Source: Clonostachys chloroleuca (taxonomy: Eukaryota > Ascomycota > Sordariomycetes > Hypocreales > Bionectriaceae). From it: 64,000 nucleotides of DNA. The stretch spans positions 1,116,001 through 1,180,000 of the forward strand of contig JBANAY010000001.1 of the NCBI GenBank assembly GCA_037952775.1, in the 5' to 3' direction. Below are positions 1 to 64,000 of the stretch, piece by piece. The position numbers and the translations under genes were made by a program. Each line of letters opens with the position of its first letter. Positions within the stretch are counted from its first letter, which is position 1. The notes under the pieces were generated by a model. The model had not been told where the DNA came from. It searched no databases and saw nothing but the letters and a program-made list of their open reading frames with translations.

Positions 1-2540
1 GATGCTAGTCAGAAGTTTCAACACTGGCTAGTCAGTGGGCTTACTTATAGTAAATTTCTCCAGGGAGATAATGCTCATTTCCTTCCATGGAGCAAAACTC
101 GTGATATGGTAGGCAACATCCTGCTCTACCGCCAGATCCTAACCAGGCCAAGGAGACTCTAGCAGATCGGGACCCTTCTTGATCATTATGGCCCCCCGTA
201 ATACCCAGCCCCTAGTGGGTGTCTGGTTTGGTGTTTCTCTGCCATGGCGTGTCTTCATTCTCCCAAAATGATGGAGGAGTATGAAGGAGTAAAGAAGAAG
301 CTCCAATTCATTCCTGCAGTTGAGTGCGAACATCGGCACACCACCAATAATAGCCAGTTCTACCAAAAAGAACAGTATCATCACTTCGCCTTCTAAAACC
401 CAGTCGCAATTCTTCGATCGGGTCGAAACTCATCAATGACCCTGGCTTCAGATCGACGCACCCGCCACCCATAATAGTCGGCGGCTATGTCGAGGCTGGC
501 GCCATACTTTGGGCAGAAGCTCGGCGAATCCAACAGAACAGTGAAGGGCGGCTAAAGATGTTGATTCGAGAAGGCATGGTTAGTTGAGTGATCAACAAGA
601 CACCAGAACAAAGCTGGGTGATTGAAGAAGAGAAGCCGGGTCCTGCCACGAGGCTTCTCACACCACCATTCATCAGGTGTTCGGTCATTGGGTTCCTCTC
701 TGTCGAGCAGTAACTTCACAAGGTCTTTGCGGAGTTGAGGCTGAGTTGCAACACAGTAAGTGGGCATCTCCAAGTCAAGACATTGCATTGCTGGCCCAAC
801 AGCAATCCGCCGCAATCAGCGATGGGATGCCGTTCGGATGTGTCAATTTCAGAAACACGAGTCCTGTAAATCGTGGATTGTGCTTGCGTCTCGCCGTGAG
901 GATGGCTTTTTTTTTGTCTTTTGAGTCGAATGTATGCCTCGCGCCAATAGCATAGAACACCGCAGGCAGCACATTGCCCTAGAATCGACATGTTCCACCA
1001 ACCGTTTGTTGAAATTCCTCCCGGAGATGTGGCAGAAGAGTAGAAGGATCGGGAGTTGGGGGTGGAGGTGCTGTCCTCGCTACGGCAACGTTATATGTTG
1101 ATATGATTTGATCGTCGGGAGGACGAGCGCTCGTGAGAGTTGATCCTCCTCTCGAGCAGGACGGCTCCGGAACGGGTGGATGATGGTGCCAACGTCTGCT
1201 AAGCCCGTCCTTCTAAATGCTGTCATGTCCATCTTTCTCGTTTTGGGCCAATGAGTGGCCCCGATCCTTGGGATCCGGGTGTCCAAGGGCGATATAATTC
1301 TCATGAACGAGACGGAACGCTGGCAGTGTCTTCTAGGACCTTGAGGTGGCACAGAGGCAAACGCTAGCAGCAGGTTCTTGGCCGGAAGCGACTTGATCTT
1401 GACTCTTTCGCAAACTCTCCGCTAGTGGTAAACTGTCACGATTCTGGTTCGGCCACCAATTCGAATGGTGATGCAAGGTCTATCTCGAACCAAAGCCACA
1501 AGTGTAAAGAAATTCCCATATCCACGCCTGGCTTCGGTGCCAAGGGCTATGGAGAGGGCTGAAGCTGAGAAGGGGGAGGCCAATATTCCGGTGTCATGTG
1601 AACTGCCAAAGAAAGAAGAGTTAGCTTGCAGTTGTATGTGAAATGGTCAGCGGGGTAACATACTCAGAGGCAGGCCTTCGGTTTCCTCAATCGACACACA
1701 TGGCTCCTAAGACAACATTTCGTCATTGCCTCCACAGCTACCGAATAATATGACGGGTCGAGTATTGCGACCCTGGAGACCGGACACGAGGCAACTGCTC
1801 GGTCCGATCAAGTCTCACAATCGCTGGCAGAGGTCCTCCCCCAAAGATAGGGAGTAGATCAGTATCCAGCTGGCGATTTATCTGCTCCAGAGACATTCTG
1901 CCAGCAAATAAGATGTTGCGCTCCTGCATTTTCAGAGTCGACCCCAACTTATTTATGCCTCCTTTGAGATGCCATGCAATGGAGACATCTCCCTTTTCGC
2001 AAACATCCAAGTGATTCTCTTGTTGAGCTGCCATGTTGAATGTCACCTTGGGGTGGTGCGAGACGCGCAATGGAATAACCGACTAAACAGGGACAAGTTA
2101 GATCTTGTAATCATGCAATAGGGGCGGTGTGATGCGGTGAAGACACGTACCATCCAAATGATCCTCACATTCCCCGTCGTCTGACCACATGTATACCCCC
2201 GGGAGCGTATTCGACGGATGATTGATCACACCACCACCTGCCCCAATCTTATTAAACGATGCGGCGGATCCCCAGTTGAGTTGCGTTCAGACTATTCCAA
2301 TGTTAGATCAAGAAGCTCAAAGACGGGAGGGGCAAGAGATCGCGATATCTTAAGAGACCTACCCCAGCCACATTTATGGGCGTCTCTCTCCAGCTCCCAC
2401 CCACCATCATTCCTGGAGCTCCAGGACAAGAAGAATTCCTAGAGGTCCAGGACAATAGGAAGTCAATTCCTGGAGTCTTCCATTCAACGGCCAGTAGAGA
2501 TGCTGTCAAAGGAGACTAGCAATCAGGTTGCCAGATCGTC
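1..2540. other. No supported gene; scattered short open frames
   Basis: I see no gene model I can defend here. On the minus strand between about 552 and 991, and between 1738 and 2070, there are 80-110-codon open stretches with varied amino-acid composition, but none matches a family I recognise and I could not join them by convincing splice sites. A run of nine T at 907-915 interrupts one of them. The region may hold remnants of a decayed gene or the far end of a gene lying outside the window. It contains no rRNA, tRNA or recognisable transposon protein. Confidence 0.4.
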
Positions 2541-2571
2541 CCCACCATTCATCATCAACCATACCCTTGCG

Positions 2572-3880
2572 CTAGAGAGATGTTAGTCGAAATAAAACTA
2601 AATAGCAAGTACACCAAGGAGAGAGATTTGGCTTCAAGCCTAGGGCGGCTTACCAATAAATTCCTCCTCTTCCCAGTAAACAATGGCTCTCTTCGTTTGA
2701 GACCAAAGGGGAAGGAAACCCCAAAGCAAGACTCAACCATGGAAAAGAAACAGGGCTAAGGGGCATCTTGGGGCTGAAGAATGATGTTAGCCGAGTCATC
2801 ATGAAAAAAGGCACAAGGAAAGCTAGCTTCCAACCAATTTAGACACTTACTCATGAAGTTATCCCCAAGCCAGGTCCTTCGGGGTGCGCGAATTGGCAGA
2901 CGGCTCTGTTAATGGAGGAGGAATTGCACCGCCATCAGAGGCTCAAGTACAATGTTAGTCATATGGGCATGAAGTGAAAAAGCCAACGGAGGGTTGAATG
3001 AACCAAAAGATAGTACACTTACGAAGGAGGCTGTGTAGCTTGCCAGCCCATCGATCATCAGCCTCTCTGGGGCTCGAGGCTGGAAGGCATATTGATGCTT
3101 CAAACAGTGTTAGATTGAATAGCATAAAGGAAAGCTAGCTTCGAACCATGAGGTAGAGCACTTACTCACGCCACTGGCCAGGCCTAGCACCAACGAGGCT
3201 CTCCAAGACGTGAGAAGCCATCGAGGAGGGACGGGATGAGTGAGAGGGACTGAACAATGTTAGTCAAATGAACATCAATTCAAATCACAAAGCAGGGTTA
3301 GCTTCAGAGTACGAGGCGATACACTTACTAGCAAAGGTAAAGCTCCCCAGGCTTGACCATTCTTAGGTTCCCCAAGCCCCATAAGTGTGGGAAAGGGTGG
3401 TCACTCCTAAGGCAGAGTAATGTAAGCCAAGTGAACATCAATCCAAATCACAAGGCAGGGTTAGCTTCAGAGCATGAGGCGATACACTTACTAGCAAAGG
3501 TGAAGCTCCCCAGGCTTCCATACTTAGGTTCCCAAGCCCCATAACTGTGGGAAAGGGTGGACACCCCTAAGGCAGAGCAAATGTGAACATCAAGCAAAGA
3601 ACAGAAAGGAAGGAAGGCTTAGAACCAAGAAGAAGTGGACTGGACTTACTCATGAAGCTATGAAGCTTGCCAGGCCCATTGATGATGGACCTCCCCATGG
3701 CTCCAGGCCATGGGGGAGGGAGAATGTATTGAAGAATGCGGGAGGAGGTGGTGGTGGTGAGGATGGAGAGGGAAGAAAATCGAGAGGAAGTTGGGAGGAA
3801 GACGGCCTACTTATACCCAAATTTTGGACCGCCAAAAGCTCGCAATCTCTCCAGTCAACTCTGCAAAAATCTAGCACCTT
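2572..3880 (-). other. Candidate multi-intron transcription unit with seven look-alike introns
   Basis: On the minus strand, intron-like segments follow each other at short intervals. Approximate positions are 3567-3649, 3407-3491, 3250-3328, 3098-3165, 2906 or 2943 to 3022, 2774-2850 and 2572-2653. Each begins GTAAGT or GTAAGC. Most carry a CTAAC-type branch sequence near the 3' end; the intron ending at 3567 lacks a clear one. Several share long stretches, such as GAAGCTAGCTTTCCTT and GACTAACATTGT. The segments between them are only about 70-80 bp. I could not find one reading frame through all putative exons: the two duplicated exons (75 and 78 bp) open in different frames. The unit may be a noncoding RNA, a decayed gene, or a gene whose splicing I have misread. 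The first putative exon, up to about 3877, is proline/serine-rich. Confidence 0.35.
3268..3593. repeat. 163-bp tandem duplication (exon plus intron unit)
   Basis: The segment starting near 3268 is repeated starting near 3431, a period of 163 bp. Matching landmarks include GGGTTAGCTTCAGAG at 3295 and 3458 and the donor-containing ACACTTACTAGCAAAGG at 3321 and 3484. The copies differ by scattered substitutions and small indels, and the second is weaker near its end. Each copy spans one intron-like segment and one exon-like segment of the minus-strand unit, so it reads as an exon-intron duplication. Confidence 0.8.
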
Positions 3881-4254
3881 CTACGAAATCAATTCAATTC
3901 TACATATCATCGCACAAGGAACCATAGGACACGTCAGAGAAGGGGGCTGGCGCCCGCCCGTCATGGCTGGTAAACGTCAATGCCGCGTTGTGTAAACGCT
4001 CTGTTCCCTCTCTCAAAACAAGCTAAAGCACGATTCCGGAGATTATCTGTTGTTGTGCAACACGGCTCCCATCCGCTGACGAATGAGGGGTGATTGTCTG
4101 AGCTGTACTATATACTACGCCGGCGGCAGTCTCCCGCGGCCTAGACGTGATATGTCTAATGCCGGTGACTGCTGCATGTTCCCGTGGGCTGAGGATCAAG
4201 ACCGCCATCGCCATCGCCAGCACACCAATGTCTCGCATCAGGATGAGATCTTTT

Positions 4255-6884
4255 TCATTTCTTGAAGCCGTGTCGCTCTCGCCACCCAGGCCTGTGCTTC
4301 TCTTCCCACTCGGGCATGTGGTCCTCCTCCCACCTCCGCTCGGCCCTTCGCAGGATGGCCACAGCATTAGTATGGTTCCTCTTTTCTGCGACGTCCCTCG
4401 CCGTCGCACCCTCCGCATCCTTGATCGTTGGGTCCGCGTTCCAGTATCGTAGCACCCTGAGAACCTCCCTCCTCTCCTCGTCGCCGTCCTCTGCCTTGCT
4501 GGCCGCGTAGTGCAGCGGCGTGCGACCCTTGGCCGTCTGCACGTTGGGGTCTGCCCGACCCCTCTCCAGCAGCATCTCGACCGTGGACGCTGTGGCTGAC
4601 CGCGCTGCGAGATGCAGCGGTGTCCGTCCGCCGTTTGACCGTGCGTTCACGTCGGCACCACGGTCGAGCAGCAGCATGGCGACAGCCAAGTTGTCGCGGT
4701 CGGCGGCTAGGTGCAGCGCGGTCAGGCCCTGCTCGTCGCAGGTGCGTGGGGAGGCGTGACGCAGAGCCTGCACCGTGGCGTCGAAATCTCCGTCCCAGGC
4801 GGCATCCAACAGCCTGTCGTCCGCGTCGTGGGCGGAGTGATTCGAGTGGACAGAGTGGACGCTGTCACGGTGCGACGGTGACTGCTGCGGGTGAGGGCTT
4901 TGGGAAGGCTGCCGCGGGCTTTGTGACTGTGATGGCCGTCGGGGATCGGCCGATGATGAAACCTGAGCGGCAGCAGTTGCCGTGTCTGCCTTGGCCAAGG
5001 GGGACGAGACTGGTGGTTGGGTGGTGGATGAGGGCGCAGCCGCGGGTGCCTGCTGCGTTGGAGATGCAGCGGAAGCAGGTTTTTCATTTACTCCAGACAG
5101 AGGAGACTGGGGCGGATGGGAAGCTGCATTAGCTGAGGTCTCAGTCCTACTGCCAGCTGGCACTGGCTGTGATACTTGTGGTGATGCTGGCACTGGCTCG
5201 GATATCTTGGGCACGGGAGGTGCTTTGGTATCTACGCTTGGTCTCACCCCAGCAGCTGGCACGGCAGAAGGCTGTGCCGTATCAACGGGTGTAGGAGCGG
5301 ATGAAGGAGCTGGTGCAGGCTGGGCAGGCGTTGTGGCAGCTGTCGTGGCAGCCGGAGCTGGAGTGGCTGCAGCAGGAGGTTGGGCAACGGGAGCTGCGTT
5401 GGCCTTGGCAGAAGGCTCTGGGCTGGGAGCAGCTGGCGTGGGAGCTGGAGGGGGTATCGGGCTGGCCCCAGGAGGAGGCGGCTTCATCAGTGCTCGTCTA
5501 TGTTGAGTATTGTTAGCACGAAGTCGAGGGGAAGGACACAAGAGCGATTGTAAGTGTACGTACGAGTAGATGTTGACCATCAGAGTGCTAAGCGCTGATA
5601 ACTCCTTTTGCACGTCCTCTTGGGCCTTCTTGACCTGCTGTTCAAAGTCGTTCTTGTACCGATACGACCTCCAGAAGCTCTGCATCTGGTTGATTGCCGT
5701 CTGGCCAGAGGCCGACGTTCCCTCGCTGCTGATTTCCGACAGCAGTTTCGTCATCTTTTCCAAGGCCTTGTCCGTGCTCTTAATCGAGGTTTCGATCTGC
5801 CCCTTGAGCTTCTCACCCTGTTCGCCCTCAACGAGGTCCGGCCGAGCCTTGAGCGTCAGCTGAACCTGGTTGATGGTGTCCCTCGCGGTAGCAGCCTGTG
5901 CAGACAGCTCTTGGATCTCGTCGGGCGTCTCGCTCATCTCGTTGAGCCAGTCAACCCACTCCTTGGCCGTCTCAGCGTGCTTAGAGACCTCCTTGAGACC
6001 AGCGTAGGCAGCAATGGCAGCCGGCATGGAAGCGAACAGGTTGGAGCCTGACGACGATGCTGGTTTCGCCGCGCTGTCGACGCTCTGCGAGTGCGGTCTC
6101 GCCGGGGCTTCGTGTAGCCTTGAGTCGTGCCTTGAGTCGTGCCTTGAGTCGTTCCTCTGGTCGTGCGGCCTATATTCGTAGGGTCTGTAGTCTGACGGCC
6201 GAGGCGAGGCATGTGGTCTGCTCGAACGCGGAGGCGTGTCGTCTCTAGGTATCCGTGGCGACCTCAGACTCTCCCTGCGCCCAGGAGACACCGGAGGTGA
6301 GTCTACATTGCTGTATCTTTCCCTATCTGACCGATATCTCCCCTGTACTGACGGCCTGCGCTCAAAGAGCCTAGGGTCGTCTCTGGCCTCGTACACGTAC
6401 CCTCCAGATGTCGAATCGCGTCTTGACTGGGAAGGTCGCCGCCTGTAATCGACACTGGACGGACGACCACTCAGCGGCGGCCGCTCATCCCTCTCCGGGG
6501 GAGCCAAAGAGGCCCGGCGCCGACCCCGATCGTCCTCCCACCGCTCGGCGCTCAGGTATTCATCTCGATCGCGGGGCGGCGGCCGCGAGTACCGCGGCTC
6601 TGGGCTCGACTCGGACGAGTCCCGACGCCGGCTGTGACGCTCGTGCCGCGAGGGCCGTGACGAGGGGGGTAGGGATCAGGGCTGCGGGGTCGTGCGTAGC
6701 TCGCCCGCCTCCTCGACGAGGATGTGTGCTCTTCTCTGCCGTCTCGGGAGGGCCGCCTGGCCGGGTCATAGGATCGTGAGCGCCTGTCGGACGAGCGGTG
6801 GCTGCTGCTGGAGCCTTTCGAGTGCGATGATGTGGTCGGGCTCTTGAGCTTGGCGGTGAGCAGCTTGATGGGCGAGAGAGGCAT
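4255..6884 (-). CDS. Ankyrin-repeat protein with Arg/Ser-rich N-terminus and Pro/Ala-rich linker
   Basis: The protein starts at the ATG at 6884 (MPLSPIKLL) and ends at 4255, about 854 residues once spliced. In order it has a basic Ser/Arg/Asp-rich N-terminus; a helical segment of about 150 residues, rich in K, E and Q, resembling the N-terminal helical domains of fungal NACHT/ankyrin proteins; a long Pro/Ala/Thr/Ser linker; and about four C-terminal ankyrin repeats with signatures such as GLTALHLAADRDN, GGRTPLHLAAR and GRTPLHYAAS. A 66-bp intron (5498-5563; donor GTACGT, branch GCTAAC, acceptor CATAG) is a multiple of three and open, so it could be retained. The frame shifts once at a G6 run (6664-6669): upstream the protein reads in one frame and downstream an equally Arg/Ser-rich sequence continues in another. 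One extra G joins them. The role is presumably as a protein-interaction scaffold; the partner is unknown. Confidence 0.75.
6117..6155. repeat. Short tandem repeat inside the ankyrin gene
   Basis: A 12-bp unit (TTGAGTCGTGCC on the plus strand) occurs about three times in a row, encoding a repeated His-Asp-Ser-Arg in the Arg-rich N-terminal region. It keeps the frame, so copy-number change would lengthen the protein without breaking it. Confidence 0.7.
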
Positions 6885-8593
6885 CGCCGCTGTCTGTCTG
6901 GTGCCGCCTGGGCGATAGGCAGCTGTCGCTATAGCGTGCGCTAACAGACAGGTAGGTAGGTTAGGTTCGTTGGTGGCGGATGGGGAGGCAATGGGAATGA
7001 GAAAATTGTAGTTATGAAGCCTGGGTATGTCTCTCGGGTCCAGCACAGTCAGCCAATGTCAGCTCGACCCTGCTTATCCTGTTGTGCCAAAGTAAATATC
7101 GTCGCTCGTGCTGGTGGTGTGGTGTGGTGTAGGTCGGTGCTAGCAGCAGCTATAGTGGAAATGACAAGACTAAAACTGGCGACGGTGTCGGGGGAGATCG
7201 ACGAGAGGGACGGGAGGGGTAAAAATGGCAGGAGAATCAGGGCATTATCGGCAGCAGGTGGCATTAAAGAGTTCTTGATGCTCTGCCGTGACTGCTGAGG
7301 TTTTTTGCCGCTGCTTGGCGCCAGTCTGCCTGCCTGCATGGCATCCTTGCGTCTGCCTAGGCGCCCTGCCCTATCGTCTCACCCTGTCTGGAGGAGCTGA
7401 GCGTCTGAAGCTGATTCTGAACTGCCTAGGCGTGGGGCAGCGATGACGCAGGCGCATGTGGACGACGATAACAGGCCAATCCCATCATGTGCGCTGCCTC
7501 ACCTGCCCCGGCCCGGCCCTCTCGAGACTTCTGGAGGCCCCGTATGGCTTCCTTCTGGAGGGACTGTCGGTGTTCCCTATCTGGTGCTAAGTACGGATTC
7601 ATCCTCTACGTGATCACGCTCTGGCAGATGACGGCGGCGTGAGCGTCTCTCACTCATGCTCTGCCCGCCCTGATGACGTGGTGGAAAGGTTCCCGGCAAC
7701 TGGGTAGGTAATAAAGAAACACAAATCGGAGAGAATTACTATGTAAATCCGGAGTATACATGAATCCATTTTGACCTGCATAAAGAGGCGCCCAGGACCT
7801 GTCATGAGCGAATGGCTACTGGCGTCAGAGTTTCAACTAGCCAACGGGAGGGGCACCGCGGGGCAAAACTGCTCGCATTCGACCATTGAGACAGCGGCGG
7901 CGATTCACCCTTGACGTCGACGTGCTTACCAGGAGCACCGACCCCCATTGCAGTTATGTCATTTTGCGTCTTCGGCGACAATCATTGCGAGCTACATGGC
8001 GTCGAGCAGATGAGGAGGAGTGTTTACCGAGGATTGACGATGGATTCAACCTGGGTCTAGGTTAGGGCCACGGTAGCGGGCGATCGGTCCATAGCACGAT
8101 GCCTAGTTGAGAAGATGCGGTCAACGTCGGGACATACGTCGGCGAGCATGGCTATGTTGATTGTTCCACTTCGCTCGAGGAGCTAGACGATGGTTCGAGG
8201 ATGGCTGGAGAGGCTGGCCAGGGAATCCAGGTCAGACGGTCAGACGCCCTGGGGTAGTAGACTCACGCCGGGTCAGTCAATGTGCGGTGATCCCAGGTGT
8301 TGTGGCTCCCAGGCATGAGACCTGTATTTTCCTTGCCATGACTTGCTATGATTCAAATGTATATCAATTAATCACATTGGTCTAAGCTTCGCTATGAAAC
8401 TATATAATTTTACTGTTACCTTTGAGCTGCTTCTGTTTCAGTTCGCTGATATGGGTATCTCAGCCTTTGTCCCAAGCTGAGTGCTGCTGTGGCGCCGCTC
8501 TGAAAATAGAAGTGGCTGAGATGCAGATGCGCCACAGAGAGTAGTCATAATCTGGCGTTCCCTCGACTCAACACGAGGTCATCACTAGCAGCT
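6885..8593. other. Intergenic, no gene seen
   Basis: This 1.7-kb stretch contains the upstream region of the ankyrin gene (6885 onward) and the 3' flank of the MFS gene. Open frames are under 100 codons and without recognisable motifs or splice structure. Nothing else is supported. Confidence 0.6.
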
Positions 8594-10184
8594 TCAAGAG
8601 CCGCATGACCAATGACTCCCACCAACTGACCTGACCTTTAGTTGTTCTATTGTTCCGCCCAACTCCGGGAGAAATGGCCTGCTGTGCCGATTGATCCATC
8701 CTTCAGAACGATCCCAGCTTCCATCCACCTGCCACCCCCTCGCCACGCAAAACGCCGCAAACGCCAACATGTAAGCCATCCCCCCAAACAAAATCAACGC
8801 CCTATACGACCCGGCACCGGCCCCCTCATCCTTCACCAACGCGCCCGCGATGGGAATACCCACCAGTGCCCCGAAGCTGGCCACGAAGTACGTGATCCCG
8901 TTCGCCTTGCCGTAGTCCTCGATCCGGCACACCCTCGACACGCACACGGGCGACAGGCTGATGGCCGCGCCGGACCAGAACCCGAACAGCGCTGCGAACG
9001 ACACGATACGCACTTTGTCTCCATCCGCGGCCAGCCACAGCCCCAGAACGAGGGCGCCGCAGCACAGCGACGTGGCACACATGGTGTTGAAGGCGCCGAC
9101 CCGGTCGGCCACGTAGCCTGGGAGAACGCGGCCGGGGATGGCGCCCGCGTTAAGCACGGTGTTGAGCAGGAGGGACGTCTGCAGGCCCAGGCCGCTGCGG
9201 ACCGCGTAGGAGGAGATGTACGAGTAGGGGACGAAGACGGCAAACTCGACGAGGAAGATGGCGAGAACGGTGATGGCGAACTTGGCGTCGCGCAGCAGGC
9301 GGAAGTCCATATACAGCTTCGCGTCCTTGTTGTCCGGGATGCGCTTGCGGAGGAAGACGTTGGCGACGAGGAGGAGGACCAGGGAGATGAGGGCGATGAC
9401 GCGCATGGCCCAGGGGAAACCGATGCGCGGGGCGAGGTGCTGGATGATGAGGGAGAAGCCGATGCCTCCCAGGCCGCCGGCCGTGCAGGCTAGGCCTGTT
9501 GCGAGGGCGCGGCGCTTGCAGAACCAGTGGCCCACCACTGAGAGGGCTGGGTTGAAGAGTAGAGAGGCGGAGATGCCGCCGCAGAAGCCGAATGACAGGA
9601 GGAACTGGTAGAATTCTGGCGCAAGGTTAGTATCGCGTAGTTGCGTAGACGTTCTGTCAATGGTGTGATGCCTCACCCTTCGACAGACTGAGGAACACCA
9701 TGGACAAGACTGTGCCAATGGAGCCAGGTATCAGTAGAATTTTGATGTCGTGAGCATCGAAAATCGGGCCTGTAGATCGTCAGCTTCGCAGCACAACAAC
9801 CCTCTCGCAGTGCAACTGACCAACTTGGGCACCACAAGCGGTGATGAAGAAAGCGTATACACTCAGTATCCAACCCGTCGTGCTCTCAGATATCCCCTTC
9901 AGCTCGTGCTCCCCGAGCCAAGCGTGGAGCACCGCGAGCGTATTCATCATGCCCAACGGGGGGACCATGGCACACCAGGCGCCTACAACCACCATCCAAG
10001 CCGTGAACCCTCCCTCGGGGTAATCGCCATCATCGTCTTCTCGGACGTGTATCGACAGGCCTCACAAACCTCCGTTAGCTAGGTAATTTCCTCTTAGGTC
10101 AGACGTTAACTCACCTCCATCGGCAGCTTCTGGTTGAGCGACGACGGGATGCTGTTGCCCCTGGCGAGACGCTCGCACCTTCAT
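8594..10184 (-). CDS. MFS transporter, monocarboxylate-porter-like
   Basis: A plasma-membrane transporter of about 474 residues, probably moving a monocarboxylate or related small organic compound. I read four exons with introns 10061-10114 (54 bp), 9770-9820 (51 bp) and 9616-9676 (61 bp, branch TACTAAC); the exon lengths sum to 475 codons. The start is the ATG at 10184 (MKVRASRQGQQ), after which a short acidic stretch leads into YPEGGFTAWMVVVGAWCAM, the first membrane segment. The family signatures of fungal MCT proteins are clear: GAQVGPIFDA joined across an intron, SASLLFNPALSVVGHWF, RRALATG, and NGITYFVASFGALVGIPIAG near the C-terminus. Twelve hydrophobic segments fit. The last residues after the final helix are poorly conserved-looking. 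The substrate cannot be told from sequence. Confidence 0.85.
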
Positions 10185-10700
10185 GACGTGAGAAATACAG
10201 TTCCCACAACGGAAATAACCCCCGCAACTGTCTGGAATTGACTCTGAAACATGAGACACAATGTGAAGAAATCTCCTTTTTTTCTTACCCCGCGGTCGTC
10301 CGTGGGGCTGATCCGACCGCTATCTTGGCCAGGATCCTCGGAGGTCGCCGATCTCGCCAAGATTTGCTCTGCACTACCTTGTCGTCTAGCATTGGCATCA
10401 ATTTTCATCTTCTAATGGAATGGCAGATTAACGGATAACATCCGAAATACAGGTGGGATGAATTGGTGGTACTACGAGACTTATGCTCACGAGCCTAGAC
10501 ACTGCCGACACGAAGAAATCAAAGTCTGCATGAAGAAATGTCCATTTGGCATCTCGCCGGTTTGAAAGTACACATTAAAGAATACCTAAATAAAAAGTAA
10601 CCCGTTTAAATCCCACCCATTACTCCTGAAATATACAAATTTGCCCTTCCTCCAACCCATCATCAATATCGTGGCGATCCAATCTCTCATTAACCCCGTT
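10185..10700. other. Intergenic, no gene seen
   Basis: This is the upstream region of the MFS gene and the 3' flank of the MARVEL-like gene. No coding or RNA feature is supported. Confidence 0.6.
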
Positions 10701-11867
10701 CTAGTACGCACCCGGAGGAGGAGGCTGGTACGGCTGCTGAGAGTTCCCCGACCCGTTGATCGAGTTGGGGTCGTAGGCGTACGAGCTGGCGGGCGGCTGG
10801 TACGCGGGGGCCGCGTAGGGGGGAGGCACGTAGGCGGCCGAGCTGGAGGAGGGGGAGACGGAGGACTGGTAGGGCACGCCGCCGGTGGTGGACGAGTGCT
10901 CCGTGGGGGCGACCTTGACGTCGGTGACTTCGCCGTAGGTCTGGGTCGGGTAGGCGGTCGTGGTAGGAGGAGGGGCGTAGTATCCCGTGTTCTGGGGCGC
11001 GGGCGAGCCATAGCCGGTATTCTGAGGTGCAGGCGATGTGTAGCCAGTGTTCTGGGGAACGGCGGCGTTATAGCCGTATGGTGCGTTCGGGTTGTAGGCC
11101 GTATCTTGGTGGCCGGCGGGCGCGTCCTGGGGGTTGATGGGGGCGTACTGCGTCTTCATGGGGAACATGGCGTTGTTGCCGCTGCCGGCCTTGATGGGCT
11201 TGCTGTGCATGCCGGCGCGGCGGTGCTTGCAGACGACGATGCTGTGGATGAGGAGAGAGATGAAGTAGAACAGGCTACAAGAGGTGGTTAGTCGGACTAT
11301 GGTCCTGGATGTATAACGGGCAACGCTTACAATTGAATGGCAGCGACACCAGCGGCAGCAGCCAGGACAGGACCCAGGACGTCAAACACGGCGTATAGAT
11401 CCTGCATGGCCTTGGTGCTGCTCTTGCCCTTGAAGTCGCCAAGACAGAGACCGTTGTAGCAGCTGCCGGGATACAGGTGATCGTAGGCCAAGATGCCGAC
11501 GGCGGCGAGGGCCAGGAGGGCGGTGGCGATGAGCCAGAAGAGCAGGAAGAGCATTTCGAAGACGAGGACGGCCCAGTAGTTGTAGGCCCGGGGAGCGCAG
11601 CAGTGGGCGCTCACGATCCAGGTGTTGACAATGGCAGTGAAGACAGACTATTATTCAGGTCAGCAAGGGCGTTCCTTGGCTTGGCATCACCGCAAACTTA
11701 CCAGAGCCGCGACAAAGGCGAGACCTGCACCTTGAGCCTTGCTCAGGGCAAAGCCTGCCAGGCCCAGCTCGAGGATGGCAAAGATGAGCTGGAGGATACG
11801 CAGGAAGGTGAAGCCGCCGGGATAGGGGGAAGTGCTCCTTGCCCGGATCGCGTCTGGTCTTGGCCAT
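10701..11867 (-). CDS. MARVEL-like four-helix membrane protein with Pro/Tyr/Gln-rich tail
   Basis: An integral membrane protein of about 350 residues. Introns at 11648-11701 (54 bp) and 11275-11330 (56 bp) join FTFLRILQLIFAILELGLAG (helix 1), a second helix reading VFTAIVNTWIV, a third with EMLFLLFWLIATALLALAA, and a fourth ending in YFISLLIHSIVVCKH. This is the fungal MARVEL-type arrangement found in membrane-organising proteins. The cytosolic tail (about 170 residues) has PQNTGY repeated three times, then a Pro/Tyr/Ser-rich stretch ending in PPPGAY. The likely start is the ATG at 11867, in a good context (CACAATGGCC), but between it and helix 1 the frame breaks at a G5 run on the plus strand (11825-11829). 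Removing one base, or adding two, restores a continuous protein. Cell-surface function is inference. Confidence 0.72.
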
Positions 11868-13101
11868 TGTGAACGAGTTGTCGGTCGATGTTCGAGTCGG
11901 ACGGAAATGCAGATGTCGGCAAGATGGTCGGTAGTCGGTCGATCGCAGCGTCGAGAATGAGGGCCAACACGATCCAATCGCCCACACGAGCAGACAAACA
12001 CAAATGAGAATGACGGCTCACTCAGGGACGGCGGGAATGGAAATAAGTATGGAAGAGAAGGGTGGACCGCTTCAGCAATAGTACGACGAGTAAGACGGAC
12101 GATCTCGTCAACAAGCTTGTACGACTAGCTCGGTGGGTGTGGATGGATGGCCCCCTAAAAAGAAGTGATCGGGAGTTCCCCATTGCACCAGAAGACCCCT
12201 GTTTCTGCAGGCTTTTTTCCTGCAATTTACCAACACACCGGCCATCCCAGTTGACATTAGTGCGTGGGCGATTCTGCCTTGTGGTCCAGGTACGGGCTCA
12301 TCCTTGTCCTTTTCCATTGCGCGTCCTTCAACCAACAGAACGTTGATTGGGCATGGTTGTGCTGGGCAGGGCTGATGCTGTTCTGCCTCCTCCTCAACTG
12401 CCGTGTCCCAATAAGCCCTTATGCTTAATGGTTCCTAGGTCAAATAACTCGCGGACGGAGGAAAAGAGGCAGCGCGATGCGACGTCGGACACTCATTTTA
12501 GGCGGTAGAGTGGGGGGAAGGCTGAGCCATGATCGCCTGTTCTCTTATGCATGAACCCATGGCCATCACATGCACCGCGCGGGATGGACGAAGCGGTAGA
12601 TGAACAGACAATTGCCGAATGTCAAGTGTCTATTGCTAGAATAATGCTCTACTTTCTCTCCCTATGCTCCTCTTGCAGTTCATGACAACACGGGATGGGA
12701 TGGGTGGCTCGAAAACGGGTGTTGCGTCTTCATCCCATCTCACCAGCTAACTGCATCAGGAGATGGAGAGAGGCGCAAGTCCCTGAAGAGGGAAAAAATA
12801 AGCTGCACTAGGAACTGAATTAACGCTCATGCTACCGACAAAAGCACCGCCCAAAACGTCCCGCCAACACCCGCTAATATTATCCCCTCAGCCACCCAGC
12901 GCCAAGTCGTGCCCAAGCACCAACCAGCTCACATGCTAGGACGAATCGTCGCCTGTCCCGTCTATGATCTATCAATCTGATGTGTTATTATTATCCAGCG
13001 TTTCCAGCCCGCGTATCGTCACCACCGCGGCCCATTCCCGTCATCCAAGCCTCTTTCCCCTCCGCCATGTAAATGTAACCTCTTCTCCCTCCCATGCAAC
13101 G
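11868..13101. other. Intergenic, no gene seen
   Basis: This 1.2-kb stretch is the upstream region of the MARVEL-like gene and the 3' flank of the RTA1 gene. It includes pyrimidine-rich stretches typical of fungal promoters. Open frames are short and lack motifs. Confidence 0.6.
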
Positions 13102-14091
13102 CTATACCGTGCCCGAAGAGCTGAGATCGACGCCGTCCTTGTTGTCATACTCGGCCTTCTTCCTCCCGCTGAGCTGGAAGTCGGCGTCTGGCCAGCGGCC
13201 CTCGAACGCGACCCCAGGGTGGAGGACGCTCAGCGCGATGCACGCGATCAGCACGAGCGTGCTCTCGAGGATGAAGAAGATGGTCTCGTTCTGCGCCAGC
13301 TTGCTGTCGAAGCCCTCGCTCAGTTCCGCGACTCGGTACGCCGTCCGGACGAGGATGCAGAGTGTCGCGAGCGCCAGCCCTGATCCAGCCCCCGTCAGCC
13401 ACTACTAAGAAAAAGACATCTATATACCGGAGGGGCTCAACTTACCACCCATGAATGCCTTAAATCTCGGCGACGATTGGAGCGAGGCGAACTGCGGGTT
13501 CCATGTGCTCGCATTCCTGTAGACCGAGTAGGCGACCTGGCACGACAGGAGCACGTAGATGCCAATCGCGCCGAGGTGCACGCCCAGACCCGCCTTGAGG
13601 ATGGCCAGGGCGGTGTTGAGCGTGTCGAGGTCGGTCTGGCCCACCGTGAGGGCGCCGCCGCCGGCCTGGAGGACGAGGGCGAAGAAGTCGGAGAGCATGA
13701 AGATGATGGTGATGGTGCGCGGGCGCAGCCAGGAGACGTGCTCGCCGTAGACGGCGATGATGCGAGCCAGGCAGAGGTAGATGGCGGCGCTGATGAAGGC
13801 GGGACCGATCGTGACGCAGACGATTTGCCTGCGATGGTGAAGGTTTTGTCAGAGGTGAGGCGTAGAGGGAGTTTGGATGTAGAAGCTGACTTACATGACG
13901 GCGTGGTCTTTACCCTGATGGAGGAGGATGCGCGCTGTGTAGGCGATGACCTCGAGAATCAGGCCGGATAACATGCCAAAGGAGAACCCCCATGTTCGGT
14001 ATTTCAGGCCAAAGAAGACCTGGGGAAGCAGTAGAAGTGAATAGGCGGCGAGGAAAAAGGAGTTGCCTCCGAGCTGGTAGGTGAGGACCAT
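13102..14091 (-). CDS. RTA1-family lipid-translocating/resistance membrane protein
   Basis: A seven-helix membrane protein of 285 residues. Three exons (13895-14091, 13446-13828, 13102-13379) are separated by two 66-bp introns (13829-13894 and 13380-13445), and the spliced length is exactly 286 codons. The start is the ATG at 14091 (MVLTYQLGGNSF). The order of segments fits the RTA1 family: GFSFGMLSGLILEVIAYTAR near helix 2, VCVTIGPAFISAAIYLCLAR, then SDFFALVLQAGGGAL, a family hallmark, and a final ETIFFILESTLVLIACIAL with a short charged tail. RTA1-like proteins are linked to resistance to 7-aminocholesterol and to phospholipid or sphingoid-base handling; whether this one acts in drug resistance cannot be told. 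Confidence 0.88.
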
Positions 14092-15126
14092 GGCTGGATG
14101 TAACTAAGAGGATCCTGCTGTGTGGCTGTCTTTAAGGTGAATGAAACCACTGAACGAGTGCGTACTGCCGTCCACCTACTTGGAGCTCGACAGAGCAGCT
14201 GGCGAGGCTTTATGTCTGCCATCCTGTGCCTTTCTCGCCAAGTGTTACTCTAGTCATCTTGCGTGGCATGAGCTCAGCCTCTGGAGATGAAGCACATTCT
14301 CTCCATTACTAGACGAACCGGCCAATGAGGGTGCTTCTCTGCACAATCCTGCTCCATCGGAAGCCTGCCCTACCCATTAATCAGCCTCCTGATGTACGAG
14401 TTAATCGCCGGGATCTGTTCCCAGCTACGCGTGTAGGCGGGAGACGGGACATAAAACGAGCCGCACCACGTTGTGATCCCCGGCTGCCCCGGGTCCCGAG
14501 AGCAAGAACTGCCCTGGCGATTGGCTGTCTAGACGAGCCGGCCAATCAGCACGTAGTTGCTGGGATGTATGTGCTGGAGATTGTCAGATCCGCAGCATGG
14601 TGGAGAATTGCATCATCTTTCTTCTTCAGCCCTTGGCTTAAGAAAGAATATCTTGTCTATGGTGCTATATGAAGCTGTTTGGTTTCACGCCGAATTTCAC
14701 CTAGGCACTTGTAAATGATCAGATGCACATTTCGTAGTTTTTCTTCCCTTTTCCTTGTTCTGTTTCAACAAGTTATTGGAAGATTCTGACAATTTTTATG
14801 TGAGCATCCAAGTTTCTTACTTCAACAGAAAAAAAAATTGATGAACATCTCTACAATGTACACCCAAATGTTTCGCAAGCGAGAACGCCTCAGCTTCAGG
14901 TGTGCGGTGCAACAATTTGTTCTGGGTTGATGGTCAGTGTTAAGTGAGTTGCTCGAATTCTACGGGGTGTTCAGCGAATACAATGAACACACTACCCCAG
15001 GTATTGGCAACGTCATGAGAAGGAGGGGGAAAGGGATTGACCAATCGCAATAGTAAACAACGTGAAGGTTAACTCTTTGGCACGTTAATCAAAAAAAGGA
15101 GAAGGAAAAAAATCATAAAAATACGC
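14092..15126. other. Intergenic, no gene seen
   Basis: Contains the upstream region of the RTA1 gene. A short element, CTAGACGARCCGGCCAAT, occurs twice (about 14309 and 14529), each including a CCAAT box. The 14.7-15.1 kb part is AT-rich. No coding sequence is supported. Confidence 0.55.
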
Positions 15127-15131
15127 AAAAA
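15127..15131 (-). terminator. RNA polymerase III terminator of the tRNA-Ala gene
   Basis: On the minus strand a run of five T begins 3 nt after the discriminator base of the tRNA. This is the usual polymerase III stop signal and supports the gene being a real transcription unit. Confidence 0.7.
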
Positions 15132-15134
15132 GTT

Positions 15135-15275
15135 TGGACGAACGGGGAATTGAACCCCGGACCTTTCGCAAGATCGCTATCACTTGGATGCGAAGCTATG
15201 ATTGTTAGTTTGCATTCAAATTCCGTTTTCGTGCAAGTAAACTCACCGAACGCCATACCCCTAGACCACACGCCC
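15135..15275 (-). tRNA. tRNA-Ala(CGC) with canonical intron plus a 51-bp intron-like insertion
   Basis: On the minus strand the A box TGGTCTAGGGG and B box GGTTCAATTCC are clear. The acceptor arm GGGCGTG pairs with TTCGTCC; it contains the G3:U70 pair that marks alanine tRNAs, one mismatch at 6:67, and discriminator A. The anticodon loop is TTCGCA then T, anticodon CGC. Between positions 37 and 38 lies an 18-nt intron (15171-15188) containing GCGA, complementary to the anticodon region, as expected of a normal tRNA intron. A second insertion of 51 bp (15196-15246) interrupts the 5' strand of the anticodon stem between TTCG and C. Only its removal gives the perfect stem TTCGC/GCGAA and a 72-nt mature tRNA. 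It begins GTGAGT, has ACTAAC, and ends CATAG, like a spliceosomal intron. Confidence 0.7.
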
Positions 15276-17170
15276 TTTTGGTTGTCTGGTTGTTTTTGTT
15301 CAAGGTATATACCTCAACCATATTTTCGATGCTTGCACGGCAATGCACTCGTCGAGGCCAACCAAGCTGGTGGATTCCTTCTTGAGCGGCTGTGCCAATT
15401 ATTGAGCATACCTGGGAGATTGGAAATTTCTCATTCGCCAGTCACAGAGTTGGAGTCGTAAAATTAGGAGATGAAATATGTTGAAATGCTGAAAGCTCTT
15501 GGGCTAAGAACCTTGGCCACCATTTACGTGGACTTTGTGCATCCCATGGGAAGCTGCGCACCTTGCGCACAATAAGCTACATAGATAGGTGATATGGTAT
15601 GGAATGACAGACATGGACCTGGTTAGTGAAAGTGAGCAGGTTAGAATCATGATCAATCAATCAACTGTATAGAGTTCATCCGGTTGGTATATGGGGAAAC
15701 ATACCCTGTTGCCCTGAAAGAATTTCATATTAGATCCGAAGCGCAATATAATCATGACAGGTATCTTCCCATGAAATAAGTCACTGCGTCTCTTATTTTG
15801 CAAACGGATGGAGATGAGCCATTCAAGAATAACCATGCTATGTAAGACGCAAAGTCTATACACGAATGATTTCCTCACGGCAGCTTCATTCAAGATTCCA
15901 GATCTGTAATGATGGAAAGGCCAGATAACGCAGAATAAAGCTAGCCAGCACGATCCTGGCTTATGGAAATCATTCCAAGTGAACTCATTGTCGGCTGGAT
16001 GAGATGAGGAGGTTGTAGGTATGGAAGCGTGCTAAGAGCTGGAACTAGTTTCAATGCCTGGCTGTAGATTAGATGAGATTGCCAGGGCAAAACTATAGAA
16101 TCTTACTACTGCAACATTAAACTACAGATTGTTTGCGTACCGATTGCTAGTCGCAGCCGCCCATGCTGAATAAAGGGGCGAGGTCTTCTAGTTCGAGCAG
16201 TCCTATACGCGAACGCATGTTGCGGTAGGTTTCAAGCCGGCTAGATACTTTGAATTAGCTGAGTTTCAGGAGCCTTGTAATGCTGTGCCAGCGGCCCCGT
16301 CGTCCGTTTGATTGACGGTCTTCGAGGACGCTTGGTTCGCTGATGTTGCCCTGGGTTTTAGCACGGCTGGCACCGAGTCCTGTAGCGGGAAGTGTTAGCA
16401 CCTGAAATATCCCATGGCCCATGGCCTATAATGACTTGCAATGAATGCATCGAGCAGTAACAGCTCCATAGTTGCTGTTTGTTCATAGTTCGCTCATGAG
16501 GCACTCTGGAGGCTCGATGAGGTGTGGTCGCTGATCGAGATGTTTTCCTCGTTTGAGTCAAGAGTATAGGGTGCGTGGGGTTAAGTTTAAAAATAAATAG
16601 TGAGAAGGTTTAATGCCCAGATTTGGGGTAGTTAGGCAGGGAATGAATGAGGTGACACTTTAGCCCGCCCTCAGAAACTTTGATGGCCAGTTATTTCTCG
16701 GACATGCCTATATTATGGCTAAGATGCATGGTAAGAAGGATTGAGTGTTTCTATGGTCCGAAGTTTTGATCTTCGCTCATCCCATGATGGAGGTCTGATG
16801 GATATGCTGAAAGAATATTATGTCGTTCGCTATTTTGACCCCCCTCAACATTAAAGGTACGGCGCTGATACCGCCGTCTACGACGATAAGTGTCGCGTTG
16901 TCCAAGATCTCCAAGCTGCCCAAGGATTCCGAATGGATCATGGCGCCTTTGAAGACGAGCGTTACAAGTAGTCTAGGTTGTTTATCTTAGGTAGAGTTAA
17001 AAAATCGCATCGAAAATGAGGATGATCACAACGAATCATATGGCGGATCTTTGGGCACCGGAAACCAGACGTATTCATTAAAAAACTAAAAAGAAAAAAA
17101 AAAAAAAGAAAAAAAGGAGCAGCAGCAAACAAAAAAGAAAACAAAAACAAACACGCCCAGCCAAAACTCT
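15276..17170. other. Intergenic, no gene seen
   Basis: Nearly 2 kb without a supportable gene. Open frames are under 80 codons. A purine-rich tract (A/G, about 17085-17150) lies near the right end. Confidence 0.55.
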
Positions 17171-17635
17171 CTAGTCCACGGGGAGTATCATCAGACCCCC
17201 GCACATCTCGTCGCCCTCTTCCCCCTCATCCTCGGCCTCCTCATCTTTCTTCTTCATCTCCTCGGCCTTGGCAGCCTTCCTCTTCTCCTTCCTCTTCTGG
17301 TTCTTCCTCTTCTTCCTCTCCCTCTCCTTCTCCTTCTTCTCCTCCGCCTTCTTGGACTTCTCCTCCTTGTCCGGGCTTGCCGCACTTCCAGCAAGTTGGG
17401 GCGGGGCGAGGGGCAGGGACACGGGCCATGATGCTGGCCAGGGTCGTCGCATCAACTGCCTATGATACTCTTAGTATCGTATGAATTGGTGATCTTTCAT
17501 GTCAAATGTACTTACGATGGAAATATGGTCCATAGGACCAGGGGCGACAGGGGGTGCCCGGGAATTCACTGGGACAGTGGTCCCATCGGGGTTGGTGGTG
17601 GTGGTGGCGCCTTGAGGAGGGGCAGGGGCATCCAT
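17171..17635 (-). CDS. Small Lys/Glu-rich protein; two alternative acceptors give two C-termini
   Basis: Exon 1 (17516-17635) starts at the ATG at 17635 and encodes 40 residues beginning MDAPAPPQGATTTTNPDG and ending PMDHISI. The donor is GTAAGT and the branch ACTAAG. The acceptor region reads TAG then GCAG, so the intron can end at 17460 or, 4 nt later, at 17456. The second choice gives a 134-residue protein whose C-terminal half is a highly charged Lys/Glu helix ending CGGLMILPVD. The first gives a 112-residue protein starting exon 2 with AVDATTLASIMARVPAP, containing the zinc-knuckle-like CWKCGKPG, then an acidic Glu/Gly tail ending at 17241. I cannot tell which is used. The role is unknown. 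Confidence 0.5.
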
Positions 17636-17700
17636 CTCTTCTGAGGATTGGTGTCTTCTCTGAGGACTGGTATCTTCTCTGAGGATTGGTGTTTTTTCTA
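17636..17700. repeat. 22-bp imperfect tandem repeat upstream of the small gene
   Basis: Units like TCTTCTCTGAGGATTGGTG recur about three to four times immediately upstream of the proposed start codon at 17635. The frame is open through them, so they could also be part of a longer N-terminus. Confidence 0.65.
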
Positions 17701-19498
17701 AAGATTGGGAAGCTAAGAAAATCGCAGGGTGGGAGCGCTGGCAGGCGAGTATACAGGTGACATGGTATTGCGCCACAATCTCACCTCTGCTTCACTTTGA
17801 ACTCACTTGCCAGCCAACCTCTGACTACCCAAGTGGCTGAAATAAAACATGGCATACTAGAGCTCTTTTCATACAAGCCGGAGACCTCATTCTGTTATTA
17901 ATAATATTTCAAATAATAACAGTAAATTAATATATTGTTATATATTATTTAGCTTGATATTGTATGAATAACTGGGTTGATTATTTGTATATTGTGTCGA
18001 AATCTGAGGCTGTATGGAGGCTTGGAGTCTGATCTTTACATTCCAGCGAGAGAGACATGACAATAAATTCATAGACCTAGAAAGAATTCAGACCAGTGTT
18101 CTACTTCCTCTCCTTACTCTCTTCAGGTACGGTGCGACCATGCGTATGCCAACCCTCACTTTGTTCTCAGACCTAAATAGAGACAATTGAATTACTTCTA
18201 TCAGACTCCTTTCTGGCATATTGGGTAGGATGTGCGTAACGAGAAACCATCCTCTCTCTATTCGCGATTTGTGAAAAGCATGTAGACCAGCAACAGAAAC
18301 ACAGTTTTTAAATTATGTGTATTGGCCATCAATCGCAGACCCTAGCAAGATAAAGCCGAACGTGGGGCTCCATTATGATGGTCTCGGTTCTTAATTCTGA
18401 ATCTCTTGCGATGTGTATTATTACTGCATTACTACCTCTTGACTTGGGAGAAGGCTTCCTGACTTGGGAGAAGGCTTCCTGTGATCAAGACGATTAGAGT
18501 AAGATCTGGAACTGAGTCACAAGCAGCGGGGGTCATATCTGGCGGTAGCATGCCCCTCCCAAAGTCGCTCTCCATGATCAAATAAACCCTCTCTGATTAC
18601 CAAATTGTGAGAACTCGGTTTCATGCGGCTATGGTCCTGCCTTTGGGCCTTTATTCGGAAGCCTGGCGGAGATTTTCGCCGGTCTCTCCTTGGGAAAGTT
18701 GGGTTAACGCAGCGTGGGCCTCCCTCATTAGGGACCCCATGAGGTTGTACTAATGCCACAGGTGCTTTCTTCCAAGAACGCCCTCACAGTTACGACCAGA
18801 ATGTGCATGTGTCGTACATAATAGCCCACCTACCCTAGAACCAGTCGGGAGACTTCAATTAGGTACTCGTCGATGACTTTTTTTATAATAAGAGAAACTT
18901 AATGAATCACTACTTTCACAATAAAATCGTTTTGGGTTGAAAGAGATAAATCACCTCCTGTATCCAACTTAATCCCTTTGGTAAACTTGGGAGAGCCCGC
19001 GTACACTAATCCAAACATGACGACAGAGGCAGGGATTGGGGCTTCATGTGTCGTTGAGCTGAGAAAGATTATGTTGATTAACTACTACTGAGTATATTGC
19101 ACAGTTGCTTATTACTCACTGGGCATCATTACCAAGCCTGGAATACATTAATTGTGCTGCTTGAGGCCTGCCTGGCTTTAGAGAGCCCGAGGCACAGCAG
19201 ACAGCAAAGAAGCAACACGAAGAGGATTCGATTTTTGGTGGGTACTCGCCCTGCAGTTCGATCCTGCCTGGCCTACGCTTTCCCAGAAGGCACCTTCACC
19301 TAACTCTTTCAGCATCATCGTACCTGAGAACATTCTCATCTCTCGTATTTATGCACACGTCAGCTGTAGAAAGCGGTACGAGAGAATTTCTCAAGTCCAA
19401 TTTCGATATATCTATCTTTGGCCATGCTTCATAGATTACCTCGGACGAACTCATGATTTCGGCGCTGACCTCGCTCGCGCCGTTCAACTGTGACTCCC
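17701..19498. other. Intergenic, AT-rich, no gene seen
   Basis: Contains a strongly AT-rich patch (about 17890-18000) with small inverted repeats and a perfect 20-bp direct duplication at 18441-18480. The right end is the upstream region of the Zn2Cys6 regulator. No coding sequence is supported. Confidence 0.55.
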
Positions 19499-21112
19499 AT
19501 GCCCAAGACCGAGCTGACCATCCGCAAGAGAGCAAAGCACACGCGCTCGAATCTGGGCTGCGGCGTCTGCAGAATCCGACGAGTGCGCTGCGACCGCACA
19601 CATCCCGTTTGCCAGCGCTGCTCCAGCACCGGCCGCGTGTGCGATGGGTATCCCACCCAGCAGCCGGCGTCAACACCATCTCCGCAAGCTTCAAGCGAGA
19701 GCAGCGGCCACCTGACTGTGAGACGCGCCGCCGGCCTCCCGCTCGCCCCCAGGGTCAACTCGTCCCTCCAGTCTAGCTTCCCGGAGTCGCTTAGCGATGA
19801 GGAGACCCGGGCCTTCCACCATTTCCGGCAGAGCACCGCCGCCGATCTCGCGGGCGAGTTTGCGACCGACTTCTGGGGCCGGCTGGTCCTTCAGTTCGGC
19901 CATCGGGAACCGTGTGTCCGCCATCTGACCATCGCCATCTCGTCGCTGCACGCTAGTCTCGTCAACGATGGCTTCGCTACCTCGCTCTATCCCATTTTAC
20001 CCGCGGAGGATCTCAGAAGTCGAGCCGTCGCTCAGTACACCAAGGCGCTGCACCTCTTCAACCAGCACATCGTCTCCAAACAGGGCTCCTCGTTCGACGT
20101 GACCATGCTCTGCTCCCTGCTGTGCATGACCTTCGAGTGGCTGCGGACAAACCACAATGCCGCCCTTGTCCACCTGCGGAGCATTCTCCGTTTGGTGCGT
20201 GAATGGCACGAGACGAGCACCGGCTCAACAGGGCGCATCACAGGGAACCAGACATCGTACTGGTCGCCCAGCGGCCATCTGATCCGATCGACGCTCTTCC
20301 CCATGCTGAGGCGGACAATGATGGAGGTGCGGTCGATTGTTAATAACGCCGACGACATGGTGTTTCCTGCCATTGAGCCAGAAAGGTCTGACCCGGACAC
20401 CTTCAGCAACGTGGTCGAGGCAAGAGATAGCCTCTTCATCATCCTGGGGGATCTATACGACTTGTTCATCACCGTGGGCCCCGCGAAGCCCAAGATTAGG
20501 CCGCGCCAACCGTCGGGGCAGAAGAGCCTCACTCCTCAAGCAAGGTGGGATCTCTGGTCCACCCGACTGAAGAATTTCCTGGCCCAAAACCCAACACAGC
20601 ATAGTCTGGCCGCGTCGCTGACGCTGCAGATATGGCAAAAAACCACAGGGATTATGTTGGCCGTCAAAGATGTCCAACAAGAGGTGGTGTTCGACATATT
20701 CACGGATACGTTTGAGACCATCGTTGACCTGTCCACCCAGCTGTACTCGCTCCCGAGGTCCGGACTCTCGGCAGATATGTCCATTGTCGCCGTCTTATAC
20801 TTCACTGCCACCAAGTGTCGCCATCCGATTATTCGGAGGAGAGCGCTCGGGCTGCTGACGGCGGCGCCGCGCAGAGAGGGGATCTGGCAGAGCGAGGGGG
20901 CGGCTAAGGTCGCGGCGGAGATTATGGAAATCGAGGAAGGATTTGTCACTGGGGAAGTGACGAAAGAGACGGACTTGGAAGAGAGTGCGAGGGTGAAGCA
21001 GGCAGTGGTAGACCTGGGTGGTGAAGACACCACATGGACGATTGGCATGATTATGAGCGGCGGTGGGACATGGCACCGGGGTCTGCACCCTCCCTTTGGG
21101 CTGCAAAATTAA
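19499..21112 (+). CDS. Zn2Cys6 transcription factor (fungal C6 zinc cluster)
   Basis: A nuclear regulator of 537 residues in one exon, starting at the ATG at 19499 (MPKTELTIRK). The zinc cluster lies at about residues 20-50: CGVCRIRRVRCDRTHPVC continuing QRCSSTGRVC, spacing C-x2-C-x6-C-x6-C-x2-C-x6-C, followed by a short linker. The remainder is helical and resembles the fungal C-terminal regulatory domain, with segments such as FHHFRQSTAADLAG and LHASLVNDGF typical of the Zn2Cys6 subgroup carrying a fungal-specific TF domain 2. No metabolic genes lie immediately beside it, so its target genes cannot be inferred. It is intronless, unlike most genes in this window. Confidence 0.9.
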   Translation: MPKTELTIRKRAKHTRSNLGCGVCRIRRVRCDRTHPVCQRCSSTGRVCDGYPTQQPASTPSPQASSESSGHLTVRRAAGLPLAPRVNSSLQSSFPESLSDEETRAFHHFRQSTAADLAGEFATDFWGRLVLQFGHREPCVRHLTIAISSLHASLVNDGFATSLYPILPAEDLRSRAVAQYTKALHLFNQHIVSKQGSSFDVTMLCSLLCMTFEWLRTNHNAALVHLRSILRLVREWHETSTGSTGRITGNQTSYWSPSGHLIRSTLFPMLRRTMMEVRSIVNNADDMVFPAIEPERSDPDTFSNVVEARDSLFIILGDLYDLFITVGPAKPKIRPRQPSGQKSLTPQARWDLWSTRLKNFLAQNPTQHSLAASLTLQIWQKTTGIMLAVKDVQQEVVFDIFTDTFETIVDLSTQLYSLPRSGLSADMSIVAVLYFTATKCRHPIIRRRALGLLTAAPRREGIWQSEGAAKVAAEIMEIEEGFVTGEVTKETDLEESARVKQAVVDLGGEDTTWTIGMIMSGGGTWHRGLHPPFGLQN

Positions 21113-21517
21113 AGCACTATAGAGCATAGAATTGAATAATAGAAATTTCCATTGGGGGAATAAAAATATAGCCTTCTGTGCGCCTGCATTTTCTTGGTGC
21201 GTTGTGCATGATGTGATGGTGAGATTGGTCTTAGAATGGCCTCGTTGTTCCTCATTTTGTCCCTTCAAACCGATAAAGGGATGAACCAAGCCGAAGGGCC
21301 AACTGTCTTGCGATATAATCTTGGATATCTGTGGCAAAAGGCGCGTTATTAAAATATCGCCTCTAGAAACTACGAGACCTGCCACTCAAAGCGGACAGTA
21401 GAGAGACTGTATCGCAAGGTCCGGCAAGGTGTTCCTGCCGCGTATCTACGACCGAGATGTCGCATTAGCTCACCAACACCTTATATATTACTTCTCCGCG
21501 CATGCCATTCAACAAAA

Positions 21518-21711
21518 GCCCCTGTGGTGCAGTGGTCAGCGCGCTCCGTGCTGCCTTCTCATCATGTACTCACACTGAAGACCTACCGAGCATATAGGAC
21601 TCCCTGCACCTTCGTGGGGGGAGATCTTGCCTGTGGTTGGTATTTCTTGAGTGTGAGTACCACGGGAGGGCAGACATAGAGAGACCCTTGGTTCGATTCC
21701 AGGCAGGTGTG
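21518..21711 (+). tRNA. tRNA-like element with a long hairpin insertion (gene or pseudogene)
   Basis: The 5' part GCCCCTG TG GTGCAGTGGTCAGCGC has a good A box and D arm, and the 3' part CTTGG TTCGATT CCAGG CAGGTGT has a good B box and T arm. GCCCCTG pairs with CAGGTGT apart from one mismatch and one G-U. A T-rich tract follows from 21715. Between the D arm and T arm are about 150 nt instead of about 20. They contain a 15-bp inverted repeat (21566-21580 with 21646-21660, one mismatch) and a flanking partial helix CTCCGTG/CATAGAG. A possible anticodon stem CTGCC/GGCAG with loop TTCTCA would read CTC, but spacing is wrong for a normal tRNA. I cannot assign the amino acid. Confidence 0.4.
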
Positions 21712-22579
21712 TTATTTTTTTTTACCTTTTTTGAATATTTTTCTTTCTCTTTTTGCCCTGGAAGCTCGGCTTTGAGAGGACAGCTTCGAGTCAACGCTCG
21801 CTTGGGCCTAGTGGCGCGTGCATTCTAGTATTTGTGATCCTTATAAGTATAGATAAATTTCTCAAAGACAGCTATAAAACTCTCAAGACCATCAATATTA
21901 GAATTTTACCTACATCAAGATTTTGGCTGAGCACATTAGGCCGCTCCAATATTAGCTCTTTAGCGGAATAGAAATTAAAAAGCCTGCGTTTGCCTAAGGG
22001 ACTGATGAACACCGAGCCCCAAACACTTTATCGACACACCATTCGAAGTCTCCTCCTTCCAATACTAATTAGTCTGTTTTCTAGTTCCAAGGCAAGGGAA
22101 TTTGTAAAAGTCTTGAGCAGCAGGGCAATACCATTCTAGAGGATACGCATTGTTGAGTCCTCCATCTGGCACGTTTTCGCCGTGAAAATCCAAACACCTT
22201 GAATATGTCGCATATGACATCCAATCAACTGCCTAAAGCCCTCTTGCGAGCAGTCACTGCATTGTCTTTAATCATTGGAAGGAGATTGTGGTCGCTAAAC
22301 GGGTAGTGCCCTCCACTTGCAAGGAAGGGCAGACTATATTCTGACACTGCACGCCATACGACCGGCACCTTGTTGTTAGTAGTGTAATTTCCTTCCTCCC
22401 ATGGCCAGGAGATAACTTTGTTTGTCATGAACGATGAAAGCTAAAATAATTTTCGATTATTATGGAAAGCCTGGTAGAGTCCCTCCTGTCTTCATCCACA
22501 ACCGAAATCCAACTAAATTCATATGCTAAAGATAACCTCTCGCATTCATTAGAAGTAAACATATTCGAATTTACCGCAT
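21712..22579. other. Intergenic, no gene seen
   Basis: The 3' flank of the sugar transporter and of the tRNA-like element; it begins with the T-rich tract. No coding sequence is supported. Confidence 0.55.
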
Positions 22580-24387
22580 TCAGGCTTCCGCCTCTTTAGC
22601 CGGAAGCTCCCGACTACTTTCAAGAACCTTTCCACCCTTGCCACCGTCGATTGACCCTTCCGAAACTGGCTGCTCAGCCTCAATGCCATCCGTGACGCTG
22701 GCATCCCCAAACAGAGCATTGATTTCCTCGAGCTTGAGGCCCTTGGTTTCTACGAATGTGAAGTAGGCGATGATGAGGAAGACAAAGTTCCATGACGCGT
22801 TGATGAAGTAGAATTTCCAGCCCAGGTTGGCCATTGCGTATGCCATGGCGAAGGAAGCGAGAAGACTAAGCACCGGTAACATGTTAGGATGTACTTTCTG
22901 AATGAAAAATGGAGCTTATTGAAGATGAACATACCCAAATCCGGCGTCCAGCATGCGGAAGATGGCAAGACCGGTAGTGCGCAGCTTGAAAGGAGACACC
23001 TCGGTAGGGTATAAACTGGTCATTGGCGTGATGCCGAATGCATAGAAACCTTGGAAAAGGAAAATAACCGCAATGGTTCCGTAAATTCCCGATGTATTCT
23101 CACTTTCGCCGTAGACTAGAGGAGACGGCTCGTTAATTATCAGATTTTTACAAACCAAGGTAAGGGAAGAAAAGTACCCTTGATGAGGCCACCTATCAGC
23201 AGAAGTGTAATGACCATGCCACCGACGCTGACGAAGGTCTGGATCCTGCGACCGAGGATATCCAGCATGAAACTGCCAAGTACAGCCACGGCGAATGACC
23301 AGCAGTTGATGACGACTTGGATCTGCGTCTGCGTGGTTGTGTTGGTAATGCCGGCCTGGTTGAGAATTTTGGTAAGATAGAACCTAAGAGATGGTCAGAA
23401 ACCGGCCAGAGACAAGACAAAAATTGGAAGGGAGCCGTATACTCACGAAATGACAAAGTTACCAAACATATTAATCATAGGACCAAAGGAGCAGAGAATC
23501 GCAAGGCGTCGTCTGTTTGCCTTGGTAGCAATCATCTCGCGCCAGGGGTTATGCGGAAACTCCTTGGCCTCTCTCGACAGAGTGCTCTTGATCTCCTCAA
23601 GCTGCTCCGATCCCTTTTGAACATCCAAATTATTCTTGCCCTGCATTATAAGCAAAACTTCGAGAGCCTCTTCGTCACGGTCGTGTGCGATGAGCCATCG
23701 AGGCGACTCCGGCACGAACGGTACAATCACGACGGCCAACAAGCTGGGGACGAACTGCAAGAGGGACGGAATTCGCCAGGCCCACGTGTTCTGGATATTC
23801 TGGCTGCCGTAGTTGACAATGGACGAAGCCAGACTACCGATGTAAAAGCAGGAGAAGAAGAGACCTAGGAGCCGGCTGCGTCTGTGAGGAGGGAGTAGCT
23901 CGCCAAGCAGCGTAGGGGCAGCTCCGTTGCTGATCGCCGAACCTACGCCGATGATGAAGCGGGCAACTATGAACATTGCCTCGTGCTGGGCGGCCGCCTG
24001 TAGGATCACGCCGACCACAGTGACGACGGAGGCAATGTAGATGGCCTTGCGACGGCCAAAGTAATCCGGGACCGGCTGCATGAGGAACGCGCCAAAGATG
24101 CCGCCCATCCAGTTGGCTGCGTTGTTGAGTCCTTCCAGGGCAGTTGTCAGCTCAAAGTAGTCTGCAAAGGATGGCAGCATCAACAATCCGTTCATGACTG
24201 AGGAATCATAACCGAGTGTCTAAGATGCGGTGTTAGGTTAATGGTCGGAACAAGCAATAGGTTTCCCTTCTGATGCGAAACTTACTGCGGAATTGACAAT
24301 TGTAACAGCAAGAAGCAACGGCATGAGGAACCGATGGTCCGCGGGAACCAGTTTGGAAACATGTTTCCGCTCGAATTGAGACGTCAT
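22580..24387 (-). CDS. MFS sugar transporter (hexose/disaccharide porter family)
   Basis: A plasma-membrane sugar porter of 515 residues in five exons, with introns 24220-24285, 23384-23446, 23116-23177 and 22866-22934; the exons sum to 516 codons. The start is the ATG at 24387 (MTSQFERKHVSK). Sugar-porter signatures are in order: LGYDSSVMNG, GRRKAIY after helix 2, RFIIGVGSAISNGAAP, PESPRWLI at the start of the central loop, GRRIQT after helix 8, and ETKGLKLEEINALFG at the C-terminus, followed by an acidic tail. It is transcribed away from the DUF1479 gene at 25007, with about 620 bp between them that contain a CCG/CGG palindrome, so the two may be co-regulated. The specific sugar is not evident. 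Confidence 0.9.
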
Positions 24388-24751
24388 GTTCCCAGAGGTG
24401 TTCTGTCCGGAGCAAATTGAATCACCCAAGGAGAAAACGGTCAACAGGGAAACAAGAGGGAGTAAAAGCTGAGTCTCGGAGATCGGAGACGACCAAGGTC
24501 TGAATCAAGCAAGTCGATGAGCATATTCCTGATTTTGCGAGGTGAGGATAGTCTACTATAAACCCCAACGGGTATCAATGGGAATTAGTGATTGTCGAGT
24601 TTCTATTGGCTACGGCAGTGCTCGGTTGAGCTTATCGTCTCCTGGCTCTTCACGAAGGACGCTATGGACGTTTCGACCCACCCCGCATATCCAACTGGCA
24701 CTCCTTGGCGGGGTTTTCCCTGTCAAAATGTAAGCTAATGCCATCTTGTAA

Positions 24752-24781
24752 CCCACCCGAACTCGGGCGAGCTCGGGTGGG
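24752..24781. promoter_or_regulatory. Palindromic candidate operator between divergent genes
   Basis: Arms CCCACCCGA and TCGGGTGGG form a perfect 9-bp inverted repeat, and the CCGAACTCGG inside it is a second, nested CCG-N4-CGG motif. Zn2Cys6 regulators bind CGG/CCG half-sites, so this is a plausible binding site serving the sugar transporter and the DUF1479 gene. The binding protein is unknown. Confidence 0.45.
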
Positions 24782-25006
24782 CTGCTTGGTTCCATCACTT
24801 CCAGCTGAGACGGCCAGAGTCGACCTTCAGGGGAGACGAACTGATAAGATATTAGACACGACTCATGGCTGGAAATGACTGGAGTTTGTTGGAAGTTAGT
24901 TGTAAGGATTCTGTTATATTCAAACACCAAAAAGAGCTATCAGAAGACTCAAGGCCTAGACCAGCCTCCCCCTATCTAACAAAACGGCAACTGATTACGT
25001 TTCAAT

Positions 25007-26410
25007 ATGCCAGCACGGATCAGAGAATGGCCTTCTTGGGCCGAGTACACTTCTGAGTCTCCTGAAGAGGCCGAAGACACCGATTTTCTCAATACAAAAA
25101 GGACAATAATCGCCCAATACGGTGAAGCTGCGCTTCGAGAGAGTTGGATCAAGGTGTGCGAAGAGCTGAAGAGCGTGACGGATGAGATTGCCATGAAGGG
25201 CAATTCCATAATTCCCTTCTTCGACACCGCGGAGATTCTCGAGCATGGTCTCACAGAGGCTCAGAAGGAAGAGGCAAAACGGGTTGGCGCCTTCGTCTTT
25301 CGAGGCACGATCCCAGAGGCTGAGGCGAATGTGCACTACCAAGACTTGAGAAAGTTCATCAAGGATAATGACGCTGCAATCCAGAGATGGCCCAAGGAAA
25401 GCCCTTCGATGTTCATTCTGTACAATTCACCAACGCAGAACGCTATACGATCTCATCCAAATCACCTCAAACTTCAACGCGTTCTTAATGAGCTATGGCA
25501 CGACTCAACCAACCGATCCTCCCCAGAGCCGCTGGTATATCTTGATGGCGTCCGCGATAGAGCCCCAGGGCAGGCCTTCTTAGGCTTGGGGCCTCATATT
25601 GACGCTGGAAGCCTCTGTCGCTGGGCCGATCCCACGTACCGCGAAGCATACGGTCACATCTTCTCTGGAACCCCGGAGGAGCACGACGCCTACGAGCTGG
25701 GTATCCGTCAAGACGCTGACCAGGAGTTGTACAAAGGAATTGCTCACTCAACGGTCTTCCGGTCTTTCCAGGGCTGGACGGCTCTGACACCTACCGCCCC
25801 CAGAGAGGGAACCATCATGCTATACCCCAATGTCAAGGCCGTGATTGCATACCTGCTGCTGCGGCCGTTTTTCGAGCCGCCCAAAGATGCAGAGGATTTG
25901 ATGGATGCTGAAAAGTGGACATTTGATGAATCGTCCAGCTGGTTCCCCGGCACGTTCAAGACACAGAGCCAGCGCCTCAGCCGATCGTCTCATCCTCACT
26001 TAAGGCTTGAAGAATGCCTTGTACATGTGCCTAAAGTGAGCGCGGGTGATACCGTCTGGTGGCATTCTGATGTAAGTTTTCCCTCGTCTACTTGAATTTA
26101 ATCATATCTTGGTTTTTTCTTTGGTCATCGATCTAACAAAAATGCGCTTTAGCTTTGCCATGCCGTAGACACTGAGCACCTGGGCAAGAACAATGCTTCC
26201 GTTGCCTTCATTGCTGCCTGCCCATCTACACGGCTCAACAAGGAATACGTAAAAACGCAACTGACTGCGACACTTAATGGAGTCCCTTCACCTGACTACT
26301 CCATCGGGAATGATTTGGACGAATCGAAATTGAAGGGGTATGTTGGACTTGAGGGGCTAGATGAGGAGGCAAAGAGGGCATTTGGTTTTCATCTGTTGGG
26401 TGAGGCATAG
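25007..26410 (+). CDS. DUF1479-family protein (putative 2-oxoglutarate/Fe(II) oxygenase-like)
   Basis: A soluble protein of 440 residues in two exons (25007-26071 and 26153-26410; intron GTAAGT to TTTAG). It matches the layout of the DUF1479/YbiU family, whose members have a double-stranded beta-helix fold: an N-terminal helical part, then LVYLDGVRDR, GPHIDAGSLCRWAD with the H-x-D metal pair, a central FRSFQGWTALTPTAPREGT, GDTVWWHSD just before the intron, and LCHAVDTEH just after it supplying the distal histidine. Family members are thought to be metal-dependent dioxygenases with unknown substrates. It lies divergent from a sugar transporter, suggesting shared regulation and possibly a catabolic role; that is inference. 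Confidence 0.85.
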
Positions 26411-26506
26411 GCTCTCTTGACATGTTGAGGACTGCACAGAATAGTGACAGCCTGTATCAAATGAGAGAGTTCATCAACTGGCAAGATATCTTCCGCTGTT
26501 CCACGT

Positions 26507-28431
26507 TTATCCTTTGTTTATTTCCGCTCGAAGAATGATAGCGGCCTGTTGAGCAACTGCACTCTGGTCCTTGACTTGGTCTAGAAGGTATAGAGCGGTG
26601 TTCATAGCTTCCCAATATGCCTCGTCTTCATCGCGGGAAGCTGTCTGATGCTCGCGCAATAACAAAGTTGCAGCAACAAAGACGTGAAACGACAGAGCCC
26701 TGTTTCAACATCTTAGTGATTTGCTTCCGCCCAGTGTCATCTCAAAGACGAAACATACCACTGCTTGCGCATAGACGCTGGCTGGTCCCAATTGTGATTA
26801 ATCCATATCACACTCATTGCCGACGTGACGCTAATTGTTTTGGCCCAAGAGTATCTCTGGGGCTCTGCTTGCCATTGCGCTTGGAGAGCACGATTGATCC
26901 GTACCCGGAGATGTAAGAGGACGACAGTCACATCAAATCTTTGCCACTTGACCCAGGGTTGGGCTTCTTCCAGCTGGCACACGTGCTCGCTTCCCGAATT
27001 GTCGGGCTTCAAATACTCAGGCAGAGTGTTGATAACCTCGGCCAATTCCTCGTCTGCCTTCCTAACGGCTTCCTCAATCGGTTTGACCGCGGCTCGGATA
27101 GCGACGCAGAATCGATAATAGGCAGTGGCTGCTCTGGCCATGAAGATGTGGTAATGAACTGGATCTACATGCATGTTTTCGTCGGGAGTCATTGTAGACA
27201 GTGGTAGAGACATGTCGAAGTCGACCTCATCAACTTGTGGTATTTGGTAGGGGACTCGCATCCTGGCGGGGTTCAAGAATCAGTGGAAGCATTTCATTAG
27301 GAGGCCGGAAGATGAACCATACCATTCGACAATCATAAGAGTCCACCAGAGTCGGCGTTGACCTTCTGCACTGAGTATGTTCGTTGTATTAGATGGGGGG
27401 TTGTGCAGAGAAATGCCCTGTGCTATCCGGAGAGCGCAATTCCACAGATGGAGATCTAAATCTGAATCTCCCCAGTTGTTGAAACACATTCCGAGGATGG
27501 CGACTGCCTGGACGGAGCGGATTGAGCGTGTTCTCATGAAGTCAGAGCGATGGAGGCAGAAGATGGAGGCGTCGTACCACATCTTGCCTGCTCTCCTTTG
27601 ATCAAACCCTTTGAAGCATTGAGCGATGGGCAACAAGTGACTCTACAAAATAAGGCGGTTAGCTCACCTTGAGGGAGAAGCACACGGCTAGCCACATCTT
27701 CAGCCATCATTAATAGCGCAGCCTATATGATAAAGAGACATGATCAACGGACTGTGGACTGAAGAATCATAATCCAGATAGCATATGGCTTACGCATAAA
27801 ACGGCAAAGTATACCGACAACCATGCTGGATCATAGTCTTCTAATGCGCATCCCTTTTCGAGCTCTGCATAGAAATGGTCACACTCGATTTCAAACGCGG
27901 GATACTCGAGAGCATAGTGAACCCACGAGTTCCATACGCGGTCAAACTCTACGAGTTGCTCGCTACACCGACGGCTAGGCATCACGACACTTCCCCAGCT
28001 GGTCGCAGTGGGAGAAGCCAGTGATGACGCGGAGACGAGTTTCCACAGTCTCTTCTCGAGCTCATCATCATTTCCCAGACTTCTCCGCAGCTTTTCGCCA
28101 GGTAAAGTAGGTGAACTGGAGACCTGCTGGCGCTTCAACAATTCGATCTCGTCACGAAGACGCTGATTCTCGGCCTTGAGCTCGTCATATGTGAGAAAGC
28201 CTGGTGAATCCGTCCATCTACAGCGATGAGTCAGTATACGGGTGGCGGGCACGTCTACAGAGGTACACACGTCGTCACGGCGCCGCGTACAATAACCATC
28301 TCTCTGGCGCAGGCATCTGCTTGTCCTCGCTTGATACAGGTTGAGCATGGCACATTCTTATCGCATTTGACCTTGCGGGATGAGCATGCGAAACAGCTAC
28401 GGGGTGCGCGTTGGGTTGTCCGGAGCGCCAT
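26507..28431 (-). CDS. Zn2Cys6 transcription factor with fungal-specific TF domain
   Basis: A nuclear regulator of about 542 residues. The start is the ATG at 28431; the zinc cluster lies at about residues 13-42 (CFACSSRKVKCDKNVPCSTC followed by IKRGQADAC). After an intron at 28218-28270 a leucine-rich coiled coil (ENQRLRDEIELLKRQQ) suggests dimerisation. The fungal TF domain follows, with AVAILGMCFNNWGD and EGQRRLWWTLMIVEW. Introns are read at 27723-27793, about 27643-27695 (donor uncertain; 27683 is an alternative), 27263-27322 and 26700-26758. It is divergent from a guanine deaminase gene across a promoter with a purine-type operator, so it could regulate or be regulated with purine catabolism; it is not recognisably UaY itself. 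Confidence 0.82.
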
Positions 28432-28564
28432 GAGTTGTTCTTGAAGTTGTGGAATGATGGGAGGAAAGGTCTTGATCAGCTACTAGACTGACTATGTTTG
28501 ATTACGATAGTAAGTCTGAAGGAAAGGGACACGAGATGGTCGTCCCTTCCCCCATCCGAGGCCC

Positions 28565-28583
28565 GATAAGCGATGGCGATAAG
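28565..28583. promoter_or_regulatory. Paired GATA sites (nitrogen-regulator type)
   Basis: GATAAG occurs at 28565 and 28578, spaced 13 bp, upstream of guanine deaminase. AreA/NIT2-type GATA factors bind such HGATAR pairs to activate nitrogen-source genes when preferred nitrogen is absent. The match is short, so the support comes mainly from context. Confidence 0.45.
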
Positions 28584-28684
28584 CGAGAGCCCGATCGCGG
28601 CGAGGCAACCTTCAACCCCGCGATTTGATCAATAGGCGAGGTATGCGGTGGTAATTGAAGATGGATGACAGAGAGATCTGCTCA

Positions 28685-28698
28685 TCGGATGCGGCCGA
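28685..28698. promoter_or_regulatory. UaY/PPR1-type operator TCGG-N6-CCGA
   Basis: The sequence TCGGATGCGGCCGA matches exactly the TCGG-N6-CCGA site bound by the purine-utilisation activator UaY of Aspergillus nidulans and by related Zn2Cys6 proteins. It lies about 345 bp upstream of the guanine deaminase start and about 250 bp upstream of the divergent regulator. Its place in front of a purine-catabolic gene makes it more convincing than the motif alone. Confidence 0.6.
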
Positions 28699-29041
28699 CA
28701 GTCCGGGGCAGTCCGGGGAAAGCAGCAGCGTACAATGAAGTCAACTGGTGGGACTCGACCGAGCTCAACCGAGTAGTCCTCCTCCAGTGAATCTTCAGTG
28801 AATATGTGATTTCTTACGCGCCGAAAACTGGGCCGAAGTCGCCCGAGATCATCGGCCAGCTCCTATCACCTATCACAGGTGAATGCAAGTCTACCACCCT
28901 GGGTTTCAATCAACCAACCGTCTTTGCCATCTCACTTTGATCGAACGCTGGCCTCTCCCCTCGCCAGAAAAGTCTTGTTTGCAGGTCCGTGTCACAGAGA
29001 GCTCCGCTGGTCACATCCCCGTGACGCCATTCTCCATCACC

Positions 29042-30409
29042 ATGTCTGCCACACTCGTCTTCAAAGGCGCCATAATCCATTCAGAATCCTTGGGCAGCTT
29101 GGAGATTCTCGACAACGCGGCACTGATCGTCGCAGATGGCCGCATCAGCGCCTTGTATCGCGCATGCGACGAGCTCCCTGCTACCGCAATCCCCGCCGAT
29201 GCGCAGGTCCATCAGATCCCTCCTGGAGAATTCCTCATCCCCGGATTCGTCGACACGCACAACCACGCCCCCCAATGGCCGATGCGAGGTCTCGGGCAGG
29301 GCTTGCACATCCTAGACTGGCTCGAGCAGGTCACATTTCCCTTCGAAGCCCGCTTTGCCGACGCCGCATACGCCCAGCGAACCTACGAGCAAATGGTGGA
29401 GGATTTCCTGCGCCAGGGAATCACAACAGCCTCATACTACAGCTCCCGGCATGCCGATGCGACCAAGGTTCTAGCTGAGACATGTGCAAGGAAGGGCCAG
29501 AGGGCCTTTGTGGGCAAATGCAACATGAATCGCAACGCACCGGACTACCTACGAGATACGACAGCCGCCGATTCACTCGGCGAGACGGAGCAGTGCATTA
29601 ATTACATCCGGGGGATTCCTGGGTGTGAAAAGGAAAATGAAAAAGCACTCGTGAAACCCATCATCACGCCTCGGTTTGCCATCTGCTGTACGCCCGAGCT
29701 GCTGGAGGGGCTGGGCAAGATGCTGAAGGAGGACTCCTCGCTCGCCATGCAGACGCACTTTAACGAGGCGCAGCAAGAAATTGATTTCACCAGGGTCCTA
29801 TTCCCTCAGGAAGCGAGCAAGAGCGAGGCTGACCTTTACGAGAAGTATGGGCTGCTAAATCACCGCTCCGTCCTGGCACACTGCACGATTATGACGGACT
29901 ACGACAAGGAAAGGCTGAAGCACCTGGAGTGCGGTGTAGCCCATTGCCCCATTGCCAATATGACAGTTGGAGGGGGTTTCATGGTGGCACCCGTACGAGA
30001 TTTTCTCCAGCGAGGAATCAAGGTCGGGTTGGGAACGGATAGCGGGGGTGGGTGGGCGTCGCAGATGCTGATGGTGATCCGGCAGACTATGATTGCGTCA
30101 AATGCGCAGGAGGTCATGTCGAAGGGACAGGACAAGGCGCTCTCGCTGGAGGAAGTATTCTATTTGGCGACGCTGGGTGGTGCCAAGGTCTTGTGTCTTG
30201 ACGACCAGATTGGCAGTTTTGAGGTTGGGAAGCAGTTTGATGCCGTCTGGGTAGCTACCACAACAGGACTACACTCGGCCATGACGCCACGCGAGGAGGA
30301 CGACTCCCTGAGGACCTCGTTTGAGAAGTATATCATGACGGGAGATGACCGGAATGTGGCTCATGTGTACGTGCAGGGCAGGCGTGTAGCAGGTTCCAGA
30401 GCTGAATAA
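29042..30409 (+). CDS. Guanine deaminase
   Basis: Converts guanine to xanthine plus ammonia in purine catabolism, in the cytosol. It is a single-exon gene of 455 residues. I chose the ATG at 29042 (MSATLVFKGAII) over an upstream in-frame ATG at 28883 because the former starts directly at the beta-strand that opens this family. Amidohydrolase zinc ligands are visible: DTHNHAPQ (H-x-H), MQTHFNEA, LAHCTIM and GTDSGGG (Asp). RGLGQGLHILDWLEQVTFP and the C-terminal QFDAVWV fit guanine deaminases rather than other amidohydrolases. The upstream region has a UaY-type site and two GATA sites, consistent with induction by purines and nitrogen control. Confidence 0.93.
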   Translation: MSATLVFKGAIIHSESLGSLEILDNAALIVADGRISALYRACDELPATAIPADAQVHQIPPGEFLIPGFVDTHNHAPQWPMRGLGQGLHILDWLEQVTFPFEARFADAAYAQRTYEQMVEDFLRQGITTASYYSSRHADATKVLAETCARKGQRAFVGKCNMNRNAPDYLRDTTAADSLGETEQCINYIRGIPGCEKENEKALVKPIITPRFAICCTPELLEGLGKMLKEDSSLAMQTHFNEAQQEIDFTRVLFPQEASKSEADLYEKYGLLNHRSVLAHCTIMTDYDKERLKHLECGVAHCPIANMTVGGGFMVAPVRDFLQRGIKVGLGTDSGGGWASQMLMVIRQTMIASNAQEVMSKGQDKALSLEEVFYLATLGGAKVLCLDDQIGSFEVGKQFDAVWVATTTGLHSAMTPREEDDSLRTSFEKYIMTGDDRNVAHVYVQGRRVAGSRAE

Positions 30410-30930
30410 AAGATCAAAAGTAAATACTAATAGAAAGAATTAAATCAAGTCAAAAGATAAAGCCGAGGCAACAAAACGAAGATCAACATCAATGACCATG
30501 TTCAATTCACGCCTGCTCTTTTGGATTTTAAGCCAAACTCATCTGGGTGACATTGATGTCTCAAGCAATATGGTACTCGCCGATATTCGATTCTGCGATG
30601 ATTATTGTCCAACTAGTAAGGGCAAATAATAAACATCAATAGGAAAATAAGTTGAATATTGCTGATTTATGTCGTTTTATACTGGCGTATTACTTTGATT
30701 ATTGTAGAAGTTGGTCTCATAACGGCCTGGTGTCTCACTTCTTTTGTCACCTATTTGACCCTAGACGGGGTAAAATAGTGGCTTAAATACAGTGGCTACC
30801 CCGCTGAATTTATGGACCTCGGCACTGGAGCGCTTCAACCTCAATCAGCAAGATGGAAGCGACACATCGTCATCCAACCCAAACCCAGCAGCCTGAATGT
30901 GCCGGAAAGATATGGTGAACCGCCTGCAAT
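30410..30930. other. Intergenic, no gene seen
   Basis: The AT-rich 3' flank of guanine deaminase followed by the upstream region of the succinyl-CoA ligase alpha gene. No further feature is supported. Confidence 0.6.
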
Positions 30931-32161
30931 ATGACTCGGCAATTTTCCCTCCCGAAGAGGCTGCGACCAAGGCCAGCGCTCAGCCTCTCCGTGGCCGTGC
31001 CTCCCACCCCTCACATCCAAGCCGTTATCGGTCGACCATACTCCTCGTCCACGGCTTATGATGATACCGTTTCAAACTTGCGAATAGGTAAGGAGACGCG
31101 TGTGATATTCCAAGGATTCACGGGGAAAGCAGTAAGTGCGCAAGTCATATTTGCATCTACACCGTATTCCAGACTGAATATCATTTAGGCCACGGCCAAC
31201 GCTAAAGACACGATCGCGTATGGCACCAACATCGTCGGCGGCGTCTCCCCCGGAAAAGGTGGACAGATCCATCTAGACCGACCTGTGTTCAACACGGTCC
31301 GAGAGGTAACTACTATTGATCCATGCTCAGACTCTCAAGACTCGCAAACATCGTGGCCAGGTATCTAACCTCTGTGAGTAGGCCATGGAGGCCGTCAAAC
31401 CCGACGTCTCTTCCGTCTTCGTGCCCGCGCACTCGGCAGCAAAAGCCATCATCGAGGCAATCGAGGCTGAAGTGCCACTGGTGGTCTCAGTAGCCGAGCA
31501 TATTCCAGTCCACGACATGCTTCGCGTCCATGAGATCCTGAGAACCCAGAGCCGCACTCGGCTCGTGGGGCCCAACTGCCCTGGGATCATTGCTCCCCAC
31601 CAGTGCCGCGTCGGCATCATGCCCTACCTGCAGTACATGAGAGGCTGTGTTGGGATTGTTTCAAAGTCAGGCACTCTGAGCTATGAAGCTGTCGGGTCCA
31701 CGACCAAGGTAGGACTGGGCCAGAGTATTGTCGTGGGCATGGGAGGGGATATGCTGTCCGGTAGGGATATACTTTTTTCTTAGACTCACCAGATCCATTA
31801 CCTTAACTTACTTCCATGTACAGGAACGACATTAGCAGACGGATTGAAGCTCTTCTTCGACCATGAAGAGACCAAAGGGATCATTGTCATCGGAGAGATT
31901 GGTGGCGAGGCAGAGCTGAAGGCAGCATCCTTAATCAAAGAGTACCGACGTGTGACGCCAAACCCCAAGCCCATCATCGCCATGGTCGCCGGAAGGACTG
32001 CGCCAGAGGGCAAGATGATGGGCCATGCTGGCGCGTTCCTGTCCTCGCGCGACGTCTCCGCCGAGGCAAAAGTGAAAGCTCTGGAAGATGCTGGCGCCGT
32101 CATTGTCCCGCATCCTGGTGTGATGGGCCAGACCATGATGGAGCTTCTTGGGAAGAAATGA
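30931..32161 (+). CDS. Succinyl-CoA ligase alpha-subunit paralogue
   Basis: The alpha subunit binds CoA and carries the phosphohistidine of succinyl-CoA synthetase (succinyl-CoA to succinate with GTP/ATP formation, mitochondrial matrix). It is read as 344 residues in four exons with introns 31132-31188, 31306-31381 and 31761-31823. The basic, Ser-rich N-terminus ([15 protein letters not shown]) looks like a mitochondrial presequence. Conserved elements are present: [46 protein letters not shown] and GKMMGHAGA with the catalytic His. Several positions are divergent (for example [11 protein letters not shown]), so I take it for a paralogue rather than the housekeeping subunit. It converges on a beta-subunit paralogue only 123 bp away. 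Confidence 0.88.
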
Positions 32162-32284
32162 AAGCATTCAGTTTCACACGGATGTACTGTCAGTCGCACC
32201 AACTCGGATGGTAAATAGCATACTTAGGCCATAGAATACCTAGACTATGCTCCCACGTACTGCCTCTCTGAGAAAGACACATTT

Positions 32285-33732
32285 CTATTGACCTGCCGCG
32301 AAACGAACAGCCATCTTGGCTGCCTCTCCGAAATCAGCCTCTACATGTATCCCAAGCTTGGCTTCATCGAGCTGTGAAGCGATTAGTATAGAGATAGCTA
32401 TAACGAGAATAGAGACTTAATTGACATACAAGTTTCAATCCCTCGATCGAGTTTGTGCCCTGCAATCGAACCACAACGGGTACCTTGATCGGCCCCAGCT
32501 CTGTCGCAGCACCAATGATGGATTCAGCAATCATCCGACCATCCGTGATGCCTGTAGTGAAAGAAAGTCAGGCTATTAGCAAACCATCTTCATCTCATAC
32601 CAATCACAGACAATATACTTGCCTCCGTAAATATTAACAAAAATCGTCCTGACCCTCTCATCGCGCATGATGATCCCAAAAGCCTTCAGCATCGTCTCCT
32701 TGGTAGCCTGCCCGCCCGCGTCCAGAAAATTCGCACTCCTGCCCCCGTAAAGCCCAATGGCGTCGTTGGTCGCCATCGCCAGCCCAGCGCCATTCACCAC
32801 GTTGCCAATGTTGCCGTCCATGCGCACGTACACGATGCCGTATTGGGCCGCCTCGATCTCCTCGGGAACATCCTGGCTCACGTCGCGCAACGCGAAGAGG
32901 TCTGGCTGGCGCTTGGCGGCGGCGTCGTCGAATGTGAAGGCGGTGCTGAGGCAGGTGAAGCTGCCGTCGGTGGCGGTGCGTGCTAGCCGTGTGATCTCTA
33001 GGTTGGTGCCATCCTTGTCTGTGAAGATTTTGAATAGGCCGTTGAGGATCTTGGCGAGGCTTTCGGTCGAGGGCTGTGATGGCGGAGAATCTCTTGTTAC
33101 GTGATCTGATACACGCGACAATAGTTCAGGAGTGATGCCCTGGGAAATGGCGAATGGGAAGGATGTAACTTCTGAGTCCACCTCTGTCCCCTTGGTCTTG
33201 CTCACAAGAATGACGGGATAATAGTTTTCACGGTCAATCGTCATCGCTAGTGACCACTCCTCCGCAGGCTCGAGTGCTTGAGATACATAGATTTGCTGCA
33301 CTGGAGGGCGTTGACTGCCATTTGGTCCACTGTCCAGAATCTTGGATGCCGTTTGATGCCCTTGGTCTGGAGTGTCCACGGATATTGGAGTGGTCGAAGC
33401 ATTCTTCTGTAGGCTGTGCAGTATTTGAGGGCTGATTATACACTTGCCACCTATAATGGCCAGTTTAGTTCTCCATCCATTCCAAATGGTCGGAAAATGG
33501 GTATTTACCCAGCTCTTCGACCGCCTTTCTCGCGTCTTGGGCTGTCCGCACTACCTTCCCCGACGGTACTGGAACGCCATGCTAGGGTGAGAGATGAGCC
33601 ACAATCTGGTCATAGTGGAGGATGGCGAGCTAGGAAGGGTCAACTGAGGGTCAATTGACCTACATTTTCTAGCAAGTTTTGAGACTGGTACTCATGTAGG
33701 CTGAGCCGTCTGATCTGCTGTCGTGGAGCAAG
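32285..33732 (-). CDS. Divergent succinyl-CoA ligase beta-subunit paralogue (5' end unresolved)
   Basis: The ATP-grasp partner of the alpha subunit. Exons are 33664-33732 (at least; RRLSLHEYQSQNLLEN), 33509-33581, 32623-33450, 32430-32551 and 32285-32371, about 390 residues. The C-terminal ligase domain is well kept: YVRMDGNIGNVVNGAGLAMA, SANFLDAGGQATKETMLKAF, TIFVNIYGG and PVVVRLQGTNS. The ATP-grasp half is not. The glycine-rich nucleotide loop (A-G-G-R-G-K) expected after the second exon is absent and replaced by about 45 unrelated residues. E-I-N-P-L reads LEITRL, and the Asp of the D-A-K/D-G-K motif is Ser. The intron 32552-32622 uses a GC donor (GCAAGT). No ATG is found in frame in the first exon I can read, so an upstream exon is missing. 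Confidence 0.75.
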
Positions 33733-35185
33733 CTAGGTCACGCGGTGATCGAGTTAGAGACGTCTGGTCACTGCAAGGATGCTTCATTTGGACCACGAAC
33801 AGGAGCTAAGGAGCTAAGAAGCCTGGCCGAGACCCTCCTGCAAGCGGCCATGATTCTTCTCCAGCAGGCCGGACTGCGCGATGAATCCAGAAGGGGAGCG
33901 AAGGTACGAGTTGGTATCACGAACAGCGAAGCCCTTGTACCCACTCCGGTCTCGCAGAGGGGGAAAAGCCGAGGCAATTGCTACCAGATACGGTCGCAAT
34001 GCCGTAGACTGGCTGTTGCTGCACCTCTGCCGCACTGGCCCCTGTTGATTTGATCGACTGATGATCAAAGCCAACTTTGGCTCAAGTAATGACGAATCAG
34101 ACCAGCCACACTGAGCCACACCAACCCGCGACAAGCCACATATGATTGATTGTTGACCCAGGACTGTCCTAGATTGAAGAAATACAAATGATTTATTGGA
34201 GGATAATCCCAGAATCATGAGAATTCGAAACGGCTAGGCATTGGTGTAATACGATTTTATGAATATTATTGATGCCGTTTCATGGCTCTGTTCAAGCATA
34301 GTGACACCTTGATCCATCGCGGCCTCGATCCTGTTCACGACCTTGTTTCCGAGCCTGAGATCCACAACTGGTCTGAATATGTACGTCGCTATCTATAATG
34401 AAAGAGATAAGATTGCTTATTGGCGCTCCACGGAATGGCATCCCGATCGAACTATGGATAAGCCCTCTTTGTTGTGTGCTATGGCTTGCCTTCCGACGAG
34501 CAGTATCAGAGTTGATAACAATGGCCCGATTGCTATCATCTAGTTTGAAATTTGCAGGGCCCTCATCCTGAAAGAGGGAACTCCGAAGAATGATAATGAT
34601 TGCGCAGTTTTGAAACTCTCGAGTCTGCCTTGTCTGATGTCCTCAGCCAAAAACCGGCTTAGCCATCCAAGCTGCACTGCCCAATTGCACGCTCGGCGCG
34701 CATGTAATCATTTTTCTATAGCTTTCAGAAATTACATTACCATTTTGTAATGTAGCCATTCATTTTGACAATAGAATCGTCCCTGCATAATCTATTTTTA
34801 TTGTTTAACAAGTCTAAGCTCTGAGCGTTGGACGAGAACTCTCTGAGTATCCTGAATAGCTGAGTACTGCTTTTCGATTGGCCTGTTGATTATCCAGATG
34901 ATGTGAATTGAATAGAATTATATACAGATACGTATAAACTAAATCCTCGGGTTTCGCCAGGTCCCAAGCTAAATTCAGACGAGAAATGTGAGAGACACCA
35001 TACGATGAGAGGAAAATCGCGAACATCAGGTGCAACATGTCAGAGGTCAAGAGACATCTGTAGATCGTAGCATTATTCATTGCATTAAGATGTCGAGTCT
35101 GGCATCTTCCATTGCTGTTTTACTTTGTACTCGAAGTCTCATCAGTAGTAAATCGTGGCATGCTAGCCAGAATATAAACTATCCA
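33733..35185. other. Intergenic, no gene seen
   Basis: Contains the unresolved 5' region of the beta-subunit gene (an upstream exon may lie between 33733 and about 34200) and AT-rich sequence near 34.7-35.0 kb. No separate gene is supported. Confidence 0.5.
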
Positions 35186-37970
35186 CTATGAAACTTGCAG
35201 AGTAAAAGAGGCAGATTGACCAGATACAGGGACTTGCCAACCCCCACGGCTCTCCGAAAGGCCCGTCGCAGCCCAAGTCTGCGCTCCCGTCGACTCAACC
35301 CAGACCACCACATTGTCCGCGTGAGGCGCGCCCCCTGCTGTCCAACCGTAAACGAGACAGCTCCGCCCTCGGTATAGCTAAATTTCTCGATTGTGCCCGC
35401 ATCAATATTCACAAGCAGCTTCAGTGGTCCGATGAAAACCCTCTTCCTCACGGCATCACGCGGCTCAACCACCACCGAGCCATCGTCTCCCTTGCTGAGG
35501 ATACCCCCATAAGCTACGAGCCCGAAGTTCTCATCATCAGCGACGTAGGTTCCTGAGCCGAGAGCCATACCGAGGAATCCCGGGCCATAGTCGCCCGTGA
35601 TCCCATCCCACTTCAGGGTGTTTGGCCACGAGTGGAAGGCGGCGCTGGGGAATCCGTCCTGGTTGATGTTGGTCAGGGGGCCGGTCGATCCTCCGTATCC
35701 TACACGGAGGAGGTAGCTGTCGGACGGATCGTCGCGGTATGCCGCGAGGAGGACCTGTGAGTTGAGGCCCGAGCCGTAGTGATGGATCTGGCGCTCGATT
35801 CGCCCAAGCTTTCCGCCGTAGCTATTTCATAGTTAGCCCTTGGTCCCCATCTTGCTTGGTACGCAGCTGTCTTACATAAAGTCCCAGTATCGCCGGGCGT
35901 TGCCGTTCCATCCCCAGTGAGCAATGGCGGGCATGAAGCCAAGGACACTGTTGATAGTCTTGGTGACGGAATCCGTGAAACCGAAATATCTAATAGATGA
36001 ACAGTTAGCTTGGCGTTTCTCCTATACTCATGCCCTTCTGTCACTCACTTGGTCCAATAGTAAACACCCTCTTGGCCAGTCGAGTCCCATGCCATCTCGC
36101 TGCCGTACGGAATCTCCTGCGAATGCCAAAGCGTCGCGCGCACCTTCATCGCCGCCTCAACTGCATTCGCCTGAGATGTCTGTCCCTCACGCTTTAGATC
36201 GGCCAGAATCTCTGCAAAGACGGTCTCGCCCATCAACCCGACATCGTTATACCAGATATCACTCTTCGCCATGCGAATAATCGTCCCCTGCGCATGCTCG
36301 AGATACCACTCCCAATCCTTGCTCACAATATTTGGGTATGCACGCGCAACACGGTAAAGAGACCAGTACGCCGCAGCGACGTGCACGTAGTTGTACGCGC
36401 GGTCGATGTAGCTCGCCGACTGCTTGTTCCAGGACATCCAGGTGCCCCAGTTGATGCTCGAGTCATACGGGTAGTTTGGCATGGCCGCCTTGTCGTAGTA
36501 GAAGATGGCCTTCTTGACCGAGTAGTCGCTCGACTGGACGCCGCCCCAGATGACGGAGCCGACAAAGTCCTCGAGCTTGGAGACCTCCTCGGCGTCGGGT
36601 TGGAGGGCCTGCTTGACGAGCGCGGCGACGTAGGCCCCCGTGCCGCCCTCGTCGCTGAGGCCGGCGACCCAGGCTCGCATGTCCTGCTCGACGATGGCGC
36701 GCTTCTCGTAGTCGTACGTCATGACGGAGGGGGCGCGCTTGAAGGGGTCTGAGGTCTTGTTGAAGTAGGCCTTGGTGGTCAGGAAGTTGCCGAGGTCTGC
36801 AAGGACGTCGGTGGTGGGTTTGGTGATGAAGTAGTGGACGGTCTGGGTCTTGCCGTCCTCGTACTTGATTGTGACGCGGGCACGGCCCCAGGCTGAGGAG
36901 GATGCAGTCAGGGTATACTTCTTGTCGCCAGCCGAGGCGATCGCAAAGGCGCCGTTTGGAGAGGCGGTGATGGACGACACTGCCGACTCGCTCTTGAGCA
37001 GGAGCTGGGCAGGCAGATCACGCGGGACGATAAATCCAGGCACGCCGACCGCGACAGGTGTCCCGGTCTTGGTGACGGCATTGTCAATGTCACGTACCTC
37101 CTCCGCGATGGAGAAGCGCACGCCAAACTTGGCCTCCTCGCCAGCCTTGAGCGTCTTTGAGGTGGCCGGGTTCCAGGGCTCCAGACCCTTCCACTCATTG
37201 TCCGCATATGCCTTGGTCAAGACCTGCCACTCGTAGAACCCTTCGAACGTCTGGCTGCCGTAGTTGGTTTCCGAGTAAGATGTCTCGGCGAGGTTTCGGT
37301 AACCCTCCAAGGGCGAGCCGCTCAAAGGGGTAACGACGAGCGACTTGCCCGTCCCCCGGATTGGATTGACTCTGATATATCCCGCATCCAGACCAACGTA
37401 CGGGTCAGATAGTGAGCACAGCTTCTGCATGTCGGTTGCAAGTCGGTTGGTGAAGATGCTGTTGAACTCGGCGGGGAATCCGAGACTGCCAATCTCGACG
37501 GCCTTGGTCCCCGTATTCTTGACGGTAAATTGCAGGGCGACATCCTCAGATACCTTGCGCCACTCTCGGGTGATTGCAAGAGGACCTGTAGGAAGCGTGT
37601 TGGTCAGGCTGGAGGATGCCAGAACATCTCCGCTTGCGCCATTAGCCGTCACCACCTTGCGGGAAGTGGAAGAGTCGGCACTGGTCCAGGTACTGCTGCC
37701 CTCCTGACGGTATCTGAAGGTAACATCTCCCCAGTGATACTGACCATTGCGTGCTCGAACCTTGAGCAGGTCAGAGGGCAGAAAGTCAAAGGAGTCGCCT
37801 GCGGGCTTTAGGGACGCAAGGATCTGGGCGTCTTTGACGAGGCTAAACTCGAAGTTGGAGGTCGTGAAGTTGAGGTATCCGTTTGCCAGACCAAGGTTAT
37901 CTTGAGCGCAAGCAGTGCCTACGAGGGCGAAGAGGAGGGCTAGGCCCTTGAACATCTTTTGGGATGACAT
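35186..37970 (-). CDS. Secreted DUF5695-type (six-hairpin glycosidase-like) protein
   Basis: A secreted protein of about 890 residues, apparently a glycoside-hydrolase-like enzyme of plant or microbial polysaccharide breakdown. The start chosen is the ATG at 37970 (MSSQKMFKGLALLF), giving a signal peptide that ends ACA before QDN. An N-terminal beta-rich domain is followed by a helical toroid-like region (AYNYVHVAAAYWSLYRVARA, WHSQEIPYGSEMAWDSTGQE, GFMPAIAHWGWNGNARRYWD) and a C-terminal beta-sandwich. Introns are 35990-36048 and 35822-35875. Near the C-terminus the frame breaks at a C5 run on the plus strand (35331-35335). One more base gives a natural ending through WVESTGAQTWAATGLSE to LQVS and a stop at 35186, whereas the uncorrected frame ends at 35179 with an Arg/Leu-rich tail. 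Family assignment is from memory; catalytic residues are not known to me. Confidence 0.7.
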
Positions 37971-38540
37971 GAGTTGAGTGTCTCCCCTGGGTTGTGCTGA
38001 AATCGCGGGGCTCTCAAACACGTCGTATCAGACGAACCCTGCCCTTTTTATACGCACCCAGGCCAAATGGTAACTCATCGTATCATCAATTCAATTAGGA
38101 CTCTCCCGCCCAAGACACCCCGGAAAATATCCATCGCGAGTCGTCGCCCGTTTGGCCATCATTTTCCATTTCAGCCGGCGACATAGAGGGTCTTTGCCCA
38201 ATACGGGAGCTCACACGGCCGTCGACAAAGCCTATTCGCACGCTTCAAGCCATTTCCACCGTGAGTATGGGGCCGCGCATGATTGTTATCGTATTTCATC
38301 ATCGACTCGGCCAGTGCCTGGACTCCGGGCATCCGATGTAACCAAAGACCCCTCTCCCGGGGTCCCATCCGTTCTTTGAGAATCGCTCGGGAACAGCCTC
38401 CGAGCCCGGGCTCGATTGGAGCGAAATTTGGAGGTTTTACCTCATGAGGGTGTAGCAGAGGCGGCCTGCCTATTCGAGCAGGGGGAAGAAACGCGCCATT
38501 CAGACATTGCCAGATACAGGTGTATCAGGAGCCTGGGGGT

Positions 38541-38547
38541 TTTAGCC
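38541..38547 (-). promoter_or_regulatory. XlnR-type site GGCTAAA in the divergent DUF5695/GH43 promoter
   Basis: GGCTAAA on the minus strand is the consensus of the xylanase/cellulase activator XlnR/Xyr1. It lies about 210 bp upstream of the GH43 start and 570 bp from the DUF5695 start. A GCGGGG (CreA-type) sequence lies near 38008. Short motifs occur by chance, so weight rests on the neighbouring gene functions. Confidence 0.4.
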
Positions 38548-38755
38548 GCTTCAGATGTCTCAGTTAGGAGTTCGTTTACGATGTGAGCCCCATGCCGTTC
38601 TTACCTGTTTTGAATTAGAGGCGATCAAGCAGTTAGTGGGGATAAAATGGACAACGACCCCGTGGAGAGAGTGAAACCGCAGCTCGAGGTTACCTTCAGA
38701 AACCATTCATTCTTCAAACTAGTTGGATTGTCTTCTTTTCAGTCACTTGGCCACA

Positions 38756-40290
38756 ATGGTCAAATTCAGCTTGCCGTCAGTGGTGGCACTTCTTGCTGCA
38801 CCGTTCCTGGTGAATGGTCTCGACTTCACCTCTCCCGGGAACCCCATTCTAGGAGATGGCTCTATCTACTCAGCCGATCCAGCTCCCTTTGTCGTTGGCA
38901 ATGAGGTTTACATTCTGTCTGGCCGCGATGAGGCTAGTTCCGGCACAAATGATTTCGTGATGAACAAATGGCAGATCTTCCAAGCGACCAGCCCCAGCCC
39001 AGCAGGAGGCTCTTGGAAACTACACGAGGACGTGGCCCGGCCAGAGGGTTTGTTTTCATGGGCTACATCTGGAGGTGCATATGCCAGCCAGATTGTACAA
39101 GGCGCCGATGGCAAGTTCTACCTCTACGCCTGCGCTCAGCAGAGAAACGGCGCCTCAGACCCCTTCTCCATCGGAGTGGCAGTCTCTGATAGCCCTACTG
39201 GCCCCTTCAAAGATGCCCATCCCTCCGGTCCCATCATCTCGCAAACTGTTCCATCACCGGGCAACTCCATCCACAACATTGATCCTACCATCCTCGTCGA
39301 CGGCGGGCGAGTGTTCCTCTACTGGGGTTCCTTCGGCAATCTATATGGCTATGAGCTGGCCTCTGACATGACCACGGTTCTCGCCAACACCAAGGTCGTC
39401 GTCACAAGTCTCACAGGCTACTTCGAAGCTCCATGGCTCATGAAGCGAGGCAGCACCTACTACATGCTCTACGCCGCCAACAACGCAGGAACAACCTCTG
39501 CGTGCACGCCAACCAGCTACCACGCCTGCATCGCCTACGGGACGGCCTCCAGCCCCCTCGGACCATGGACATTCCGCGGCGTCATCCTCGGCGTCGTCTC
39601 CTCCACCACCTCCCACCCGGGCGTCTACACCATCGGCAGCCAGTCCTACCTCGTCTACCACACCGCCGACGCCGTCAACGGCGGCCACTTCCGCCGCAGC
39701 GTCGCCTTCGACCTCCTCACCTTCGACGACTCCAAGTCGCCCCCGACCATCAACAAGGTCATCCAGACCAAGCGTTCCTCCCTCACCGCCCCTCGCCCGC
39801 CCAACCGCAACATCGCGCCCCTCGCCTCGTCCGCCGAGTCCGCCAACGGCACCCCCATCCAGTACTGGATCAAATCTCTCAACGACGAGCGCCTCCTGCA
39901 GAACCCCTTACCCCCGGACTACTGGTGCTCCTGGGCGGGGACATCCTCCCCCAAAACCAACACGCTCACCTACACCTGGGACAAGGACATGCAGCTCAAC
40001 GGCGTCGCCATCTCCTTCTTCACCGACCAGCCCGCGGGGTCCAACGTGGGCGTGCCCCCTCCCGCGTCATGGGTCGCCCAGTACCAGAACGCGGCGGGCT
40101 CCTGGGTCGACGTGAGCGTCACCAGCTCGGGGGTTACCCGACCGCACCGACGCTGACGCCGCCGGAGGTGAGGTTCCAGACCGTGACGACGAGGAAGTTT
40201 AGGGTTGTGCTTCAGGGATCGGGGGGACCGAGTCAGTACGGTGCTGTGGGGATTCATGAGTGGTTTGCGTATAGCCCTACTGCGGTTTGA
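38756..40290 (+). CDS. Secreted GH43 glycoside hydrolase with C-terminal accessory domain
   Basis: A secreted five-bladed beta-propeller enzyme, of the arabinan/xylan-active GH43 type, acting on plant hemicellulose side chains or arabinan. The start is the ATG at 38756 (MVKFSLPSVVALLAAPFLV), with a signal peptide ending near VNG. Catalytic features are present: SADPAPFVV (base Asp), HNIDPTILVDG (pKa-modulating Asp) and GYFEAPWLMK (acid Glu). The C-terminal 160 residues form a separate beta-domain (YWCSWAGTSSPKTNTLTYTW, later GIHEWFAYSP). The frame breaks at a G5 run (40129-40133): the first frame stops at 40156 after TRPHRR, but with one more G the protein continues YPTAPTLTPPEVRFQTVTTR and ends at 40290, total about 511 residues. 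Exact substrate is uncertain. Confidence 0.85.
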
Positions 40291-40437
40291 GATTTGGGGA
40301 TTGTATGTATTTAGTTTGTAGGCAGTTGAATGACATATGTGTGTTTCTTCCGCGATTTATTTACAGTGAACTATTGAAAGTGTCTGAAATATATACACTG
40401 TATGTAATAAGAGGGAAATTGCTTCTACAACGCCAGC

Positions 40438-42198
40438 TCATGGACTGAGGACATATTCGGCCACGTTGCCCTCCACACGCGGGTAGAACTCGAAGGTAAA
40501 AGTCACCGGCTTGGCAAGAGAAATCACTTTATCAATCGCCGCCGACTTGATAATCACATTGCCGCCTTCGAAGCTCCATTGCCCCTCCCAAGTCTATAAT
40601 AGCAATTAGCATTTCCGAGAGCAGTAATGAGAATAAATGGGAGAACTTACACCACGGGCTTGTTGCAGTGGTCCCAAGTACTGAGTCCAGTCATCGACGA
40701 GGTACGTGCCATCTTCGGCCAGCATCTTGACAGTCGCAAGGCGCTCCAGGCCCTTCCACTCCACTGGGATACTGAGGTCCGAGCCGGCCACCGCTTTGCT
40801 GCTGGTCGAGCCCAGGACTGGGACGTCCCATTGGACGAGTGTGACGGTCGACGACGCGCCGGCAGAGAAATGGAGCGTGAAGGTTTCCTTGACACCAGCC
40901 GCGGACGACGCGTCGATGTACGAAGAGATGATGCTGGACTTGAAGGTGATGGATGCCGATCCCGCCGTATAATCACTTGCGGCGAGCTCTTTCCCGTCGG
41001 CAGTGGTGATGGCCACGAGCGTGTTCCCGTTGAGGATGAACGGCAGCTCCTGGTCACCGACCGCCTCGCCAGCACGGTGGAAGAGGAATGCGGAGGTGGA
41101 CTGCTCAGTAGCTGACCCGTCGACCGTGCTATCAGCAAGAGAGTTGGAAACCCCGGCGGTAGAGCTGTTGATGATGCTCACGACTGTGGGATCGCGGAAC
41201 TCGCCCGTCTCACGATTAAGGTGGTCAAGACCGTTGTCCCATACCGCCACGGTGGCGCCAATCTTGGTCGCCGCGCTCACAAAGTGGTCGTACCACTTCC
41301 ACCTCGCCGCGCTCTCCGTGCTGCGCGGGGTGGCATCAAACTCGCCCACGTAGATAGGCACGCCGCTGAAGTTGCCGCTGACGAGGCCCAGCTCACCATC
41401 CATGGTCGCCTTGTCAGCATCCGAGCCCCAGATGGTCTTCCCCCACGCAGAAAAAGCGAAATCATATGGGCTGTAGTAGTGGATCTGCAGCGCCCAGGGA
41501 TTCTTGACCTCGGCGGGCGGCTTGAACCACTGAGACGTCTTGGTGGCGTCGTTGTTCCCCCCAGCGAGGGTCACGACGCGCTGCGTGTTCCAGTCGCCCG
41601 TCTGGGCAATGGCCTCGAGGAAGACACGGTTGAGCTCGTTGACTTGCGCGCCGTCCTCGGCCGTCGCCGCGGGGGGCTCGTTGATGCTCTCGAAGGCGAC
41701 GGTGGACGGCTTGCAGGCCAGCTTCGTCCCGATCTGCGTCCACAGGGCGCGGAGCTTGGCCTGGATGGCCGAGATGTCGGCGCCGGACTTGCTCACGTCG
41801 GCCCACTCCCACGAGTCGTGGTGGACGTTAGTCACGACGAGCAGGTCCCGTTCGAGGGCAAAGTCGATCACGTCGGACACGCGCTGCAACCAGGCCGCGT
41901 CGACTTGATAATCGGGCGCCTCGCTCGCGAAGTGGTGGGTGTAGGTCACGGGGATGCGGACGCTGTTGAAGCCGGCGGCCTTGACATGGTCAAATGTCGC
42001 TGCAACGACCTTGGGATTGTTCCAAGACCCCTCGTCGGGGATGGCGTCGAGGGTGTTGCCAAGATTCCAGGCTGGGTTCGCGGCCTTGAGGAAGTCGGCG
42101 GCCGAGAGAGCGTTGAAGGTGCCATTGCATTGGGCTGATGTCCTGCATGCCCCCAATGCACAAACAAGGGCACCCGCGGTGCTGACTCGAAGCTTCAT
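40438..42198 (-). CDS. Secreted GH5 endoglucanase-like enzyme with Ig-like and CBM46-like modules
   Basis: A secreted beta-glucanase of 567 residues in two exons (40651-42198 and 40438-40593, intron 57 bp). A signal peptide (MKLRVSTAGALVCALGACRT) precedes the catalytic barrel. NPAWNLGNTLDAIPDEGSW and GFNSVRIPVTYTHHF mark family GH5; the acid/base is in FESINEP and the nucleophile in VYVGEFDA. After the barrel come an Ig/X2-like module (around NGNTLVAITTADGKELAASD) and a final beta-domain ending TFEFYPRVEGNVAEYVLSP. This GH5, X2, CBM46 order is best known from bacterial GH5_4 enzymes active on beta-glucan and xyloglucan. It converges tail to tail with the GH43 gene, 147 bp apart. Confidence 0.88.
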
Positions 42199-43652
42199 GG
42201 CTGCTAAGAATGGGATTCGTCTGGTTGCATGAGGCGTGTACCGTTCACCACGTTGCCTCGCGTATGAGAAATGGTTTATATGGTAAGACCGGAGACTCCT
42301 GAGGAGCCGCCCCGAAATGACGCCAGGAAAACTGCATCATCTCAAACACCTGGCTTGGCGATCGTGAACAGGCGATGAGGACGCTTATTGATGGACGGAA
42401 AGACTCTTGTCTCCAAGGGGACCGGAGGGCGTTCCACCGCTGCAATGGCATGTTTAGCCTAACAAGAAACCAGCGCAAAGGAGAGCACGCTGGTCGGATT
42501 TTTCACTTGGCTGATGAAACAAGAAAGGATTTGCAGCCTCGTGTTTTGGATTGGCCCCAGCAGAAAGCAACAACCTCCGAATTACCCAAAGGAGAGTGAG
42601 TGACATCGAGGAGGTCATTTCTGTTTGAAGCGATGAGGTGGTCGTTTAGCAGCGCTGGTCTGGGTTTCGCCTTTCAGCCAAGAACCACTTATGCTATGCA
42701 CGCCTGGATGATCCAGAAGGTCATTTGAACTGCCGCATGAATATGTTTCCTTTCCCGAGGTGATGATCTGCTCTGTTTTCGGTCCATCACATCACCCGCC
42801 GGCTTTTAGTCGAAGGTGTAGGGTAGGACAGATCTGGTGAAGCGTGCATGAACAACTTCAGCTTTGGCTGCCGCCGCTGCTGCACACTTCCATGGACGGG
42901 CCGTTCATAGCCACAGAAACAAACATCAGGCACTATCGGATATTAATCAATGCCTTGGTTCCCGGCTTGGCATACGGCATGATTCTGCGGGCAGCATGAA
43001 TGTGGAAATGAAGGCTCCACCTGGAGCGTCTCGTCTTTGGGAGGAAGCAGCAGCACCGCCACACTTCTGCCACAACCGCCAGAACGCCACAGACAGTCTT
43101 TCTCTCCTTCTCTCTCCCTCTCGAGCCTCTCGAGCCTCTCGTGCCCGTCAACTGATGAAGTATCAATGAGATGCGCGCGTCCAGGCCGCATTCGACGACT
43201 GCCATCTTGTCAAGATACATTTCTATCGCGTTTAAGACGCACTCAGCTCGGGCAACCCGACGTCCTGCGCGATGTTCCCCAAAGCTGAGTGTCTGTTGCA
43301 TTAGGCCTGCAGGCTGCAGGTCGCGTCCGCCACCACCTCCGTCATCATGCTCACAGATTGGACATGCGCCAATCACCAACAGAGATCCGACTGAGGCGCG
43401 CAGGGTAGGATTTGAGGCATGCGCATAATGCTTTTAATGCAGTCGCGTAGATCAAGTGGCGATGTCAAGATCATTGGCTATCAAGTTCCCGTAATCCTGA
43501 CGTGAATACGAAGTCTGGACGACTTCTATATAACTGTTAGAGACGGCATCTTCTGGCCGCGATTTCCAGTCCAAGCAGGCAAGAAGAAATCAAACTCAGA
43601 ATACAATAATCATCTGCCACTTCTAGGCCCCCCAAAGGCTCAAGCAATCACA
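42199..43652. other. Intergenic: upstream regions of GH5 and the small secreted protein
   Basis: 1.45 kb without a gene. Its left part is the GH5 promoter; its right part, with a TATATAAC element near 43528, is the promoter of the small secreted protein. A CTCGAGCCTCTCGAGCCTCTCG simple repeat lies near 43120. Confidence 0.55.
42453..42459 (-). promoter_or_regulatory. XlnR-type site GGCTAAA upstream of GH5
   Basis: GGCTAAA on the minus strand, in the sense orientation of the GH5 gene and about 255 bp upstream of its start codon. It matches the site found in front of the GH43 gene and supports joint induction of the cluster. Confidence 0.45.
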
Positions 43653-44102
43653 ATGTATTTCACCAAGACCCTCCTCTCCCTCCTCCCTGCCTCCCTCGTC
43701 CTCGCGAGCCCAACACCTCGCTCCGCCGACTCCAAGTCCATGAGGTCCGACGAGCCTGAATGGATCATCGAGTCTCTTAAGCGCGCTTGCAACGACGCCG
43801 ATACTCAGTGCGACTGGTCTTTCCGCGTCAACACCCAGGACGCCGCCACCACCACAGACTGTGCCTTCTCCGTCCAGGGCAGCCCGGCCTCCCACACTAA
43901 CGGACCGCTCGTCCAGTGCGGCGTCTTTTCCGTCCAATCTGGGTACAATGATCAGGTTGGAGACCCGTTCTCCGCCTTGTCCATTTCCTACGACGCCCGG
44001 AACCTCATCATCTTCCCTTCGTACTCTGAGGCGCAGCTCGCAGGTGGCCAGGTCGTCTCGCCTGATCAGCGCTACTCTCCGATTAATATTGGTATCCCTT
44101 AA
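43653..44102 (+). CDS. Small secreted cysteine-containing protein
   Basis: A 149-residue, single-exon secreted protein. The signal peptide MYFTKTLLSLLPASLVLASP is followed by a short pro-like stretch ending in a monobasic site and then a mature domain of about 110 residues with four cysteines (ACNDADTQCDW, TTTDCAF, VQCGVF), enough for two disulfides. The WIIESLKRACN...CDWSF arrangement recurs in small secreted proteins of filamentous ascomycetes whose functions are unknown. It stands alone between gene-poor stretches, which is common for secreted effector-like or antimicrobial proteins, but no activity can be assigned. Confidence 0.75.
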   Translation: MYFTKTLLSLLPASLVLASPTPRSADSKSMRSDEPEWIIESLKRACNDADTQCDWSFRVNTQDAATTTDCAFSVQGSPASHTNGPLVQCGVFSVQSGYNDQVGDPFSALSISYDARNLIIFPSYSEAQLAGGQVVSPDQRYSPINIGIP

Positions 44103-47100
44103 TGGCCTGGACGAAATACACAGATGCTGGACAATTTGGACGCGGGAGGATGGCAACGATGGGGGAGATTGAGGATATGGCGGCCGGTTCTTGTGTGTTC
44201 ACGTGCCCCCAAATGCCTTTTCATCTCATGCTGATTACGCATTCATTGGTCAAGATGTATAATAAACATTGCATGTTGAAGCGAAATGAAAAATGAAGAA
44301 TCAGGCACACTGACCAGCAAGTGCCCGATTGAAATAAACCAATCCAGATCAAATCAAAACAGGAGCTGTACGAAAGCAAGTGCAGACCCAACACTTTCCT
44401 CAAGTCACCCACACATAGAATGTCCTGGTTCCTTTAAAATTTCCTTCCCAATTACTGCGAGGGACGAACCTCTTCGCGTTAAGCTGACCTACTTCTTCTC
44501 GTATTTCTTTGCCGGATAGAATTCAAGCCTGTCTTTAACATGATGGTATTGCCCCAAGAGGTTGCTGCTAGAGTAAAACTTGAACAGTTGGTAATACTTG
44601 AAGGGAGCGTTCTTGTACGGGTGTCGCCTAGTTGAACTTTCAATTATGACGGTCAAGCCTCAGCGGCACAGGAGAAGCCTACTTTGTATCCATCCTATCC
44701 CAGCCTTCGCAGCGAGGTTCGTTGTCAGCGAGCCTCCTGACTTTCCCTTCCAAGGCTTTTTGGGGACAAGAAGATCCGCAATTATATCGAAGGGTTTGTG
44801 CGGTGGGCATTTCAGGCCTCCCGAGGAGTTTTGGAGACGGGGAGCCTCTGATAGATGAGAGTGAAAGTGACCAGGGCCATGGCCTGGGCGTGAGTCGGAA
44901 CGGAATTCTTCTTGAGGCAAGACGCAGGAGGAACCAGATTCTGGACATGACGAATTGATTAGGGACACGATTTCTGTTCCCGTGATTGGGAGAGTGGCTG
45001 GTAATGAGTAGGGTGAGCTGAATTGGTGAAGGTAGAGATGCTTGAATGGAACGATGACCGTGGGAATTCCGTCATATTTAAACTTAAGATACATAAATCA
45101 ATTGTATCGCTCATCTCCTAGCAAATACATTGAAGCCACTGGAGGTAGCGTCTATGAGGAAGAGAAGTTGACGAGGCATGCAAAAAAAGGGAGAGAGAAG
45201 GATCACAACAACAAACGGTATCAAGTTCCGACAGCAACCACCAATCGTCGGGGTGGCTGGGAAGCACGCAGCCATCATATGCGGTCCTATGCAGCCCAGA
45301 GCCAGGAAGGGATATGCGGATTGGACACTGGCGTTACTTATTGCGCCGAGGTTTGTCATTGATTGGGTGAATATGGAGAGCGATCCCCTCATATTGGCGT
45401 GTAAGCAGCGCAGCCTTACTGGATCAGTTGGAGAAGCGATGTCCTATCAACAGGCTGATGATGGCCAAGTCAGTGAAGTATCATTAATGCAGCTGCTAGT
45501 TGGCTTTTTCCTGCGCATTTGCACGATCTAGTAGCGTGGCTTGCATATGCCTAATGGTGTGCCGAACCGTCCTCCGCAGCAGCGTGGGGTTCGAAAGCAA
45601 AACTATTGGCTTTCATGGCACAGAGAGTCTAGACGGGCGCATAGCTATTGGTGTAAATAGCAGTAAACATTGCTGTTGGGCGAGAATACACTCAAATGAT
45701 TCTTGCTGACCCGTTGCCACCCACCTCTTGGAGATTGCCCACTCATATGTTCGCTTCGGTAGTTCAAACCTAACACGGATTCTCACTGGAAGGATTGGTA
45801 AAAATAGTTCACATGCGCACAATATTGTTCCGTTTCACGCTGGAATCATGAGCTCCTGTCAGCCACCGGCAATGATCACTGTTTCCTACGGGTGTTGTCC
45901 TCTAACATGTGCTCTAGAAGAGGTGGCGACAGTTTGAACTAGGGAGAAATTTCCGAAGTCTACAGTCAAAATACTAAGCTATACGCTAGGGACCTACCGT
46001 CGTGTAGTAAACGCTAGTAACGGCCAGCTAGAGAGTAGTGCGAGGAAGCCAGGGAGAAAAGTACGCGTATAAGCGTCCCGTGCGGGTCAGCCGAGATGGC
46101 CTGAATTCATCTCATAGAGCTGTGCCCTCTCCGGCGTGGAAGGAAGGCGCAGATACGTAAAAAGTAGAAGAAATAAGATTACAAAGGCTGTTCACGGAAA
46201 AGATATGGTGGAGTTGGTCGATGGGGTGGAGCGAGGTGTCTGACAAGAGGCCTGAGGGCCTCAAACCAGTCTCGGAGGCTGAAAAGAAGGGTGTGACTAG
46301 TGGGCATTGTTCACCAGCCATTTCGTATGGTAACGCTTGCGGCTTGGTCTGGTCGGTGGGTACTGCGCCGACGAGCCTTGAGTGCGAGGCTCGAGCCGAG
46401 TGAGACACCTGATTTCGGGATGAATGGCCCGACACGGCCTTCTTAGGTAGACATGACTCTGTGCTGCCTTACTTCGAGAAACGGGAGACTATTCTTGATT
46501 TCAGGCTATACGTATCATCATTCCGGCGACCCGAGTTTTTTCATGTGAGGGTGACGCGCGAGTTTGTTCATGTGAGGGTGACGCAAAGATGAGGACGATG
46601 CTTAACCTGAGGGCTGTGCCTGTGTGGATGATTGGAAATGCCTGGATAATAATGAGCGGAACACCAACACCCCATTGACGAAGGATATTAATAGCTCATA
46701 ACGCCGTTTGCTATCTTTGCTGCAAGAGCTAGAGAGCTGATAGTTCAATGATCGCCTAACGTCTGACGCATGGAAAGGAAACAGCCAGACAGCACCCATC
46801 TGCCTAGATGACGATGACTCATGTAATCTCCGAAGAAAACGTTGGCCTTTCGCTACTGTGCTGAGCGGCGATTGGTTGTTGCCCGGGAGATTAACCAAGA
46901 CGTGTCTCATAGGCTTGAGTGGCGATTGCCGGACGCGATGGTTCCTAATTGCGGAAGCTAAACGTCGGGATCATCTCTCAGCCCGCTCCAAGTCGTGACG
47001 AAATTATCTCCAATAGTAAGGTGTCAGATGATTCGGGACCATCGTAATCGGTGAGGCTGTATGTCATGGCGGAGAAGGCCTGACGTGAGGATTTACAGAT

Positions 47101-47756
47101 GCTGTGAACGGTAATGTCTGTTGCCACTCTGCAGACATGACTCATGAAATTACTGTCTCACCCGGTAGCAGAGATTTTCAAGACATATTGCCACGTTCGG
47201 CCTAGAAGGGTTCCGTTCTCGATGAAATGTCCCATAGTTATCCGCGAAACTTCTTCAAGCGTGATGAATACGGCATCCACACCGTTCATCTTAGACAATG
47301 GTCGGGAAGTTTTGCACGAGATCTCGGGAACTGCCTCCACTTTGCCCATGTTGTACTGTTCTGACGCTAAAAACGGCCAGTGAAGATCGTGGGGAAGCAT
47401 GGTCGGATCTCTGCCGTGTCTTGAGGAATGGAAACGAGCGTTTTTGCCGTCATGGCTTTCCCAATTCGTTCTTAGGGTCGACATATCGGGAATGTTGACA
47501 CGGCCGAAGCACTGATCGAGTGCGGCTCTGAGCTGTCATGGACGCTTTGGAATGAGACATTGCCGAGGAGTGTTGCTCTAATGCAGAAGCACACCGAAGA
47601 CGTTGAATCGTCTGAATGAGGATGTCCAACAAGATGGTGCAATATATAACAGAGCTTCCTAGTTCCAACGGCTTTGTTCTAGCAACCAAAGCAATCTTTG
47701 GCCTGGAACTTAAAACGAAACTGTTCAGGTCATTCAAGTTGGCCAAACCCACAACC
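44103..47756. other. 3.6-kb gene-poor stretch
   Basis: Open frames reach at most about 145 codons and none carries a motif, signal peptide or convincing splice pattern. The right end is the upstream region of the giant gene. I see no transposon terminal repeats or RNA genes. Confidence 0.5.
46533..46584. repeat. 27-bp direct repeat
   Basis: GAGTTTTTTCATGTGAGGGTGACGC and GAGTTTGTTCATGTGAGGGTGACGC follow each other with a 27-bp period and one difference. No function is apparent. Confidence 0.8.
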
Positions 47757-50700
47757 ATGGCCACAGGAATCCAATGGTGGAACCGGGCGGCGCTGCTGTC
47801 GCTCGCGTTGCCATCTGTGGATGCCTTCAACTTCCCAGGAAAAGACGATATCATTGTTGACTTTGACCTCAACCTCAGCCGATTATGGCGACGCCAAGAA
47901 AACAAGCCAGAATGCCCGGCATCAGATCTATGTATAGGAGGGTCCTGCACCCAGTCCATCGTCGGCATCGACGCTGCAAACTGCGGACGCAAAGGATATG
48001 AGTGCGAGCCAGGGTATATTTGTGTCGCCGGAGAGTGCGTCCACCTCGACTTCCCCTGCGACTCGCTCCACTGCGGCGAGAAAGACCTGCAATGCAAGCC
48101 AGGTCAATGGTGCAACGAGGGCGAGTGTGTCTCGATTGAGATCTTCGCAGACCCATTACATTGTGGCCCCAAGAACGAAGAATGCAAGGCCAACCAGCTC
48201 TGTGTCAACGGCATCTGCATCGACCTTGACACTATCCCCGACCCTCTACACTGTGGCAAGGACCAAACACCTTGCGACCCGGGAAATTATTGCTTTAACG
48301 GCCAATGTAGGCCTTTCGATATCGGGACGATCCCACAAAATTGCACAATCGACAATGACTGCCCTTTGAAAACCCCTTGCGAGAAGGGAGTATGCCGATC
48401 CTTCCGCGCAGGGCTGGATGTTAACAATTGTGCTAAAAAAGACGACAAATGTGCTCCTGGCGAGCTCTGCATTTCCGACAAGTGTACGCCGCTCAATATT
48501 ACAGGCGACCCTCTTTCATGCGGCCCAGGCTGCCAAAAGTGCGAGCCCGGCCAGGTCTGTCGTTTTGACAAATGTGTCCCCATTATTGTTAGTTTGGACC
48601 CTACTCACTGTGGTGAGGCAGGTCCGCCTTGTGGAAACCAAGAGCTCTGTGTATCTGGTGTCTGCGTGGATATGCGCAACCAGACCGAGTCCAACAAACT
48701 CACCCGTTGCTCTTCTCCCACTCAGGTCTTCCCGCCACTCGGTGTCTCGCCGGATGGACCACCGGCAGTAGGACCAGCCCCAGCATCAGGAGTTGGAGAG
48801 CGCCCATCTCCTGAATATGAAAACCAGCTCAGCCCTGGCGGCGGTTACGTTTCTCCTCAATCTGAGAACCAGCCTAGCCCTGGAGGCGAACAGGTTTTTG
48901 TTGGCGACTCTGCGCCCTGTGTTGAAGGCTGCCCCCCGTTCACTGGTTATCAACCAGAAGGAAATGGTAATCATCCCGGACCTCGCCCTGGAAGTGATTC
49001 CGGCGCTCAACCCGGATCATGCTCTGGGGAAGAGGACTGTGGCTGGAACCAGGTCTGCCGAAACGGAGCATGCGTGGTCAAGGGTGGTCAGTCTGGCTGC
49101 TCAAGTGACAGCGACTGCGGCCCTGACAAGGTTTGCAAGAAGGGAGCATGTGTAATCTCTGGTGGACAGCTTAGCTGTTTTAGTGATACAGAGTGTGGCC
49201 CTGGTAAGGTGTGCAAGAATGGCGGATGTGTTGTCTCTGGGGGTCAGACAAGCTGCTCTCAAAATACAGACTGTGGCTCCGGCCACATCTGTGTCAAGGG
49301 AGTTTGCTCTCCTTCAACTGGACCTTCCGGTTGTGTGAGCACAACCGACTGTCCCGTAGGACACGTCTGCAAAAAGAAGCAATGCATTCCCATTATTGAC
49401 ACCTGCCTGGCTGATTCTGACTGTGAACCTCTTGAGGCTTGCGTCAATGGAACGTGCCAGCCCTCTAGCATACCTCCAAAGTGCTTCATCGACTCCGAAT
49501 GCTTCGCCGGTGAGATCTGCCGTGAAGGCAAGTGTGTTGCCTCCAACCCACAGCCAAGCTGCACGAGCGACTTCGATTGTACTGGTGGTCGCATTTGCCG
49601 AAGCGGAACATGCATCCCCACCTTCTGTTGGACCAGCACTGACTGCGGTGATGGGCTTTCCTGCCGAAACGGCACTTGCTTCCCAACTGGGACTACCATG
49701 TGCTCAAGCAGCGCCGACTGCCGACCTGGCCACATTTGCCAAGGTGGCAAGTGTATTCCTCCGACAAATCCCTCTGGTTGCAACATCGACAATGATTGCG
49801 GTATTGGAAAGGTCTGCCGGAGCGGGACATGTATACTGGAGGATACTATCCCCATCATCTGTTCCAAAGACAACGACTGTGGCAATGGAAAGGTGTGCAG
49901 AAATGAGAAGTGTGTTGCTCAACCACATTACTGCGAGAAGACTCCCGACTGCGCATCCAATGAGATCTGCAACGGTGGTATCTGTGTCCCTTCTACATAT
50001 CCTCAGACCTGCACGACAAGCAATGACTGCCCCTCTGGTCAAAAGTGTCAGGACAGGAAATGCGTAGTGCCAACCGCATGCTTGAAGACCAACGACTGTG
50101 CCCCCAACCAGGTCTGCAAGAACGGAGTTTGCGTGCCGTCCACAACGCCGCCTGGTGGAGACTGCAAGAAGGATGCTGATTGCCCTCCTAAACATGCTTG
50201 CGAAGGTGGCAACTGCATTCTTATTGACTCACCACGCTGTACCTTGGATGCTGACTGCGGTCGAGGCAAGAAGTGTCAAAATGGCACATGCGTGTCGACA
50301 TCGGGTTGTACCATCGACGCTGACTGCCTTGGTCTTCAGATAGAAGGAAAGGCTTGTACAGGAAGCCTCTGCCTATGCATCAACAAAGTTTGTACTCTTG
50401 GAACAGTGCCAAGTCCCGACTGTTCTAATGACTATGACTGTGCCAGCAGCCAGTCGTGCATCGATGGCAAATGTCAAGTACCTTCTGGGCCTGGATCATG
50501 CACCAAGAACGACGATTGCACCGATGGTCAATCATGCATCCATGGAAAGTGCCAAACGCCTTCTGGACCTGTATCTTGCACCAACGATGATGATTGTGGT
50601 GATACCCAGTCGTGTATGAACGGAAAGTGTCAGACACCTTCTGGACCTGGGTCATGCAGCAAGAACGACGATTGCACTGATGGTCAATCATGCATCCATG

Positions 50701-53700
50701 GAAAGTGTCAAACACCTTCTGTCCCTGGGTCGTGCTCCAAGGATGGCGACTGTGGAAAGGGTCAGTCATGCGTCCGTGGAAAGTGTGAAGTGACTCCCGA
50801 AACTCCATGCACCAAGGATTCCGACTGCCTCGGAGGTCTTGTTTGCAATCCCCGCGGATTTTGTGCTCCTCCCGCAACCTGCACCACACGAGATGATTGC
50901 GACAATGGCTTCGTCTGCGGCCCAGCCAAGACTTGCATTCCCGAGCTTCTGCCATGCCTAACACTTACAGATTGCAAGTCAGGCTTTGTTTGTGGACCTG
51001 ACAAGCTCTGCATCCCGCGAACATCCCTCTGTGAGAGCAATGCTGACTGCGGTCCCGGATACACCTGCTCTCCACAGGGTGTCTGCTACATCAACCCAGG
51101 AGGCAACACCTGCGCGCACAACTCAGATTGCGAAGAGGGAACCGTCTGCGGACCAGCCGGCACATGTATTCCAGGTACCCAGCCCACATGCAAGTCTAGC
51201 CAGGACTGTGCCAAAGGCAAGGTCTGCAGCTTGACGGGGTTCTGTGTCCCGGGAGGCTCTCCTCTTTGTCAGTCAGATGCTAATTGCGATATCGGCGACA
51301 TCTGCGGTCCTCTTGGTATTTGTATCAATGTCAATGCTGGGTGTAAGAACGACGCTGAATGTCCAACTGGATTTAATTGCAGCCCATCTGGCATGTGCGT
51401 CCTTGAAAGTGAACAGACCTGTCGAACTGTCCAGGATTGTTTTACTGGACAAGTCTGCACCCCAGCTGGTGTCTGTGTTCCGGAAGGATCGCCTCTGTGC
51501 CAGTCTGATGTCAACTGTGACTTCGGTCTCGTTTGTGGTCCTCTTGGAATTTGTATTCCCGGAAAGAATAGTTGCAGCTCCAACGAGGACTGTGGCGGAG
51601 GCTTCATCTGCGGTCCTACTAGGGAATGTGTTCCTGGGGGTCAAGACACTTGCAAAGTTGATCGAGATTGCGGCCCTAATCGTAAATGCAGCTCAACTGG
51701 CGCTTGCGTCCCTCCAGACTCTTCCCTTTGCCAGACTAATGCCAACTGCGACATCGGGCTCATTTGTGGTCCGCTTGGAATCTGTATCAAAGGGAATAAT
51801 AGCTGCAACATTAATGATGACTGTCGACAAGGCTTTATCTGTGGCCCCGCTAAGGTCTGTGTCCCTCGAAGTCAAGACACCTGCAGCGTTGACCAGGACT
51901 GCGGCAATGGTCGTATCTGCAGTCCGACTGGCGCATGTGTCCCTGCCGGTTCTCCAATCTGCAGCTCGATTGCTAATTGCGATGTTGGTTTCATCTGTAG
52001 CCCAACCGGAGTTTGCATCCCTGGAACCAACAATTGCACTGGCGACAAAGACTGTGGCGAAGGCTTTGTGTGCGGGCCATTGAAGACGTGCGTCCCTCGA
52101 GGTAACGATGCCTGCAAAACCAACCAAGATTGTGGTGTCGGCCACGTTTGCACCCCAAGTGGTATCTGCGTCCTGGATGGTTCACCGGTCTGCACCTCGA
52201 ATGTTAATTGCGGCCCTGGCCTTGTCTGTGGTCCGCTGGGCACTTGCGTTCCTGGTAGCAATACGTGCAGCCTCAACATCGATTGTGGAACGGGATTTAT
52301 TTGCGGTCCTGCGAAGGTTTGCATCCCTGGAGGCCAAGACACTTGCAAGTCTGATCAGGAATGCGGAATCGGGCGTTTTTGCAGCCCAGCAGGTGTCTGT
52401 GTCACCTCCGGTTCTCCTGATTGTCGTTCCAACGCAAACTGTGCCCCTGGATTTGTCTGCGGACCGCTTGGTACGTGTATCCCAAATGACAATGGCAGCT
52501 GCACCCTTGATAGAGACTGCCAGGGTGGATATATCTGTGGCCCATCAAAGACCTGCATCCCTTCCACTCCAGATGTCTGTGGCCCGACCCGGCCTTGCAA
52601 GACTGGACAGGTGTGCAGCTCCACTGGTGTCTGTGTTTCCGACGACTCTCAACTTTGTGATACAAACCGGAAGTGTAGCTCCGGCTTTATCTGCGGGCCA
52701 CTCGGTACGTGTGTCCCAGATACTAGCGGCAGCTGCACCGCCGACCAGGACTGCGCTGCTGGATTCATCTGTGGGCCTACCAAGACGTGTATTCCGCGTG
52801 GTCAGCCTACATGTGGGACTGGGGGACAGATCTGCGGAGTTGGTCAAGTTTGTAGCTCTACCGGTGTCTGTGTTCCGAATGGCTCTCCCCTATGTACCAC
52901 AAACGAAAACTGTGACTTCGGCCTTGTCTGCGGTCCCCTTGGAATCTGCATCACGGGAAGTGGTACCCGCTGCACCGTCAAAGGTGACTGCCCGCCACGT
53001 TTTGAGTGTGGTCCAGCCGGAACCTGCATTCCCGAAGTCGAAGGGTCTTGTCAGTCGAACGCAAATTGTGGCCCCGGCCAAGTGTGTGGACCGAATGGTA
53101 TTTGCGTTCCGGACCCCAAGTGCACCGCGGATAGCGACTGTGGCGTCGGATTCACCTGCGGCCCATCCAGCGTGTGTATCCCTAAAGGCACGGATACGTG
53201 CACTGCAGGTGGCAACTGTGGCATCGGACGTGTGTGTAGCCCTCTCGGAGTCTGCGTTCCAGATGGCTCGGCCTTGTGCCAGAAGGATAAAGACTGCGGT
53301 CTTGGCCAGATATGCGGGACGCTTGGTATCTGTACCTCAGATACCACCAATAACTGTACTCTGGACAAGGATTGCAACCCGGGCTTCGTATGTGGGCCGT
53401 CGAAGACGTGTGTTCCGGACACCGCGGGCACTTGTAGGGGGAATCGTGACTGCTCTGGAGGTCTCGTATGCAGCCCTCTGGGAGTGTGCGTCCCACCTGG
53501 CTCACCTCTTTGCCAGACAGGCCAAAACTGCGAGAAGAATTTCATCTGTGGCCCTCTAGGTACTTGTATCCCCGGACCCATCGATACTTGCACCGGCCAA
53601 GATGATTGCAATGCTGGATTTGTTTGTGGTCCCTCGGGCATCTGCATCCCACAGGGCCAGCCGGGCTGCAAATCGAAAGCAGATTGCGGACCCGGACTCG

Positions 53701-56700
53701 CATGTAGCCCCAACGGGGTCTGTATCCCCGAAGGTTCACCTGTCTGCAGAACGAATGACAATTGTGCTGTCGGTTTCATTTGCGGCCCGCTCGGAATCTG
53801 TATCGAAGACCCCTTGCTTTGCAGAGCCAATTCAGACTGCCGCGATGGCCTTGTGTGTGGTCCTCGGGGCATCTGCGTTCCTGGAGGAAGCACAGCTTGC
53901 ACCGTTCCAAGCGATTGCACACTCGGCCTCATCTGCGGCCCTCTGGGCATTTGCATTGACGTTGGTTTTACGTGCACCACAAATGATAATTGCAATGGTG
54001 GACTCATCTGTGGCTCGAACGGGTTCTGTATCTCTCCCACCTGCAACAACAACCGTGGCTGCCAGGATGGGTTTATTTGTGGTCCAGCCAACCTCTGTAT
54101 CCCGGAGTTCGGAACCTGCCAAAATGACCAAGGCTGCCGGGCTGGTTTCAGCTGTGGTGCCACTGGTATCTGCGTACCTATTCCTGGAGACTGCCAAGGC
54201 AACGGACAATGCCCGGATGGCCTCATCTGTGGACCTTCCAACAAGTGTATCCCAGGCGGCGCTCTATGTCAGCTTGACGCAAACTGCGGCACTGGATATT
54301 TCTGTGGCCCTGCAGGTTTATGTATACCCAAGGATCTCACTTGTCGAGATGAAAGTACCTGCGCAGCTGGCCAGACCTGCGGTCCTTTGGGGCTCTGCGT
54401 TGCCGTTCCTGGTCTCACCTGCAACTCAAACACCGATTGCGCGACTGGATACACCTGCAGCGAAAGTAAGAAGTGCATTCTGAACTTTTCCGGGTGCAGC
54501 ACGGACAGCCAGTGCCCTGCGAACTTCACTTGCGGCGCTGGAGGTATCTGTATCCCAAAGGTCAATAGTTGCCAAAGCAAACAGGACTGTGGCGCCGGAT
54601 TCCTCTGCGGGCCAACCGGCCTCTGTATTCCAGAAGTGGCACTTTGTCAGAAAGCTGAGGACTGTGGCGCAGGCTTTGCCTGCAGTGTTAGTGGCCTCTG
54701 TCTTCCAGAGAATCTTGGTTGCCAGACCAATGCAAACTGCGCGTCAGGATTCGTCTGTGGTCCCCTGGGGCTATGTACGGAACCCATAACCCCTCTCTGC
54801 AAGACTGACGGTGAATGTGGCCAAGGCTACAAGTGCGGCACTTCTGGAATCTGTATCCCGAATCTGCAAAGTTGCCAGGGTAATGCTGAATGTGGGAACA
54901 GTCTCATCTGCAGCCCTGCTGGCGTTTGCATCCCCGATTACAAGGCTTGCCTATCTGCAGCAGACTGTGATAGCAACTCGACATGCGGGCCAGCCGGACT
55001 CTGTATTCCCAAGTCAGTCATCTGCGGCACTTCAAACAGCTGTGGCGATGGATTTACCTGCGGCCCAGCTGGATTTTGCATCCAGAGCAACAAGATTTGC
55101 CGAACAAATGCCAACTGTGATACTGGGTCTATCTGCGGACCTTTCGGGCTCTGCATTCCAGGTACTGGTCTCACATGCCAGAAGGACAACGATTGTGATA
55201 CGGGCTTCACCTGTGGACCTCTCAAGCTATGCATCAAGACTGGCCCGGCTTGCCAGAACAACAATCAGTGTCTCCCCGGCTTCAACTGCAATCCCGCTGG
55301 AAACTGCGTCCCGAATGTTCCTGGTGGTTGCGCCAGCGATACGGATTGTGCCCCTGGCAACTTCTGCACTCTCGACCGCTCGTGTGAGCTCAACGACCTG
55401 CGTTGCACGACCAATGCCGAGTGCAAACCCGGCTTTAGCTGCAACAGGGCTGGCTTCTGCTCTCCCACGACTCTTGTCTGCAAGTCTGACCAGGAGTGCT
55501 TGGCTGGCTTCAAGTGCAGCCTGTCTGGGCAGTGCATTTCCGCAAATGATCTGAGTTGCAACGTGGATGGCGATTGCCTTGTGGGATTCTCTTGCGGCGC
55601 CAACAAGTATTGTATCCCCAAGGCACCCAGCTGCACCAAGGACAACGAATGCCAGCTAGGATTTGCCTGTGGCCCGTTGAACACTTGTATCTTGAAGAGC
55701 GATTTGGCTTGCACGACAAGCAATGACTGCAAGAACGGTTTCATTTGTGGCCCTGGAAAACTTTGCGTCAATCCTCTTCTCTCTGGTCTTCCTTGCAAGG
55801 TTAAGGGCGACTGTGCTCTTGGCTTGACCTGTGGCCCAGCTGGATACTGTGTGCCTGGAGACCTTTCAACCTGCAGCAAAAACGAGGATTGCGCACAGGG
55901 TTTGCTGTGCAGTTTAGCCAATCTCTGCGTTTCGCCCGACAAGCAGTGTCAAGTCGACTCAGATTGCGCGGGTGATATCCTGTGTGGCCCGCTAAAGATT
56001 TGCCTCGACGTCTATCTTGGCTGCAAGAGCAACGATGAGTGTGATTCAAACTTTCTTTGCGGTCTTGCTGGTTTCTGCATCCCCAAGGGATTCACTTGCG
56101 AGGCAGAGAAGGATTGTGCTGCAGGTTTCACCTGTGGCGTTGCTGGCCTCTGCATTCCAGCTACCAAGAACACCTGCAATACCTCAGAGGACTGTGACAA
56201 GGGATTCACCTGTGGCCCTTTGAACATCTGTATTCCCGATTCGCTCAGCTGCCTCAAGAATGGGGATTGTTCTCCAGGGTTCGCCTGCGGCCCAGCCGGC
56301 CTTTGCCTCCCAACTGGCGAACTGACTTGCTCTGCCACTCAAGAATGTCCTCAGGGCTTTAAATGTGGATCTGCAGGTCTTTGCCTGCCTGATGATCTGG
56401 TCTGCCAGACTGATCGGGATTGCGCCTCTGATTTTATATGCGGCAAGGGTGGCATCTGCATTCCCAAAGTCCTAACCTGTAAGCTGGACAAGGACTGTGA
56501 TGTAGGCCTCAAGTGTGGCCCGATTGGTCTTTGCATTACTCTCGGGGAGTTGACTTGCAAGGAAAACGCAGAGTGTGGTGATGGCTTCATTTGCGGTTTG
56601 GCCGGGCTCTGCATTCCCAAGGATTTAGGTTGCAATACAGACGCCAGTTGCCGCAGCGGATTTGTCTGCGGTCCAGCCGGGCTATGTATTCCTCAAACTC

Positions 56701-59700
56701 TTGGCTGTAAGTCCAAGTCTGATTGCAGCGCCGGATTCAACTGTGGTCCTTTAGGACTTTGCGTCCCTGAGATCCTTGGGTGTAGGACTAATACAGATTG
56801 CACCGGAGGTTTCGAGTGCAGCTCAATTGGAACATGCTTGCCTCCAAATTCCTCGACCTGCAAAGCCAATAATGATTGCGGCCGAGGTTTTGTCTGTGGT
56901 AGTGCAGGGCTATGCGTCCCAGAGGGCTTGGACTGCGGCAGTTCAAATTCCTGCAAGACTGGATTCGTCTGTGGCCCAGCAGGCCTTTGTGTCCCGGATA
57001 CCCTCTTCTGTTCGAAGAATGAGGATTGCGGTCAGGGCTTTGCGTGCTCAAGGGCCGGTCTTTGCATCCCGAACTACTTGGTCTGCAGTAGCGATAACAA
57101 TTGCTCCAACGGATTTGTCTGCAGTCTTTCCGGCCTTTGTATTCCGTCCAACGATCTACAGTGCACGACCAACAAGGACTGTGTTCCAGGATTCGCTTGC
57201 GGCACCGCTGGCCTCTGCGTCCCCGATCTTAGCTGCAAGAAGAACAGCGATTGCTCTGGCGGTCAGGTATGTAGATTGGATGGAATCTGCGTGCCTGATG
57301 TCGGGAATCTTGTGTGCTCCAAGAATGACGACTGCAAGCAAGGCGACATCTGTGGTAGCGCAGGACTATGTGTCCCGGGTAATCTTCTCTGCAACGCTTC
57401 ACAGCCTTGCCAACAGGGCTTTACTTGTGGCCCGGCGGGATTTTGTATTCCAATTGGAAACCTGTTCTGCAAAGCCAACACTGACTGCCCTAGTGACCAC
57501 TCCTGTGGCCCGGTTGGTATTTGCATTCCCAACAATCTTCGCTGCCAGACCAAGAATGACTGCAACACTGGATTCGACTGTAGTGCATCTGGGCTCTGTG
57601 TTCCGGCCTCGCTTTTCTGTACCAAGAACGAGGACTGCAAAGCCCCATTGACCTGCGGCATTGCGAATTTGTGCATTGCCATTAGCGATGTCCTTTGCAA
57701 GTCAAATGAGGACTGCCTGAGTGGTTACAGCTGTGGCCCTGCAGGGACTTGCCTTCTGAACGCGTTCTTCTGTTCAAATGATGTTGACTGTGATGAAGGC
57801 GAAACATGTGGACCGGAATCCGTTTGTGTCCCGGATAAGCTTCTGTGCAAAGTGGATGATGATTGCATCCAAGGCTTTGTCTGCGGCACCGCAGGAATCT
57901 GTCTGCCCGGCGGCGGTGTGACGTGCAATGCAAACACCGGCTGCTCACCAGGGTTCAAATGCGGCCCTCTCGGTGTCTGTATCCCTTCCAACTTGGGTTG
58001 CCAGTCGAACGGCGAATGCGGTACAGGGCTTACTTGCGGCCCTGCCGGGGTGTGTATTCCTGGTGATCTTCTTTGCAACGGGGATGATAACTGCTCGACG
58101 GGCTACTTCTGCGGTCCAGCCGGTCTTTGTATCCCCAAGTTACTCTCTTGCCAGAATAACGACAGTTGTGAGAAAGGCCTAGTCTGCAGTCTGGCTGGGC
58201 TTTGCATTCCTTCAGGTGACTTGAACTGCAAATCGAGCCGTGATTGCTCCGGAAACCTCATCTGTGACTTGTCTGGCCAATGCGTCCCAGGAGGCGGTTT
58301 GACTTGTCAGGCGGACACTGATTGTCTCCTTGGGTTCAAGTGCGGTCCTCTCGGGCTTTGTATCAAGATCGATCTTGGTTGCAAGACGGATGCCGACTGC
58401 GGCCAGGATAAGAGCTGTGGACCAGCTGGTCTCTGTCTACCAAAATCTGGCACGTGCAAAGCCAACAGTGACTGCGCGTCAGGTCTCCTCTGTGGCCTCG
58501 GTGGATTGTGCATTCCTGATCTTGGACTCTCGTGTGGTTCGAACGGAAACTGCGCCCCTGGTCTGGTCTGCAGCGGACAGCCGTTGAATCTCTGCATCCC
58601 TCAAGTTCTCAACTGCAATACCAATACAAAATGCAGTGCCGGTCAGGTGTGCAACGCCCTCGGGGTATGCGTGCCAGATCTGCTTGGCACATGCACCACC
58701 AACGCCGAGTGCGAGGCCACATTTGGATGCAGTCTCGCAGGGATCTGCGTCCCTGGCATCGATCTTGCTTGTACGAATAGCGGTACGAGCGGCAAAATTT
58801 GCCCAACTGGCTTCAAGTGCGGCATCACGGGTCTTTGCGTGCCGGACACTGGCTTCCCTTGCAGTGGTGTTGAGAAATCGTGCCCTCGCGGCTACGTCTG
58901 TGGTGTTGCGGACCTGTGCGTGCCCGACTTGCCGGGTGTGAACTGCAACCAGAATTCAGAATGCAATACGGGTTTCATCTGCAACAGTGCCAAACTCTGC
59001 ATTCCGGATCTGTCGCTGGCGTGCAAGGCGGATGGTGACTGCCCAGCCGACTTCCGGTGTGGAAGCAGCAAATTGTGTGTGCCCAATTTCCCAGTCACGT
59101 GCGACGCGAACGCGTCTTGCCCTCAGGGCTTCTCGTGCAACAGCGCAGGTGTCTGCACTCCTACCTCTGGCTCCGGGTGCCAGTCGAACAACGACTGCGA
59201 AGGAGCAGCAACTTGTGTCTCTGGATTCTGTGTTCCGGAGATCGTCGCCGCCTGCAAGGCGAATCAGGACTGTGCCTCGCCTCTTGTGTGCACTCTGGGA
59301 CTCTGCCTCCCCGATCTCCTTCCTACGTGTGCTACCGACAGCCAGTGTCCAAATCCCTTGGTTTGCCGATCAGGTACCTGCGTCCCTGATTCAGTACCTA
59401 TCTGCAATTCCGATTTGAACTGTGCCCAAGGCACCAGCTGCGTTGGCGGCATTTGCATTCCCAAGGTTCCCAACACTTGCCGAGCAGATGGTGATTGCGT
59501 CGCGCCCTTGGCCTGTACCGAAGGCCTATGTCTTCCCAAGATCTTGCCAACATGTGATGGTACAGACGACTTGCAGTGCAAGGATCCGTTAGTATGCCGA
59601 CGAGGAGTATGTGTCCCCGGCTCCCTTCCTCTATGCAGTGTCAACCTTGACTGTGCTCAAGGCCACAGCTGCGTGGCTGATATCTGTATCCCTGACGTTG

Positions 59701-62700
59701 TTGATGCTTGCATCGTCGATCGTGATTGTCGCTACGACGCTCTGACATGTCAACTCGGACTTTGTCTTCCCAAGATTCTGCCGGCTTGCGAACGTGACAA
59801 CCAGTGCAAGAACCCCTTGGTATGCAGACAAGGCCTCTGTGTTCCAGATACCCTTCCTGTCTGCAACGACGACCAAGATTGCGGACCCGGGAACAGCTGC
59901 TTGGCGGGAATATGTGTCCCCAGAACCCCGGGTAGCTGCAGACTCGACGTAGATTGCAAGTCAGACTCTCTCGCCTGCACCCTTGGTGTTTGTCTCCCGA
60001 AGGTACTTCCAATCTGTGATGCCACACGCGAGTGCAAGGATCCGTTCGTCTGCAGGGATGGAACCTGCATTCCGAAATCCCTTCCCGTCTGTCAAAGTAG
60101 TTTACAATGCGGCAGTGACAGCAAGTGTCTGGGAGGTGTATGTGTCCCCGACCTAGTCAAGAATTGCCAGACCGCGCAAGACTGCGGTGCTTACTCTACC
60201 TGTTTCCTCGGTGTCTGTCTCCCTGAGATACTGCCTTCTTGTGCCACCGACAACGAGTGCGAAGACCCTCTGGTTTGCCGGGTCGGAAAGTGTGTGCCCA
60301 AAGCCCTACCACTATGCAATAGCAACACCAACTGCGATTCAGGATATAGCTGCCTGGCGGATATTTGCGTTCCAAACGTCCCGAATACCTGCAAGATCAA
60401 CACCGACTGTGGCAACTCTCTGGTGTGCACCCTTGGTCTTTGCCTGCCTCAGATTCTGCCATCATGTGAAAATGATGATAGCTGCAACGACCCATTGGTC
60501 TGTCGACAAGGCACTTGTGTTCCTAAAGCTGAACCCCTTTGCAATAATAGCAATGACTGCGCTGGAGGATCTAGCTGCATTGCTAATATTTGTGTCCCAG
60601 ATCTCTTCCAGACTTGCAAGCAAGACGAGGAATGCAGTGACTCCCTGCTGTGCAAACTTGGTGTATGTCTACCAAGAATCCTGCCCACATGCGACGGTAA
60701 CAACCCATGCAAAAACCCCCTCTCGTGCAAATCGGGTACTTGTGTGCCAGAAACGCTACCTGTGTGTCAAAGCAACGTTGATTGTGGCCAAGAAGCCACT
60801 TGCATCGCCGGCATCTGCATTCCCAAGATAATCAACAACTGCAAGACCAACAGCGATTGCGGTGGTTCTCCTCTTGCGTGCACCCTCGGTCTTTGCTTAC
60901 CACAGATTCTTCCGACGTGTCAAGATGGAGCTGCCAACAGCTGCGCTGATCCCCTCATCTGTCGACTAGGAACTTGCGTGCCCAGCTTTATTCCTCGATG
61001 TGGAAGCAATAATGACTGTGATACGGGTTCCAGTTGTATCGCTAATACCTGCATCCCCAATACTGTCGACCCGTGCAAAACCACTGGTGACTGTGCGGGT
61101 TCGCTCGTGTGCAAACTCGGCGTTTGCCTTCCGGAAATCTTGCCAGGGTGCCAGACTGATAGTAACTGCGACGGCCAGCTTGTCTGCAGACTGGGAACAT
61201 GCGTGCCGAACAATGTTCCGGTTTGCAGTACGAACAACGAGTGTGGCCGAGGGTCAAGCTGCATTGCCAACATCTGCGTTCCCGATCTCCTCCAGAACTG
61301 CAAGGATTCCGCTCAATGCAAGGATTCCCTGGTCTGTAAGCTTGGCCTGTGTCTCCCCAGTATTCTACCTCAGTGCCAAGCAGATTCCGAGTGTGGCGAT
61401 TCTCTTGCCTGCCGACTTGGTACATGCGTGCCCAAGGCTGTCCCTGTATGCAACAACGACGGCGACTGCGGTGCAGGCTCCAAGTGCATTGCTGATATTT
61501 GTATTCCTCAATTCATCACCACTTGTGGAAAGGACGCCGATTGCGGCAATTCACTCGTCTGCAATCTTGGAGTTTGCATTCCACCGATCCTACCAACATG
61601 CGATACACAATCAGACTGCAGAAGTCCCCTTCTCTGCCGCCTTGGCACCTGTGTGCCAGACTTCGTCCCATTGTGCAAGAGCGGCTCAGACTGCCGCAAT
61701 GGGTTCAGCTGCATTGCCGACATTTGCGTCCCTGATCTTGCCGCGACATGTCAGACAACACAGGACTGCGATGGCGCTCTGGTCTGCACGCTTGGTCTGT
61801 GCCTCCCTGGTATTCTTCCCCATTGTCAGACCGACACACAATGCACCGGCTCCCTTGTCTGCCGATCTGGAACGTGTGTGCCGAAAACGCTTCCTCTCTG
61901 CAATGCCAATAGCGATTGTGATCAAAATGCCAGCTGTCTTGCTGGAATTTGTGTTCCCAATCTGGTCCAGAGCTGCAAGGCCAACGGAGATTGTTCTGGC
62001 TCACTGGTCTGCACTCTCGGTGTCTGTCTTCCTCCCGTTCTTCCTACATGCGGAAATGGTGCCAAGTGCAAGAGCCCTCTGGTCTGCAAGCAAGACAAGT
62101 GTGTACCCGACTTCGTCCTATCTTGTGCCGACTCCCGTGAATGCAAGACTGGGTCAAGCTGCTTGGGCGGGCTATGTCTTCCCGACCTCGTCGATTCTTG
62201 CCGCGAAACGGCGGATTGCCAAATGCCTCTTGTCTGCAACCTGGGCGTCTGCCTGCCGCAAGGCCTTGGACAATGTAGCACTAGCATCGACTGCGTCGAC
62301 AACCTTGTGTGCAAGTCGGGAACATGCCTACCAAGTACACTTCCTGTTTGCCAAGATTCAGCTGGCTGCGCTCAGACGGAGACCTGTATCGCTGGCATCT
62401 GCATTCCCAATACTCCTGGAACCTGCAAGACCAAGGCCGACTGTATCGGTTCTCTCACCTGCACTCTTGGTTTGTGTCTTCCTGAGATCCTCCCCACTTG
62501 CCAGGCTGATAATCAATGCTCTGGCTCACTTGTCTGTAGACAGGGCACTTGCGTTCCCGATTCCCTTGCCCTTTGCAACGTTAGCACTGACTGCAAGGGT
62601 CCTGGACTCAACTGTCTTGGAGGCATCTGTGTCCCTCAGACTATCAACAAGTGCCTATCTGACGGCGACTGTGGTAGCGATTCGCTCAAGTGCAGCCTTG

Positions 62701-64000
62701 GCCTCTGCCTGCCCCCTGTGCTCCCTCCATGCACGCAGGACAGCCAATGCAGGGATCCTTTGAAGTGCAGGCTCGGACTCTGCGTTCCTCCCGCGATTCC
62801 CGTTTGCAATGTCAAAGCAGACTGCGGCACCAGCGACAGTTGTGTAGGTGGAGTCTGTGTCCCTGACCTGGTTAGTAGCTGCACCCAAGACTCGGAGTGT
62901 CCCAATTCCCTCTCGTGTACACTTGGATTCTGTCTTCCTGAGATTCTCCCCAACTGTGACAGCAATGACAAGTGCAACGGCTCTTTGGTCTGTAAACTGG
63001 GCACCTGCGTGCCGCCTGGTCTGCCTCTCTGCAAGACTGCTACCGACTGCGATGCAGACCAGAGTTGTTCTGGAGGGCTCTGTTTCCCTACCGCAGCGAA
63101 GCAATGTCAAGCGTCCCTCGACTGCGAATCAGGTCTTGTCTGCAAGGCCGGCTTCTGTCTGCCGAATAACACTCCTATTTGCAGCGGTAATGACCTATGC
63201 GCGAGCTCCCTTGTCTGCAGATTAGGTTTCTGTGTCCCAGACATCTTCCCTATCTGCTCCACAAAGGCGGACTGTGGCCCTGGAAAGACTTGCAATAACG
63301 GCGTGTGCATCCCAGAAGCCCTGCCAACTTGTCGGGCTTCGAGTGACTGCGCAAGCCCACTGGTTTGTACTCTTGGCTTCTGCCTCCCACCAGTTATCGA
63401 CGACTGCAAGAACGGACAATCTTGTGGAAGCGGATATGCCTGCTCACCCGCAGGCTTCTGTTTCCCCGAGACGCTCGCCACTTGCGCCAAGGTCACTGAC
63501 TGTGGCCCCAATCTCACATGTAGTTCCGGTGGACTTTGTGTGCCGAATCTTCTGCCGCAGTGCGATGTTGCTGGTGGACTTACTTGTGAGGCCCCTCTTC
63601 AATGCACGGCTGGGCTTTGCCTTCCGCGATTCTCCAACTCTTGCAATACCAACATCGATTGCGGTCCTGGTCTTGCCTGTGGCAGTCTCGGTCTTTGCGT
63701 ATCCGTGAGCATCAACACCTGTACTCAGCCTGGTGATTGTGGTGCCGGCCTGACCTGCGGCCCATTGGGTCTATGTGTGCCCGACTTGGTGCCTACTTGC
63801 AGTGCGAATAAGCCATGTCTCCCTGGCTACGCTTGTAGTATTGCTGGAGTCTGCGTCCCATCAGGTCTACCAGCCTGCGATGCTAACCAGGCCTGCGCTT
63901 CTGGACTGGTTTGCAGTCTCGCTGGTCTGTGCCTCCCATCACTGCTTGATACATGCTCGAAGAATACAGATTGCGGCCCCAGATTCTCCTGCAACCCGTC
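47757..64000 (+). CDS. Giant secreted cysteine-rich repeat protein (partial, runs off the window)
   Basis: One uninterrupted, intronless frame starts at the ATG at 47757 (MATGIQWWNRAALLSLALP), has at least 5,414 codons, and is still open at the window end. A signal peptide ends near SVDA, and LWRRQ about 50 residues in is a Kex2-type site. The first 320 residues hold irregular Cys motifs with a repeated DPLHCG. A Pro/Gly/Ser-rich linker follows (about 48710-49010), then repeats of about 26 residues to the end, each C-x5-C-x5-C-x4/5-C-[IVL]-P, often with DC at the second Cys and CGPAG or CRLGTC at the third. By length there are roughly 190. The spacing recalls Dickkopf N-terminal and similar disulfide-rich modules, but I recognise no characterised family. 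No membrane segment is seen. A cell-wall, adhesive or matrix role is inference. Confidence 0.9.
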   Translation, partial: MATGIQWWNRAALLSLALPSVDAFNFPGKDDIIVDFDLNLSRLWRRQENKPECPASDLCIGGSCTQSIVGIDAANCGRKGYECEPGYICVAGECVHLDFPCDSLHCGEKDLQCKPGQWCNEGECVSIEIFADPLHCGPKNEECKANQLCVNGICIDLDTIPDPLHCGKDQTPCDPGNYCFNGQCRPFDIGTIPQNCTIDNDCPLKTPCEKGVCRSFRAGLDVNNCAKKDDKCAPGELCISDKCTPLNITGDPLSCGPGCQKCEPGQVCRFDKCVPIIVSLDPTHCGEAGPPCGNQELCVSGVCVDMRNQTESNKLTRCSSPTQVFPPLGVSPDGPPAVGPAPASGVGERPSPEYENQLSPGGGYVSPQSENQPSPGGEQVFVGDSAPCVEGCPPFTGYQPEGNGNHPGPRPGSDSGAQPGSCSGEEDCGWNQVCRNGACVVKGGQSGCSSDSDCGPDKVCKKGACVISGGQLSCFSDTECGPGKVCKNGGCVVSGGQTSCSQNTDCGSGHICVKGVCSPSTGPSGCVSTTDCPVGHVCKKKQCIPIIDTCLADSDCEPLEACVNGTCQPSSIPPKCFIDSECFAGEICREGKCVASNPQPSCTSDFDCTGGRICRSGTCIPTFCWTSTDCGDGLSCRNGTCFPTGTTMCSSSADCRPGHICQGGKCIPPTNPSGCNIDNDCGIGKVCRSGTCILEDTIPIICSKDNDCGNGKVCRNEKCVAQPHYCEKTPDCASNEICNGGICVPSTYPQTCTTSNDCPSGQKCQDRKCVVPTACLKTNDCAPNQVCKNGVCVPSTTPPGGDCKKDADCPPKHACEGGNCILIDSPRCTLDADCGRGKKCQNGTCVSTSGCTIDADCLGLQIEGKACTGSLCLCINKVCTLGTVPSPDCSNDYDCASSQSCIDGKCQVPSGPGSCTKNDDCTDGQSCIHGKCQTPSGPVSCTNDDDCGDTQSCMNGKCQTPSGPGSCSKNDDCTDGQSCIHGKCQTPSVPGSCSKDGDCGKGQSCVRGKCEVTPETPCTKDSDCLGGLVCNPRGFCAPPATCTTRDDCDNGFVCGPAKTCIPELLPCLTLTDCKSGFVCGPDKLCIPRTSLCESNADCGPGYTCSPQGVCYINPGGNTCAHNSDCEEGTVCGPAGTCIPGTQPTCKSSQDCAKGKVCSLTGFCVPGGSPLCQSDANCDIGDICGPLGICINVNAGCKNDAECPTGFNCSPSGMCVLESEQTCRTVQDCFTGQVCTPAGVCVPEGSPLCQSDVNCDFGLVCGPLGICIPGKNSCSSNEDCGGGFICGPTRECVPGGQDTCKVDRDCGPNRKCSSTGACVPPDSSLCQTNANCDIGLICGPLGICIKGNNSCNINDDCRQGFICGPAKVCVPRSQDTCSVDQDCGNGRICSPTGACVPAGSPICSSIANCDVGFICSPTGVCIPGTNNCTGDKDCGEGFVCGPLKTCVPRGNDACKTNQDCGVGHVCTPSGICVLDGSPVCTSNVNCGPGLVCGPLGTCVPGSNTCSLNIDCGTGFICGPAKVCIPGGQDTCKSDQECGIGRFCSPAGVCVTSGSPDCRSNANCAPGFVCGPLGTCIPNDNGSCTLDRDCQGGYICGPSKTCIPSTPDVCGPTRPCKTGQVCSSTGVCVSDDSQLCDTNRKCSSGFICGPLGTCVPDTSGSCTADQDCAAGFICGPTKTCIPRGQPTCGTGGQICGVGQVCSSTGVCVPNGSPLCTTNENCDFGLVCGPLGICITGSGTRCTVKGDCPPRFECGPAGTCIPEVEGSCQSNANCGPGQVCGPNGICVPDPKCTADSDCGVGFTCGPSSVCIPKGTDTCTAGGNCGIGRVCSPLGVCVPDGSALCQKDKDCGLGQICGTLGICTSDTTNNCTLDKDCNPGFVCGPSKTCVPDTAGTCRGNRDCSGGLVCSPLGVCVPPGSPLCQTGQNCEKNFICGPLGTCIPGPIDTCTGQDDCNAGFVCGPSGICIPQGQPGCKSKADCGPGLACSPNGVCIPEGSPVCRTNDNCAVGFICGPLGICIEDPLLCRANSDCRDGLVCGPRGICVPGGSTACTVPSDCTLGLICGPLGICIDVGFTCTTNDNCNGGLICGSNGFCISPTCNNNRGCQDGFICGPANLCIPEFGTCQNDQGCRAGFSCGATGICVPIPGDCQGNGQCPDGLICGPSNKCIPGGALCQLDANCGTGYFCGPAGLCIPKDLTCRDESTCAAGQTCGPLGLCVAVPGLTCNSNTDCATGYTCSESKKCILNFSGCSTDSQCPANFTCGAGGICIPKVNSCQSKQDCGAGFLCGPTGLCIPEVALCQKAEDCGAGFACSVSGLCLPENLGCQTNANCASGFVCGPLGLCTEPITPLCKTDGECGQGYKCGTSGICIPNLQSCQGNAECGNSLICSPAGVCIPDYKACLSAADCDSNSTCGPAGLCIPKSVICGTSNSCGDGFTCGPAGFCIQSNKICRTNANCDTGSICGPFGLCIPGTGLTCQKDNDCDTGFTCGPLKLCIKTGPACQNNNQCLPGFNCNPAGNCVPNVPGGCASDTDCAPGNFCTLDRSCELNDLRCTTNAECKPGFSCNRAGFCSPTTLVCKSDQECLAGFKCSLSGQCISANDLSCNVDGDCLVGFSCGANKYCIPKAPSCTKDNECQLGFACGPLNTCILKSDLACTTSNDCKNGFICGPGKLCVNPLLSGLPCKVKGDCALGLTCGPAGYCVPGDLSTCSKNEDCAQGLLCSLANLCVSPDKQCQVDSDCAGDILCGPLKICLDVYLGCKSNDECDSNFLCGLAGFCIPKGFTCEAEKDCAAGFTCGVAGLCIPATKNTCNTSEDCDKGFTCGPLNICIPDSLSCLKNGDCSPGFACGPAGLCLPTGELTCSATQECPQGFKCGSAGLCLPDDLVCQTDRDCASDFICGKGGICIPKVLTCKLDKDCDVGLKCGPIGLCITLGELTCKENAECGDGFICGLAGLCIPKDLGCNTDASCRSGFVCGPAGLCIPQTLGCKSKSDCSAGFNCGPLGLCVPEILGCRTNTDCTGGFECSSIGTCLPPNSSTCKANNDCGRGFVCGSAGLCVPEGLDCGSSNSCKTGFVCGPAGLCVPDTLFCSKNEDCGQGFACSRAGLCIPNYLVCSSDNNCSNGFVCSLSGLCIPSNDLQCTTNKDCVPGFACGTAGLCVPDLSCKKNSDCSGGQVCRLDGICVPDVGNLVCSKNDDCKQGDICGSAGLCVPGNLLCNASQPCQQGFTCGPAGFCIPIGNLFCKANTDCPSDHSCGPVGICIPNNLRCQTKNDCNTGFDCSASGLCVPASLFCTKNEDCKAPLTCGIANLCIAISDVLCKSNEDCLSGYSCGPAGTCLLNAFFCSNDVDCDEGETCGPESVCVPDKLLCKVDDDCIQGFVCGTAGICLPGGGVTCNANTGCSPGFKCGPLGVCIPSNLGCQSNGECGTGLTCGPAGVCIPGDLLCNGDDNCSTGYFCGPAGLCIPKLLSCQNNDSCEKGLVCSLAGLCIPSGDLNCKSSRDCSGNLICDLSGQCVPGGGLTCQADTDCLLGFKCGPLGLCIKIDLGCKTDADCGQDKSCGPAGLCLPKSGTCKANSDCASGLLCGLGGLCIPDLGLSCGSNGNCAPGLVCSGQPLNLCIPQVLNCNTNTKCSAGQVCNALGVCVPDLLGTCTTNAECEATFGCSLAGICVPGIDLACTNSGTSGKICPTGFKCGITGLCVPDTGFPCSGVEKSCPRGYVCGVADLCVPDLPGVNCNQNSECNTGFICNSAKLCIPDLSLACKADGDCPADFRCGSSKLCVPNFPVTCDANASCPQGFSCNSAGVCTPTSGSGCQSNNDCEGAATCVSGFCVPEIVAACKANQDCASPLVCTLGLCLPDLLPTCATDSQCPNPLVCRSGTCVPDSVPICNSDLNCAQGTSCVGGICIPKVPNTCRADGDCVAPLACTEGLCLPKILPTCDGTDDLQCKDPLVCRRGVCVPGSLPLCSVNLDCAQGHSCVADICIPDVVDACIVDRDCRYDALTCQLGLCLPKILPACERDNQCKNPLVCRQGLCVPDTLPVCNDDQDCGPGNSCLAGICVPRTPGSCRLDVDCKSDSLACTLGVCLPKVLPICDATRECKDPFVCRDGTCIPKSLPVCQSSLQCGSDSKCLGGVCVPDLVKNCQTAQDCGAYSTCFLGVCLPEILPSCATDNECEDPLVCRVGKCVPKALPLCNSNTNCDSGYSCLADICVPNVPNTCKINTDCGNSLVCTLGLCLPQILPSCENDDSCNDPLVCRQGTCVPKAEPLCNNSNDCAGGSSCIANICVPDLFQTCKQDEECSDSLLCKLGVCLPRILPTCDGNNPCKNPLSCKSGTCVPETLPVCQSNVDCGQEATCIAGICIPKIINNCKTNSDCGGSPLACTLGLCLPQILPTCQDGAANSCADPLICRLGTCVPSFIPRCGSNNDCDTGSSCIANTCIPNTVDPCKTTGDCAGSLVCKLGVCLPEILPGCQTDSNCDGQLVCRLGTCVPNNVPVCSTNNECGRGSSCIANICVPDLLQNCKDSAQCKDSLVCKLGLCLPSILPQCQADSECGDSLACRLGTCVPKAVPVCNNDGDCGAGSKCIADICIPQFITTCGKDADCGNSLVCNLGVCIPPILPTCDTQSDCRSPLLCRLGTCVPDFVPLCKSGSDCRNGFSCIADICVPDLAATCQTTQDCDGALVCTLGLCLPGILPHCQTDTQCTGSLVCRSGTCVPKTLPLCNANSDCDQNASCLAGICVPNLVQSCKANGDCSGSLVCTLGVCLPPVLPTCGNGAKCKSPLVCKQDKCVPDFVLSCADSRECKTGSSCLGGLCLPDLVDSCRETADCQMPLVCNLGVCLPQGLGQCSTSIDCVDNLVCKSGTCLPSTLPVCQDSAGCAQTETCIAGICIPNTPGTCKTKADCIGSLTCTLGLCLPEILPTCQADNQCSGSLVCRQGTCVPDSLALCNVSTDCKGPGLNCLGGICVPQTINKCLSDGDCGSDSLKCSLGLCLPPVLPPCTQDSQCRDPLKCRLGLCVPPAIPVCNVKADCGTSDSCVGGVCVPDLVSSCTQDSECPNSLSCTLGFCLPEILPNCDSNDKCNGSLVCKLGTCVPPGLPLCKTATDCDADQSCSGGLCFPTAAKQCQASLDCESGLVCKAGFCLPNNTPICSGNDLCASSLVCRLGFCVPDIFPICSTKADCGPGKTCNNGVCIPEALPTCRASSDCASPLVCTLGFCLPPVIDDCKNGQSCGSGYACSPAGFCFPETLATCAKVTDCGPNLTCSSGGLCVPNLLPQCDVAGGLTCEAPLQCTAGLCLPRFSNSCNTNIDCGPGLACGSLGLCVSVSINTCTQPGDCGAGLTCGPLGLCVPDLVPTCSANKPCLPGYACSIAGVCVPSGLPACDANQACASGLVCSLAGLCLPSLLDTCSKNTDCGPRFSCNP
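50404..50800 (+). repeat. Near-identical 78-bp repeats inside the giant gene
   Basis: Five consecutive units of about 26 codons share PSGPGSCTKNDDCTDGQSCI and HGKCQT almost unchanged, at protein and DNA level. They are the most recently duplicated part of the array that I can see and a likely site of copy-number variation or assembly collapse. Confidence 0.8.
51240..54250 (+). repeat. Block with a three-unit higher-order repeat (about 240 bp)
   Basis: Here the units cycle through three types: one with CSPTGVCVP followed by GSPLCQ, one with CGPLGICIP, and one with GFICGPAKTCIP followed by DTC. The trio of about 78-80 residues recurs about a dozen times, so duplication acted on trios as well as on single units. 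Confidence 0.7.
54250..59160 (+). repeat. Block of single-unit repeats (CGPAGLCIP type)
   Basis: Units mostly read L-x-C-x5-C-x2-GF-x-CGPAGLCIP with little sign of the three-unit period to the left and right. Repeats are more diverged from each other than in the 50.4-50.8 kb cluster. Confidence 0.65.
59160..63110 (+). repeat. Block with a second, different three-unit higher-order repeat
   Basis: Units cycle through LVCTLGLCLPEILP, then PLVCRLGTCVPKALP, then GSSCIAGICIPNLV types. The trio of about 79 residues recurs about 16 times. The trio is unrelated in detail to the one at 51.2-54.2 kb, so it arose separately. After about 63110 the array returns to mixed units up to the window end. Confidence 0.7.

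Follow-up and report, generated by a model that had tools for sequence, protein, structure and literature searches.

A giant single-frame gene of Clonostachys chloroleuca encodes about 300 four-cysteine modules in a candidate secreted structural filament

On contig C1 of the Clonostachys chloroleuca assembly (59.37 Mb, 4 contigs) we describe a single uninterrupted reading frame of 8,183 codons that encodes 314 four-cysteine modules and a protein with a predicted mature mass of 820 kDa. The gene is real and under selection. On balance, we read its product as a secreted, non-enzymatic, disulfide-stapled structural filament of wall or matrix, mechanically similar to Dumpy of Drosophila. The window, C1:1116001-1180000, is the whole stretch of DNA that was analysed (64,000 nucleotides), and positions below refer to it unless a contig is named.

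Reading frame and protein layout

The frame opens at ATG 47757 on the plus strand and runs to the window edge at 64000 through 5,414 codons and 825 cysteines with 0 stops. An earlier sequence-only reading had described it as open for more than 16 kb to that edge, with over 700 cysteines and about 190 four-cysteine modules in the visible part, and had named a stop within 47757-64000 as a finding that would count against it; we found no such stop, and counted 201 complete modules within the window. Extension of the contig, as proposed there, placed the stop codon (ending at C1:1188308, window-equivalent 72308) after 8,183 codons, and the 50 kb fetched around the continuation contained 0 N. The base composition of the window predicts 340 stops over 8,183 codons, against the 0 observed, and the five other frames of the same 24.5 kb carry 76, 345, 149, 111 and 259. 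Synonymous codon use in the giant frame correlates with that of six Pfam-matched ORFs in the window at r 0.90; the correlation is 0.47-0.67 for two shifted frames and one antisense frame. Hidden introns were rejected: the frame contains two intron-like motifs, of 53 nt and 62 nt, and neither length is divisible by three; removal of either would therefore disrupt the frame. A second in-frame ATG lies 5' of the proposed start, at 47616; ATG 47757 was favoured because of a TATA-like stretch and a signal-peptide-like start, both identified by eye. The tandem repeat finder, run on the window part of the ORF, reported arrays at 49113-49277 and 50450-50786 only (72-79% matches). No Rfam match was found in the window, a bacterial-type promoter scan of the DNA gave chance level only, and NCBIfam searches with two pieces of the protein returned one match, of 37.5 bits, under its cut-off of 100.

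The layout of the gene is as follows, in window coordinates and, for the protein, residue numbers.

47642..47649, plus strand: putative TATA-like stretch, about 110 bases 5' of ATG 47757 (by eye)
47757..47894, plus strand: signal-peptide-like start and short pro-segment, residues 1-46, with a dibasic RR at 45-46 before the first Cys (cleavage assigned by eye)
47913..48710, plus strand: STIG1-like Cys-rich head, residues 53-318 (Pfam Stig1 and own-genome search)
48711..49046, plus strand: Pro/Ser/Gly-rich hinge, residues 319-430, with few Cys (5 in residues 318-430)
49047..50291, plus strand: array of 5-5-4 modules (short third loop), residues 431-845; DUF7107 matched in 13 stretches of the first 1,000 residues
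50307..50393, plus strand: six-Cys variant module, residues 851-879 (Cys parsing)
50391..59156, plus strand: extended array, mainly 5-5-5 modules about 26 residues long, residues 879-3800, with period-3 clearest at residues 1060-1879 (model mc5b072336bcb)
59178..63383, plus strand: A-B-C triads of mostly 25-residue 5-5-4 modules, residues 3808-5209 (model m1f2d67f72808)
63642..64000 (window part), plus strand: next 5-5-5 array, from residue 5296 to about residue 7100

Beyond the window, the protein contains three further six-Cys variants (residues 7216-7241, 7273-7299 and 8155-8181, the last being the C-terminus) and a compact DPY-like tail of 20-residue modules with two-residue linkers (about residues 7457-8127). 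The whole protein has 1,284 Cys, and 1,256 of them fall into the 314 modules, a count returned by two parsings; shuffled versions of the protein gave a mean of 11.3 matches to the looser pattern (maximum 22 in 200 shuffles) versus 314 in the real one. The regular cysteine spacing that had been noticed earlier holds along the chain, with loops of 5-5-4 or 5-5-5 in 280 of the 314 modules. Among the 307 linkers of <=11 residues (6 longer ones were left out), 207 have Pro as the second residue and 0 have two adjacent basic residues. Over the whole protein there are four KR or RR pairs, of which one lies in the pro-segment and three fall within modules.

A C-terminal anchor, whose search had also been proposed earlier, was looked for by eye: the C-terminus shows no GPI signal or transmembrane segment of its own, but the terminal six-Cys module is itself hydrophobic. 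The last 19 residues score 1.99 on the Kyte-Doolittle scale, and a similar internal six-Cys module (window from residue 7224) scores 1.97. Because the internal copy is similarly hydrophobic, the hydrophobicity of the end is probably a property of the module rather than an anchor. Third-codon-position GC climbs from ~0.50-0.59 to 0.66 in the final quarter of the gene (residues ~6000-8183, window-equivalent ~65750 onward), a hint that the tail may differ in origin or age.

Upstream of the giant gene, at 28883-42198, the window holds genes for an amidohydrolase, a DUF5695 protein, a GH43 enzyme and a GH5 enzyme with CBM_X2, and PDB matches exist for two of the neighbouring enzymes. The GH43 and GH5/CBM_X2 neighbours suggest, by family assignment, plant-polysaccharide degradation. 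The contrast drawn earlier between intron-split neighbours and an intronless giant gene stood in part: the MFS and DUF5695 ORFs each cover part of their profile, but the amidohydrolase ORF (28883-30409) spans its Pfam profile from end to end in a single frame. Contigs C1-C4 measure 6.50, 0.08, 37.47 and 15.32 Mb, with ribosomal DNA repeats on C2 and at the end of C3. The ITS on C2 seems to resemble that of Clonostachys rosea (Hypocreales), a mycoparasite. A length of 37 Mb seems very large for a filamentous ascomycete chromosome, and this contig may join several chromosomes.

Module triads and related loci

Pairwise module identity is highest at offsets 3, 6 and 9, and at each of these the excess was reached in 0 of 1000 local shuffles under either parsing. 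In the triad zone from residue 3808 (55 modules; the 48 of exact length 25 were used and 7 dropped), non-Cys identity is 0.377, 0.396, 0.388, 0.396 and 0.388 at offsets 3, 6, 9, 12 and 15, and 0.197 to 0.214 at the out-of-phase offsets 1, 2, 4, 5, 7 and 8. In this zone the third bases of conserved fourfold codons agree at 0.235 to 0.350 in phase and 0.234 to 0.316 out of phase (~0.29 and ~0.28 when pooled by hand; chance 0.275). Triad identity is thus kept at the amino-acid level while synonymous sites lie near chance, so the A-B-C order in the zone from residue 3808 is old and kept by selection on the protein; a recent satellite-like expansion as the source of these triads was rejected on the same near-chance synonymous identity. 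The three positions differ in character: one is hydrophobic (mean non-Cys hydropathy 0.13 versus -0.36 and -0.39; 0 of 5000 permutations), another carries Lys or Arg after the third Cys in 18 of 18 modules, and acidity is highest in the remaining one (net charge -1.53; for charge, 75 of 5000 permutations).

The same period recurs in a second zone, residues 1060-1879, with an identity of 0.421 at offset 3. The first, regular-expression parsing shifts the register by one Cys in places, including this zone, and the phase statistics given here for residues 1060-1879 rest on it; re-parsing returned the same count and the same period-3. Synonymous identity in this zone is above chance (0.461 at offset 3, n=76; 0.483 at offset 4, n=29), so some recent duplication is possible there. 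Over much of the remaining chain there is little period-3 signal.

Own-genome searches, whose counts are lower bounds, located five further loci with these modules, all five of which match DUF7107.

C1:1404521-1415783, minus strand: relative A (L010, L011), three frames, both frame changes near runs of C
C3:35177037-35182220, minus strand: relative with a 1,728-codon open frame
C1:6162212-6164797, plus strand: relative with an 862-codon open frame
C1:4815269-4820292, plus strand: relative in several frames
C3:21268819-21271383, minus strand: relative in several frames, with one stop inside the head match

The STIG1-like head is common to four of the five (C1:1.41 Mb, C1:4.82 Mb, C3:21.27 Mb and C3:35.18 Mb). 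Relative A is very large, with 47, 13 and 65 modules in its three partly overlapping open frames, and its frame changes may be assembly errors or real breaks. Outside this genome, protein searches at E 1e-3 passed 2 of 1529 and 7 of 1610 candidates (P0001-P0009), which show the same Cys spacing in 13 to 43 modules each (looser pattern); the named sources among them (P0001, P0005 and P0008) are archaeal or bacterial. Their arrays are shorter than that of the giant protein, the modules of P0001 stand beside bacterial TSP3 repeats, and homology to the fungal array is unproven. P0002 (4,100 aa) matches both DUF7107 and Dumpy_DPY, so these two modules co-occur outside this genome as well.

Family matches, fold and role

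A Pfam search, as the sequence-only reading had proposed, matched DUF7107 (PF23416, cut-off 24.6) in all seven pieces scanned, at 189.8, 67.9, 25.7 and 266.7 bits in four window pieces and 41.4, 66.7 and 79.9 bits in three further ones. STIG1 (PF04885) matched at 75.1 bits in the head, where residues 1-317 were scanned (cut-off 24.1), EB exceeded its cut-off in the first 1,000 residues, and Dickkopf_N (cut-off 25) reached 50.6 bits in residues 1-1000, 29.3 in the tail and 16.4 in residues 1001-2000, and was unlisted in the next two pieces. Dumpy_DPY matched 10 stretches of the tail (32.9 bits, cut-off 27), which also matched PDB 1oig, a Dumpy DPY module (E 0.044). Ldl_recept_a lay just over its cut-off (25.2 bits, cut-off 24.1) through a single partial stretch within residues 2001-3500 that covers profile positions 12-31 of 37, and was unlisted in the other pieces. 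Pfam Squash stayed below its cut-off of 22 (19.9 and 15.2 bits). The earlier view that the repeat resembles Dickkopf-N-like or colipase-fold modules in Cys spacing only was therefore too weak, given the strong DUF7107 matches and the above-cut-off matches of Dickkopf_N, STIG1, EB and Dumpy DPY. Its description of a secreted, disulfide-stapled, regular extracellular protein agrees with the signal-like start, the intact modules and the lack of any matched catalytic domain, but understated the family likeness. Neither a catalytic domain nor an EGF family was found in Pfam scans of residues 1-5000 and 5416-8183, nor a ZP family in the scan of the C-terminal 1,368 residues.

Structure prediction, likewise proposed earlier, was applied to modules in two AlphaFold models, which show a weak likeness to two-disulfide squash-knottin cores. 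The fold models superpose on EETI-II, and the sequence likeness extends to MCoTI. LDL-receptor-type structures were among the structural matches listed for the fold model, and DPY was absent from those listed.

Processing would remove a signal peptide and probably include a Kex2-type cleavage at residues 45-46. The mature chain left, with a mass of 820 kDa, would consist of the STIG1-like head, the Pro/Ser/Gly hinge and ~300 mini-domains in a string. The most likely form of each is a cystine-stabilised beta-hairpin with two disulfides, predicted as Cys1-Cys3 and Cys2-Cys4, equivalent to a squash knottin core without its third disulfide. The beads would be joined by short linkers, usually one residue and then Pro, and at a guessed ~2 nm per bead the string could extend for roughly half a micrometre or more. 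Such a string would be protease-resistant and hard to unfold, and would be fit to bear load or to act as a coat within the wall, the septal matrix or the adhesive layer of hyphae. Within the triad zones, beads three positions apart resemble one another, which could present one contact type at fixed spacing and serve side-by-side packing or ligand binding. The frame, its modules, the triads, purifying selection and the family matches are shown by the analysis, and secretion, disulfide pattern, filament form, location and role are inferred.

A more specific form of this proposal, which we put forward tentatively, is an independently built, Dumpy-like load-bearing fungal filament of ~300 two-disulfide knottin-core beads and 820 kDa, in which the selected three-bead repeat sets lateral packing; this would represent a so far undescribed class of fungal matrix fibre. 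The usual account of fungal walls and adhesive layers invokes glucan, chitin, mannoproteins, hydrophobins and GPI adhesins. If the proposal is correct, a single-frame 820-kDa chain with >600 predicted disulfides would differ in kind from these as a load-bearing or protective material, and its oxidative folding would tax the secretory pathway to an extreme degree. In the triads, selection has held a three-module order after synonymous saturation, and a piece of 3-9 modules is small enough to make and solve.

We also weighed other readings of the same features. The protein could be a soluble multivalent binder or effector in which knottin-like binding faces are displayed towards a host, prey or competitor and the triads are three specificities repeated for avidity. 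The strong variation of modules outside Cys, the differences in charge and hydropathy between triad positions and the lack of any wall anchor found fit this reading, as does the likeness to STIG1 and Dickkopf_N, domains found in small signalling proteins or in families with signalling members. However, ~300 modules and 820 kDa are far above what avidity needs, and no known ligand-binding loop was identified; we regard a binder as rather unlikely. Tandem knottin-like units with short linkers might suggest a polyprotein precursor that yields numerous small knottin peptides; this reading was rejected and has little probability, because none of the 307 short linkers is dibasic, Pro stands second in most of them, the four KR/RR pairs lie in the pro-segment or within modules, and the modules lack the third squash disulfide, with the four six-Cys variants as perhaps the exception. 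An array of protease inhibitors, each bead a squash-type trypsin inhibitor, would accord with the likeness to EETI-II and MCoTI in sequence and fold, but we judge it very improbable: the squash Cys1-Cys2 loop, which carries the reactive site, precedes the aligned core and a variable linker stands in its place, and Pfam Squash is below cut-off. The two frame changes near C runs in relative A at C1:1.41 Mb and the stop inside the head match of the C3:21.27 Mb relative mean that errors or decay occur in the family, but for the giant gene itself a decayed gene or assembly artefact is barely credible, with 0 stops in 8,183 codons, triads kept at saturated synonymous sites and DNA too diverged for easy repeat collapse (tandem arrays at 72-79% matches in the window part of the ORF scanned).

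Comparison with known systems

The module families are already known and, as far as the literature searched shows, functionally uncharacterised. In the open-access literature no paper was found for DUF7107 by name or for the phrase "Dickkopf N-terminal", and the titles and abstract beginnings searched there held no description of a giant triad-ordered architecture. Small cysteine-rich proteins, CAP-type proteins or STIG1 domains are treated in PMC9978495, PMC3828140, PMC4859500 and PMC5999205, none of which, in the available text, describes anything like the giant protein. SCREPs (PMC6262176) resemble it as secreted proteins with tandem disulfide-rich domains; according to the available text, that survey capped protein length to keep out much larger ones, and no word starting with fungi or fungal occurs in the main text available.

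Proteins with DUF7107 repeats share the module profile, but this is a domain of unknown function and the assignment by itself explains nothing. Plant STIG1 is matched by the head and animal Dickkopf N by parts of the chain, and the fungal Pfam scans contain no Dickkopf C-terminal family. With squash trypsin inhibitors the likeness lies in the core, where the module cysteines align with what we take to be squash Cys2, 3, 5 and 6. Unlike those inhibitors, the modules have four Cys each (four six-Cys variants excepted), lack the third disulfide of the knot and the reactive loop, and number ~300 per chain. The two-disulfide squash core, a small beta-sheet, is known as the CSB motif or Min-23 (described in the available text of PMC2659701), and the modules may share it.

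Drosophila Dumpy (PMC2930355 and PMC12456955, in their available text) is likewise a gigantic secreted protein, and its DPY module is matched by the fungal tail. Dumpy also has EGF modules alternating with DPY, a ZP domain near the C-terminus and a C-terminal transmembrane anchor. In the Pfam scans the fungal protein matches neither EGF nor ZP, and despite its DPY-like modules and triads we therefore do not file it as a member of the Dumpy family. The fungal triad is built of one module type, unlike that of Dumpy, and the fungal gene is a single uninterrupted frame, whereas dumpy is given 78 coding exons in the text available. With this gene, a parallel between the giant matrix proteins of fungi and those of insects becomes testable.
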